64,000 bases of DNA from Isoetes taiwanensis (taxonomy: Eukaryota > Streptophyta > Lycopodiopsida > Isoetales > Isoetaceae): assembly GCA_021234155.1 (NCBI GenBank), contig JAJEKV010000011.1, positions 3,967,069 through 4,031,068 of the forward strand. Reading direction: 5' to 3'. Under the pieces are notes generated by a model. The model was given only the letters and a program-made list of their open reading frames with translations. It was not told the DNA's origin and did no database searches. Shown here in pieces: positions 1 to 64,000 of this stretch. Made by a program: the position numbers and the translations under genes. Each line of letters opens with the position of its first letter. Within the stretch, counting starts at the first letter, position 1.

Positions 1-528
1 ACCATGAATTTGCATATGAACGTTGATTAACAACGTGCTACAAATTACTATGTCTGCCACCCCTTATCAGGCACTATGCATTCGCAGTATCAAGCCTAAA
101 ACCAAGTGTTTTGGGCTTAGACTGCTTCTCTTTTTATCGATCCAATGTTAAAGAGGCAGGTAAGGCGATTGAACGGCTTTTTGAAGCAGTTCAATTGGTC
201 GGATATACGATTCTTTGGCTAGATATACCACTTTTTGTGCCGGATATATCACCTTTTTTGGCCAAATACACCACCTGGCTTGTAACAAATGGCCAGATAT
301 ACCATTTTTTTTGCCAAAGATATCACATCCTGGACTCTAAATACAAGAGTCTGTCTACTATTATTTGCTTATTAAATCCAATGGAAATCTATTGTATAAG
401 TGAGGTAAACATCCAACTTATGCAAACAATGACATATTATAGTTTTACCCGACTCTTGATAATAGCAATGTATTCTATTGAGCCTCCTTTCTCCAACTAA
501 ATAGCATCGATCCGAGACATCGGATCGC
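1..528. other. Non-coding stretch with a degenerate ~25-bp repeat
   Basis: I see no convincing gene here. Between about 217 and 335 a motif resembling GGCCAGATATACCATTTTTT recurs three or four times in degenerate form, alternating with TTTGCC-like ends. The only open frames are short and lack recognisable motifs. Confidence 0.5.
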
Positions 529-680
529 CATTCTAGAATGGGACGAGCATGCATGTCATGCATGCATGCGGGCGGCGCATGCCCGTTTTGGTGGGGAGTT
601 CGCTATTTCAGGCGCGTTTCTGCATCCACGTCTCATCGGCGCTTCCTCTTCTCTCAGCAGTACCTTATTCTCTTTGAATT
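529..680 (+). repeat. 150-bp direct repeat, copy 1, with CATGCA (RY) motifs
   Basis: This block starts with CCATTCTAGAATGGGACGAG and ends with TACCTTATTCTCTTTGAA. It recurs at 868-1027 with scattered small differences. Its first 60 bases contain overlapping CATGCATG/GCATGC palindromes, which match the RY motif bound by B3-family factors. No protein is evident. It could be part of an unclassified transposon or a promoter duplication. Confidence 0.8.
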
Positions 681-818
681 GTTTCCAGGCGGGGGAGGGG
701 CTTCTTCCTGCCTGGTTTAGCCAATTTGGCGTTTCTTTCCTGCTATCCTTTTCCGGCTTTTGGCCTCGTCCTGTGACCTTCGTCCACGATCCTAGTTTGT
801 AAGGAAGTTCTCTGGTAG

Positions 819-859
819 TCGGGCGGTTTGTTGGTTTCTTGCGAGTCCCATTCTAGAAT
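819..859 (+). repeat. 41-bp repeat shared with 43154-43194
   Basis: The stretch from TCGGGCGGTTTGTTGG to CCCATTCTAGAAT is repeated without change at 43154-43194. One copy lies upstream of the first LTR (1291-2978) and the other downstream of the last LTR of the same family (41247-42931). It overlaps the TTCTAGAAT sequence that also begins the 150-bp repeats. Confidence 0.85.
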
Positions 860-867
860 CGCATCGA

Positions 868-1027
868 TCGCTATTCTAGAATGGGACGAGCATGCATGTC
901 ATGCATGCATCGCAGGCGGTGCATGCGGATTTTGGTGGGGAGTTCGCTATTTCAGCGCGGCGTTTACGCATCGACGTCTCATCGGGCGCTTCCTCTTCTC
1001 TCGGCCAGTACCTTATTCTCTTTGAAC
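868..1027 (+). repeat. 150-bp direct repeat, copy 2
   Basis: Second copy of the 529-680 block, beginning CTATTCTAGAATGGGACGAG and ending TACCTTATTCTCTTTGAA. The two copies lie about 340 bp apart start to start. The differences are mostly small indels at CG-rich positions, such as GCGGGCGGCGCATGC against CGCAGGCGGTGCATGC. Confidence 0.8.
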
Positions 1028-1079
1028 CCACCCTCCCCCTTCTTTGTTTATTATATTTTGTACAAGTTACGTTTATCAT

Positions 1080-1131
1080 GTTTTTCCACCATTTGGGTGA
1101 TGCTTTTTTTTTCCACCATTTGGGTGATGCT
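1080..1131 (+). repeat. Tandem pair of a 23-bp unit
   Basis: The unit TTTCCACCATTTGGGTGATG occurs twice in direct succession, separated by a T run. No gene is associated with it. The rest of 1030-1290 shows nothing recognisable. Confidence 0.75.
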
Positions 1132-1290
1132 ATTCTCACGGTATGTTTTTCGTTTGTTGTGTTGGTGATGTGCGGTATAGGTTGGCGGCGGCATACTGAT
1201 TTCGACTTCTCCATGCGGGGTTTTTGGGGGCGATTCTATGCCTTACGTTTGTCTAAGCCCCTTCGTAGAGGCTTATCACTAGGGGTTTAA

Positions 1291-2978
1291 TGTGACGTTC
1301 GGGCATTTTATCGGTATAATTATGCCATGCAGGGACACGCCACTAGGACATAAGGGGTAATTGTCTAAGTGGGAGTCGACCACAATGGTTTTATTTAGCT
1401 ATGTTAATAAATCCATTGTGGATAATTATGAAGTATATAGCCTAATTACCCTAATTAAGCTAAATTAGTTAATTAGCACCAACAAGGGGTGCCACTTGGC
1501 CCAAATCGATTGGGCAAGGCATGGTTTCCATTTTGGACACCCAAATTAGGGCTTTTTGTGCCCCAATTGAATTAGGAGCATTTGGAGATGGAGGAGAGGA
1601 GCTTTGGGCCCAAGGAGCAGATTGAGCCCAAGGATCATTCTTGGCCCAAGGAGCAGCATTTGGCCCAAGGACGCTATTCTTGACCTCACCAAAATCCTTG
1701 AACAACCTCTAGTTTGTTCTTTGCCACCCTTCGACACGACACCATGGAAGCACCCCACGATAACGGTTCCAGTAAAACACCGGTTAGTGGTAGTTTAGTT
1801 GTGAATTCTAGGGTAGCGCCCTGTTGGGCACTTGTTGTGTTGTTCTCATCGTTTCTCTCGTGTTTCAATGGTAGGAACTAACCCTTGATTGTAAAGGTAA
1901 GTTCTCTTCATATTCCGATTACGGTTTGGTTCTTAAAAGGATGGATTGATAGTTCTTTGTATGGTATCACTCGGAAATGGGGAAATAAAGGCGGGGTAGA
2001 GACCTCTGAACTCATATAACGTTAGTATGTTCCTAGATAAAACCCGATAATTCCCAATAATGCGGCACATGTGCACAAGAGCCCACGGGTCATAGACGCT
2101 ATGGGTGGCTTAGCACCGGACAAGGAACACAAAGTGGTGAAGTGGGGTGGGTCTTGCCGCTAACATAAAAGGCTCTGAGACTCCTACGATTGGGCTAGGC
2201 GATAGCCGGGTCACGTAGAGGGGGCGTGTATGGGTCTGACACTCCCTGGGTGTAGTGGTGTGACCCGTATGGGGCACCTTGCACTTTGAGTAGATTTAGG
2301 GTGAGTAAGTCGGGTACGGATGCGGGGGTCGCTGATGCGGCACGTATTCTCTAGCTCACCCATGGAACCACTGTGATTCTGGAAGGGGACGCTTCCCTGA
2401 CCTGCCTCATCGGACCGGGGCTTCATGAACCCTGAAGTAGGCTCAAAAGGGTGATACCTTGAGTCTGCGTCTCCGGAAGGCTATAGCGAAGCCATAGCGT
2501 GAATTGACCCATCTGCAAAGTGTGCACAGGAGGGGCGGATGGAGTGGACAACCCTAGCCGATGTTCTATGCTAGCCAACGCCATGCCAAGACTTCTGGCC
2601 TCGCTGATCTCTTGAGGCCCAACCGTCAGTCGATCCTCACTGGAGTCTGAGCCGGGGTAGAACCTGAGGTTTGGGTGTTTTCTTAGTTTTAGATGCATAT
2701 TCTTTGCCGTTGGTATTTGGATGGATGCGCCACCCTTCGTGGTGGTTATTTATATGTGATTTATGCTGTGTGCTAACCCTTGTATTCGTGCTTCCACGAC
2801 GTAGGAGTCCCATTGAAGGCGTGGGCCGAATGACCCCTTCGTGTCCTTCTTTCGAGCACCATAATATGGGTGGCCGGAATAGACGGAGGGCCCTGCTCAT
2901 GGCGAGGTGGTTGCCATGGGAGGGGAAAGTCCCCGTATGTATACGTCCGGGTGTCGTATATATTTAGGGAGCGTCACA
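1291..2978 (+). mobile_element. LTR, family A, copy 1 (5' LTR)
   Basis: A complete 1688-bp LTR. It begins TGTGAC and ends GTCACA, a perfect 6-bp terminal inverted repeat. It is directly followed by a primer-binding site, which makes it a 5' LTR in plus orientation. Its twin lies at 41247-42931; the 3' 550 bp of the two are almost identical, while the central 900 bp differ by many small indels. Open frames inside are shared by both copies only because the DNA is the same; they show no protein family. The five bases before it (TTTAA) do not match the five after the twin, so a single 41.6-kb insertion is not proven. Confidence 0.92.
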
Positions 2979-2979
2979 G

Positions 2980-2992
2980 TGGTATCAGAGCC
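2980..2992 (+). promoter_or_regulatory. Primer-binding site (initiator Met tRNA type)
   Basis: TGGTATCAGAGCC lies one base after the LTR end. It is the common plant PBS, complementary to the 3' end of initiator methionine tRNA. It fixes the element's orientation as plus. Confidence 0.93.
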
Positions 2993-3431
2993 ATGATTCT
3001 GGTTGACCGGAATCATAGCACTGGCCAAACTCTAACTCGTAGTTCATCGGCTAGGTAGGAGGCTAAGCTAGTGTGATTGTTAGTTCTTTGATGTTTGGCT
3101 TTGTGTTAGGTTAAAGTAAGAAATTGTAGGTTTAAAGAAGTTAGGGCGACTGGAGGACCCAAGTTTGGAGGGGCTATAACTTTTTGTAGGTAGCTGGGAT
3201 GAAGGCGGAAATGGCTCCATTGGATCGGGCGTACCCCAAATACCCTAGGACAGTCGTTAGCTGGCGAAAAATGGTCAAGGAGGGGCCCCGAAAGTCAACT
3301 CGGGCGCCGCCTGCTTTTCGGCGACTCAGGATCATGGTAGGAGCGCGTATAATGCTGTCGGCGCCCGACCGTATGAAATGCATATTTTTGCTGTATAAAA
3401 ATTTTCGTATTTTTTTTATATACATATTATT

Positions 3432-3512
3432 TTGGCGTCCCAATCTAGATTTGAACCCATGACCTCTCAACTCCAAGCCTAAGTGCCTACCACCACACCA
3501 AGCTCTCTCTTG
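3432..3512 (-). repeat. tRNA-like (SINE-head-like) sequence 1
   Basis: On the minus strand a box-A-like stretch (GCTTGGTGTGGTGGTAGGC) is followed about 35 bases later by a box-B-like GGGTTCAAATCT. This is the spacing of an RNA polymerase III internal promoter. No full cloverleaf can be folded by eye, so it is a tRNA-derived repeat rather than a tRNA gene. Confidence 0.5.
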
Positions 3513-3576
3513 AATCACATATTTCTTATACTTATATAGTACTCTATTTCTTTGCATAGCAACTTTTATATAAAAA

Positions 3577-3645
3577 GGTACTATGGGGTCTTGAACCCCT
3601 GACCTTCTGCACCCAAGCCAACACCTTTACCAATAAGCCAACTTC
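3577..3645 (-). repeat. tRNA-like (SINE-head-like) sequence 2
   Basis: The minus strand reads AGTTGGCTTATTGGTAAAGG (box-A-like), then GGGGTTCAAGACCCC (box B with flanking stem). It lies 65 bp from the first tRNA-like segment in the same orientation. It is not a convincing functional tRNA. Confidence 0.5.
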
Positions 3646-3744
3646 TTTCTTAAAGGGAAATAACCCTTTTTCTATATTTATAGTGCATCTATTTTCCTAT
3701 TTAAATTAGAGGCGTGCCTTTGGTAAACCCACGAAGTGGAGGCG

Positions 3745-3875
3745 CCATAGCCACCGGAGCAAGTTCTCTCGCCATAGCCGCCGGAGCAAGTTCTCTCGCC
3801 ATAGCTTCTGGAGTAAGCACTCTTGCTATAGCTACGGGAGTCGACCTCTCTCTGCCATAGTCAACCGGATAACTG
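3745..3875 (+). repeat. 27-bp tandem repeat, about 4.5 copies
   Basis: Units of the form GCCATAGCCGCCGGAGCAAG plus TTCTCTC repeat from 3747 to about 3872. The first two units are nearly identical and the later ones increasingly diverged. The unit is a multiple of three, but no long frame is maintained. Confidence 0.85.
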
Positions 3876-6342
3876 TTAACCATATATAAAGCTAGTATCC
3901 CCTAGGAATAAACCGACCAAATGACACGACGTAATCTAGCAAGTCCGGCCAACTTGTTATGATAACATCAACTCACTTGGTGGGACTAATTCCGGAATTT
4001 AATTAACGACAGGGCAACTCTCTAGAATAGCAGCATGTGTTATATCCTTGGATATTCTTTAGGCGACGATAATAATGTCCAGTTATCGGCGTTCCTCGAT
4101 CCATAATTATTTTTTTCCTTTGGTAGATGCCTTGATAACACAGTTTCTTCGGCCCTTGCCATGATTCAATCCATACTACATTCATATGCTTTATATTAAA
4201 CCTTATTCGACGTTATATAAGTAATGTTTTATAAACATAATTCTAATTAACGTTGCCTCTCTCTAGTGTCTAAACCTTGACTCGTCCTCGGTTCCCCGAG
4301 AGAAAGGATCTCTTTGTCGTTTCAACCGACTAGGGACTGCCATGCAGCACCCCTCTAGACCATCGCTTGGATTCCTTTGATCCTACCACCCTTCAATATT
4401 CCTTCTCATTGGTCTTGTTCCTTTTATGGATCACTTCCCCTAGATCATGACACATACTCTGTAATACGTAATGAGTCCTTCTGTTGGGTACAAACCTTGG
4501 TATCATTTTGTACCAAACTTCACCGCCTATATGGCTATGAGTAGTTATCTGCACCACACGCCTGTCAAAGTGACAGCAGTCTACCCTCTTTTAGAGTTGT
4601 TCTCCCGTACAATCCAATGCCACCCAACCATTGTTGATTACTCACCTCCTTCTAGGGTATCCAAATATGGTTGGGGCAAAGTATTTCCAACCATTCCTTT
4701 AGTGCCCAAATGGCGTTAAGTTCCACAAATGAACTTACGTATTCCAAGGGGTTATGTGAATATCCCAAAGGACAGTACCACCCAAAGACCCCTCAAGATA
4801 GGCCTCCTCTATTCCGAGATCTTGTGTTCAAGTCTCTGGGGGTCCGTCATATGTCCTCATCCAATGTGGCATAACATATAAATGCTATCTACCTATCTAT
4901 TTAGTTATTAAAAATGTCCTTGGTGAATTCAATTCACCATCTTGTCTTAGGACATGGAAGTCTTCTTCCCTAAGCCATGCACCAAATCTTTAAGGAGTTT
5001 TTCAGCTCTTGCTGCCTTTCAAGCCGCAAGTCTACCTTTGTATATTAGCAATGACCACCCTTCATGTTAGGTAATAACCTTTCTATCCAGATTGCTAAAT
5101 ATCATGCATCAGGGTCCTTTTTTTTTCGTCAATATGTTTTCTACGTCTATGGCCGATTTTCAGTATCCTGGCCCTTACGTCTGCCACATCGTATACAAAT
5201 CATCCTTTAGTTGTGATCTATATCCAGTAGAGTCACCAATCCAATTACTCCTTTACGTATCCGTTAACCGTCTTGTGCCTTCTAAGCCGCTATTATATGC
5301 CCCTTATGTTGTAAACCTACCTATCATTGGGGGTTATAATTCAACATTGTCCTACATCCTGGAAATGTTACTCATTACATTTCTTTGTCATGATGTCATG
5401 CTGCTGTTTTGGCATTCCAAATGACTTGACATCCGCATTTAAGCCATAGCCATGGCCTAAGAGCGGGTGAGCCTTCGTATAATCGTGAATTACCTGGAGT
5501 CATCAAGGTGCTTGCCTTGTACTTTGTGACCCTTTCTACAATTATCTATGTTGAGACAACACGGACTTGTATCCATGTTCGAGTCCTATATATATCCTAA
5601 CTTATACCTCCATGTAACCCATGGCGTTACCTCTGCCTGATCCAGGTATGGATCATGTGGGAAAGCTAGTTTTAGATGTCTACTCAAGACACATTTTAAC
5701 TTTTAGCATGTAACTCCTATTTGATACCTATCCTGGAATTGTACTATTGTACTACTCAACCCCACTACCTTACCTTAGCCTACAACGGAGTGAATGTTGT
5801 CTTTCTCTCCTTGTGTCGCCACTTAGATTACCTCTCCAGCATGTTTATCGTATGTGTACATGCTATGTACATAACAAACATATATCCTCATCCCACAATG
5901 CTAGAGCTCTGCTCTAACTTAGCTGAAATGTAACCTTTGTAGTTCTTATGATGTGGCTGTACCACCTACTTCCCAAATGGGGCCAACTCTATGTTGGACT
6001 TGTACATGCTGATGTATTCACATGTGCAGCCAAGAAGCGTGACGTGACACGCCCCATGTATGGAGGGTTCTTGATGGCCCGACTTTTCGATTTTATCTTA
6101 TCTACATCATTTACCTTTTGTTATGGTGATGTTTGATATCGGACTTCGGTCCTTAAACCTTCTTATGATAAGTATGTCAAATGCACCTTGGTGCTTAAAC
6201 TCTTCTATGTTTTAAGCTTTCATGCTATTACCTTTGGAAATAAGGAATTACCTTCCTTTTTATGTATACTTCCTTCTATTGCAGTTTTCGATTAACCGTC
6301 ATTTGTTTAACTAACCCCAATGCTGAGGACAGCATTATTTTC

Positions 6343-6356
6343 TAAGAGGGGGAGAA
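6343..6356 (+). promoter_or_regulatory. Polypurine tract
   Basis: AAGAGGGGGAGAA lies immediately before TGTGAC at 6357. The preceding TGCTGAGGACAGCAT matches the sequence before the tract at 41233-41246, so the two 3' internal ends belong to one family. Confidence 0.85.
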
Positions 6357-6691
6357 TGTGACGTTCCATGTATTTATACGGTATACGTATAAATAAGCTG
6401 ACACGTCACCCAATAAAGGTACGCCACCATGGAGTATCTTAACCTAAGGGGTTGACCTAAAAGGGATGAATTTAAACTTATGGTACTTTAACCCCGTACA
6501 TAAACTATAATTTTCCCATGGGATTATGCCATAGTTCCAAAGGTTTCTACCACAGTCCAAGGCCTTTTCTAAAGGTTCCTTCAGTTAATTTGCGTTTCGC
6601 CATGTTTTGTCACACCTAACCTATTTATCTTAAGTTAGCATGTCAACCTCAACTTTTGATCCCTTTGAATGTTGTCGTCTTTGGCTCCCTC
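6357..6691 (+). mobile_element. LTR, family-A relative, 5' part of a 3' LTR, interrupted
   Basis: It begins TGTGACGTTCC and shares ATTTATACGGTATACGTAT with the LTR at 41247, then diverges from both full LTRs. It represents a different subfamily from the LTR at 1291. At 6691 it is broken by insertion of the Ty3/Gypsy element; after removing that element the sequence would continue at 28380. The true 3' end of this LTR was not found. Confidence 0.7.
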
Positions 6692-9125
6692 TGCTGCCAC
6701 TCATGGCAGCATAGAAGAGCCCTAGACATATCTAACATTTGGCTCATTGAAGACTCAGTCAAACAGCAAAAGGAACAAATGTTTAGAAGAACCAAAGAAG
6801 GACATTCACTTGGTTATCTCAAAAATTGGAGGATGGACAAGGTTTTTGATTATCATCCAAGGTACTAGAGATCACTCCTACAAGATTTGAAGTCACTTGT
6901 TGAAGAATTGCAAGACATGAGCATGGTATGAAGTCTATTTCATGATTTGAGCATTTGAAGTTTGGATTCTTGATGTTGTAAGAGTTTTGCCTAGCCAATT
7001 TCCCATTTTAATTGCCATTTGACTCATATTCCACCTTCCTATTTCTTGTCATCTCTACACTTCATACTATCATTACCCATACATCTATATTTCATCATAC
7101 CATACTTTGGGATTGTCAATTCACCTTTCCCTAGTCAAAATGACCCACACACTCATGATCCATCCATACATTCATAAGTTTACCAAAAGAAACTAAAAAA
7201 AAATTCTCTCACTTCAAAGACCTAGGGTTAAAATGATCACTAGGTTGAGGAAAGGTGGCTATTCAAAAGGTTGTCACCTATGTCTAGTTGGCAAAGGGAA
7301 TTTTTTATGCCCACATCATCACTCACAAGTCCACATCACCATTCATTACACACGTGTCAATCCACATCATTTTCATTCCATATCCACCTCATTAAAACAT
7401 TTTGACTAGGGAAAAGTTTTTGTCATCCAATGGTACCACATCAGCAGTACATTTGCCACCTCACCAAAATTCATGCCTAGTCACCCCCCTTCACTCTTTT
7501 GACAAAAAATCAAAGTGCTCCAAATCATCTTTTGACAAAACCACCTGGTAGCCCTTGTGAAAATATGCCACCTGGCACAAAAAAAAATTTCAAATTGAGT
7601 CTATTTGGACCTCCTTAAGCTACTTCTTGGGAAACGTGCCTTCTTGGAAAAAATGGCAAAACCTACCTACATCTACCCCCCATCTATCTACCCTCTCATT
7701 TTCCGCCAAGTGGCGTCCCCCCTGGCGTGCGGGTCGAAACTCTGGCCCGCTATTTGGGTGGGAGGAGACCACGTAATCAGTGAAAACGGCTTCAGAACTG
7801 TATTTATATCCTTGTTTAACTTTTTGCTCTTGGCCTGTGGGATATATCCGCTGAAGAAAGCAAGAACCTTTAAAATTTTTGCCAACCAAGAAACGGAATT
7901 TTTGGCAGTATCCGACCACAAATTCGCATCATTACCTTCCGAATCCATCTCGCAACATCAAGAAAACCAAATCGAAGCTAAAAGACAAAGGATCCTGGCC
8001 GTAAATTCAACAATTGCAATGTAGCGGGGCCTTTTTAAAGAGGCAAATCTCTATCGAAAAATCCGGGGGCTTTTACGCTAAATTGAAGATAGCTGGTGTG
8101 AAGTACATGCAAAAGCGATCTCTGGCTGCGGATTCGACCCCCTCCTTCTTTGTTCAAATTGATCGTTGATCGTAAAAGCGACCATAAACCCGTCCGTTTT
8201 TCTGGAAATATGCTTTGCTCATTAACCTGTGGGCATCGAAAATGATGTGATTCCTCCAATTTGATATATCAAGTGAATGAAAATCCAATTTGGTAATATC
8301 TTTCCCTTTGAAAATTGTTGAAGTTCCAAAAATAGCTCAAATAGCTTCTATATTGCATAAAGACTAAAGAAAATTCAAAAAATAGCTTATTTTATTTCCT
8401 TCAACTAGTATGCATATCAATCAACTTTGTTCTATGGTTAATAAAAAAAAAAAATTTGCTCATCATAATGCAATTCCGTTTCTCATCACTTTAACGCACC
8501 ATTGCACACTCTATAGTTGAACTCCTCAAGCTCTAGTGGTTTTAATAGCAAGGGTTGATTTAGGATATCTCTACTGTTTCTTTTACATAGATTTCCTACT
8601 TAAATATCGATAAAATTTGAAAAAAAGCATTCTCTGTTGCAAAAGACACAGTCTGTCAGTTCATAAAACCCCATAGTTCCAAAATATCTTTATTTTCGAT
8701 TTGTATTAGTGTTTGCACGTAACCCTTTTAGACCTTTTAACACCTTTCCGGTGGTTTCATTCAAAAAGATATTCCTAGAGAATTCTCGCAAAAGGAGCTC
8801 TCCGCCGAGGGCATTGACCTAAATTCGACCTAGTCGGGTTGTGTGATTTTAAAGTACCAAATGATATCTGACTTCAGGATATATTTTGCACATATATCAC
8901 ATCAATTGTCTAGTATACTATTGCATTGATTTTAGAAAAAAATTCAACTTATATTGCTCAGAATCTAAAAGTTAGCACTGTGCATTTTCTTCCAATTTGG
9001 GAAGCTGGTTCTAACAGATTTTTTGAAGGTTGTTTCTGCAAATTTTGAGCATAGAGTGGTTGCCTAAAGCAACCTGGAGGTCCTAGACCATTCGGTTGAG
9101 GGATTGCCGGGGAATACCCTCAACA
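6692..9125 (+). mobile_element. 5' LTR of nested Ty3/Gypsy element
   Basis: A 2434-bp LTR starting TGCTGCCACTCATGG and ending CCCTCAACA. It is nearly identical to 25878-28374. The flanks are CCCTC at 6687-6691 and CCCTC at 28375-28379, a perfect 5-bp target duplication. Compared with the 3' LTR it lacks 45 bp near 6767; the missing piece is bounded by TTGAA on both sides. A PBS-like stretch (TGGAGGCTCCC) lies three bases after its end. Confidence 0.95.
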
Positions 9126-9150
9126 TCTTGGAGGCTCCCTACCGAGATCC
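9126..9150 (+). promoter_or_regulatory. Possible primer-binding site of the nested Ty3/Gypsy element
   Basis: After the LTR end comes TCT, then TGGAGGCTCCCTACCGAGAT. It starts with TGG, as a complement of a tRNA CCA end must. I cannot assign the tRNA. Confidence 0.4.
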
Positions 9151-9254
9151 ACCCCGGGTTCTTGGGAACTATGGCTCCTAGACGAAATCTTTGAGACATC
9201 CCGAATATCTTTGAGGTACAAGATAATGCAGAGGTACAAGCTACACCCCAAGGT

Positions 9255-9640
9255 ATGTCTGTACATCTCAACAAATCTGTGAATCTAAACACCACTGTGC
9301 CTGCTCAATACTTTGAACTGAATATTCCCATTCCTGTTCCTACATTTGACTCTACTATGAGTGCTAACAATTTTCTCAAGGTTTTTGATGAGTATTATCA
9401 AGAATATGGCCACAAGAAAGGTACCAAGTTCACTGAATTCAAGAAGTGCTTCAAAAATGATGAAGTAAGAGCTTGGTTGGAATATGTGATAAGTGATGGA
9501 ACTAACACATGGGATGAGATTATCAAAAGATTCCTAGCAAGGTTTGGAAAGGTTTATGATCCTCAAGATCTTGTTTTTGAATTACAAACCTTCCATATTA
9601 GAAATGGTGAGAGTTATATCCCAATACGGATTATCTCCAT
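9255..9640 (+). pseudogene. Ty3/Gypsy gag, truncated
   Basis: The frame starting at 9255 (MSVHLNKSVNLNTTVPAQYF) gives a retrotransposon capsid-like segment. Residues 30-125 contain a FDEYYQEYGHKKG stretch, then EVRAWLEYVISDGTNTWDEI and KRFLARFGKVYDPQDLVFEL. The W-x(10-12)-W-x(5)-F-L-x-R/K-F pattern is typical of retrotransposon gag domains. The similarity fades at about 9620-9640, and the zinc knuckle, protease and reverse transcriptase that should follow are absent. The frame continues to 9716 without family character, so the break with inserted DNA lies near here. It would have packaged the element's RNA; it is now a fragment. Confidence 0.8.
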
Positions 9641-9719
9641 GTTACCTTTACTATATCCTATGGCCTGCAGTTTGCCACTAGTGTTAAAACAGTTTGCCAT
9701 TAGTGTTTGCCACTAGTGT

Positions 9720-11800
9720 TCATACAACCTCCTCTTAGCATGCTAGGATTATAGCTGGTTGACACACTCCCATCTTTTATCTAAGTTCAAAAATACAATA
9801 CTTTTTTTAACCTAGACCTTATCATAAAACGACCACCACACTACACAATCACAATAAGTGTGCTCTCTTTTTTCTGAATGTTCCTTTTACAACACCAAGG
9901 CTATTAAGACCTTGGGCAGACTCATAGATAGTAAAAGATACTTCTATCTTATCTTAAAGAATGACTATCTATAAAGGAGACACATTCACCAAAGGCAATT
10001 GGCATGGCCCGTCCTGTGGGCCAGGAGTGCTTCCTTAATGGCAAAACTAACGTTCTGTTATCTTACTAAATTTGTCAAATATCTACATTACTGACCCTGC
10101 AATTCTTGCAACTTGAAATGGAACACTGAAGGAGCTCCATTAGCTTGTGTTTGTGCCTCATATCTGCCTTCATTATCTTTTTAACATTGTGTGCAGCAAA
10201 CATGTTGAAGATTGGATACATGTACTGTGAAGGTAATTCTTCCCCATCAAATAACATATGGATGTTGCCATCAATCACTTTCAAACTTCTTCCAAACTAA
10301 GGAGAATTATGACCAAAACGTAATTGAGCAAACTGCATAGGCAGAAAGTGGAATTCATGGTGCACATATGATGGATGGGTTGAACACCCGTTTTTTCATG
10401 TAAAATCCACTGTTCTATAAGATATGAATCTTGTTCATTTGCCAATATGGCACATCATTATCTCAACTAGTCAGGTCAAACCACAAATGTGTAAAATTAT
10501 AGATCCAGAAAATAGATTGGAAGTTGATAAAAAAGACAACTACAGTAAAATTGTGATTCTTTGTTTCCCAGACTTTGTGATTCTTTGTTTCACAGAAATG
10601 CCATGGAGCACTGATTTAAATACTCAAGTCCAGTAGGCTTCCAATCGCCATTGTACACGGTTTGCAAACAAATTTTAAAATAACAACGATATTTTGACAG
10701 AACAAATTACTATGGAAAAAACGAAAATTACCTGGCTGGCACAGAAAGCCACCATTTTCTGCTGCGTCTGCAACAATATTATAATCTGTGAGGCTGGCCT
10801 TACTAGCAATGCATATCCTATACCAGCAGGAAGAGCTTTTTAGCTGAATTTCCAAGGGAAAATTTGATAGCCGGAAGAATGTTGTTTATAAAGAATAGAA
10901 GTTGCAGACCTGAAATGGCAAGCATTAATATAGCCATTCTTCCTTTCAAGGATGCCAATACTGTATTTTCTGTCATAAGATGAACGCACTGGAAATCACC
11001 AAGCATGTGGTAGATATTTGACGATGAACTAGACATGTCACTTGTTTGCACTCCGCTTGGGCCTCATCAAGAACCATATATTGCCACGTCCCTGCCTTCA
11101 ACAAAAAAGAGGCAAGCACATTTTAACATTTACAACCCTAAACCAAAAAATAAAGAGGCAAGCACCATGGAAGTGCCAGCCACACCAATGCTGTTAATGC
11201 AACACCAAGTTGTCCTTGCTGTGCCCATAACCTGCAGTTAATTCTATTCCATGCTTCAATCCATTTTTAATCCATTGGAACATGCCATTCAAGAAGTATG
11301 AGTTGTCTAGGGGCAAGCAAGGCCTCTTGCATACAGAAAGACTCTCAATTGACTGCATAAAGGCAAGAATTAGATGAGACTAAATTAGGACAATGAACAT
11401 GATGAAAAGAAAGAATTTGCTAGTGCACAATAGACTAGAAACACAACAAAATATACAAAAGCAGTGCAACTTTGTGAAAGCGCTAATCTACAAATTTTTA
11501 GGCAGGAAGATCAAAGGAGAAATGCACAGAGAAAACTGTTGTGGCCCGCGCTTATAGAATAACACTATAAGTCTAATATACATATCAAATGCTATTAAAA
11601 CAGAAGCTACATATGACCCAGTAGCTTAATAACAGTAGCTTAATAACAGAGAAATGGAAAAACTTGTAGCTTCAAACAACTGACAGATTGCCATGAACGG
11701 GATCACTGCCTACAAAGCAAAGCAGTCTTAGCCTATGGCTATATGATCAGAAAAGCCCCTTACTACACTAGGCCGCCCCTTATAAAGATAAAAGCTAGAA
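9720..11800. other. Insert DNA without an assignable gene
   Basis: AT-rich sequence with one exon-like minus-strand stretch at about 10930-11043 (MSSSSSNIYHMLGDFQCVHL onward), which ends at a plausible splice donor (TTTCAG followed by GTCTGC). A second short candidate is at 10740-10815. I do not recognise the family. Direct short repeats (TTTGCCACTAGTGTT) occur at 9673-9720. Confidence 0.4.
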
Positions 11801-11820
11801 ATCTGTTATTGCCAATTTGT

Positions 11821-11946
11821 TACTGCCAATATATATGGCAAGTACAATTGCTAAATAGCTACTATTATTGTCAATCTGTAACACAAGTACAATTGCTAAA
11901 TGGCTACTGTTATTGCCAATCTGTATGGCAAGCACAATTGCACAAG
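11821..11946 (+). repeat. 45-bp tandem repeat, about 2.8 copies
   Basis: Units start at 11821, 11866 and 11911. The shared core is CAAGTACAATTGCTAAAT with TATTGCCAATCTGTAT. The period is divisible by three, so a frame stays open across it (repeating CQSVWQAQL-like residues), but there is no sign that it is translated. Confidence 0.8.
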
Positions 11947-11949
11947 CTC

Positions 11950-14320
11950 GTCATGATGTTTTATTTTATCAAATGCAACTCGAGGTGTTAGCATCCAATA
12001 ACGTCCATTCCCAGTCGTTTCTCGCTAGTCGTTCACTGGTCAGATATAGGTTCGTACATGCACATGTTGTAAACTACAAAAATTCTGCACGCAAAGTACA
12101 GGAGCTTGCCTTGCAGCACAACTTGGTTCCATACACTATACTAATTGCAGCATATGCTCGGTTTGAGTTCAATCTAAAATAATAGACTTTCATAACCATC
12201 ATTTTTTTCATTGCTTTCCACAGATCTCAGTTTGATACCATGGCAGGAAGTGCGCTAGCATTCGAAAGGTATTGGAAGTTTATTCAAATGAGGTCAAGGC
12301 CACATTGCCCTTGGAATTAAACAGTGCATCACTGCAAATAAATTCTCAAATCCAATGCCTCATCACATGCCATGCAGTGCACATCACACAGGATGAGTCA
12401 CTCTCTACAGGTGATCCAAACAGGATGATTCACTCTCTACAGGTTGGCATGCAACTTGGTGACATTCTGCAGATTCTAGATGTGAACAATAGAAAGTAGT
12501 CATCTTTTGCAAATGTACATAGCAAGGCCAACCAATTAGTCCCACCAATGGGCAGTTATCTATGCTAAGAAGAACCTATATATTTTATAGCAAGAGTTTT
12601 CTGTAACTTGCAGCGCTTACATAAGAACTTGGAGCAAAATATGACTAGATAAATTTAGTGAATGAAATACATGAATACCGCTTTGAAGAACAATTAATCA
12701 AATGCAACTTCTGACTTTCACTATATCAGTGATTCAAAAATTACCTTCTGGCAAAAATCCTTAACCTCTTTGATGCCTACAGTCCCATTTGTATCAGCAT
12801 CAAATTATCTCAATGTGCATCATTTCTTTGTACTCCCGATTCTCTGAATACATTCTGAAACACTTTCCTGCAAAGTGCAGACAATCCACCAAAAGAGGCA
12901 TCAAGGTGCAACAAATATGCGACATAAAAAGCATTCCTATAGCAGTTTTGAAAGGGTAACCCTCGAGCAATATCATACCATATACAACTCTCTTTCTCTG
13001 TGTTGATCAAGCAGTCTGTTCTAATCAAATTTAGTCTTAGCCTTGTCTTTCAAATGGCTAACACATAGTACAACAAACTGAGCCATCCAGTACTGTGCTA
13101 GCAATTGTTGTACACATTATAAAAGACAATATATTAACAAGATAAATAGCTCATTTGCATTTCCAAATGGAGCAGACTAAGGATACCTCTATTGCCGAAC
13201 CAGAGCGGCAGCCTTTGTTTGCCAAAGCAAAGCTTCATTCTTTAGTTGCAGAATGGATCAGATTGTCGGAATTGCGGCAATAGCATTGAACCTACAAACA
13301 ACGTGTGATGCTCCATTTCTGATCAAAAGCAATCACATAGAGATATTTAACAGAGTTAGCTTACCAGGCACAGATCTTCAACAAAACTTTTGCTACTCTA
13401 GCCACTAATATTCGTGCTGAAATGATAGTCTATGGCTTTTCGGAAAATGTAGAGCATGAAAAAATGATTTCAAAGTGCAAGACCCACGAACTTGCCCTAA
13501 ATCAAAATTCCCCTTCTTGTTTTAAGCTCAGCAGGTCTCGGACAGATACATCAAAAGTCCGCCTTTAGCATCAATTTATCTCATCTCATATTTGCCTCGT
13601 AGAGTAGGAAGCCGGTTCATGCGGATGCGGGTTTGGCGCCACAAATTAGGCATATTTTGACCACAAAGTATCACGGAAATAGGATGAAAGCGGTTAGTAG
13701 CTCTTTTTAGGGTTATTATCCGAACCTCGAATCTTACAGAGCAAGCCACAACATTTTCCACTTTCATATTCCACAGAGGCTTCCACATACCTAAATGCTC
13801 CATCAAAGCGGCCGATTAAGGCCGATCTTGCAATTGGTTCAGACTTTTTATTTAATTCCTTATTGTTGATAACTCACATCGCTTGTTTCAGTCCATTTTT
13901 TGCAGTGCATCCTTCAATACAATTCCTTAGTAAATCCAGATACACAACATTTTGAGTGCACATTTCCCTTTCACGTCCAATGCTATAAACTGAAGCTCTT
14001 TGATTGCAAACTAGCAGTGTTATCTAAGAGTTTTTCAAGGGTTTGTTGCCGAACTGTTAATTCTCTCTTGAGTTGCCATAAAATACATAAACAGTTTCCC
14101 AAAATAGGCAATGATATACTTCTGAAAGACACGTCATGGTTCTACCATACCTTCTACTAGTAATCTGCATTTGAAATTACAAAATTAAGGTAGAATGCCA
14201 TTGCTACACGTTAGCCTTCTCACTTTTAAATATGCTATTTGGATTAACACAAGCTCTTTCTCAAAAAATAATGGATTCAGCCTTCTCAATTTGTTTGTAG
14301 ACCTTGTGCCATTATTGTCT
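11950..14320. other. Insert DNA downstream of the deaminase gene
   Basis: No gene is assigned. An exon-like minus-strand stretch at about 12895-13010 encodes YDIARGLPFQNCYRNAFYVA and ends near a possible donor at 12895. Another is near 13730-13806. Neither matches a family I know. Confidence 0.35.
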
Positions 14321-16287
14321 TTAAAACCGGAGGAAGGCTGGAAAGCTTATTTCGCAAAGACATGCTGGGATACCTGATATGCAAAACAGGATCAATAAAG
14401 CAATAAATTATCAGGCAGAACACTAAAGCACGATAGAATATAGTATACCTTCACTTTTGCCTTTTGCCATCGATAGCAATTTCCGTGAAGCAGCATATGA
14501 GAAATCTGAGGCCACTCTTGTCTTCAGTTTCTCAGTATAGTATACAACTTCTGCAATCCCAGCCTATTCGTTTAGAATTAGAGGTTAGAGTCAAAATTTC
14601 AAAACTGCATGACTTTCTGTACAAATCATTAGCTCCAGGATTACCTGAATAATGATCTTTGCACATTCATTGCATGGGAACATGGTGACAAAAAGCTTCT
14701 CCAAAAACATATCCAACGCAGGACACAAGCACCAGCTTCATAAAGGAGGATTTAGAAGTTAGACTAATAACAGCATTGCCTTACTTGACCACATGCAGAT
14801 GCATGGTTTTTATTCAATATTGCATTAACTTCTGCGTGGCATACATACCTGCAATTTAGGACCATTGTGTATTAGAGCCTCATACTAAACAAAGGCAAGC
14901 AAAAAGACTTAACGGGTATTTTGTCTTCAGCGGGTCACCATCTACAGATTTCTGCACAAGCAAAGCAACCTTAATCATATAACTCCCCTTCAGACAAAAA
15001 AAAAGAAATAATAGTATAACCTTTGCCCATGGAAGCTCATCATCTGAACAACCTCGTGGGAACCCGTTATACTCAATTCCTGCAATTGGACCATGCAATT
15101 GGACCATGACATTTATGAAAAATGACAATATGAACACATATAGCATGCACACATGCGTGTAAGATGTAGAGAGAGCATACCAAGGATAACATTGTCTTGG
15201 CTGACCAAGCAAGCACCAACCTGCAAAATTTAACCTCATAGATACGATGATCCATGAAGGTAAAGAGCGTAAATACACTTAGCATGGCCTGGGACCCAAA
15301 CTTGCTAGCTAATATACACATGGAGACTATTCAAACAAATGTCGATGATCTAACAGTTTTTCTTTCCACAGAACCTTCCTCCAAATGGAAATTTATCACT
15401 AATATTGGCTCCTTTCATAGAAAATGATTTCACCAATACGTATACTTTAGGATCTCAAGGAATAAAGTTACCTGACGATTAGGATCTTTTGAACGCTGTG
15501 CTGAGAGAAAAGCAAGCGCCATGAAGTAGTCCTCCCAAGATAGGTATGCTGCACAAATTAATCTAATAAAAAAATACGAACCTCTGAGAACATTTTGGTT
15601 TTAAGGTAAGAATCTCGAATACCACAAACTTCGGTAAGCTTCGTTAAAAGCCGACGGGTTGATTATCAGAAATGCGAATATCTTACCCTTTGACGTTTGC
15701 ACGGGTTGTAATGGTCCAAATTGAGCTCCTGGCGTGTCGATTAATCGTCACCCGGGATTATTTCCTTCAAGATTTCAATACTCGGACCGGCATCAATCTA
15801 CTTGAGTCTCCAGATTTAGGAAACCTTGCGAAAGTGAAAAACTTGTCTGGCCCTGCGCTATTTCTACTTCTATCACCCTTAAGAGGTGCAAGAGAACAAA
15901 TGAGAAAAGAAGAAAGAAGAAAATGAAATGAAAAGAGTGGAAGGACACTTTTACCCAGAAAGACACAACACGATCAAAAATCTCCTGTAACCATCCTCGG
16001 GGCTGAGAAGCATATGGGAAGTGAGGAATGTGCGAAGAAAGCAAAGGGGCACCAATGGCAACTACGATGCCTCCAAGGATGGCAGCTCCGACTACCAGAA
16101 CCACATCTCGACCTGTAGAGCATGAAACCGGAGAAGATGAAGGTGGGTTCGGTGGTCTGGGCGTTGGAAACAGGCGCCATGGAGTGCTCAACATCTGTCC
16201 GACCATTTGTAACAGGTTTTCACAATCACGCAAAACCTTGTTTGGGCAATGAAAACAAACCCCGATTGGTTTTTCTCCTAGAGCCAC
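14321..16287 (-). CDS. Deoxycytidylate (dCMP) deaminase, nine-exon gene inside the insert
   Basis: It deaminates dCMP to dUMP for thymidylate synthesis. Exons on the minus strand: 16287-15972 (end uncertain), 15548-15472, 15220-15181, 15079-15021, 14951-14914, 14848-14785, 14698-14645, 14563-14449, 14373-14321. Exons 2-9 have GT-AG borders and all phases join. The first-exon donor I chose (GTGTTG) fits the phase but is weak. Landmarks are [54 protein letters not shown], the catalytic zinc motif [10 protein letters not shown] and the zinc cysteines in [12 protein letters not shown]. The predicted product is about 271 residues. The N-terminus has a hydrophobic stretch ([17 protein letters not shown]), as plant members do. 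The C-terminus may be frame-shifted in an AAAA run near 14455. No reading-frame break was found in the catalytic core. It sits inside a retrotransposon, so it is probably a transposed duplicate. Confidence 0.88.
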
Positions 16288-16689
16288 CCAGAACTCACTG
16301 TTCTTGACATACAGAAAACCAAAATGTACCCTAAAATGTGAGCTACTGCGTTAAATTTCTGGGCATTCGTTGTGTGAGAGCTTCTGCATAATCAGCAATA
16401 GCATGATGAAGATATATTGTAGTTGTGTGCTGCAAAATTTGAGTCTGCTTGATCACTGCTTCAACTACTTTTGAACGAGAAACCGAGAGGGGGCACTAGA
16501 ATGGATCCGAGGTCGAGACATAGGAAAAGCGCAGGGCCGGAAGTAGAGAAAGATAAGTGCAGAAACGATCTGGCGTACCTGGATATCACGAAGTCCGGCA
16601 ATCGGCCATAGATGGAGGAGTTCTTCGGGCAAGGGCCTGAGGAAATGGGAAAGAGGGCAAACTCCGACGTCACAGATCAGAAGCCCCAA

Positions 16690-16960
16690 ATAAAGGGGTC
16701 AATTTGGGGTTTAACATGGGCCGCCCGTCGATTTGAGATGGACGGCCGAGATTTAAATGTCTACACACTCTGCATCAAGGGGCTTATTTGGGGCTTTTGT
16801 TGTGGGCCGTTCATCTAAGAGATGGACGGCCGAGATCAATCTGTACCAATATTTTGGTACACCAACAAGAGGGTGCTTGGGGAGTTAGGAGGTGGCATGC
16901 GGGACCGGCCCATCTCAAAAGTGGACGGCCGAGATCAATCTCTACCAACATTTTGTGGCA
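16690..16960 (-). promoter_or_regulatory. Repeated GGACGGCCGAGATC motif upstream of the deaminase gene
   Basis: The motif GGACGGCCGAGATCAATCT or its shorter form occurs at about 16739, 16822 and 16922. TGGGCC (site II-type) sequences occur near 16718 and 16801. Read on the gene strand the motif is GATCTCGGCCGTCC. The same orientation relative to transcription is seen upstream of the 19-22 kb and 31.5-36.3 kb units. A promoter role is inferred. Confidence 0.5.
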
Positions 16961-17130
16961 TCAATCTCTACACCATTTGTGGCACTGCCAACATTTGTGA
17001 CACTCAATATAATTGTATATATATAAGGATATAAGGAAAGGATAAGGATAAACCTCCTGATACATAGCAATCTCCAATTCTGCATTACTTAAACCTCCTG
17101 ATACATCCAAATCCTTTGAGGCTTATCTTC

Positions 17131-17288
<158 letters not shown>

Positions 17289-17339
17289 ATCATATATATG
17301 TTCTTATGTTTGTCATATATATGTTCTTATCCGACAAAT

Positions 17340-17740
17340 CGGGTCTGCTCGAGATCCTACGGCCCACGTGGCTTTGGGACGTATCCTACGGCTCAGATGG
17401 CTTGGGAGATTCTATATATATTCTATATAGACGATCCTACGGCCCGTGTTGATTTGATCCTCGATCGTTGGTTCGAGATCCTACTACCACGTTGTTTGGA
17501 GACACATCCTACGGCCCGAGATGGCTTGGGAGTTTCTATATAGACTCTATGTAATCGATCCTACGCCCAGTTGCTCTTGATCCCCGATCGTCGATCCGAG
17601 ATCCTACTACCACGCGTTGTTTGGCACATATCTTACGGTCCACATGGCTTTGGGAATTATATGTAATAGATCCTATGGCTCATATTGCTTTTATATGGTG
17701 AGATCTTGATCGTTGATCGAGTCTAAGATCCTAAGGCTCA
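17340..17740 (+). repeat. Degenerate repeat with GATCCTACGGCCC motif
   Basis: The motif GATCCTACGGCC(C/T) or close variants occurs at least six times, together with GATCGTTGGTTCGAGATCCTAC and TGGCTTGGGAGTTTCTATAT modules. The order suggests a higher unit of roughly 130-150 bp, badly diverged. There is no coding content. Confidence 0.7.
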
Positions 17741-17785
17741 TGTTGAGTGCTCGTCCCTTAAGGAAAGGCTTCTAAAATTTTTTAT

Positions 17786-17857
17786 GTTATTGGGGCGATT
17801 CGAACCCTGGACCTCAACCCCCCAAACCCCCCACTGTAACCACTAAACCAAGCATTA
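17786..17857 (-). repeat. tRNA-like sequence 3
   Basis: The minus strand reads GCTTGGTTTAGTGGTTACAG (box-A-like), then after a G-rich stretch CCAGGGTTCGAATCGCCCC (box B). It resembles the two tRNA-like segments at 3432-3645. No full cloverleaf is visible. Confidence 0.5.
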
Positions 17858-17919
17858 ATTCCATAAATGTTTTATGTTTCAAATATACTTAAGGGTAATG
17901 TTCTAATTAAGATAAAATA

Positions 17920-18715
17920 GAATGTAACATTCTAGATAGTTCAAGAAAGTTCTAGAATGTTCTGGAGGCTCTAGAAAGTTCTAAAATCTTCTAGAATGTT
18001 CTAGAAAGTTTCAGAATATTCTAGAATGTTTTGGAAGATAAGAGAATCTAGGAGGAATTTAAGAGAATCCTTCCAGAAAGTCCCAAATTCTAGAACATAA
18101 GAGAATCTAGGGGGAATCTAAGAAATTTCTTCCAGAAAGTTTCAAATTGTTCTAATAAGTTCTAGAATGTAGGAGAATCTACGGGAATGTAAGAGAATCT
18201 AGGGAAATACTTCCAGAAAGTTCTAGGGTATTTTGAAAGTCTCAGAATGTTCCAGAAAGTCTTAGAATGTTCTAAAAAGTTCTAGAATGTAAAGGAATCT
18301 AGGAGAATCTAACGCAATCTAAAAAAATCTCATAAAATGTAAGAGAATCTAAGAAAATATTTACAATCCTAAGGGAATCTCTTAAAATCCAGGGGATCTA
18401 ATGGAATCTTCATAATATCTAAGGGAATCTAAGAAAATGTTGATGAAATCTTAGAGTATCTAGGGGAATCTTTATAGAATCTCTTTGAATCTCATATAAT
18501 GTAAGGGAACCTAGGGCAATCTCATAAAATCTAAAGGGATCTAAGAGAATCTAAGGGGATCTTTATAGAATCTTGAAGAATCTATGGAAATCTAATAGAA
18601 TCTAGAGGGAATCTTATAAAATTTAGAGGAATCTCCACGAAACCTCCAAGAGAACCTTGGTAGAATCTTAGAGAATGTATGAATTTAGAGTATTCTCAAG
18701 AGATCCTTTTAGAAT
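17920..18715 (+). repeat. Minisatellite of GAATCTAAGG-like units
   Basis: Nearly 800 bp made of diverged 10-11 bp units. The first part is dominated by TTCTAGAATGTTCTAGAAAG and the second by AGGGAATCTAAGAGAATCT. The plus strand is purine-rich. It separates the deaminase gene from the mTERF/Lhcb unit and lies between the two (AT)n tracts. Confidence 0.85.
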
Positions 18716-18770
18716 GTACGTAGGAACATGCTAAAACTCGAACATGCACCGTAGGACGCATTAAATTTCT

Positions 18771-18871
<101 letters not shown>

Positions 18872-18899
18872 ATAAAAGCAAAATGTAGTGTGTGCATAG

Positions 18900-18960
18900 C
18901 ATCTCGGCCGTCCATTTCTTTTCCCACAACTTTCATTCTGGGCCGTTGAAATTTTTTAAC
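18900..18960 (+). promoter_or_regulatory. ATCTCGGCCGTCC motif upstream of the mTERF unit
   Basis: ATCTCGGCCGTCCATTT at 18901 and TGGGCCGTT at about 18941 precede a pyrimidine-rich leader-like stretch (about 19020-19110). The motif has the same direction relative to the plus-strand unit as the copies upstream of the minus-strand genes have to theirs. Confidence 0.45.
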
Positions 18961-19849
18961 TTATTGTCGTCCCTAGATTTTGGCAGTTTGTTTGGGCGCG
19001 AGGTTTCGTTAGAGTCTCGATTAGAAATCGTTCCCACCCACCCAGAGTTTTTGTGTCTCTTTTTTCTTTCTATTCCGTCCACCTTCTCGCTTGCCTTGTC
19101 TTCTCGCCCTTGATTTTGTTGCATTTTAAAACTTCCATTTTAGAACGTCGGATTTAAAAACAGTTGGAAAGTTTTGTGCCGAATGAAGAGGCATGCTAGA
19201 TTCTGCATTCTAACATCGACTTTCTTCCTCTCAAATGATGTTTCATAGTCGATTGGGGTCATTGCCTGCTACCGGAATTATATGATATATATCATGTCTT
19301 TAATTTAGGGCAACACATTCGAAGCTTTTTCTAGATTGGAGCAAGCATTGCACCAGGATTTTTTCAATGGCATTCAGGACCGACTGTTTCAAGTACGGCA
19401 TGGTCCTTTAATGTCGATTCTCTTTATACAGGAGCAGAAGAATTTTTCCAGTGTGTCTTTTAATGGACATAAGATGTTTTGGATGCAGCATCGTAGAAAT
19501 AGGTAGAAATGGGTTTTCTGGCCCTTGGATGGATCGTAGAACATTAATTTGCTATGATTTGTGATTTTGAAATCTCATGGCTTTGGCTTATCCGTTTGAA
19601 ATTTTCATGGATCTGTTGTGGAATATCTGGAAGGATTGGAGGTGCCAAGAGATTGTCTTTGGCAAGCGATCATTTGTTTTCCTCCAGTACTACTGTATGG
19701 GATCGAAAACGAACTTCAGCCAAGAATGAGGACAATAAAGAAGGTACCTAAAATTCTCCTTGTGGGCAGCTTAACTTTTAGCCCTTCATAACATGTAGTG
19801 TAACGTGCTACATGACCTTCATGTTGTAACCCTGGTACTCTTCTGGTAG

Positions 19850-20211
19850 GTTGGTGTTCGAGCAAGAGATTTGGAGAAAATGGTCACAAAATACCCATGG
19901 ATCTTATGTAGAGCTATGGAGAGGAACTGTGACAATGTCGTATCATTTTTGCTCAGCATAAAAGTAACTTTCTTCTTATGCTCAGAGTATACATAATTAT
20001 GAGCTAATTCACCATGACTCTGATGTAGGTACCTAAAAGCCAGGTGGATAGGGTCATTACAAAATGTCCTCAAATTCTGGGTTCATCCCCAGAGACACTT
20101 AATAAAGTAGTGTATAGATTGAATCAACTTGGTGTTAAAAGCAAGAGGCTTGGAGAGGTCATCGCATTCAGCCCAAAAATTCGTGTAAGGTCGCTGCAGG
20201 ACTTTGACGAG
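19850..20211 (+). pseudogene. mTERF-repeat protein, two-exon fragment
   Basis: Exons 19850-19963 and 20029-20211 join in phase 0 across a 65-bp intron (GTAACT...TGTAG). The product reads VGVRARDLEKMVTKYPWILC, then VPKSQVDRVITKCPQILGSS and LNQLGVKSKRLGEVIAFSPK. These are consecutive mTERF motifs (helical repeats with the conserved P-x-(I/L)-L). Plant mTERF proteins bind organellar nucleic acids and act in plastid or mitochondrial gene expression. Only about 100 residues are present, against several hundred in a full protein. No targeting peptide is identified; a possible upstream exon at about 19655-19743 does not join in phase. It is a captured fragment or a truncated gene. Confidence 0.82.
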
Positions 20212-20746
20212 GTATTGTTCATCTGTGCCTTTGAAATTTGCAAACATTTATTTTGATGACCTGAATGACAAGTCACTTTATATTTTTGAGCCTTATATGC
20301 CATATTATGTCATCAACATTATGTTGGAGCTGGATCATGGTTCAGCCGTTTGCTTGCAAAACGAAATAGGACACTCTTGGAAAAGCTGAATTTACTACAG
20401 CCTTAGCTCGCTCTCATTAACGTTTGGGTCTAGCCCTTTATAGGTCAAATCTGTTCAATGACCTTACTGGCTGCAAGGTGAACTAGCTAGACCCACATCT
20501 AGCCCCTCATCCATTTCATGAATTAGTGTTTTATATCCCTACTATATATCACATGCTGAATCTTGATAAAAACAGAACCTATGTGAAGGCAATCTGCTTC
20601 TGCACATGAAAGTCCAAAACCAACTTGGTACCACATTTTGTATGCGAGCCTGCTGTGAACAAGAAGCGTACCCACATCGGGTGGTATGCAATTACAACAG
20701 TCTAATTCTGTATGGGTGCCCCATCTTATAGATTTTAAATCTGCAG

Positions 20747-21031
20747 GATTTTCTTGAAGATATCAAGCATGCCATTAAGGAGTGGAAAGCTTTCTTACAC
20801 GACTTTACTAAAGCAGGCAGCAGAAACAGCTCATCTGGTAACACTTTGGATGATGTTTGGTCTAGAGAAAGTGTAACACTGCTACTCATGAATGTGGCGG
20901 ATTTACTTGCCCTAAAGGTGAAACAAAACAATTTGAGTTTTTTGGTATATTTCGTTTCTACTAATGTTGGTCTTCTACAGACTGCAGCTGCAAGTGCAAA
21001 GGCTGGTCGTTCATATTGCATCAAGCACTAA
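20747..21031 (+). pseudogene. Two exons of an unidentified protein following the mTERF piece
   Basis: Exon 20747-20917 (DFLEDIKHAIKEWKAFLHDF to NVADLLALK) and exon 20981-21031 (TAAASAKAGRSYCIKH, stop) have clean CAG/GT borders and join in phase 0. I do not recognise the family. The segment is predicted to be helical and has no membrane stretch. It may be the C-terminus of the captured mTERF gene or of a different gene. Confidence 0.55.
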
Positions 21032-21334
21032 AACGCAGGATACTGAGGATCAATACATATCTTTTTGGAAAGACAGCAGAGTTAGTCATGTACTATGCCA
21101 CGTGCCATTTCCTAAGAGTTTTTCTTCCATGTTCTTCCACAAGTTTGGGGCAAAATGCAGCAGCTTGGAGTTCTGGTATCACCATGCAGCAAAACTACCT
21201 GGGCCATCTCCTTTAGAACCAGAGTAGACCATCCTTACTTCTTTTTGCCTTCAATCTCTTTGATCCTATTTGAATTTGAAGTTTCTTTAAGTGTTGCCTG
21301 TTACTTGGGTTTTATGATGAATGTTTTAATGCAG

Positions 21335-21487
21335 GGCACTGATTTGTGGTATGGACCTGATCGTATTAAATAATTGGGCCCCTTCTCTGCACAAACCCCC
21401 TCATATTTGAAGGGCGAGTTCCCTGGTGACTATGGCTGGGACACTGCTGGTTTGTCCGCAGATCCAGAAGCCTTTGCTCGGAATCGT
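21335..21487 (+). pseudogene. Lhcb2-type chlorophyll a/b-binding protein exon, with internal stop
   Basis: After a CAG acceptor the sequence encodes GTDLWYGPDRIK, a TAA stop at 21371-21373, then [20 protein letters not shown] and [18 protein letters not shown]. This is the N-terminal mature region of the major light-harvesting antenna protein of photosystem II; the GTDLWYGPDR and FSAQTPSYL forms favour the Lhcb2 type. The stop replaces a conserved Tyr codon. The similarity ends at CGT followed by GTTAGT, possibly a native splice donor, and the rest of the roughly 265-residue protein is absent. It is a captured exon, not a working gene. Confidence 0.93.
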
Positions 21488-21499
21488 GTTAGTCTCTAC

Positions 21500-23229
21500 A
21501 AGCAAGCACCATATCCATTTGATCTTAAGATTGAACAGATTGTGAAAATTTTCATTTTGTGACAATTTCATGCTTGAATTAACATTGGGTAAACGTACCA
21601 TGTTTGATTCTTTGTGCAGGCTATGAGGTAGGTCTGCCCTTCTTATAGATTTGTGCAAGAATTTATATATATCTTTCATGCCTTTATTTCCATCTTCATA
21701 TTTATTACTCTCTTTATAATCTATATTATGCATATGCATATCTGTACAGATGCTTTTCAAAAGCTTTCTACTCATTATATTTGGCCTAAAGAGATGTGTG
21801 CCATTCTGCATGCCAGCATGTAAATGACAAGGTAAACTTTTTTTAATCTTATACATTGTCTGCCTTGAAGCCCAATGCAGTGACCAAGATGAACCTAATC
21901 ATATTGTACTATGCAGCATGCATGAAATACTGTTATGAATGTTGTTATATCGTACTTTATTGTTTAAACGTCAAAATCATACTTACTAACTTGAGCTTTA
22001 TGGCTTTGTGTGTAATGCAGCTTTGTCTTGGATATTTGCCAAGCATTTATTGGAAGCTGGCTCACCTAGCCAACTATGCCTAAATCAATTGAGGAAAGAA
22101 CTTTCGTGTGTTGTATGTAAGTAATGTATGTTGAGAAACAATAATGGAGATCATGATGATTTTTAAGCAAATATCTGTTAATTTTGTTCAGCTGTATGTT
22201 TTGAGCCCTCCACAAAATGCAGGACACATGTATTGGCACTTTCTAAATACAAAGGCTTATGTTATGGCCAGCAGATGCCAATGAGCTTGTCTCTGATTTT
22301 TACAGAAAAGGCTTAAAGCCTATGCTACAGAAATGTCGTTATGGTTATGGTAGATTGCTCAAGACGTATCAATGTTGAGCTTGAAGCAACTTTGACATGC
22401 TTGCCCATAGCGAAGAAATACCCTATTTCTATTTATTTTCTTACGAATCCATAGATAAGAATCCATAAATAAGGTTTGGGAATGATGGAGCAATATTAGT
22501 GCTCTTTGAGAATGAAAAGAAAATATTTTGTTTAACCTTTGGACCATTTAAAATTTTCTTCTTTTGGTGACAAGCTTTAAGGATATGTGGCACGTCAATC
22601 AAAAGCAAAGCATCACATTCCACAAACTTGTAAAATAAGTCGGAGTTAATTTTGGGCTGGTGAACGTTAACGGTTAACAGAACAATATGTTTTGTAATGG
22701 TCGTGTAAAAACACAATAACGATGTGCCAAAAGATGACTAATTCACGTGGAATTCCTTCTAGAAGAAGGAAAAATTGGTGCAATAGAAAAGTACATCGAA
22801 AACTTAAGAACTTAATAAGAAGGGCCCATTTATCGTATTTTGAACTCCATAAACATTGATATAATCTCCATGGAAGTTTGAGAAACAATGGAAATTCTCG
22901 ACGTTGCGACATGGAATTGGAATAATTCCTCATATACTATATACGCATTTTTCAAGTTGCGAAGTCCCATATGCCATCCACATATTATCTTATTCATCTC
23001 CCAAAAGTCATTCTTTGAGCTTCAATATACTACAAATAGATTACATAATGATCATAAGTGAATTATTTATATTCAGTTTCGAACTATAGGAATTCATGGG
23101 ATGCAGGAGACAACTTAACAGGTCAAGGTAATGCATCACTTATATTATTTTTTCAAAAGAAGTTGGTATTGCCGAGATCTTTGTTGTTGTTATTGTTGTT
23201 TATTTAATATGAATTTTGGAATTATGCTC
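21500..23229 (+). other. 3' part of the insert, no assignable gene
   Basis: AT-rich DNA. Acceptor-like CAG followed by CTTTGTCTTGGATATTTGCC at 22018 could start another short captured exon, but no family is recognised. Confidence 0.4.
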
Positions 23230-23265
23230 GATGAAAAGCCCAGCAACGCTGGGCACTTTTTCTAG
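23230..23265 (+). mobile_element. Helitron 3' terminus (copy 2)
   Basis: A perfect hairpin GCCCAGC-AAC-GCTGGGC at 23238-23254, then ACTTTTT, then CTAG at 23262-23265, followed by T. This is the Helitron end rule: a hairpin about 10 bp before CTRR, with insertion between A and T. The last bases are identical to the terminus at 40554-40581, so both belong to one family. Confidence 0.88.
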
Positions 23266-24178
23266 TATCAGTATAACCAAAAGAGCTGTAGGATTAGTTC
23301 TGCTGCAAGAAGAAGAGGTGGTAACTTTTGCCAGCAAAATTTGGTCTAACACTGAAATGAGATATCCAAGACTTGAAAAAAGTGCAGCAGCCCTTATGTT
23401 CTTGATTGATAGACAGGGACATCTCATTCAAAAGAGCCATACTCAAGTGTACATGAAACAAAATCCTTTATCCTTGATGTTCTCAAAGAAGCAGCCTAAG
23501 GCTAAGATATGTAGATGGGCTTGCAAAATTCAAGCCTATGATATTGTTGTCAAAGTGATCACTTTAGTTAATGATCCTAGTTCATACTTGACTAATATCT
23601 TGTTCGAACAGGAAGATGAAGAAGGTTTGGCTAATGATGTTCAAGAAGATGCAGATGCAGATGTAAATCTTGTGCAGGAGGCAGATTGGCAAGAAGAGAT
23701 AAGAAGGTTTCTGGAGCTGAATGAAATACCAGAAGGGCTCAACTCTAGCAAAAAAAGAAGGTTCAAAGAAAAATGCAACAAGTATAGACTAATTGGAAAT
23801 GTGTTATGCAGGTATGACAAGGAAGGCATCATTCTAAGGTGTGTTGACAAAGAAGAAGCTAGATTAGTGGTAGAAGCGTGCCATGAAGGGGTATGTGGTG
23901 GACACTTTGCAGCAGATACCACAGCAAAGAAGATTTTGAGGTCTGGTTATTATTGGCCAACTCTTTTCAAGGACTGTTATGAGACAATCAAGCACTGTCA
24001 TAAATGTCAGGTTTTTGGCAGAAGGATTCTTCAGCCAGCTGCATTAACTGCCATAACTTCCCCAGGACCCTTCCAGACCTGGGGGCTTGATTTTATAGGA
24101 CCTGTAGATCCACCTTCTTACTCGCACAACATCGGTACATCCTTGTGGCCACCGATTACTTTTTACAAAATGGGCTGA
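23266..24178 (+). pseudogene. Ty3/Gypsy pol: RNase H end and integrase, 5'-truncated
   Basis: Directly after the Helitron end the frame reads SITKRAVGLVLLQEEEVVTF, with ASKIWSNTEMRYPRLEKSAA, the C-terminal half of RNase H. A RWACKIQAYDIVVKVI stretch follows. The integrase zinc finger is complete: H in CHEGVCGGHF and CC in IKHCHKCQVF. The start of the catalytic core is GPFQTWGLDFIGPVDPPS with the first catalytic Asp. The frame breaks near 24150. RNase H before integrase is the Ty3/Gypsy order. The reverse transcriptase and protease are gone. Confidence 0.93.
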
Positions 24179-24960
24179 AGCCGTTCCTCGAGACAAGCCA
24201 ATGCATATACCAACGCCGATTTATCCATGAGAATATATGTGCGGGTTTGGCATACCTTTCAAACTCATATCGATAGAGGTAGTCGGTTTTTAAGCGATGT
24301 CATAGCCACATTGCTAGCAACTCTCAAAGTGAGACACTCCAAGAGCTCGTCTTATTATCCTCAAGGTAATGGCCAAGGAGAATCTACAAACAAAGTGCTC
24401 AAGACTATTCTCAAGAAGACTATTAGTGTTTCAAAAAAGATTGGCACATGAAGTTACATGATGCTTTATGGGCTTATAGAGTTACCACCAAAATCTCAAC
24501 CAAGCATACACCTTTTAGCTTTGGTTTATGGAGTAGAATCTATTGTCCCAATAGAATTAGAACTTCCATCCCCGAGAATGGCTTTGAAACTAAATTTGGA
24601 AATGGAGGAAGCACTCAAAGAAAGATGTATATCGACTTATGCAATTGGAAGAGCCTGAGACATGAAGCGAGAATGCAATATTATTAAAAAGCCAAAGATC
24701 GGGGCGGCATTCAAGGCTGCACATAAATTACAAGGTACATTGAGAGATGGGGAATTGGTTTTAAAATGGAATAAAGCAAAAGAGGATTGTGCCAAACAAA
24801 TTTGAAGAGTTTGTGGGAAGGTCCTTTTGAGGTTGCAGGAACAGCAGGCCAGGATTCTTACTGGCTGAGGTCCATATCAGAAGGGAGGGTCTTACCAAAT
24901 CCTATCAATATTCTGCATTTGAAGAGGTACTGGCAACAACATGTTGCCCTTAGTTTGTTT
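24179..24960 (+). pseudogene. Ty3/Gypsy integrase C-terminal part, frame-shifted
   Basis: The integrase core continues in other frames: HIDRGSRFLSDVIATLLATL carries the second catalytic Asp, and SSSYYPQGNGQGESTNKVLK carries the catalytic Glu. Then HDALWAYRVTTKISTKHTPF and LVYGVESIVPIELELPSPRM follow, typical of the region after the core. At least two frameshifts separate the pieces. A last stretch (LWEGPFEVAGTAGQDSYWLR-like, about 24810-24880) resembles the integrase C-terminal fold. It is not functional as written. Confidence 0.9.
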
Positions 24961-25319
24961 GAATAAGAATTAATAGCTATATTTAGAGTATGAGTTATTA
25001 GAGTAGAAACAGAGTCATGAAATATTTCAAAAGACAAAAACAAGTTGCATTGCATTAGATATAAATTGTCCGAAGATTAGTAAGTTAGAGCTTGAATTAT
25101 TTATAAGTCTTAAAAATATAAAGAATGTGTGAAGTATGTCATGAGAAGTTAAATTTTCAAGTTAAGATAAGTAAGTTGTAGGATTGCACCTTGTTGTCAT
25201 AACCTTTTTGCAGATAACTATCCCATGAGCTAGACGATTCTTGAAGGACGGGTATGTGGTGCTAATGATTAATTAAGTTTCCATGCGGGAACATCCCACT
25301 TGGCCATACATCATTCATT

Positions 25320-25700
25320 TCATCTTTTCACTCTCCATTATCTTCACCTCACATATGTGTGTTGCTATCATCTTCACCACCCAGTAAACACACTCATCTA
25401 ACATGTTTTATGTAATTGTATGCGAGGGCGAGGATCATCCTTGAACCATTCGTTTCATCTGCTCATCCATTATCTTCACCTCACATATGTGTCTTTGCTA
25501 TCATCCACCACCATCCAAGCAAGCACACTCGGCTAACATGTTTGTTATATACTGTATGCAGGTGCAGGTTCATCCTTGACTCATTTGCTCCATTTGCTCA
25601 TTCATTCTCTTCACTTCACATATGTGTGCTGCCATCATCTTTACCACCCAGCAAGCACACTCAGCTAACATGCTTTTACATACTGTATGCAGGTTCACCC
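25320..25700 (+). repeat. ~133-bp tandem repeat, 2.8 copies, near the 3' LTR
   Basis: The landmark CACATATGTGT recurs at 25350, 25482 and 25617. Each is followed by CACC-rich sequence, AAGCACACTC(A/G)GCTAACATG and TACTGTATGCAGG. It lies in the internal region just upstream of the 3' LTR. Confidence 0.85.
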
Positions 25701-25877
25701 TCAATATCATTCATCATCATCTGCTCCATGTCTGGCCTGATCTCCATGAAGAACTCTGTTTCTCAAACATATGCATCATATCCACATTGCTATTCATTTT
25801 TTTCATCATGGCAATCTTCTGCACTTTGAAGTCATCAGGGGTCTGGCAAACCAGTCTCCCTCTTTTTTTTAGCATGA

Positions 25878-28374
25878 TGCTGCCACTCATGGCAGCATAG
25901 AAGAGCCCTAGACATATCTAACATTTGGCTCATTGAATGCATGAGGAAATATGAAGACCATTGGCTTTCAGAAGCACTTGAAGACTCAGTCAAACAGCAA
26001 AAGGAACAAATGTTTAGAAGAACCAAAGAAGGACATTCACTTGGTTATCTCAAAAATTGGAGGATGGACAAGGTTTTTGATTATCATCCAAGGTACTAGA
26101 GATCACTCCTACAAGATTTGAAGTCACTTGTTGAAGAATTGCAAGACATGAGCATGGTATGAAGTCTATTTCATGATTTGAGCATTTGAAGTTTGGATTC
26201 TTGATGTTGTAAGAGTTTTGCCTAGCCAATTTCCCATTTTAATTGCCATTTGACTCATATTCCACCTTCCTATTTCTTGTCATCTCTACACTTCATACTA
26301 TCATTACCCATACATCTATATTTCATCATACCATACTTTGGGATTGTCAATTCACCTTCCCTAGTCAAAATGACCCACACACTCATGATCCATCCATACA
26401 TTCATAAGTTTACCAAAAGAAACTAAAAAAATGTTGAGGCATTACCCCCACGTTCTCTCACTTCAAAGACCTAGGGTTAAAATGATCACTAGGTTGAGGA
26501 AAGGTGGCTATTCAAAAGGTTGTCACCTATGTCTAGTTGGCAAAGGGAATTTTTTATGCCCACATCATCACTCACAAGTCCACATCACCATTCATTACAC
26601 ACGTGTCAATCCACATCATTTTCATTCCATATCCACCTCATTAAAACATTTTGACTAGGGAAAAGTTTTTGTCATCCAATGGTACCACATCGCCAATGAC
26701 ATTTGCCACCTCACCAAAATTCATGCCTAGTCACCCCCCTTCACTCTTTTGACAAAAAATCAAAGTGCTCCAAATCATCTTTTGACAAAACCACCTGGTA
26801 GCCCTTGTGAAAATATGCCACCTGGCACAAAAAAATTTTCAAATTGAGTCTATTTGGACCTCCTTAAGCTACTTCTTGGGAAACGTGCCTTCTTGGAAAA
26901 AATGGCAAAACCTACCTACATCTACCCCCCATCTATCTACCCTCTCATTTTCCGCCAAGTGGCGTCCCCCCTGGCGTCTTCAAACACGAAATCGGCCCGG
27001 CCGGGCGTGGGAGGAGACCACGTAATCGTGAAAAAACGGCTTGAATCTGTATTTATATCCTTGTTTAACTTTTTGCTCTTGGCCTGTGGGATATATCATT
27101 TGAAGAAAGCAAGAACCTTTAAAATTTTTGCCAACCAAGAAACGGAATTTTTGGCAAAAGATCAGACCACAAATTCGCATCATTACCTTCCGAATCCACC
27201 TCTCGCAACATCAAGAAAACCAAATCGAAGCTAAAAGACAAAGGATCGGCCGTAAATTCAAGAATTGCCTTGAGTAACGGGGCCTTTTTAAAGAGGCAAA
27301 TCTCTATGCGAAAATTCAGGGGCTTTTACGCTAAATTGAAGACTGCTGGTGTGAAGTACATGCAAAAGCGATCTCCTGCTGCGGATTCGACCCTCCTTGC
27401 TGTTCAAATTGATCGTTGATCAGTAAAGCTGACCATAAACCTGTCCGTTTTTTCGGAAATATGCTTTGCTCATTAACTGTGGGCATCGAAAATGATGTGA
27501 TTCCTCCAATTTGATATATCAAGTGAATGAAAATCCAATTTGGTAATATCTTTCCCTTTGAAAATTGTTGAAGTTCAAAAATAGCTCGAAATAGCTTCTA
27601 TATTGCATAAAGACTAAAGAAAATTCAAAAATAGCTTATTTTGTTTCCTTCAACTAGTATGCATATCAATCAACACCGTTCTATGGTTAATAAAGAAAAA
27701 AGATTACGCTCATCATAATGCAATTCCGTTTCTCATCACTTTAACGCACCATTGCACACTCTATAGTTGAACTCCCTGAAGCTCTAGTGGTTTTAATAGC
27801 AAGGGTTGATTTAGGATATCTCTCTTTGTTCCTTTTACATAGATTTCCTACTTAAATATCGATAAAATTTGAAAAAAGCATTCTCTGTTGCAAAAGACCA
27901 CGGTCTGTCGGTTCATAAAACCCCATAGTTCCAAAATATCTTTATTTACGACTGTATTAGTGTTTGCACGTAACCCTTTAGACCTTTTAACACCTTTCCG
28001 GGTGGTTTCATTCAAAAAGATATTCCTAGAGAATTCGCAAAAAGGAGCTCTCTGACGAGGGCATTGACCAAATTCGACCCTAGTCGGGTTGTGTGATTTT
28101 AAAGTACCAAATGATATCGACTTGGGGATATATTTTGCACATATATCACATCAATTGTCTAGTATACTATTGCATTGATTTTAGAAAAAAATTCAACTTA
28201 TATTGCTCAGAATCTAAAAGTTAGCACTGTGCATTTTCTTCCAATTTGGGAAGCTGGTTCTAACAGATTTTTTGAAGGTTGTTTCTGCAAATTTTGAGCA
28301 TAGAGTGGTTGCCTAAAGCAACCTGGAGGTCCTAGACCATTCCAGTTGAGGGATTGCCAGGAATACCCTCAACA
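25878..28374 (+). mobile_element. 3' LTR of the nested Ty3/Gypsy element
   Basis: A 2497-bp twin of 6692-9125, beginning TGCTGCCACTCATGG and ending CCCTCAACA, then the target duplicate CCCTC (28375-28379). Expected purines before the LTR are missing; the sequence there is pyrimidine-rich (CTCCCTCTTTTTTTT), so the polypurine tract is not identifiable. The LTR pair is highly similar, which points to a recent insertion apart from the clustered differences described in the findings. Confidence 0.95.
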
Positions 28375-28379
28375 CCCTC

Positions 28380-30720
28380 ATAATGAAGCGGAGGCACTAA
28401 AACCCCCTGGTCTTCTAATAGGAAAATCCAATGTTTCAATCTTCGTTAGTAACCGCCATATGATTATCCAATTCCTTACCCTCTTAAGAGTTTCAAAGTC
28501 ATAATCTCTAACGGGTCTATGCCGCAAGGAAACGGATCCTCCAGCTTCTACTTCTGTACCTAGAATTGTTCACCGCGTGTAGGGTAACTCTTCGATTATA
28601 TGGACTACTGGTCTATATAATCTTAACCGTTCTGATCAATACACCTCGTCTTGATTTTATCGGGACTTGGAATTCCTATGTACTGCCCTCTTCTTGGTTA
28701 TCCCTAAAGGTATAATCGCCAAAGTCATCGTACTCCTTCTTATCTTCCATCGAGGGACGCTGATATTCTTATATATCTTTTCATTCCCAAAACCAAATAA
28801 ATGCTCTTAGCTTATAACGTTGAACTAATACATTGGTATCTAGAACCTTTGAGGAGTTAAGCTCTCATTATCGGTTATTCCAATACCGTTCCAACCATCC
28901 TCGGGATGTTTTTGAACGTAACATCACCGTATATGCTAGACTTACTCTAGCTATTCTCACTCATTTAAACTTTTCTCATCTTCCTTAGTACGACGTATCT
29001 AAGATAGTCAACTCTAACCATTCGGATAACTTGAATGCTTATCTCTGGTAAAGCATACCTAACCCAATATCTTCGTATATAAGCATATCATTATGCTTCT
29101 TCTGTAAACATTGTCACGTAATATGCCACCAGCCCTGTACGAATATTCTACCATCTTCCAATATGTCCTACATCTGGATGTCACAATCGACATCCTTGAT
29201 ATCCTCGCTAGTGTAGTATGTAATACCACTAAATCCTTCAAACATCCGAAACTACTACGTTGTTATTATGAGATATAGTAACATGTGTGCACCAACCCTA
29301 ACTCTAGACTCATATATAATTCGTTGACGTAGCCCCTAGCTGCTTCTCCTATATATGCTGTGGATTTCACACCACACCTTCTAGACTCTCTATCCTTAGG
29401 TTGCCTTGGTCCTCACGCTCTAGTCACAAATTCCATAGGGGCACATGCCACCCTAAGTTCCTAGTGGACATACTTAATGTCTACTATAGGAATTTTTATC
29501 TTCATTACCTCCGTATTCATATATGTGAACTAAAAGTTCTAGTATATATCCTATCTTTTTCTAGTTATGTTCCTAGTAAATGGTCCTAATACACATCTAC
29601 CAACGCGGAACTACTCCTCGGGATGCACACACAATACCAAGTCCAGAGCACATCCTCCTTGGCGAGATGTTCATTGGATGCCTCCCTTCTTCATATTCCA
29701 GACTTTGGTCTCTTCAAAGTGTCCCTCCAAACTCTCTATATTTGAAACGTTGTTTACAACAACTTTCAAGCACCTCTTGTCTCCCACTTGTCGTGTGGGT
29801 ACATTACTTGCCTCCCTAAGATATCATTCGTTGAAGGTCAACTTTCCTTCATAGAATAAGCTTCGCCAGAGCTCCAACATACTTTATAGCTTTCAGACGG
29901 TTGCACCTTTTGCTAGCAATTGTCGTCTTCCATTCTAGCAGTCTTACAGAATGCTTATTCCTGCCTTCGTCCATTCGATCTCAGCTCTCTTCACCTTGTG
30001 GGAAAACTACGTTCCACACTATTGTCCAGTCTCTTATCCTGCGTCTACATACCCCCGGCCGACATAGGATCTGGCCATTTCCTTAATTTTCACCCTGCAT
30101 AAGGATCATGCATTTGACCAACGTTATTAAGTGTATTCACGTGCCTACGTGGTCTTCTTAGTCGTCTATAATCTTGCGTCTTTGTTTCACACCTCAGGAA
30201 CATCAATCTCTTTACCAAACACAATATATGTGTAATTTTATAATCCATAATTTATGGATCAACATCCTCATACAACATTATTCTCTACCGTTCCACGAAT
30301 CATACCTCGCTTCACGTAGCAATAGCTATACAACGTCGAGTCGACATTCTATGCCTGCACCATCATGGTCGAAACCTACACTTTTAAAGTGTTTTCCCTC
30401 TCAGGAGCTGGGTACTTATAATCCAGTTTCCACCTTAGTATAGTACCTCCTTAACATGGTCTAGTAGATAATCATAAACCACTTCTCCATCAGATATATC
30501 GTGCTATATCTAGTCTCCTTCTACATTGAATAGCAATCTAGATGCCGCATCATATATCAATCCTCGTAATTTTTAGGTCCAAAGATTTCACTTACATACC
30601 AAACAACGTCATACCAATTTTTCTCGAAAGTATCCATCCAAAATAGAGACGCGTGCATACACTCCTTATTCCCAACATTCAAAGACTTCTACTTCAAGTA
30701 GGAGCAGGGACTTCCTCGGT
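28380..30720 (+). other. Decayed region continuing the interrupted family-A-like LTR element
   Basis: This sequence would be contiguous with 6691 before the Ty3/Gypsy insertion. It is full of stops in all frames and is rich in CCT/CTT, like 3900-6340. I see no protein motif and no LTR end. It may be LTR plus flanking retroelement remains. Confidence 0.45.
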
Positions 30721-30722
30721 CA

Positions 30723-30905
30723 TCACCATCTAACAGGGCTCGAGGGGCGGACCACGATGGTTTCAATGCTTCCGCCGTGGACACCATAGTCACAACCGGC
30801 CTTCTCGGATACGAGGACGATTGCATAGCCATAGCACTGCCGGATAGCGACCGGGGCGGTACCAATAACGTCGAATGTATATGTCAGCTGTACCTGTGCC
30901 CCATA
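30723..30905 (-). pseudogene. Unidentified coding-like segment
   Basis: The minus strand reads GAQVQLTYTFDVIGTAPVAI, RQCYGYAIVLVSEKAGCDYG and ends VVRPSSPVRW, stop. Composition and frame usage look protein-coding and differ from the AT-rich surroundings. I do not recognise the family. An upstream acceptor may lie near 30905. Confidence 0.35.
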
Positions 30906-31485
30906 ACTATAAGAGTGTCTGTATGTGTGATAAATTTGTGAAAATAACAATAAAATGAATAGGTAAATCAAATATAAGAATATCGGGACGCCTGGTAAAT
31001 GATTATACATCTGTCCTCATATGACTGTAATCTATGTTAAAGATAGAGAGTGTGAGTGTGGAAACATTAAAGATAATCGAAAGGAGCAAGTTATTCAACA
31101 CATCTATCTATATCTATATCTATATACAAGTTTTTGTACTATCAATGGGTGTATCTGCTATGGTTTATGAATATCTGGGAGTAAAATCCAAGCTTAGTAT
31201 CTTACACTGAGTCCCAATAATGCAATTAGAAGAAGCCATAGGTAAATAACAAAGTTTTAAACCAAAATAGTTACATGCAAGTCCAAGCCGACACATCGTT
31301 CAAAACATTCTCGTTGCAAGACTTATGTTCTAGACTTTTACTTTGGGCCTGAGGCGTGCATAACCTCCAATATGCAAGAGGACCCAGCCAGCATAGTGTA
31401 TCAAGTCGACTGGTCGCTTAAACAGCATATCAGTAGCTAAAAGTGTAGTTACTTCTGGCATGGATATTATCTTAACTGTTTTTAT

Positions 31486-31888
31486 TCAATGGGCATCCAT
31501 TCCTGGTCTTAGCGTGCGGGGTGTCTTTGGCTCAGATAAGTCGAATTCAATGTCTCCTCTACCAAGTAGCATAAGCGTATTTGTTGAACAACCTACAGAA
31601 AATACATCCACACACTCTTGCAACCTGCTGAAATTGTGAATATAACTCGTTGTTACATTTCTAGTCATCTCAACTAGAAGCCCAATTTCTCCAATCGGAA
31701 GCTAAGGATCGCAAACAACTGTCAGCATGCAGAATAATTTGACAACATGGTGAGTATCGTGCCAGATAACTTCTTTGACCATGTGCTCCCTTGACTGTTG
31801 AAAAAAGAGAGAACCCCTAACTTGAGATTCTGTGCTAACAACCTTGGGTGCACCTTTCAACTGGTCATCATCAACAATGCTAATTCTT
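31486..31888 (-). pseudogene. Terminal exon of an unidentified protein, one internal stop
   Basis: The minus strand runs from about 31885 to the stop at 31486. It contains LKGAPKVVSTESQVRGSLFF, HMVKEVIWHDTHHVVKLFCM, an in-frame TAG at 31702-31704, then LPIGEIGLLVEMTRNVTTSY and GRGDIEFDLSEPKTPRTLRP, ending GMDAH. The frame stays open on both sides of the single stop. Its 5' end is interrupted by the small insertion at 31889-32048. It may be the 3' end of the gene at 34.2-36.3 kb. The family is not recognised. Confidence 0.5.
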
Positions 31889-32048
31889 TTTTTTTTTTTG
31901 AAGAACTGTGTCATCAATATATTAAAAGAATGGTAATGTTACAAAGCAAGTGAGGAGGAAGGAGAACTTCCCCAAAGAGACAGCGATACCTCGACACTCC
32001 ACAACAAACTCACAAACAAACTGCAACTCTACTGCTGTACAAACCGAC
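31889..32048 (-). mobile_element. 160-bp truncated retroposon (LINE 3' end) with 20-bp target duplication
   Basis: The insert is flanked by identical 20-mers CATCAACAATGCTAATTCTT at 31869-31888 and 32049-32068. On the minus strand it ends in TTTTAATATATTGATGACAC, AGTTCTTC and a poly(A) tail. A long target duplication, a poly(A) tail and short length indicate target-primed reverse transcription of a 5'-truncated L1-type LINE or SINE. Confidence 0.9.
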
Positions 32049-32068
32049 CATCAACAATGCTAATTCTT

Positions 32069-34150
32069 CATTTACACACGAGCTTTAATTTCACATTCTA
32101 GCCATTCGATGACCTTCATTTTTGAAGATTTGAATAGAAATTATAGGCGTGAGCATAAAATTGATTTACTATTTAATTGTTGTGTTGTTTGACTTTCCTG
32201 CTTTACAAAAGTATATTTATCCACACTTGTTACCTGTGTAGAAATGTGTGTGCTCGACGTACAAAAAAACTTGTCTACCAAAATGTATAAGTTGAGTTAG
32301 ATAAATTGATCGAATGTAAGGCTTCCTTGAGCAACCATCTTCTCAAAATTATTTAAAGAATCCGTTACGTTGTATGGGATATAAGGGATTTAACGTGTGT
32401 TAAATCGAGAAAATACGTGATAATGAGCTCACTCTTTATGTAGTTGATTTAGGATGGAATTGGAGATGGTTGATTATATGGGCTAATGTTGTGGATTTTG
32501 TTTCAAAATAGAACGAGATCAAGCATATAGTATAGTATCTTGGCATCAAACTACGTTAATTGTTGTGGCAAATAGAAATGCCAGTCATCCAATAGGAGGA
32601 AGCTTTTCGCAAGCTGTGGAAATGACAATGCCATCTAGTTCCAACCCTAGTCCAATATTCGGTCAAAGACCTGCTATTCTTTCTAATGCAGCTCAACTTT
32701 ATTTGCAGTTAGAATTTATTAATTGTTAAGATAATATGGTCATCTCTCCTTTTGGAGATTGTAGTAACATGTAATGCAAGCAAGTCTTTATATTGTTCAA
32801 TGTGTGTTAAATTGTCCAACATTCAATAATGTAAAGCTTGTTTAGTAACGGATTTGTGCCAATTTGAACGTGCAAGATTTGAACGTAAGATTCTACCTTG
32901 TCGTGTAAATTTATAGAAGGGTCAATGATGCTAAGAAAATAGAGCATGCTATCAGGTACTTATGGGCAAATTTTATATAAGGATCAATGACGTTGACATC
33001 ATAGAGCATGGCACCATACCGTGAAAAATATGCAAAATTCGCGTGGTTCTATGAGCGTTAAACAATTTCCTCTCATTTACTAGTGTATAAGATATGACAA
33101 ATCACAAGTGACACCATGAGAAAATCAAGAATAAAAATGACTTCTCGGGTTGGGCTAATGACGTATGGAAACACTTTGCAAGCTGCTACATGCTGAATAA
33201 GTAGACGTTTATTAACAAAAATCAATTGCCTTGTGGGTTAAATATACAAATGCAATGGCCACTTTGAGAGCCAAAAATAGTAAATCAATCATTTACGCAT
33301 AGAATGTTCGTAACTAACACTCTAAAACCAACACGGTCCTTTTAGAATAAGATAATAATAAAGCTGCCAAGCTTGAGAAAGAAATTTAGTTTTTCTTTCT
33401 TGCTTTTTCGGATATGTGGGAAGGTAGAATGATAGACGGCAGTAGATTTTTAAAAGTGACAAATTTCTTCACAGCAAAAAAAATGGAACAAACAAAACAA
33501 AGATGCTAAAAGACAACTCTGAGAAAGATTAACAGTTTTCCCAAGGACATAAATGCTCCAAATGCCAAATGTCCATTCACAAACTGATGTTGGAGCTTTG
33601 CTATGCTGCAATCGGAAAATAAAATCTTTGTACCCATATTTCATGAAATATTAGTCATGATGCTGCCACAATAAACTCAACCCATAGTTCTACATGCCAT
33701 CACCAAATGCTGCTTGCGAATCTTTCTTAGATTGGAGCTTGTTTCTCAACTAAGAGAGAACTATTTGAATAATCAGGTGTCTTCAAAGAAACAGCAGAAT
33801 CTGCACTAAGAACCTGAAAACCCTTCTGAATGCTTTTTCCGTTTTGTTTCCATTACTTTCTCATATTTTAAAAAATTAGGTTGGTTGGTTGAAGAAAGTA
33901 GCAGAGCCCACATTTAGAGAGCCTGATAATAGGTGAACACAAAGGGTTCAGCCACCCAAGAACATTGACATATAAATATCTTGTAAAAACAGGCGAATGT
34001 CACCTATTGTGGATAATAAACTGGCCAACGACATTGGACACTGGAGAATGCTGCAAAGCTATACAATGATTTGTCACACCTGGACATGGTATATATGATA
34101 TAAGCTGAAGGAGCTCCCAAGGAAAAAGTGCAATATTATATTGGTTTGCT
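32069..34150. other. AT-rich stretch, no assignable gene
   Basis: Possibly intronic to the minus-strand gene described at 34160-36307. Short frames only; nothing recognised. Confidence 0.45.
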
Positions 34151-34159
34151 TCTCGTAGG

Positions 34160-36307
34160 CATCAAATGAGCTGCTCACAACTTTTGGCAATACCACTTTG
34201 CATCACCAAAATATACGCAAGAGCCTCGCAAGCTCGAGATGCTCCTTTCTGCCATAGTGCTAGGGAAAGTAATGTACCTTGCTCTGCGTGAACACAGTAT
34301 TCTCTGTATCTGCAGAAACCACTCTCTCTTTTCACCATATTGGCTACGCTCTTTATCCCTGCATTTTGGGGTCAAGTCAAGCGTGTACTGTAACAAATGA
34401 AGAAATTAATACAACGCCTGATGAGAAAGGAAAGCCCATCTGGCGACCTCTAAAGCACAGAAGCTTGTAAGGATCCCCAGGAATTCATCTATTTTAATAA
34501 TGCCCAAGATCCTACTCAGATACACAAACTTAATTTCAACTTGAGAATGGGAAAAAAAAAGATTGATTCTTATCGCTTGAATGTGGTATTCCATCTATGT
34601 CAACTACATATCTGCAAAAGGAGCAATAAAAACTAATAGGAAACCTTGACGAGGAACAATTACATAAATTCACTCCAACTATAGCATGGAATCCCAAAAT
34701 GCCAATGCATAAATGCCAAAATGCTAACATATAAATCCCATTTGCTCACCTCAAAGTATTTGTTTTTGCAAAGATCGAGCCATGCAAGCTCCTTTAAAAC
34801 TGAAAAACCAATTTGCATAAGAGTATAAGCGGAACTTTCAAGAGGTCACGCTTCCAGAATAAATGAGTATATCATCACTATTTTTATGGAAAATGCAGTG
34901 GAATCCGATATTGTAAGTTATCATGTCGAACACTATAACACATGCACTCTATATATGAGAGAGCACAAGGTCATATTTGAACTCTAAACAACAAGACTTG
35001 TTACCTCGCCAAAAGGTATTTCTTGCATCACTTCCTCCATTAAATTCGGCACTGCTTGCAGTCTAAATCCAGAAAGAAAATGTTATACCTCAATTCATCA
35101 ATGGCAATTGCTTAAATCAGAGCCCCTCGGTTATTATAATCTTTCCAGGGCCTCTGTAAAATAAAAGGCCTGTGTCGCATGAAAATTTTCTTGCACGCAT
35201 CCATGAAATGCAACTAAGCAAACTCTAAAATAGGAATTCCAGAAGGACATCTTCATCTATCCAGCAGTTTTGGCTATGTATTCAAATGGCTACCTATGGA
35301 GTATGCAGCAAAGCTTAAGCAAGCTAGGTGACAAAGTTAGAGATTGGGAAACTTTGCATCATTCAGAGTGCAACGTTTTTTGAGCAAATCGATAACAAAT
35401 TGCAAGACAACATGCTGAAAACAGAACCACTCTTTTCAGCAAAAAGAAGAGGATGATTTAGGAAAAATAATTGAACAGGGTTAAAGAAAAGCATGGATTT
35501 GCTGCTATAATTTCCTTGAAAAAATTCTATGGAGAAACCTACCTAACATCGTAGCCTTTCCATAGCTCCCTTAAGAACGCTTCTAGAAAAACAATGCCTC
35601 TTGCTGCATTTTTACCCAGCAAAAGTGATTCCTTGCTTGATCAATGCAAATGGGCATGCAAACAGTACTCAAAGGGGACGTCTTCACATGTTTGTTCAAA
35701 ACAGATGGCTTCTGCGGCTCCCAAACCAGCCCAAATCCCCACTTCTTGAAATGGAATGAAATCAATTTAAACTAGTAGAAAAACAAAGACTAAGGCAACA
35801 TATTAGTCTGCAACATCTTAAATCGTTGTTGCTAATAGAGGACTGGGAGCAAAACGACGAGTTATTTACTTGAAAGAAATTTAGAACCTGGAGAAGCTCA
35901 ACAGCCAAACTACTTGCATTAAAGCTCAGTGAATTGGAAGACCCTGCACCATAACGAACCAACTGCTTCATGAGCATATATGTATCACCAGATTTCAGCA
36001 AATCCCATAATATTTTCCAGCAGGACCCTGCTGCAGTTGTATCCGGCATGATTTTGTGGGTAAGACTAAAACCATTTCCTGAGAAGCGTGGATATCTTCC
36101 AGCACCATTCCTAGAGATCAAATATTCCATCCCAGTTACGGAAGGCAGTTGAACCAATCGCCAAGGATTCAGAGATCCTTCATAAGAAGCGACCTGCATT
36201 TCAACTAAAACAGAGTAGTTAATAGACAATAAGCTTAAATGAAAGAAAAGATAAAGGAGCCTGGAGAAATTCTAACCCCTTTTTACCTCCCATCGCCATG
36301 CAGCCAT
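34160..36307 (-). CDS. Unidentified multi-exon gene, 5' half
   Basis: Start codon at 36307 with tiny exon 1 (MAAWRWE, 36307-36287). Exon 2 is 36193-35888 (VASYEGSLNPWRLVQLPSVT to SLAVELLQ). Exon 3 is 35744-35543 (EVGIWAGLGAAEAICFEQTC, NAARGIVFLEAFLRELWKGY). Exon 4 is 35062-35005 (LQAVPNLMEEVMQEIPFGE). Exon 5 is 34791-34750 (ELAWLDLCKNKYFE). A further piece lies near 34160-34250 (GASRACEALAYILVMQSGIA). Exons 1-2 and 3-4-5 join in phase with GT-AG borders. Exon 2 to 3 does not, so an exon may be missed. Exon 3 has a TGA at 35641-35643. I cannot name the family; the later exons look like amphipathic helices. It may be a gene with a recent defect or a sequence error. Confidence 0.6.
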
Positions 36308-36529
36308 CCATTAGCGGGACCATGAAACTCCAAAAATTTTATAAGCAAAGATATGCCATGCAAAGGCGCCGAACTTGTTTTATGTCGGAAGTTTCTGTAT
36401 TTGGGGAGCCGCCGCTATTCAGTGCAAGAAAAATCGACCATAGTGTCGTCCCCTTTGTTTTTCGAAAACTATGTAAAGTTAACATTTATTTTTCCTTGCC
36501 ACCTCATCATATCACATTTAATCCATTAC

Positions 36530-36795
36530 ATTCAACGACCCAGATCAATCTCTAAAAAAATGCATCAACGGCTAAAATCAAAAGCCCCAAATCTTGCTGC
36601 CACCTCATCACATGGCATTTATTGCACTCGATACACGTGGCGACATCTGGGCCATTCATCCAGCACATTCGACGGCCAGGATCAATCTCTATGAAGAAGG
36701 GGGTGCTTGGCCTGGATTGAGGTGGCACCATCCGAACCGTCGATCTCAGATCTGGACGGCCACGGTGCTGCCACCCAAATCTCTATGAAGAAGGG
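36530..36795 (-). promoter_or_regulatory. GACGGCC-ATCAATCTCTA repeat upstream of the unidentified gene
   Basis: GACGGCCAGGATCAATCTCT at about 36670 and TCTGGACGGCCACGG near 36754 resemble the motif upstream of the deaminase and mTERF units. Both are followed by AAGAAGGGGG(T/C)GC. TGGGCC occurs near 36648. Direction relative to the minus-strand gene matches the other cases. Confidence 0.45.
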
Positions 36796-37042
36796 GGCAG
36801 CTTAACAATCTTATATATATAATAGATAGTAATAAAGGAGTTTTGGGATAATCTGTGCGCAAAATCTTAGCCGTTAAATTAATCCGATGCCTGAGATGCT
36901 TTAGAAAAGTAGGGATTGGAAGATCACTTTCTCTTTTCTTTGTCTTGTACATTATGAAATAAAAAGGTGGTTTTATCATCTTCTTGGGATCCAATCCAAG
37001 ATGTTGCAGCAGCTGTTTAACCTTTCCTTTATGCCTATTAAT

Positions 37043-37410
37043 TCAGCCAACTCGAAAGAGCATTACGTTGAGAATGAAACAAATCTTCAGGGCTATCCAT
37101 GGTATTAATGAGAAGGCAAAGTATACTTCTAAGCCCTTATGTTTTCCAAAATATAATTCAAAAGGTATGCCATTTGCCACAGTGCTGCCAATTGCATTTA
37201 CAACACCTGCAATTAGGAGACAAACCGCTGCCAGGCGTAGTTCATGCTTGTTACACATGCCAGGGATAGTGCTATGCAGAGTATTAATGAGAAGGCAAAG
37301 TATCCTGCTAAGATCTTAAGTCTTCCAAAATATAGTTGAAAAGGTATGCCATTTGCCACAGTGCTGCCAATTGCATTTACAAGACAAAACTTTCTTGGCT
37401 TTAGTTGGGA
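37043..37410 (-). pseudogene. Membrane-protein exon, tandemly duplicated inside the Helitron
   Basis: On the minus strand LRLAAVCLLIAGVVNAIGST, ANGIPFELYFGKHKGLEVYF and AFSLIPWIALKICF suggest a hydrophobic membrane segment. A second copy of the core (VNAIGSTVANGIPFQLYFGR) starts about 180 bp upstream on the same strand, and a third trace (TGCCAATTGCATTTAC core) lies at 38704-38745. The family is not recognised. Confidence 0.5.
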
Positions 37411-37974
37411 GGCATGACAAAGCTTCCAAAATTGATGGCTTACTCACTTGTTTGTAAGAAACCACCATCTCTTAGCATAATATGACATACAAAATTTGAA
37501 ATAGAAGGGCATAACAGTCTACATAGCCATAATGCTAGGGCTTTGAAAACATCTTCTTACCATGGCTGTGTGTACCCCGACCGAAGTGGCAGCGGATTGC
37601 ATATCATTTTTCAGGATTCGGTGGATTTTTTTCCTTGGATTAATGTATCGGAAATGAAATTGGCTATCCATAAATTGAACTAAGAAAGGTAGAAATGGAA
37701 CTAGAAAGATAAAAAACAATCTTTGCTAGACCAAAATTGTCAAGAATATGATGTCAGAATGAGGTTGCAACATCAGCAGCATGGGACTGGCAAAAGCATT
37801 GAGCAGCGCTATGGCAAAAGCATTAAACTGCCCTCTTGCAGAAATCCATGGAGCAGACTACGTATACATGAAGTAGACTAAATATGAAGAGCATGAAGGC
37901 CGCTTGGATGAGAAAAGGGCAAGCGTGAAACTATAGTTAGGTTGTGTGATGCATATCTGCTTGCGTATCCTTGA

Positions 37975-38330
37975 GCTTAACAATCAGGCAATGCCCCAAC
38001 GAAGCTGATATTGCACCTGAAAGATTGTTTTCAGATAGGTTTAAAGTGCTTTATAGCAAAGAAAGATCACCCAGGTTTGATGGTATTTAGCCTGTCAAAT
38101 GGTTAGAAGACAAATCCAGTTCTTGCCAGTCGGCAAGTTCGACCCCATACCTATTGGAATTTCTCCAATAAAGCTATTGCATGCATAATTAAGGTTTTCA
38201 GGTTCAAAATAGATTGTGGAATATTTTATTCAGACTTGTTGCCTCTTAGATCAAGACTTTCCAAACTCTCCAAAGCCCCAAGCAAATCAGGCAGAGGTTC
38301 AGAGAGGTCATTGCAAGAAAGCAACGTATA
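37975..38330 (-). pseudogene. LRR protein fragment captured by the Helitron
   Basis: The minus strand encodes NDLSEPLPDLLGALESLESL, DLRGN, then ELDLSSNHLTG, IPSNLGDLSLL, STLNLSENNLSGAISASLG. These are plant extracellular leucine-rich repeats (LxxLDLSxNxLxGxIP) broken by stops and frameshifts. The fragment probably derives from an LRR receptor gene. Confidence 0.75.
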
Positions 38331-38889
38331 TTTGATGGTAATTCCTACAATGCAACAATATTAAAACAGACAACTAAAGACATGCAATTAATAGTACTCG
38401 GAATGCTGAAGTACCAGTAGCAAGGAACTTGGATGCCTTTTTCTTCAAACAGGAGACATGATTTGGGGGTTCGCCAACACCCGTTGGCCAAGGGTCACAA
38501 AACTTGTCCCCTGGTTACGCATAAACTTAGCCAATGACGAGATACTGCAAGCTCTAGGTAAAGTTGTATTGAAAGATAGATGTATTTGCTTCCTCGATAG
38601 CAATATACCTTCCAGTGAAGACATGTTCTCTCAGACCCAAAATTGATTGTTCCCTCAGATAGATGTAGTTGGCTTTAGATGGTGGTTTCTTACAAACAAG
38701 TGAGTATGCCATTTGCCACAGTGCTGCCAATTGCATTTACAAGACAATGGAAATAATTATCTTGTAGACATTTGCAAGCAAGGCAATGACAATGGCTTTA
38801 TACGGTGACCTTGTGGTTCCCACTGGATATGGCCCTGTCTGTGCCCATTCTCTATGTTATGTTTTCCAATGAGTGAATCTTTTGTACCT

Positions 38890-38935
38890 GTGAGACCAGT
38901 CTATCCTAAGTTTCTAACATGGTACCAGAGCCAAG
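38890..38935 (+). mobile_element. Possible LTR end with primer-binding site
   Basis: TTTCTAACATGGTACCAGAG resembles a Copia-type LTR end (ACA) followed by a Met-tRNA PBS with one change (TGGTACCAGAGCC). The LTR start is not found. Confidence 0.35.
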
Positions 38936-39559
38936 CTGCTCCAAGGAGATGCAAGTGCATTGGGACAGAAGAGAACTTGACAGGGATGGTAGCCCTTGGA
39001 AACAAATAGTCCGTGGGATCTGAAGCTACGTATTCATGGACAAGTATTACTCTCTTGTGCCTTTGATTTTATCTGGTAGGATCTTAAGTGCATTTTAAGA
39101 TCCAACATGTCATTAAACTGCCCCTATACTTGCCCGCACATTAAGGGTTACCTAGGGGGACCTGTAATATGCTAATTTTTTATAATTTAAGGTGCCAACA
39201 GGGACTCTGATTGAAGCAGAATTTATAAGCCATTTATATCTATTTTACAAAGTGTTCTTGAATGCAGGCAGATGAGCTGCGAAAGAAATGCATGGTATAG
39301 ATATTGTCAGAATGCCTACTTTTGCATTAGATATTTGATGTCTGCCACCTTGGGATCATTTTTCTGTTTTTGTTGACCATATTGCTGGCAACTCACAACA
39401 TATATAAATTTCAAAGCTACCGTTGCAACCTTTTGCAAATAATATTTCACACTTTTACACTATCATAGTGGGCTCTACATATATTTGTCATTGAGCCTTT
39501 GCATCCTTTTACAATGTTGTCCATATTCAATGTTGTCCCCTACATAGAGACCTTTTTTG

Positions 39560-39840
39560 AGATGTGTTTTAATTATGCTCACTTTGAGCCCTTTTAGGGA
39601 TCAATGGCCAACTGATGCCTGGGCAGTCTTGGTCTAGCCCTGGGTTTTGAGTGATAACGGGGCTTTGTCCCCATGTTTTGTTGTAATGGGGCTTCGTCCC
39701 CATGTTTTGATTGGTTTTTACTTGGGCTTCGGCCCACGGTTCTGTTGGGGCTTCCGCCCCCTTTGTTTGTTCTGGTCCCATAGCCCGATTGGGCTCCGTG
39801 GACGTTAAAATTCTCTTCCTTCCTTCCTTCCTTCCTTAAG
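39560..39840 (+). mobile_element. LINE 3' end with (TTCC)n tail
   Basis: The segment ends GGTCCCATAGCCCGATTGGG, CTCCGTGGACGTTAAAATTC, then TTCC repeats. The last 40 bases match, in opposite orientation, the 3' end of the LINE at 61545-63050. The upstream GGGGCTT(T/C)GTCCCCATG module is repeated twice. A simple-repeat tail rather than poly(A) is typical of RTE-like LINEs. Confidence 0.65.
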
Positions 39841-40581
39841 GGTTATTTGGGGTATGCTGGAGGACATTTAAAGTTCAACTCTATAATGATGGAGGTTATT
39901 TAAAGTTCAACATCTTCCTTATGGGAAGGAGATGGCATGCATGTTGATTTGCATATTTTTCCAGCAGATGCCATGAGTGCCAAACATGAATTCAATATTA
40001 CGTCTTTGTTTTATTCAAGATCACAATAAAAAATGATTGGCATTTAAAATTCTAGAAAGACATGCTCTTTGTCCATTTGTAGTGGCATCGTCTAGCATGT
40101 TTGTGATGGAATCATCTAGCATGTGTGTTCGAGTGGCTTATAGATAGTCCATCTATATTCTTCTACACCAAAGCTAATCCTAGAAGATTGTTATTGGTAT
40201 AAATTTGCTTCTATGTTGCTTACCATTCCACTGCAATATTCCACAATCCACCATAAAAAATGATGTGCCCTTTGTTTTAATCCAAATGTGGGAAATAAAA
40301 TGTTAGAAACAAATTAATTGTGAATGGCTTACATAGGAATGCTTTTAAAGAGATCAAGGCATGCAACCCAATAGCCCACAATCATGGAAAGGTTGTTTTA
40401 ATGTATCCAACTCCCATGCCTTGGAACTCGAGGTTTAGCTTACACAACATAATGCAACCCCCAATTGCTAATGCATAGAAGACATTTGTATTTTATTTAT
40501 GAAATGAAAGATTTCTTTGCGCTATTCCTTTTTAAATTCTTTTTCAATTAAAGGCCCAGCAACGCTTGGCACTTTTTCTAG

Positions 40582-41232
40582 TAATCAAATATAATAGAAG
40601 GGGATAAGTATGTATGTCTTATACAAACTCCTAAGGGAATAACGAGACTTAGATAATGTTATAACAAGGTTATGAGAAATAAATAAAGAACGTCTGTCTG
40701 TAATTAATATTAACGTATATAGGTCAAAATGGAATATACAGTACAATATATAATTCTATAAAAGGGTAACTATAAATGTCAGAGGCATCTAAACACTCAC
40801 AATAGCAATATATGAGTTGTTAAATTTGTACCAAAATAGGAAAAACGAAATTTAGATCCAAAATTACATTAAGCCTGGCTGTAATAAAATCACTTGTAAA
40901 GTGAAGGGAGAATATAATACATATATACACAGAAGTTAATATGATTAGAATGACTTTCTATTAAACAAAGGCTTGAGATTAATAACTCTGTATTATAATA
41001 TAACAACAAATGGAAGTTCTTTATATCTATACCTGTCTTTAATATATAATCAGTTACCTGTATCTATAGACAGAATGCTTTCAAAAATAGATAGAGTGTG
41101 AGCTCGTCACCACGGATGAAACAGTGAGACTTCCACAAACTTTGACTGTTCACTTTTGACAGTCCTAAGCGATGATCATGATGTGTTGCCCTGCAACAAC
41201 AGTAGTCTTGATGCTGAGGACAGCATCATTTT
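40582..41232. other. AT-rich internal region before the 3' polypurine tract
   Basis: No coding motif. It leads into TGCTGAGGACAGCATCATTT, the same pre-tract sequence as before 6343, so it belongs to a family-A element. Confidence 0.55.
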
Positions 41233-41246
41233 TAAGGTGGGGAGAA
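41233..41246 (+). promoter_or_regulatory. Polypurine tract of family-A element
   Basis: AAGGTGGGGAGAA directly precedes TGTGAC at 41247. Confidence 0.85.
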
Positions 41247-42931
41247 TGTGACTTTTCCAGGCATTTATACGGTATACGTATGCACGCCGGGACACGTCAC
41301 TAGGACATAAGGGGGTAATTGTCTAAGTGGGAGTCGACCACAATGGTTTTATTCAGCTATGTTAATAAATCCATTGTGGATAATTATGAAGTATATAGCC
41401 TAATTACCCTAATTAAGCTAAATTAGTTAATTAGCACCAACAAGGGGGTGCCACTTGACCCAAATCGATTGGGCAAGGCATGGTTTCCATTTTGGACACC
41501 CAAATTAGGGCTTTGTGCCCCAATTGAATTAGGAGCACCGGAGATGGAGGAGGAGTGCTGGGGCTTCAAGGAGCAGTTGAGCGCCCAAGGATTGTTCTGC
41601 CGAGCCCAAGGAGCATTTGAGCCAAGGATTCTTGTCGACCTCACCAAAATCATCGAACAACCTCTAGTTGTCTTTGCCACCCTTCAGACAAAGACACCAT
41701 GGAAGCACCCCACGATAACGGTTTCGGCCAAACACCGGTTAGTGGTAGTTTAGTTGTGAATTCTAGGGTAGCCCTGTTGGGCACTTGTTGTGTTGTTCAT
41801 GCATTCTCTCAGGTGTTTCAATGGTAGGAACTAACCCTTGATTGTAAAGGTAAGTTCTCTTCATATTCGATTTCGGTTTGGTTCTTAAAAGGATGGATTG
41901 ATAGTTCTTTGTATGGTATCACTCTGGAAATGGGGGAAATAAGGGCGAGGGGTAGAGACCTCTCGAACTCATATCGTTAGTATGTTCCTAGATAAAACCC
42001 GTAATTCCTAATAATGCGGCACGTGCACAAGAGCCCATAGGGTCATAGACGCTATGGATGGGCTTAGCACCGCGGACAAGGAACACGGTGGTGAAGTGGG
42101 GGTGGGGTCTTGCACCGAACATAAAAGGCTCCCCGAGACTCCTACGGGTGGGCTAGGCACGATGGCCTGGCCACGTAGAGGGCGGGTATGGGTCGACACT
42201 CCCAGGTGTAGTGGTGTGACCCGTATGGGGCACCTTGCACTTTGAGTAGATTTAGGGTGAGTAAGTGAGATGCACGGATGCGGGGTCGCCGATGCGGCAC
42301 GTATTCTCTAGCTCACCCATGGAACCACTTTGTGATTACGGAAGGGGACGCTTCCCCGACCTGCCTCATCGGACCGGGGCTTCATGAACCCTGGAGTAGG
42401 CTCAAAAGGGTGATACCTTGAGTCTGCGTCTCCGGAAGGCTATAGCGAAGCCATAGCGTGAATTGACCCATCTGCAAAGTGTGCACAGGAGGGGCGGATG
42501 GAGTGGACAACCCTAGCCGATGTTCTATGCCAGCCAACGCCATGCCAAGACTCTGGCCTGGCCGATCTCTTGAGGCCCAACCGGTCGATCCTCACCGAGT
42601 CCGAGCCGGGTAGAACCTGAGGTTTGGGTGTTTTCTTAGTTTTAGATGCATATTCTTTGCCGTTGGTATTTGGATGGATGCGCCACCCTTCGTGGTGGTT
42701 ATTTATATGTGATTTATGCTGTGTGCTAACCCTTGTATTTGTGCTTCCGCGACGTAGGAGTCCCATTGAAGGCGTGGGCCGAATGACCCCTTCGTGTCCT
42801 TCTTTCGAGCACCATAATATGGGTGGCCGGAATAGACGGAGGGCCCTGCTCATGGCGAGGTGGTTGCCATGGGAGGGGAAAGTCCCCGTATGTATACGTC
42901 CGGGTGTCGTATATATTCAGGGAGCGTCACA
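41247..42931 (+). mobile_element. LTR, family A, copy 2 (3' LTR)
   Basis: 1685 bp, TGTGAC to GTCACA, preceded by a polypurine tract, so it is a 3' LTR in plus orientation. It is the closest relative of 1291-2978. It begins more like the LTR start at 6357 (ATTTATACGGTATACGTAT). The right flank (GGTTT...) does not duplicate the left flank of copy 1 and is itself LINE-like sequence. Confidence 0.92.
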
Positions 42932-42978
42932 GGTTTTTCCTCGAAAACCCAAAAGGGCGGGGTTTTTTAATCCCGGTG
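42932..42978 (+). mobile_element. LINE 3'-UTR fragment flanking the LTR
   Basis: GGTTTTTCCTCGAAAACC and GGGGTTTTTTAATCCC match, on the opposite strand, 61620-61668 inside the LINE described below. The family-A LTR therefore abuts an older LINE piece. Confidence 0.65.
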
Positions 42979-43153
42979 ATAAGCTTTCGGCAGGTACATC
43001 AGCCACTCATCTATTAGCATTGTATTTTTTTTTGGGGTCCAAATGATATAATTGGATTTTCCCTTTATTTTTTCGTGGATAGTTCGCATGTGTGCGGCTA
43101 CCCACTGTCCACCATTGTAGAAAATCTGCTGAGATGAATGAGAAGCCTATCTA

Positions 43154-43194
43154 TCGGGCGGTTTGTTGGTTTCTTGCGAGTCCCATTCTAGAAT
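43154..43194 (+). repeat. 41-bp repeat, second copy
   Basis: Identical to 819-859. The stretch 43200-43960 that follows is AT-rich without a recognisable gene; it is the 3' flank of the LRR gene. Confidence 0.85.
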
Positions 43195-43962
43195 GTACTT
43201 ACAATTTTGTCAATAAGCTACAAATAAACTCCATATAATAATAATAAATAGGCCTCAAAAAGCTGGATCAACAAAATAGAAGTAATCAGAGCTGAAACTC
43301 CATATGCTCCTTAATGTTCATTGAAAAAGCTTGTCTTGGTTCACAAAAAAAAGCAAATGGAAAAAAGTAAAGAATGTCAGCCAGCAGAGCTCACCGTCTT
43401 AGCTTAAAACCCTCGTATGTTCTTAAAGAAAAGCATATTGTTTTGGCATTCTTGTGGTGTGGGTAAAAACAATTGGTTTTCTTATATAAGGATTGCCTTT
43501 TAGGTAAAGGTCCATTCTATTTTAATACCGACAATTTTAGCGGCTGAACAGTGGTGTTATGTCTGTATCACGCTATAACTCAATCTTTAAAAATGCTGCA
43601 TTGTGAATGAATCATGACATCTGTGGCAGATTGGTATTTCTCTAGGTGGGGCACTTAGCACGACCCATTATTTTGCCCCTATGACATAAGGACTAAAGAG
43701 GGGAGATTTAGGTGTAGGCCATGCATAAAAACACCCCACATTGTAGCATTTTGGAATTGGATGGAGATAATCAAGACCCCAACTACTGCACATGCTTATG
43801 GATTTATGTGCAAACTAATTTATGTCATTTGTAAAATTATCTATGACCATGAGGTTTGCCCTTATAACTTACCGATACTATGGGGTTAGGTGCAGTTCAC
43901 ATTATTATTCTGCGTTCAAGGAATACATGAAGATGAAACAAGAATTTCTATCCAAGCATTAG

Positions 43963-46308
43963 TTACTTGCATGTAGGAAGAGGAATGCCACAGAGGCCAT
44001 CGTTATTTTCAAATGCTGATACGGGAAAACTGTTGATCACGCCTCCTTGAGGAATTTGTCCACTCAAATGGTTATTGGATACATTGAAGCTAGTCAATCG
44101 TGTCAAGTTCACAAAGACAGCAGGTATTTCTCCAAAGAATTGATTTCTGGACAAGTCCAATGTCTCAAATTCATTCATCCTGTTGCCAATGAATCCTGGT
44201 ATCTTGCCTTTGATCTTGTTCCCTGCCAAAGATAGATACTGCAAAGTGCTGAAAGTGTCTGCACCAGCATCAGGTCGATCTCCAATATATTCTACACCTG
44301 TGAACTCATTATCCGATAAATCTACTGACCACATAAACCCTCTTTGGTGCAAGTCTACTGTGAAATTAAATCTGATAGTGCCCTGCAACCTGTTTGCATG
44401 AAGATCCAGATAGGAAGAAGGTGGAATCACAGAAAGCTCAGAAGAAAACTGATTGTTTGACAGATTTAAATTTGATATATTCAATATCCATGCTGGGATT
44501 CTTCCACTGAGCTCATTATTCTGAAGTTGCAAAGTGCTTAGAATGGGTGGTGTTGATTTTATTTCTGGAAGAGCGCCACTTAGCTTGTTGTTTGATATAT
44601 CAGCGCTATATAAGCTGGAGAGTCTGGAAAAGGATGCTGGTAGGCTACCAGTGAGACTATTGTTTGAAATATCTAGAGTACTCAAGCTGAAAAGCTTACC
44701 AATCTCTGCAGGTAGTTGACCTGAAAGTTGATTGGAATTAATGTATAGATATGTAAGGTTTTGAAGCTTACCCAGTTCTCGAGGTATACTTCCACTTAGC
44801 TTGTTGTCACTCAGCCGCACATCAGTAAGTTTTGCTAGGTTACCTAGCCCTTTAGGGATTGCGCCTGTTAAAGAGTTGAAGGAAAGATCCAGATTTTCTA
44901 ACAGAGAACATCTGACAATAGAATCAGGAATGTTTCCACTTATTCCACTACTTGTTATCCACACAACCTTCAACTTCTCCAATTTACCAAGGTCAGGTAA
45001 ACTTCCTCCCAGACTACCTGAGCCAGTGATTTGCAGTGTCTGCAAGCTCTGCAAATTGGTAAAGCTTTTTGGAAAGCCACCACTTAAGCCTAAGCTATCA
45101 AATATGAGTTCGCGAAGTTTAACCAATTTTCCAAGTGACTCTGGGATTCCTCCAACAAGATGACCACTGAGATGAAGATACTGCAGATTTGACAAACCAC
45201 CAAGCCATGAAGGAACAGAACCTACGATGTTATTTAGTCCTGACAGATCTAACCTTTGCAGCTTATAAAGCTTAGAAAGAGAGGAGGGTATTTCTCCATT
45301 TAGTGCACTATCACTGAGAGTAAGCTCTGTCAATTCTGAAAGACCTCCAAAGCATGCTGGAATAGTTCCTGTTAAATGTTCATTTCTACCAAGATCTAAG
45401 TACTGTAGCTTTGTCAGATTGCAGAGCTGAACAGGGATTTTCTGGCCAAAATTGTTGCTTCTTAGATCGAGATGCACTAGAGAAGAGAGTTTGCCAAGCT
45501 GCTCGGGGATCTTGCCATTCAATGCCATGCTCGCAAGATCAAGGTACTTCAGCTTATACATATCCCCGAAACAGCGTGGTATGACTCCAGAAACAGATGT
45601 ATAGGATATAGATAGATAATTCAGATGGTGAAGCTGGCACAGTACATGTAGATTGCCTTCTAGATTTTCATTTTCTCCCAAATCTAGAGCCTCCAGCTTT
45701 GTAAAATTGGCCAATTCTACTGGCAGAGAACTATAGATGCGTGAGCCTCTGAGAGAAAGGTAGTTAAGTTCTGGAAGTTGAGCCAGTTCAATTGGAAATG
45801 TTGAAAAAAACCTAGCATGTGATAAGTCGAGGAGCTGCAAGGATTGAAGGCGAAGAAGATATTTCGTGGCTGAATTAGATGTTGTATATAAATCCGCCGA
45901 AGCAAATGACATATTCAAGGCGATCACATTCCCTCCGCTGTTAAACAAAGGAACCCAGTATATTGAAATGAGGAGAAAAGGCTCTTTGACAGACATGATC
46001 AATAAAACATAACAGAGTTATCATCTCAGAGTTATCAAACAGCCAAGAGAAATATACCTGTTGCAAGTAACCCCAGTCCATTGACAGCAATCTGCACTCT
46101 TGTTCCAAGAGGGAAGAACTTTACCTTCACCAAACCTTAGTTTAAGACCGGATTTGAAACCTAGAAGTGCATGCCTGTCTGCTTTGTTACAGACAGTGGG
46201 AGATCCTGCGGCATAGGCTGTTAGCGGATTCAATAGGAATAAAATATGGAAGGCAGCAAGCCAATGCATGGTTTGACGATCCATTTCGAATACGAATGTA
46301 GATCCCAT
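43963..46308 (-). CDS. Secreted leucine-rich-repeat receptor-like protein, two exons
   Basis: Exon 1 is 46308-46058 and exon 2 is 45937-43963. The junction AAC AG/C GGA gives CNSGGN and the phase is kept, for 741 residues in all. The first Met could also be at 46281 (MDRQTMHWLAAF). A signal peptide (HWLAAFHILFLLNPLTAYAA) is followed by the LRR N-terminal cap with CNKADRHALLGFKSGLK and CCQWTGVTC. Exon 2 encodes about two dozen 24-residue plant extracellular LRRs (e.g. LDLSFNSLTGAIPKGLGNLA). The C-terminal cap ends GLCGIPLPTCK. There is no kinase or membrane helix, so it is either secreted or the C-terminal exon was missed: GTAACT after the last Lys codon region could be a donor. Such proteins bind ligands or partner receptors in defence or development. 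No stop interrupts either exon. Confidence 0.93.
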
Positions 46309-47345
46309 TTTTTAAGACGAACTGACCTAGGTTCTCTTCACACATAAAGAACGAACAACAGATAGCATTTTATAGTGAACTGAAAGGCTTTACTTTGTCT
46401 ACTTGCCGCATCATCTGATTCTGGCCCCGCTTCATTTACGAAAGGAACTTGAGAACAAAGAAAAATGCACTTACTAAGTAGATCATGGCTTTTTACTTTG
46501 TCTATCTGTCCATCATCTGGGCTAGCATCATCTATTCGTTAGAGATTCTGGCCTTAGGAGTTTGATTTTGTAATTTGTTAACATTAACAGCTACGTTGTC
46601 ACATCTCACCACTATAAAAAAGATTCAAACAAAGCACCATACAGTTGCCCTTTTTTCTTTTCTTTTTTTTCTTTTTTAAACAGATTATTATGAATCCAGC
46701 TCATTCTAGGACACTTTTCAGTGCCTGCCATCATCTTTTATGATGTGTCATTATTGCTATACTTAGTGGAAATTGCAGTGTTGGCAAATGATACACTTTA
46801 ATATATCAACCATCCAATTATGGTTTGCTAGTTGATGAAATGGTTGTTTATAACATAAGACTAGCAAACCAAGCCGAGCGTTGGAAACTTGTCAATGAAG
46901 AACCTGTAGATCTGTGATTTGCGTGCATTTGGCATTTGGCGTAGGTTGGAAACGTGACAATGAGATATGTGCATACATTTGGCATCTTACATGTTTTCTT
47001 TTGTTCAGCATGAGCCGTTATGAGGCACGCCATTAGCTTGTTTATGCAATTGCCGCTATTTTTTGTTGTTTTCATAAGCCAAAGTTTATAAATGGTAGCA
47101 TTTGTTAGAAACATCTTTGAACCATTACCTCTGCCCACATGCAATGCCTTAAAAGATATATTTAAGTATTCTTGTGCATATGTACATAGTAAAACTGTCC
47201 AAACATTTGTAAACCATGAATCCAAAAGCAAAGCAATGGTAACCTAGATAAAGCAAATCGGTTACCTCTTGTCTGGTATGAAATTGATGTTTAAGGATTG
47301 TGATTAGAATCTTTAGATATTTCTTATTGCATCCTTATGGTTGAG
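46309..47345. other. 5' flank of the LRR gene, no other gene seen
   Basis: AT-rich. It contains a CTTTT-rich tract at about 46645-46680. Short minus-strand frames at 46848-47231 show no family. No clear TATA box position can be assigned. Confidence 0.5.
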
Positions 47346-47349
47346 GTTG

Positions 47350-47480
47350 GTGCCTCAACAGATAATTTTAGATTGTTCTCTAAAATTATGAGCAGTGGTT
47401 GGTGCTACTGGGTTGAGGTTGGTGCCTCAATGGAAAATTTTGAGCAGTAGTTGATGCTACTAACTGAGGTTGGTGCCTCA
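47350..47480 (+). repeat. Degenerate repeat with TTGAGGTTGGTGCCTCAA
   Basis: The palindrome-containing word TGAGGTTGGTGCCTCAA occurs three times (about 47342, 47413 and 47464), with GAGCAGTxGTTGxTGCTACT between the copies. It grades into the 31-bp array that follows. Confidence 0.75.
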
Positions 47481-47489
47481 AGAATGGTA

Positions 47490-47675
47490 AGAGTTGCTGC
47501 TCTTGTCCAAGTAAATGGAAAGAGTTGTTGCTCTTATCCAAGAGAATGGAAAGAGTTGGTGCTCTTGTCCAAGAAAATGGAAAGAGTTGTTGCTCATGTC
47601 CAAGTGAATGGAATGAGTTGTTGCTCATATCTAAGCAAATGGGATGGGTTGTTGCTCATACCTAAACAAGAAAAG
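47490..47675 (+). repeat. 31-bp tandem repeat, six copies
   Basis: The unit is approximately AGAGTTGTTGCTCTTGTCCA followed by AGTAAATGGAA. The first four units are very similar and the last two more diverged. The period is not a multiple of three, so the frames through it are accidental. Confidence 0.92.
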
Positions 47676-47689
47676 GAGTGTTGATACTC

Positions 47690-48850
47690 ACCTATACAAT
47701 TGAGTTGGTGCTCAACTTGTAGTTGACAGGTACAACTGAGGTCAGTTGCTTTCCAGAAAGGGTAGAATTGATACGAATATGGTAGCTCGGGGGAGTGGTC
47801 TTGGATGTTAGTCTTAATGGACTAGCGTGCGTGTCTAAGTTTGGCAAATTATTGGCAAGGAAAGGCAATAAAGGCAACCTATGGTCTATATTCCTGATGC
47901 TAAAAAGGCTTAGCTCAATAAAAAAGGGCTAAAGTCGTAGCAGAGACCTATAAATAGATGCTGAACTTCAGTTACATATATCGCAACAACCAGAGCTCCG
48001 ATGGAGGCGATTCTTAATTCTTAAAACCAGCTCGGAGTCGAGTTTCCAAATTGGGGTGGCACTTTCCGTGATTCATCCGTATAAGAGAGATATGGCCGGA
48101 AGAGTGATAGGGGGTCAAAGAAGACTGCTCTACTCATTCGCTCTTGAATCTGATCCGAAGAAAGCCATTACGTTTTCCTAGAGCTTTTGCTGTTCTTGTT
48201 CAATAACCTGTTACTATCCTAGAGCCTAACTCTTGGTGTATTATATTGGGAATACTAGCTCGAGGGAGGAGCTACCAGTGGAAGCTGATTGTCAGGCCTT
48301 GCCATAATTCTGCCAATTCTTAGCACCGAATGACCTGGTTGGGCAGTGAACTATCATACATTGGTTATTGTATCTTGACCTAGCTCTGGTTTTGGTGAAC
48401 TAGAGCTTGGCCAATCTGAGTTATCGATGTAACTCATGTTGTATGTTTGTTTCAAATAGAGATCTTTTGTCATTGCTAATAGTTTGATTGTAGATTATGT
48501 ATTATTTCTGGATGGATTACAGGTTGGGAGACCATGAATTGATTGAGAAGCCTTAAATACGGTTTTAGGGATATAAAAGGTATGGTTTATTGGTGTCCAT
48601 AACAAAAATTCTGAGAATCTGCTACAATGCTTATTAGCATCTCAAATCACATTCCCAGTTCCAAGTAAAAGAATCGTAACAGGATAAACTTGCTAAGACA
48701 ACAATCCTCTTTACAAAGGATAGTATAGATTAAAATAAACTGCAAATCATCTCGTGACGATGATTCTGCTCGTTACTAACTAATGCCTTACCATTGCCCG
48801 AAGATAGAAAGCTTCTTAGATATTAACAAGGTGCTGCGCACGGAGGGTTG
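47690..48850. other. Retroelement-like non-coding stretch
   Basis: A TATA-like CTATAAATAGATG lies at about 47949 in sequence that looks like an LTR promoter, but no LTR ends or twin copy were found. TTGGTGTCCATAACA at about 48590 is weakly PBS-like. No protein motif is seen. Confidence 0.3.
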
Positions 48851-49018
48851 CCCTCCAGTGGCCTGCGGTTTGCTGATGTCTGAGAGCATAAATCATGGAA
48901 AGAATAATCTGAGGAATTAAAGCTACATCAATCCGACCCTCACTGCATCAATCTCACCCAAAATCGCCTGAAGGCATCGATTTAGAACACAAACGTACCT
49001 GCAATTTTGCTTCCGCTG

Positions 49019-49145
49019 CCATAGATAGGCCGGAACGAAAGAAAAGCATAGGCCCGAACAATCCCTACCATCAGACACATCCCAGGCGAATCCTTGCCGT
49101 CTAACTGTCACTGGGCGTCACAGAAACCCTAAAAAAGCCCAGCCG
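49019..49145 (-). promoter_or_regulatory. 5' leader and first exon of a housekeeping-type gene (fragment)
   Basis: The minus strand has TTTTTTAGGGTTTCTGTGAC (telo-box AAACCCTA on the plus strand at about 49125) next to GGCTGGGC. About 100 bp later comes ATGGCAGCGGAAGCAAAATT and GCAG/GTACGT, a start codon (MAAEAKLQ) and a good splice donor at 49018. The telo-box near the start is typical of ribosomal and translation genes. No second exon is recognised downstream, so this is a fragment or a gene I cannot follow. Confidence 0.45.
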
Positions 49146-49149
49146 ATCG

Positions 49150-50490
49150 CATCCGCTTGCATAGAATATTCTGGGGCATATTATCCTCAAAACAAATCCA
49201 AGCCTTCGAACTATATTCTAAATAGCAATAGAATAGAATACACGGCATAATCAGGGTATGTAAAGAGAAAGTCGTCGCGATAAGTTTCTTGTATATGTTA
49301 ACATCATTGCCAAAACCTTGCCAATGTTTAACTCAATGGACAAAATTCCACTTATTAAATCCTTGCCACTCTTTTGCCCTCTTTGCAGGTTCCCAATATG
49401 GACCTAGCAATGTTGATAAGTGATCCTTGTAGGAATCTGCCATATTAAAGGTTCTGCACATATCATACTTAATTAATTTATATTTTTTGGAGCTAGTAGT
49501 GTGGCTTGATTGGACATTGATTCCAGGGTTTCCATAGTAGTTATTATATCCTTGTCCTTGTGGCTAACTTGATGCATAAATGCATGGATGGATTTGCCTA
49601 CATGCATTAGTAACATTAATGTATTAATGTTTGGCTCCATCATCTCTTAGATATTGAGGTTGTTTGCCTTCAAAAGTAAAAAAATCGCCTTCAAATAAAG
49701 AATGCTAATGCTATGGCACCGGAGGGCTCTGTTAAATTTGAAGACCCCCCATTAAAAGAAGTCAAGGTGAAGACTCCCATTACAAGACGTTAAGGTGAAG
49801 ACCTCCCATTAGAAGAAGTTTAAAGGTTGCGTTTCCATTATGTTGTGTTAGGTTTTGCATTGCATCATTCCATCCCAGCCTTAGTGCACGTTGTCATGGC
49901 CAAGTTCGGTATTTGATAGCGTTGCCAAGGGAAGATTTGTAGCAAATAATGTTGGAAAGTTTTGCTCAGAAGATTGGCATTTGCCTTTGTCTTCTCTCTT
50001 TCTTTTCTATACAACTGGCATGATTGGTCTTTGTGCCTCCGGACAACCGGCAACAATGGTCGAACGGGAGTGTAGGCATGACAATTTCATTGGCGGGGAT
50101 GCATAAGAGCATTTGATTTTGGTGATAACTGGTTTTGTTTTACTACTAGTGCGCTCTCTTAATTATATCAAGGTAACAACTTGCTCACATAGGCAAAGAT
50201 GCGGAGAAGCCCCGGATGTGGATCGCTAGACCCACAATTGCATGTTGAAAACCTTGACAAAACTAGCAGGAATAAAATGTTATGCAAAAAATAAGCCCAC
50301 CTAATGGTTTCAACAAGAAGTCTTGACCAGCTTGCCATCCAACTTATAGGGCTCGACTCTAGAACTCACCATCCCGAACTCTTCTAAACTTTTATATGGA
50401 CTTGACTCGCTTACAAAGAAATTAGCTTTAAAGATCCTTGCACGAAACATTATTACGACACATCGAGAAAGGAACAAAGCTGCTTAATAA
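49150..50490. other. Non-coding stretch with a short tandem repeat
   Basis: A 30-bp unit like GAAGACTCCCATTACAAGA plus AGTTAAGGT repeats about three times at 49737-49830. No family is recognised in the frames at 49891-50106. Confidence 0.5.
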
Positions 50491-50497
50491 AAATACG

Positions 50498-51445
50498 TTG
50501 CACAACTTTACTAACTGTTCAATCTCGGAGAAACATTTAAAATCTTCATCGAAATGCTCCATCTTAAAATGTCAATGTTAGACTCAATTCTTTTCGGGCG
50601 TGATACTTTTAGGTAGAACGTTGTTTCTGCTTGTAAACCCCTAGCGGTGCAATTTGAGCTGGTGTGCGTCCTAGTTTTTCGGCAAGTTCCTTGATTAAGG
50701 GCAACTCAAGGACAGATCTGCAATCCTTTATACTTCGGGTGAGCCAAGGGGTGACCATCTTGCGAGAAACAAATGAGTGAAATGATCCTTAACTCTGTTG
50801 CTTGTACATACTAGTAAGAAAATGCACTAAACACTTACAGACGGATGGATGCCCTTTGAAGCACAAAAGGATCTCAGCCTATCTTTGTTTGCCACGTTGG
50901 GTGGCATTCTACTTGATTCACTCGCGGGTACTATTTTTGTATGGTCCGGTATCTTACAAGTGACTTTTGCGGTAAAATTGCTCACTCCTATATTACAAAC
51001 TTTGCCAACATCTTTAAGCTTCTCCATAGCTTGCCATGTCCCCTTTATGTCCAACTCCTCATACTCATGTTGTCCAAAAGTTCCCTTTATCTGAACAGGC
51101 CAATGTATCTGCAGAAGAGAAGCCAACATTAGAAATGGTACCGGATGCAATTTATGTGTATTAATTTGGAATGCATACAAGATAGAGATCAAGGTAGTCT
51201 AGTTGCAAGTCTGTAAAGTTTGGTCCGGTGCTTTAGGCACATCTTGGTGCATGATCTGTACACTGAATGATTTACCAACATAAAGTAGGAACACTAAGTT
51301 TGCCATGTCTTTGGCATCAACATAAGAATTGCAAGAAAATGACATTACGAGTTTTGAACTGATCCGGATATCTTCTCGTTTGATTGTTCCATTACGCATG
51401 AGGTCTTGCAAAACAAATCCAATCGGCGGATAGCAAGACATGTTA
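50498..51445 (-). pseudogene. Aldo-keto reductase pseudogene (AKR4-like)
   Basis: Exon pieces in order on the minus strand: IGFVLQDLMRNGTIKREDI with RISSKL (about 51440-51345); HQDVPKAPDQTLQ followed by LQLDYLDLYL after a one-base shift (about 51262-51186); IHWPVQIKGTFGQHEYEELD with GTWQAMEKLKDVGKVCNIGV and SNFTAK (about 51113-50960); NVANKDRLRSFCASKGIH (about 50900-50845); ELPLIKELAEKLGRTPAQIA (about 50712-50650); FDEDFKCFSEIEQLVKLCN (about 50560-50498). These follow the NADPH-dependent aldo-keto reductase barrel. The N-terminal exon with the nucleotide-fold start and catalytic Asp/Tyr is absent. The frame break at CAGACTTGCAA looks like one missing G (expected CAGGACTTG). It is non-functional as written. 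Confidence 0.85.
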
Positions 51446-51479
51446 TCAAGAGGCATGTATGAAAAGCAAAGCAATTAAA

Positions 51480-52700
51480 GATGCACACATAAGATCCACA
51501 TTGCTCAATGTTGTCGGGCACATTACGTCTAAATGCGTGTGTGTGCGTGTATGTGCATGTGAGAGCGGGAGAGAGAGAGAGAGAACCTCCTTTTAATTCC
51601 CATATATTGAAGCACGGTCGATATGTCGATAGTTCCGCCGCATAACATAGTAAAAAGATGGTATAAAACTTAGCACACATTTAATTGGAAATTTGCAAGA
51701 GCTTGTAAACATCTTAAGACGTTCTACTTCAATAAAAACACATGTACATTAATCAACTATAAGCAACAACTAGCAATATCCAAACGTTGCAACAATATCC
51801 CACATGTAACCCGGTGGTGAGTCATTTGAGCCTGTTTTTACTTGAGTTATCGAGAGAAAAGTCACAAGATCACGAACTTACTCGCTAATTCTTTTTTGCT
51901 AGAAAAGATAGGTCTTCTTTTATTTCTGAAAAAAAAAATAAGCTTAAGGATAGTTCGAGGGCTCATGTTTCTCATTGCTTTGGTTTTGTAGCAAGAATCG
52001 AGCATAGCATACAAGAATTCCATAACAAAATTGAAAAGCGGTTTATAATCCGAATATAACAAAGAGGGGTTACCTCAACAACTGTCCTAACAAAGCAGGA
52101 CAGAAGAGGTTAAGAGGAGACTTCAAGTTCGAAACCAATGGGACGACATAGGAAAACTGGAGCAACATTAATTGGGATTACGAATGTAAATTACAGACCA
52201 ACACAAAGAAGGAAATCAGTGCAAAATTCTTCCATCCAGCCAAACTCCTCGCTAGCAAAGGACATGCATGTGACTCAAACTCCGTTGCTCAAGCACGAAG
52301 AAAAAGAGAGCGATTAAGAGAGAAAAGAGTGACTGAGTAATTTTTATACGCATTTTTCCAAAGAATCCTCTGTAGCATATGGTGCCATGCCTCAAGCTTC
52401 CTGCCATGCCACTCTAGATCTCCCTCGCCTACATATAAAATTCGGGCGGTTAGCAGGGTATGCAAAGAAATTACCTTTGCAGGGGCGACCTAACATTCTG
52501 ACTTCTGACGGGTTTTTAGAGATTTTTGGCATATTCTAGGCATATGTTAGCATATACCATGAATATGCCAAAAACCCACATAAACAAGGGATTGCCCCCC
52601 TAGGGGCAACCCAAAAAATCAGAGAAAAAAGCAAAAGCATTTGAAAATCGAAAAATATGTGTAACTCTCTTAAGCGACACATCTATCCCATTTTCAGTTC
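51480..52700. other. Non-coding flank, no gene seen
   Basis: It contains a GA/GTGT-rich patch at 51540-51590. The possible first exon of the aldo-keto reductase could not be found. CCCCCCTAGGGGCAACCC near 52594 is a short palindrome-like word. Confidence 0.45.
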
Positions 52701-52705
52701 TTGCA

Positions 52706-55700
52706 AACTGCTGTGCAGGATATCTAGACTACAATGTTCATAGGCTTTGCATTGCATCCATGCAACAGCTCGCCATGAAGAACAAAACAATGCAAGGTTG
52801 CAGTAACTGAGCTGTGCTAAGAACCTACAAAGATTCTAAAATGACAAATTCCCACATACCTTAAACCCACCAAAAGTTGTTGTTCAAATCAGCTGCTAAG
52901 ATTTTTATCAACAGTCGGAGGGATCTCTAGGATGTAGGAAGAATGTTAGTGAGGTGCGAATCCAATTTGTTGACATAGGTTTTTGTTAGAATGGTACTTT
53001 CTATTTTTGGTGAAGTTGCTATTGCAAGTTAATTCTGTTACTAAGCCAGATTGTGTGAAATAAATGTGTAATGGTTATCAACACCCTTAAAAATAGAGCC
53101 ACCTAAGCATTTAAATGCCGGACGTAGGGTTAGGATGAACTGTGGAGGCATATGATGTTGAATATTCCCAGATCCAAAGACTGGGAATACACGAGAGCAT
53201 TCATGTGCAATATGCAACAGGTAATTTTAGTATCAAAGTTTAAACAATTAGTGTAATTAGCAACCTTAACACAATTATTCACAGTTCCTTTTCCCCCTTT
53301 CCTCACCCTTCCTCTCTTCTCTTTTTTCTCGTGTCCTTTTCCCCTTCCTTTTTCCCATTTCCCTCTCCCCTTTTCCTTGTGCCCTTTTTCCCTTCCCTTT
53401 CCCCCTTTCTGCCTTCCTTTTTTTCTAACTTTACTTTCCCTTTCCCTCTCCCTTTCCCTTTCCCTTTTCTTTTTCTATGCCTTTTTCCCTTCCCTTCTCT
53501 CTACTGTTTTCATTTGTTTAGGGTTCGGATTTGGGAGAGCTTGAAGGACAATCCTGTATGAGAAAGAGTCCAACAAACAACTCCTCTACAGAAAAGTGTC
53601 ACGCGAGCTTTTGCAATAACAAGAAAAATAGAAAACTGAAGAACGTGAAGAATTAAGAGAATAATGAGCGAGAACAAGAGAAAATCTTGAACAATCACTG
53701 AGAATATATGAAATCTCCAGAGAGGAGGTGAGACAAAAAAAAATGTCAGGACTTGTCTAAACTTCTAAGTCTAAACTTTGGATATATGTAGTACAATGGC
53801 CTCTGGCCCAGAATAGCAAAAAGATTGTTGTTCCAGAGTCTTCGATTATCTAATCCCCAAAATCTCCACTGGTCGTGCGAGTAATACTGCCATGATCTCT
53901 GGAATGATAATTGCTATGATTCATGGTACTAAAGACTAATAGGTTGTGGGTTCCCTTATGCTGTGGACTCTCTTACGTTCTTTCTTCTTAGTTGGCGTGG
54001 TCTTGGCTCCTGGCGTGGATGCCTGGCCTTTGCATTTAGGCTCCTTTGTATACCCTAGATATAGTCATGTATCTTTGGCCACGGGACTAACACTCCTCCT
54101 CACCAAGGAACACTCAGAGGAAAGAAAAGAGAGCACCATTTTCGTGGGAGGGAAGTTGTCGAGTCCATAAGCATCATTCTTGCGGCTATGTGGTATGACC
54201 TGATTATGATATTCAGCAACCAGTTTCTAATGCTATTGGAGTGCATCCCGCGTGGCCTATCCAAGAGGGGGCATGGCATCTATTAAGAAACTAGTTTGCA
54301 CCATTTCTTCTAGTGCGTGGTGAGTTAGCAGGGACAAACTGGCATTTCATTAGTAGAAGAGTCTCGAGGCGGAGGGCATTGACACTAGCATTAGAATTGC
54401 AGTGGAAGATGGGTCACCGACGATTCAAGGAGCTCGTGAAGGATGCGCATAAGCGACCAAAAACCACCGCCTATAGACGAAGGATCGGAAAAGTAGCGAC
54501 TTTGGTCATAGTCTTACGACTTGTCATTTGGAATATAATTCAATTGGAGGTTTATCCAATTATCAATATCCTTCCATGCATGATCGGTGTACAAAATGTG
54601 GGTCCCAAGGAAATCCACGATAATATGCATGGGTGTCCATTCAATATGTTGACCAAAGTGTGTGTCCAAAAGGAAGAGCGCTACGTGGTGAGATACTCCC
54701 ACCGTGGAGGTGCACCAGGGAAGCATAAGGACTAAAATGCGGTGATGGGTGAATCATTCCAAGGCCCGAGCCCAAAATTCTTCGACAGAGAGGGACCTAA
54801 TTGTTTGCAATAGGTGTTCCAATCTTGAGGCGACATCAAAGGTTTCAAGGGGGACGGTTCCCGAGTCAAATGGAATGACGATTCTCAAGATAAGCGTGTT
54901 CAAAGTGCCAAAATCTTTGTAAAAATAATTGCACATAGCCAATCCCATAGTCTTTATGTAAGTGTGTGCGAGCACGGTAAAGAGCTTCTTGAGTCGAAGG
55001 CGAGTTGTGAATGAAGCTCGGCATGTATTCTTTCCGAAGGGCAGCGGTGGAATGAATCATAGAGATATTTGTTATCCTTTTGGAGTAACAAACACCGGAC
55101 TCATTGCCCGTGAACGCTAAGGGATGGCCTTCAAATAACTTTTACTTGAGAGCAAGCAAGATAAAAGTCATGGAAGACATAAGCCATTGGTTGAACAATG
55201 CGAAAGATAAAGAACTGAAGATCTTCAAAAGGTATTAGCTGAAAATTAACCAAGATGCACAGGACATCGCATTCTATGTTGAGGGCGGGCCAGAGATGCA
55301 AAAAAATCATTGACAATGATCGATCCTTCTACAGATCCACAGGCACAGAGCCAACATATGAGAAAACGATGTCGCCTTGATAGTCCAGGTAGCCCATGGG
55401 AAGGGGATAATCTTGACAAATGTGAAAGACCAAAGCGGTGTATTGTTCTATATGTATAAGTCGGCATCTTTTATTTGGTTGTTCAACTTGGTGAAGTTGA
55501 TGTCACAAATCTTGAATTTTATCCTTCTTCTCATCTACAATGCGCTTAAGTTCTTTAAGCTTCCGTTGAGCATGAGCATCATGAGAAGGTGAAGCATCCA
55601 TAGACAAAACTTGGAGCTGAAGGCCAACAATTTCTATATCATCTATGACTTTCTGCTTAATAAAATTTTGCAACTGATGTGCAGCAGTTACAAGGCCTTC

Positions 55701-55917
55701 AAGTTCAGTGATGCGGAGTTGATGTTTGAAATTCCTCTTGAAGACTTCAATAAAGAGCCAGAGTATCCTGAAGGATCTGATCCTTGGCCGTGAGTTGGTC
55801 CGTGAGAGTGTTAACCTGAGCCTCCAGCAGGGCGTGGAGAACCTCTGATTTGGCCGAGGCCTCTTGGGCCTTTTTGAATTCTTCATGGGTGGCCAGGAGA
55901 GTACCGTGTTTTTGTTG
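52706..55917. repeat. Tandem segmental duplication, copy 1 (3.2 kb)
   Basis: It starts AAACTGCTGTGCAGGATATC and ends GTGTTTTTGTTG. The same unit follows directly at 55918. The junctions share AAACT: TTGCAAACTGCTG on the left, TTGTTGAAACTGCTG in the middle, TTGTTGAAACTATTCC on the right. The copy contains a pyrimidine microsatellite, non-coding sequence, and the C-terminal part of the coiled-coil ORF (55917-55503, minus). Differences from copy 2 concentrate at 54430-55060. Confidence 0.95.
53285..53512 (+). repeat. Polypyrimidine (CCCTTT)n tract, copy 1
   Basis: C/T-only sequence dominated by CCCTTT and CCTTTTT. The plus-strand open frames of Ser/Phe/Pro here are artefacts. Its partner at 56523-56760 has several more CCCTTT units. 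Confidence 0.93.
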
Positions 55918-58900
55918 AAACTGCTGTGCAGGATATCTAGACTACAATGTTCATAGGCTTTGCATTGCATCCATGCAACAGCTCGCCATGAAGAACAAAA
56001 CAATGCAAGGTTGCAGTAACTGAGCTGGGCTCTTACGACTACGATTTTGCTGCTAAGAACCTACAAAGATTCTAAAATGACAAATTCCCACATACCTTAA
56101 ACCCACCAAAAGTTGTTGTTCAAATCAGCTGCTAAGATTTTTATCAACAGTCGGAGGGATCTCTAGGATGTAGGAAGAATGTTAGTGAGGTCTGAATCCA
56201 GCTGTTGACATAGGTTTTTGTTAGAATGGTACTTTCTATTTTTGGTGAAGTTGCTATTGCAAGTTAATTCTATTACTAAGCCAGATTGTATGAAATAAAT
56301 GTGTAATGGTTATCAACACCCTTAAAAATAGAGCCACCTAAGCATTTAAATGCCGGACGTAGGGTTAGGATGAACTGTGGAGGCATATGATGTTGAATAT
56401 TCCCAGATCCAAAGACTGGGAATACACGAGAGCATTCATGTGCAATATGCAACAGGTAATTTTAGTATCAAAGTTTAAACAATTAGTGTAATTAGCAACC
56501 TTAACACAATTATTCACAGTTCCTTTTCCCCCTTTCCTCACCCTTCCTCTCTTCTCTTTTTTCTCGTGTCCTTTTCCCCTTCCTTTTTCCCATTTCCCTC
56601 TCCCCTTTTCCTTGTGCCCTTTTTCCCTTCCCTTTCCCCCTTTCTGCCTTCCTTTTTTTCTAACTTTACTTTCCCTTTCCCTCCCTTTCCCTCTCCCTTT
56701 CCCTTTCCCTTTCCCTTTCCCTTTTCTTTTTCTATGCCTTTTTCCCTTCCCTTCTCTCTACTGTTTTCATTTGTTTAGGGTTCGGATTTGGGAGAGCTTG
56801 AAGGACAATCCTGTATGAGAAAGAGTCCAACAAACAACTCCTCTACAGAAAAGTGTCACGCGAGCTTTTGCAATAACAAGAAAAATAGAAAACTGAAGAA
56901 CGTGAAGAATTAAGAGAATAATGAGCGAGAACAAGAGAAAATCGTGAACAATCACTGAGAATATATGAAATCTCCAGAGAGGAGGTGAGACAAAAAAAAT
57001 GTCAGGACTTGTCTAAACTTCTAAGTCTAAACTTTGGATATATGTAGTACAATGGCCTCTGGCCCAGAATAGCAAAAAGATTGTTGTTCCAGAGTCTTCG
57101 ATTATCTAATCCCCAAAATCTCCACTGGTCGTGCGAGTAATACTGCCATGATCTCTGGAATGATAATTGCTATGATTCATGGTACTAAAGACTAATAGGT
57201 TGTGGGTTCCCTTATGCTATGGACTCTCTTACGTTCTTTCTTCTTAGTTGGCGTGGTCTTGGCTCCTGGCGTGGATGCCTGGCCTTTGCATTTAGGCTCC
57301 TTTGTATACCCTAGATATAGTCATGTATCTTTGGCCACGGGACTAACACTCCTCCTCACCAAGGAACACTCAGAGGAAAGAAAAGAGAGCACCATTTTCG
57401 TGGGAGGGAAGTTGTCGAGTCCATAAGCATCATTCTTGCGGCTATGTGGTATGACCTGATTATGATATTCAGCAACCAGTTTCTAATGCTATTGGAGTGC
57501 ATCCCGCGTGGCCTATCCAAGAGGGAGCATGGCATCTATTAAGAAACTAGTTTGCACCATTTCTTCTAGTGCGTGGTGAGTTAGCAGGGACAAACTGGCA
57601 TTTCATTAGTAGAAGAGTCTCGAGGCGGAAGGCATTGACACTAGCATTAGAATTGCAGTGGAAGATGGGTCACCGACGATTCAAGGAGCTCGTGAAGGAT
57701 GCAGCGCAAAGCAGCACAGAAACCAGCCTGCCTATAGACAGAAGGATCCAGAAAAGTAGCAGCTTTGGTCATAGTCTTACACGACTTGTCATTTGGAATA
57801 TAATTCAATTGGAGGTTTATCCAATTATCAATATCCTTCCATGCATGTCGGTGTACAAAATGTGGGTCCCAAGGAAATCCACGATAATATGCATGGGTGT
57901 CCATTCAATATGTTCAGCCAAAGTGTGTGTCCAAAAGGAAGAGCGCTACCCGTGGTGAGATACTCCCACCGTGGAGGTGCACCCAGGGAAGCATAAGGAC
58001 TAAAATGCGGTGATGGGTGAATCATTCCAAGACTGAGCCCAAAATTCTTCGACCCGAGAGGGACCTAATTGTTTGCAATAGGTGTTCCAATCTTGAGGCG
58101 ACATCAAGGTTTCAAGGGGGGACGGTTCCCAGTCAAATGGAATGACCTGATTCTCAAGATAGCGTGTTCAAAGTGCCAAAATGCTGTAAAAATAATTGCA
58201 CATAGCCAATCCCATAGTCTTTATGTAAGTGTGTCTGAGCACAGTAAAGAGCTTCTTGAGTCCAGAGAGCGAGTTGTGAATGAAGCTCTGGCATGTATTC
58301 TTTCTGAAGGGCAGCAGTGGAAGCTGAATCATAGAGATATTTGTTATCCTTTTGGAGTAACAAAACACCAGACTCATTGCCCGTGAACGCTAAGGGATGG
58401 CCTTCAAATAACTTTACTTGAGAGCAAGCAAGATAAAAGTCATGGAAGACATAAGCCATTGGTTGAACAATGCGAAAGATAAAGAACTGAAGATCTTCAA
58501 AAGGTATTAGCTGAAAATTAACCAAGATGCACAGGACATCGCATTCTATGTTGAGGGCGGGCCAGAGATGCAAAAAAATCATTGACAATGATCGATCCTT
58601 CTACAGATCCACAGGCACAGAGCCAACATATGAGAAAACGATGTCGCCTTGATAGTCCAGGTAGCCCATGGGAAGGGGATAATTTTGACAAATGTGAAAG
58701 ACCAAAACGATGTATTGTTCTATGTATAAGTCAGCATCTTTCGCTGGTTGTTCAACTTGGTGAAGTTGATGTCACAGATCTTGAATTTTATCCTTCTTCT
58801 CATCTACAATGCGCTTAAGTTCTTTAAGCTTCCGTTGAGCATGAGCATCATGAGAAGGTGAAGCATCCATAGACAAAACTTGGAGCTGAAGGCCAACAAT

Positions 58901-59186
58901 TTCTATATCATCTATGACTTTCTGCTTAATAAAATTTTGCAACTGATGTGCAGCAGTTACAAGGCCTTCAAGTTCAGTGATGCGGAGTTGATGTTTGAAA
59001 TTCCTCTTGAAGACTTCAATAAAGAGCCTGAGTATCCTGAAGGATCTGATCCTTGGCCGTGAGTTGGTCCGTGAGAGTGTTAACCTGAGCCTCCAGCAGG
59101 GCGTGGAGAACCTCTGATTTGGCCGAGGCCTCTTGGGCCTTTTTGAATTCTTCATGGGTGGCCAGGAGAGTACCGTGTTTTTGTTG
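55918..59186. repeat. Tandem segmental duplication, copy 2 (3.3 kb)
   Basis: Direct repeat of 52706-55917. It has a 28-bp extra segment near 56026 (GGCTCTTACGACTACG...), a longer CCCTTT array and many CAG/CTG words that are altered in copy 1. An open frame at 58588-58154 (minus, 144 residues, MSMIFLHLWPALNIECDVLC onward) is intact here and broken in copy 1 by an extra T; its family is not recognised. Confidence 0.95.
56523..56760 (+). repeat. Polypyrimidine (CCCTTT)n tract, copy 2
   Basis: Same tract in the second duplicate, expanded by several CCCTTT units, showing microsatellite change since the duplication. Confidence 0.93.
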
Positions 59187-60254
59187 AAACTATTCCTCCA
59201 GATTAGTTTTCTGAGTGTGAAGATCATGGAGCTCCTATTTTAAGGCATTCAAGGAATCAAAATGGTCCTTGATACCATTCATGAGCATGTCTTGACATTC
59301 TTATAGCTGACGAATATAACTGGCAACATATTGCTCATACAAGGCCTGCCGAGAAAATTGGGGAGCCTGATTGTGGAGCTCATTTGAGTGGAAGCCCTGA
59401 ATAACTGTTGAGGGTCTCATGGAGTAGCCTTGTCCGAATGATGAGAGGAGGAGATGGAAATGACAGGAGAGGTATTGTAGGGAGGAGAGACCGGAACTTC
59501 TTCCCAAACAATTGCTGTGAAGTTTCATCCATAAGTTCTCTGGTTGTGATCTTGAAGGGAACTTTGCTAGAGGCATGAGAGAGAGACCTCATTTGATATG
59601 TGGAAAGAGTGCTCGGAACGGGAAGGCACCAATTTATAAGGGCCTGAAAATGAGCATCTATTGCAGAATCAGGACTAGAGACTGACATGCAGTCAAGTTC
59701 TTCCAACATGCGTTGCAGCAGGAACTGAGGCCAATCAACTGACTTATCCAAATGGATAGCCACAAAAGGTGTTTTGAAAAAATACTTTTTTGATATGCCT
59801 ATTCTTAACAGAATGTCCAAAGAACTCACGCCACAAAAACTTAACAAAGGAATCGTGATTTTTGGCAAAATTTATTAGTTTCCTGGAAGTGGCAGAATAC
59901 GAAGTAACATCATAATCTTGCAAGTTCGACCATCCCAGAGAACTAGGCTTACTGACGAGATGAAAGACTTTTGACAAAAGTGCCTGATTAACAATGAATT
60001 GAATGTTGTCGACTAGGATCTGATAACCCTCCTGGGTGCTGACTAAATGACCACAAACTGACAGAGTTGCACCGGATTTGGAAGGGGAAGTTTTTGATCT
60101 GTAAAAGGGCAAGACCCGTCCTCAATTTCATTGCACGATTGATTCCTTGTGAAGATGCAGGAAGAGTAGCAGTGGAGAAACTTACCGTGGTGAAAGCAGT
60201 AGCATCCATGTATGTGGTTGTATTCAGAGTATTGAAGCAGAAAGAGGCGGCCAT
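58772..60254 (-). pseudogene. Coiled-coil ORF, retroelement gag-like, frame-shifted
   Basis: Reading from ATG at 60254: MAASFCFNTLNTTTYMDATA, then across frame changes CGHLVSTQEGYQILVDNIQF, KPSSLGWSNLQDYDVTSYSA, FAKNHDSFVKFLWREFFGHS, VAIHLDKSVDWPQFLLQRML, then a coiled coil (EASAKSEVLHALLEAQVNTL, LEGLVTAAHQLQNFIKQKVI) ending EKKDKIQDL at 58772. About 490 residues with several shifts and stops. A helical N-terminal part with a long C-terminal coiled coil resembles ORFs in gag position of plant elements, but I cannot name the family. The tandem duplication repeats only its C-terminal part. Some of the breaks may be sequence errors. Confidence 0.5.
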
Positions 60255-61148
60255 AGCGACAGGAACATTGAGGCGCGGAAGGAGACGGAATCACTTGACG
60301 AAATAGGGTTATGGCGGTTCAAAGAACAGCTTATATGCAGTTCTTGAGGAGAAATCAAAGCCATTGAAGAATACATGTGGCAGTCTCTGGAGAGACATGA
60401 GGAAAGCAACTTTTTTTTTTTGCTAAGTCCAAAGGAGGGAATTGGAAGAAGCACACTATCTGACCTAGCAAGGCAAGGAAATGCTGACTAGACACTGGCA
60501 TGAGGAAGGATCAACATAATTAAGATTGGCAACTCAGAGAAGTGAATGTCTTAATATCGCACGTCCAGTCAGTGAAATAATGAAAGGGTACGAGATTTGC
60601 GGCATGGTATAGTAATCTCGAAAAGTATCTGCTTTAATGAGAAAAATCCTTGAAGGGATGAGGATGGGACATGTGGAATGATAGTGATTATGCCAGAGTG
60701 GCAGAGCGTTATTTTTATTTTTTATTTTTTTTATTAATATATTAATGGGTGTAACGCACAGTAATGGTTATGCATCTGCTGGTACACACTTGACTAAAAA
60801 TAGGGATGAGACACCAATAACCTATGGTATGGGATTGAGTGGTTTTAACTAGGGAACTAGCACATAAGAGGGACATATAGTTATGGGTACCATGGGAACC
60901 CATAGTCTAACCTTACATGGACTTGCTGGTTAATTGATCTTATGGCATATTTCGACCATTAAGTTAATGGTATGGTCATACCAGTCAAGGGAGTAACCAC
61001 CAATCATAAATGGTATTTACTCCTTCACTACTACTCCAGTAATGCAGCGTGTTGTAAGGGCTACCTGCAGGGATCTAGGGTTGTCCAGTAGACCACAAAA
61101 TTGAATGAATGAGGATCTAAGAATTTTTAGATTTTCGTAACCCCAAAA
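60255..61148. other. Intergenic region, possible LINE tail
   Basis: An A/T-rich tract at 60711-60740 followed by TTATTAATATATTAATGGG looks, on the minus strand, like a LINE 3' end with an impure poly(A) tail, similar to the insert at 31889. No target duplication was found. The rest (60745-61148) is the leader region of the gene below. Confidence 0.4.
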
Positions 61149-61446
61149 ATGGGCTACGATTCCGACGGATGTGAGACATCCGGATCAGAAGAAGAAAAGC
61201 TAAACAGGGAAGTGTTTAGGCGCGAGTTTGAAGAGTTTGAGGTGTATGATCGATCCGTTAGGAATATGGAGAACCGCAGTGGTAGAGGTGGCTTTGGGCA
61301 AAAACGTAGTTCATACAGCAGAGATGAGTACTTGGCGAATCAAAGGAACAATAAGCAATATAGTAATAGGCGCCAGGATGACTTTGGATCTCCTCAGAGC
61401 GTCACTGATTCACAGGAGTTGGATGATGACCCAGACTACAATCAGG
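61149..61446 (+). CDS. Unrecognised gene, exon 1
   Basis: ATG in a good context (AAAAATGGGC). It encodes MGYDSDGCETSGSEEEKLNR, then FRREFEEFEVYDRSVRNMEN, an Arg/Gly/Ser/Asn-rich middle (SGRGGFGQKRSSYSRDEYLA) and the acidic QELDDDPDYNQ, ending at CAG/GTTTTT. The segment is highly charged, probably disordered, and has no signal peptide. The exon joins in phase 0 to 63498. No family is recognised. It could be a nuclear or RNA-related protein, or the gag of an unfamiliar element. Confidence 0.55.
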
Positions 61447-61544
61447 TTTTTATTACTGTTTCAGTAATGGGTCGATGATGGTTTGGGATTTCTGCTTAAT
61501 GCTATATCCTAGGGTTTTAATCCAGCTTACAATAGAATAGAATA

Positions 61545-63050
61545 GAATAGTTTTTTTAACGTCCACGAAGACCAATAGGTCATGGGACCTATACAATGGG
61601 CTAGTACAATCATTACTACTAGGATTAAAAAACCCCTGCCTCGAAAGGTTTTCAAGGGAAAAACCTTTGCAGTAATGATGATACTAGACAAGCTTAGATA
61701 ATGACTACTGAGGGCTCAGTAATTGCAGACGTTTATCTAGAACCTCAAGTATGTATAATGCCAAGTCATGCCTGGATGGTGCTTGAGAAGTTGTGGAAGG
61801 CGTGGAATGGAATGTTAAGGTCGAAAAAATGATTCGGACTATTTCAAAAGGGGCAACTCAGAAGAGTATGGCTTTCATCTTCAATAACATGGCGGAATCG
61901 CGGGCACATAGTAGCTTCTCGCGGCAATTCGCGGCCGCTCCCATCTACTGTCTCAATCCGTAGCTTTGTGGGACCCGCGCGAATTGATGCAATAGCTACA
62001 AGCTTGTTCTGGACAATGAAGCAAGCAAATAAGCTTGGGCCCCGGTGCCAAAGTGGGATTTATGTGTGCATGATAATGACCAGTTTTCACTTGGGCCAAA
62101 GTAAGCTGCGTCCCCATATCTTTTGAGAAAAGCGACCATTAAGATATTGTTGCAAAAGCTCGGGATCAGAACCGGCAAGCATCGAGGCGGCTTTCACGTT
62201 TGCCCGCGACCCAGCGGGCAAACCATGTAGTGCAATGCTCTTTCCAACATCGTTTCAAACGCGAGGAGATTCAGCCATGGCAAGTGCAAGAACGGGATAC
62301 CTAACATCGTCCATGTGGTGCACCTTGCGGATATAGTGGAGATGGCGCTTCATGGCGAGAATGTTGAAGAGGCCAAAAACACATCTCTTGTAAAAGAATA
62401 GCATAGGGCACCGTTGTTTTAACTCCAAGGCGTAAGTGAGAAAGGACTTTTGCACCGGCTCCAAGCTCTCCCAAGCACTAGCACTAATGGCGGGGCCCCC
62501 ACACTTGAGAACCATACAAGAAAACAGCTCTACCAAAGCCCAAACAAGTGGGCTTTCCGTGGCCAATCATGAATTTCACTTGCGAAAACAATTGTTTTGC
62601 ATTGCATAGAGTGCTCTCCATCCAGCAGACCACCGCTTGGTAATACATTGTTCGAGTGTGTTCTTCTGCAATTCTACACCAAGATACTTGTAGCTATCTA
62701 CAACTTCAACCCAGCGGCTATCATAGTGCATAGGGGGAACATTGTGACGAAGATTGAACTACCAAAAAGCTTGGTCTTTTCAGATTAACACTTGAGACTG
62801 TGTTCTCACAGAAACTGTGCAGAGCATGTAAATGTTTGCATACTAGCAGCGGTATGTGCCAGAAGTGAAACATCATCAGCATACATAAGTTGCCTAATGA
62901 TATAGTGTGCCAAATGTGGACCTCCGCCGCCATGATTATCAAGCCATTCTTCCAATTGATCAATGTACAAGCCAAAAAGTGTAGGAGATAAAGGGCAACC
63001 CTGACGAACTCCAATATTGCTAGTGATTTGAGTACCTGATGCTGGAATGG
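61545..63050 (-). mobile_element. 5'-truncated LINE with reverse transcriptase, in the intron
   Basis: The minus strand reads VRQGCPLSPTLFGLYIDQLE and QLMYADDVSLLAHTAASMQT; YADD (62883-62872) is the catalytic motif of non-LTR reverse transcriptase. Further on, with shifts, come SASAWESLEPVQKSFLTYAL, RYPVLALAMAES and GSDPELLQQYLNGRFSQKIW. The 3' end is GTCTTCGTGGACGTTAAAAA and an (ATTCT)n tail. The endonuclease part is missing. A simple-repeat tail favours an RTE-like clade over L1. Stops and shifts make it dead. Confidence 0.9.
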
Positions 63051-63497
63051 TACCCAGTCTTCAGTACCTAACGGAAAGTACAGGGTTTAGAGTTTTAACG
63101 AAAAAATAAGCTTCTGAATAAGGGTACCATAAATAATAAGCTAAGACTCTGCTATTCCGACTGTTTATGTGGATTTAATATGTTATAGAATAATAGAAGA
63201 CACACTAGGCTTATTACTACAGCTGTAGTATAGTCAATAGGTGCAGGAAATATTGCATAACTCTTAAAATATACTGATAACCAGAAAATGGATCAATGGC
63301 GGTCCTAGGATTATGCTTGAGTATAGGTATAATTTAAGCTGAATTCTAGCTACAGGAAGGAACTGTTTGGCTGAAGTAATAAAATATGTGTCCGCCTCTG
63401 GATAAAAAACAAAGAAAGTCATGGCATTTGGATAAGTACTTGTAACTAGTGTGCAGGGACTTTAAATTACCTAAACTATTTTCCAGCCCAGCTTTAC

Positions 63498-64000
63498 AGC
63501 TAGTATTGATGGATGAAGGCTGCTCAAGCTCGACACAGGCGCAGACGAGGGCCATGAAACAGCTGGAGGAACAGATCGAGAATAATAGAACCCGGATTGC
63601 AGGATTGACAGCAGAGATACAATCCTCAGCATCCCATGTGCTCAAAAGACAGTTGGCAGTGGAAAGGCAACGGGTTACAGACATGGAGACCCGCATGCAG
63701 CAGTTAGAAGACGGGCTCCGCTTGGCCCACTTTGAGAGGCAACAGGATAAGCAGGGCCTTGCCGACTTGCGAGCTCGCGTGGATTCCCTCCTCACCACCG
63801 TGGAGACTATGGGCATGCTACATGCTGTGGTGTGGAGCGTGATACAAGGGCAACTATTTCCCCAGAAGCCGAAGCCGAGGGGTATGCCACCGCGGATGGC
63901 CAAACGCCCGAGCCATCGCCGAAGCCAACCAAAGCAGACAGCCGAACCCCGCAGAGTAGGGTCGGTGACACAAGATCAGGAGATCCAGAGCTCAAAGCAA
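63498..64000 (+). CDS. Unrecognised gene, exon 2 (runs off the window)
   Basis: After the acceptor TTTACAG the frame is open to the window end. It encodes LVLMDEGCSSSTQAQTRAMK, QLEEQIENNRTRIAGLTAEI, a long coiled coil (LKRQLAVERQRVTDMETRMQ; DLRARVDSLLTTVETMGMLH) and a basic Pro/Arg-rich tail (PKPRGMPPRMAKRPSHRRSQ). The phase matches exon 1. Base composition is more GC-rich than the surroundings, as expected for coding DNA. The function is unknown; coiled-coil self-association and nucleic-acid contact by the basic tail are guesses. The overlapping minus-strand frame at 63346-63903 is a shadow. Confidence 0.6.

Follow-up and report, generated by a model that had tools for sequence, protein, structure and literature searches.

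Transposons capture whole genes less often than they capture gene fragments. A closely comparable case is the maize Helitron Hel-BSSS53-z1C1, which has an intact cytidine deaminase gene, ZmCDA3, encoding a nucleoside deaminase (Xu and Messing, 2006; PMC1657028, in the sections cited here), and the same sections stated in 2006, for maize, that capture of a whole gene is rarer than capture of fragments. The locus analysed here lies in a 64-kb stretch of DNA from the lycophyte Isoetes taiwanensis (the window, C919:3967069-4031068). It resembles Hel-BSSS53-z1C1 in that a plant non-autonomous element contains an entire deaminase gene, here from another branch of the same superfamily, with its source gene still in the genome and an adjoining fragment of another gene. 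As given in the cited sections of PMC1657028, the maize copy has an intact coding sequence and its element has TCT and CTAG ends, whereas the Isoetes copy is a damaged, predicted dCMP deaminase gene present in at least eight mobile copies, with a different 3´ end and sites flanked by (TA)n.

Maize Helitrons with stepwise capture of gene fragments are similar to the Isoetes family in their fixed tip and stepwise gain of captured pieces; in the cited part of PMC3288121 they are defined by TC, CTRR and a hairpin 10-12 bp upstream, of which CTRR is missing from the Isoetes ends compared. The bat Helitron Helraiser also forms exact head-to-tail joints, captures sequence by read-through and acquires new 3´ ends, but it belongs to an animal, has a known transposase and ends in CTAG (PMC4778049, cited part), whereas the Isoetes family has no linked transposase at the loci examined. 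Finally, (TA)n targeting is known too from plant Mutator-like elements (MULEs; PMC4486113 and PMC5907723, cited parts): SaTar, MuTAnT and Micron likewise have (TA)n flanks and form (TA)n-joined arrays, but, as described there, they have terminal inverted repeats, and none were found in the Isoetes family.

No literature report of Helitrons in Isoetes was found, and neither PMC8566536 nor PMC10541799 has the word Helitron in its main text. A search for Helitrons together with lycophyte gene capture found no report, and one for Helitrons together with deoxycytidylate deaminase found the maize paper only (PMC1657028, in its cited sections). The window case is a good example of an already known process, the copying of a host gene by a transposon. 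Its particular value is that the capture can be traced stepwise in one genome, which has an unbroken source gene, the mark of a 27-bp loss and two daughter subfamilies. It also introduces a large lycophyte element family with ends that match neither those of canonical Helitrons nor those of the described (TA)n-targeting MULEs, as far as the cited descriptions set these apart. For annotators it holds a warning, in that a dCMP deaminase predicted at the window locus would be a captured passenger and not an additional gene.

A ten-exon deaminase gene copy in the window

Eight exons on the minus strand of the window (15548-14321) are bordered by GT and AG and together form one open frame to a stop at 14321, in agreement with the first-pass annotation, which had been made from the sequence alone and had reported eight exons in phase; its exons 2-9 are taken here as exons 3-10 of a gene with exons numbered 1-10. 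The protein matched PF00383 at 7.2e-21 in a Pfam profile search and human DCTD (2w4l) with an E value of 5.8e-52. Both zinc motifs, HAE and PCxxC (FPCNECAK), are aligned with 2w4l and intact, as had also been annotated. By these PF00383 and 2w4l scores, which are far beyond chance, the predicted protein is a dCMP deaminase of the DCTD type.

Comparison with the native gene placed two more exons upstream, and the captured copy with all 10 exons extends over 13904-16247, where it matches the native loci C930 and C982 at 90.7-90.8%. Exon 1 (16206-15955) begins with ATG, encodes a hydrophobic segment and is open in the window. Exon 2 (15877-15687) is without 27 bp of the native exon, has stops in all three frames and ends with one extra A. 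The initial base of exon 3 (15472-15548), a C, is found in none of the nine other loci aligned, and exons 4 (15181-15220) and 6 (14914-14951) have GT-AG borders. In exon 5 (15021-15079), the codon at 15074 gives GIEYNG for GIGYNG, a change common only to C1035; all eight other loci covering this position have GIGYNG, and GYNG is also present in 2w4l. The GYNG motif is important in dCMP deaminase. Exon 7 (14785-14848) carries the HAE motif and exon 8 (14645-14698) carries FPCNECAK behind an acceptor that reads GGAG, as against GCAG in C930 and C982. Exon 9 (14449-14563) has a 7-bp tandem duplication (GCAAAAG twice) that is absent from the nine other loci, and because of it exon 10 (14321-14373) is read in a frame that differs from the native one.

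The frame of the window copy is thus broken in exon 2, by the extra base that begins exon 3 and by the duplication in exon 9, and a complete frame from the start codon is found in native C930 and not in the window copy. The claim that the duplicate has stayed readable holds for exons 3-9, which are open, and falls short at the exon 2 stops, the extra base of exon 3, the exon 9 duplication and GIEYNG.

The native gene and the mobile copies

When the genome was searched at the DNA level with the gene, long matches were obtained at 10 places: the window, C1035, C930, C982, C1009, C1026 (twice), C932, C941 and C652. Shorter matching pieces of the deaminase gene were also found elsewhere in the genome. 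With the deaminase protein, 39 matches were obtained, all within the ten deaminase loci (61 candidates scored). The genome searches report best candidates only, so the copy numbers given here are lower bounds.

Two of these loci, C930 and C982, match the window only at 16247-13904, plus a short repeat that covers part of the 3´ end, and neither carries the 5´ tip of the element. They are 94% alike across 4.9 kb including flanks, and from this comparison they are probably two haplotypes or a duplicate contig. When the ten exons of C930 are joined, the frame is unbroken from ATG to stop as assembled (302 codons); in C982, exons 2 and 9 contain small breaks resembling sequencing errors. The flanks of C930 contain other repeats. 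We take C930 as the native gene, the source of the copies in the same genome. The first-pass annotation had proposed a search for a second dCMP deaminase locus, and with C930 (and its near-duplicate C982) such a locus exists; the window is not the only one.

The captured stretch starts 41 bp 5´ of the native ATG and ends ~440 bp beyond the native stop; every exon and intron was therefore carried along, but no promoter-sized region. The upstream region, which had been thought to have moved along with the gene, is therefore not part of the copy, homology to the native locus starting at those 41 bp. The left boundary of the capture, at 16247, is identical in all mobile copies that reach this point. 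In addition, 27 bp of exon 2 (encoding WFKSIAAGN in C930) are present in both native sequences and absent from all eight mobile copies. These shared marks show a single capture of the native ten-exon gene, with the 27 bp lost before the copies spread.

The mobile copies, at least eight loci among the best candidates, are of two kinds. The window and C1035 make up a subfamily without internal duplication, and in the other six of the eight (C1009, C1026 twice, C932, C941 and C652) exons 7, 8 and part of 9 are repeated. A tree grouped the window with C1035 (support 0.975) and set C930 and C982 apart (1.000). In five of the six copies of the duplicated subfamily, all except C941, the deaminase is followed by the same second gene piece. 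We take this piece to resemble YchF/OLA1; its match to TIGR00092 is weak (E 0.006), and neither Pfam nor, up to E 0.1, PDB gave a match.

A different locus, C1018, was considered as the native gene and rejected, being an old decayed piece of deaminase exons 6-10. This piece occupies 2193-2668 of the 4.5 kb examined, and no element trace was seen by eye in those 4.5 kb. A PF00383 profile search of the genome found 20 matches, all outside the ten deaminase loci, and local searches with the deaminase protein at eight of the 20 places found nothing similar. With these eight of 20 covered, there may be a further divergent dCMP deaminase elsewhere in the genome.

Extent and ends of the carrier element

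The gene copy is part of a mobile element on the minus strand (9613-17030) whose 5´ end is at 17030 (TCCTTATATATATACAATTATATTG...), whose 3´ part is truncated at 9613 and which is 95.5-95.7% identical lengthwise to C1035. Its interior is a mosaic of modules, all on the minus strand here. The 5´ tip module (16785-17033) is common to the family, all 40 scored of 692 first-look candidates being long matches. Among the 40 of 362 candidates that were scored, matches to the module at 12533-13900 were confined to the window and C1035, and the module at 10567-12533 was shared with loci beyond the ten deaminase loci. The segment at 9613-10554 belongs to the 3´ body of the family, which elsewhere continues for ~2 kb more to ..TACAANNNNTTGTATATA(TA)n. 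The window element has 148 open pieces of at least 30 aa (74 per strand), and material from eight of these, plus two pieces from the other subfamily, was run against Pfam; scraps in the window resembling an EF-hand or a release factor were beneath every cut-off.

The 5´ tip of the family reads TCCTTATATATATACAATTATATTG after ATA (the tip is also written TCCTTATATATATACAATT). Its boundary in the window is common to eight other loci, with ATA|TC in all nine loci aligned. Helitrons insert between A and T and do not duplicate the target. In the Isoetes family an A precedes the TC tip in each of the nine, and the remaining features of the insertion sites are masked by (TA)n or tandem joints; the 5´ flanks vary and consist of (TA)n, unrelated sequence or the end of another copy. 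At C1035 and C932 the family 3´ end is ..TACAANNNNTTGTATATA followed by (TA)n, and at C1009 it has a longer loop. A 5-bp stem stands at the extreme terminus (a TACAA/TTGTA hairpin), where Helitrons have CTRR and a palindrome of 16-20 bp ~11 bp upstream of it. No CTRR was found when the ends at C1035, C932 and C1009 were compared, and no terminal inverted repeat between the two family ends was found beyond an AT run.

Copies of the family often adjoin one another. At C1035, the 3´ end passes directly into the 5´ tip of another copy, and a 3´ end lies directly upstream of the tip in five of 10 tips examined, none of which has a head-to-head partner. Genome-wide, we found 35 exact head-to-tail junctions, with 0 in the reversed control, and one site with a head-to-head junction, a ratio that is rough because the two search patterns differ in strictness. 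The sole head-to-head tip junction, at C1067:24660443-24660474, is a perfect palindrome.

A rolling-circle-like spread of the family is supported by the TC 5´ tip, the lack of a terminal inverted repeat and the 35 junctions versus 1, and by its sequence features the evidence favours such a spread over transposition by (TA)n-targeting MULEs. The carrier looks like a rolling-circle transposon, yet its 3´ end is not the CTRR of Helitrons. PF14214 loci are abundant in the genome (1813 first-look candidates, 150 scored), and at the six of them that were inspected, with ~1.5 kb of flank each, no Rep/helicase was linked to family ends. At C1100, where a tip and a tail are 13 kb apart, 3 kb of the sequence between them showed no frame longer than 89 codons. 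With CTRR missing and no transposase linked, the element is not filed here as a Helitron. We infer that the family is non-autonomous, with a fixed 5´ tip and a variable 3´ content that picks up host sequence.

The first-pass annotation had let the inserted block end at a Helitron 3´ terminus. This did not hold up: the block stops at 9613, ~2.05 kb before the family 3´ end as seen at C1035, and that end is not CTRR. A canonical Helitron ending at the edge of the block was also looked for directly in a minus-strand scan for CTRR plus hairpin (9700-14300), which returned two weak candidates, and the homology break lies elsewhere. What stands of the proposal that a rolling-circle element moved a complete gene is that a mobile element, rolling-circle-like in its spread, copied a whole multi-exon gene; the Helitron terminus drops out.

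Nesting in a Ty3/Gypsy element

The block lies inside a Ty3/Gypsy element on the plus strand (6692-28374), with LTRs at 6692-9125 and 25878-28374 that are paired TG..CA and a 5-bp CCCTC duplication on both sides. The gag part extends to 9612, and its match to other copies, of up to 100%, continues to that position; the end of the reverse transcriptase (RT) part is at 17060-17126, and RNase H and integrase follow from 23273 (by eye). In a relative at C1028, in which RT, RNase H and integrase were ordered by eye, no such gap is present; by comparison ~3.2 kb of Gypsy is missing from the window, a stretch that begins inside gag and extends almost to the RT end. The Gypsy element that holds the window copy is young. 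The nest had been annotated as a gene lying between gag and RNase H pieces of an element with a perfect target duplication. The gag before the block, the RNase H/integrase after it and the CCCTC on both sides bear this out, except that the Gypsy element has not merely been interrupted but has lost the ~3.2 kb.

Among 41 candidates, 40 of them scored, the junction between gag and element at 9612/9613 occurred once. At the right junction, a short Gypsy-like filler, AAACCTCCTGATACAT, is repeated. The simplest order that we infer is that the element inserted into the RT region and that one deletion then removed the element 3´ end and adjacent Gypsy sequence. A second, separate insertion of 6.1 kb (17127-23272) starts in a (TA)n run inside the Gypsy element. 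At 17900-18700 there are degenerate AGAATCT/TTCTAGAA-like repeats, similar to those that flank the C1035 and C1009 copies.

Sequence change in the window copy

Changes in exons and introns were counted with columns within 3 of a gap omitted. Between the window and C930, the core exons had 6 changes in 430 positions and the introns 42 in 839 (p 0.0009); between the window and C982, the counts were 8/419 and 44/828 (p 0.004). Exons 1, 2 and 10 had 25/426 changes relative to C930, no fewer than the introns. By codon, the changes between window and C930 were 4 synonymous and 2 non-synonymous among 139 codons. Among the mobile copies, core exons 3-9 of the window and C1035 had 8/396 changes and introns 14/865 (p 0.65), and the core exons did not stand apart from the introns relative to C1026 (p 0.79), C941 (p 0.81) or C1009 (p 0.33). 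The low number of core-exon changes between window and native gene is explained by selection on the native branch, and past selection on the window copy may have occurred. That the copy is a functional duplicate under selection was rejected, given that core exons and introns of the mobile copies diverge alike.

The published assembly is nanopore-based (PMC8566536, cited part). Clusters of indels sit at CAG motifs in several copies, also beside the exon 2 and exon 3 indels, so the single-base lesions in these two exons may be errors. The E codon of GIEYNG, being found at two loci, can hardly be a sequencing error. Clusters of small differences amid identical stretches were seen both in the mobile copies (often at CAG) and in the Gypsy LTRs (e.g. 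7707-8250 versus 26956-27500); such clusters in repeats suggest nanopore consensus errors.

Explanations for the locus

The account that we consider likely is whole-gene capture into a DNA transposon family with two subfamilies, with the window copy nested in Gypsy, trimmed and probably a dead passenger. The native ten-exon dCMP deaminase gene was copied, with its introns and short flanks, into the transposon family, and 27 bp of exon 2 were lost before the copy spread. A rolling-circle-like process would then have spread the non-autonomous family, with its fixed 5´ tip and variable 3´ content, and one member would have inserted into the RT part of the Gypsy element, where one later deletion would have trimmed both element and Gypsy. 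A more far-reaching version, which we think very improbable, is that the family represents an undescribed lycophyte rolling-circle-like lineage that places head-to-tail units at (TA)n, uses the TACAA/TTGTA hairpin in place of CTRR, moved a ten-exon gene in one step and has at least one copy still making an enzyme that alters the nucleotide pool.

It is highly improbable that the captured gene is itself functional, as a second, element-borne dCMP deaminase that is expressed and selected, perhaps from the methionine of exon 3. Open exons 3-9, intact zinc ligands, the 4 synonymous and 2 non-synonymous changes in 139 codons and core exons closer to the native gene than the introns are (p 0.0009) are what such a gene would have, and several of its frame lesions are possibly nanopore errors. 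These features are outweighed by the stops in all frames of exon 2, the 7-bp duplication in exon 9, the G to E change in GIGYNG at two loci, the GGAG acceptor of exon 8, the lack of the native promoter and the similar rates of change in core exons and introns among mobile copies. We regard the window copy as probably a passenger without function, a reading that follows from the absent native promoter, the broken exon 2, the weakened exon 8 acceptor and the changed GIGYNG motif.

The carrier might instead be a (TA)n-targeting MULE of the SaTar, MuTAnT or Micron type and not a rolling-circle element, which is unlikely. MULEs capture genes, and several copies of the family are flanked by (TA)n. 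MULEs of these types make microsatellite-joined arrays in guayule and rice (PMC5907723, cited part); against this, the family ends have no terminal inverted repeat beyond the AT run, and random nesting would yield many head-to-head junctions, where 35 head-to-tail and 1 head-to-head were found. It is doubtful, too, that the block came into Gypsy through repair or through a template switch of the retroelement, as opposed to transposition followed by deletion. The missing 3.2 kb of Gypsy, the non-terminal left junction and the filler AAACCTCCTGATACAT repeats at the right junction would fit this origin, but the right junction is the conserved 5´ tip of the family, as insertion predicts, and the single occurrence of the 9612/9613 junction (among the 40 scored of 41 candidates) suggests that the chimera has not been copied. 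A misassembly as the cause of the nesting is extremely improbable: the assembly is nanopore-based (PMC8566536, cited part) and has visible error clusters, but the element is collinear with C1035 across 7.4 kb and the Gypsy element retains its CCCTC duplication. Whole-gene capture by a transposon, followed by nesting and trimming, remains the account we prefer.

Other features of the window

Three further features of the window were noted. A direct repeat of 1.7 kb, 91.6% alike, is present at 1289-2979 and 41245-42932, 40 kb apart. On the minus strand, a 684-codon open frame of leucine-rich repeats, named by eye, lies at 43963-46017. At 52705-59191, a 3.2-kb direct duplication has adjacent copies that are 96% alike, with a related open frame in each.
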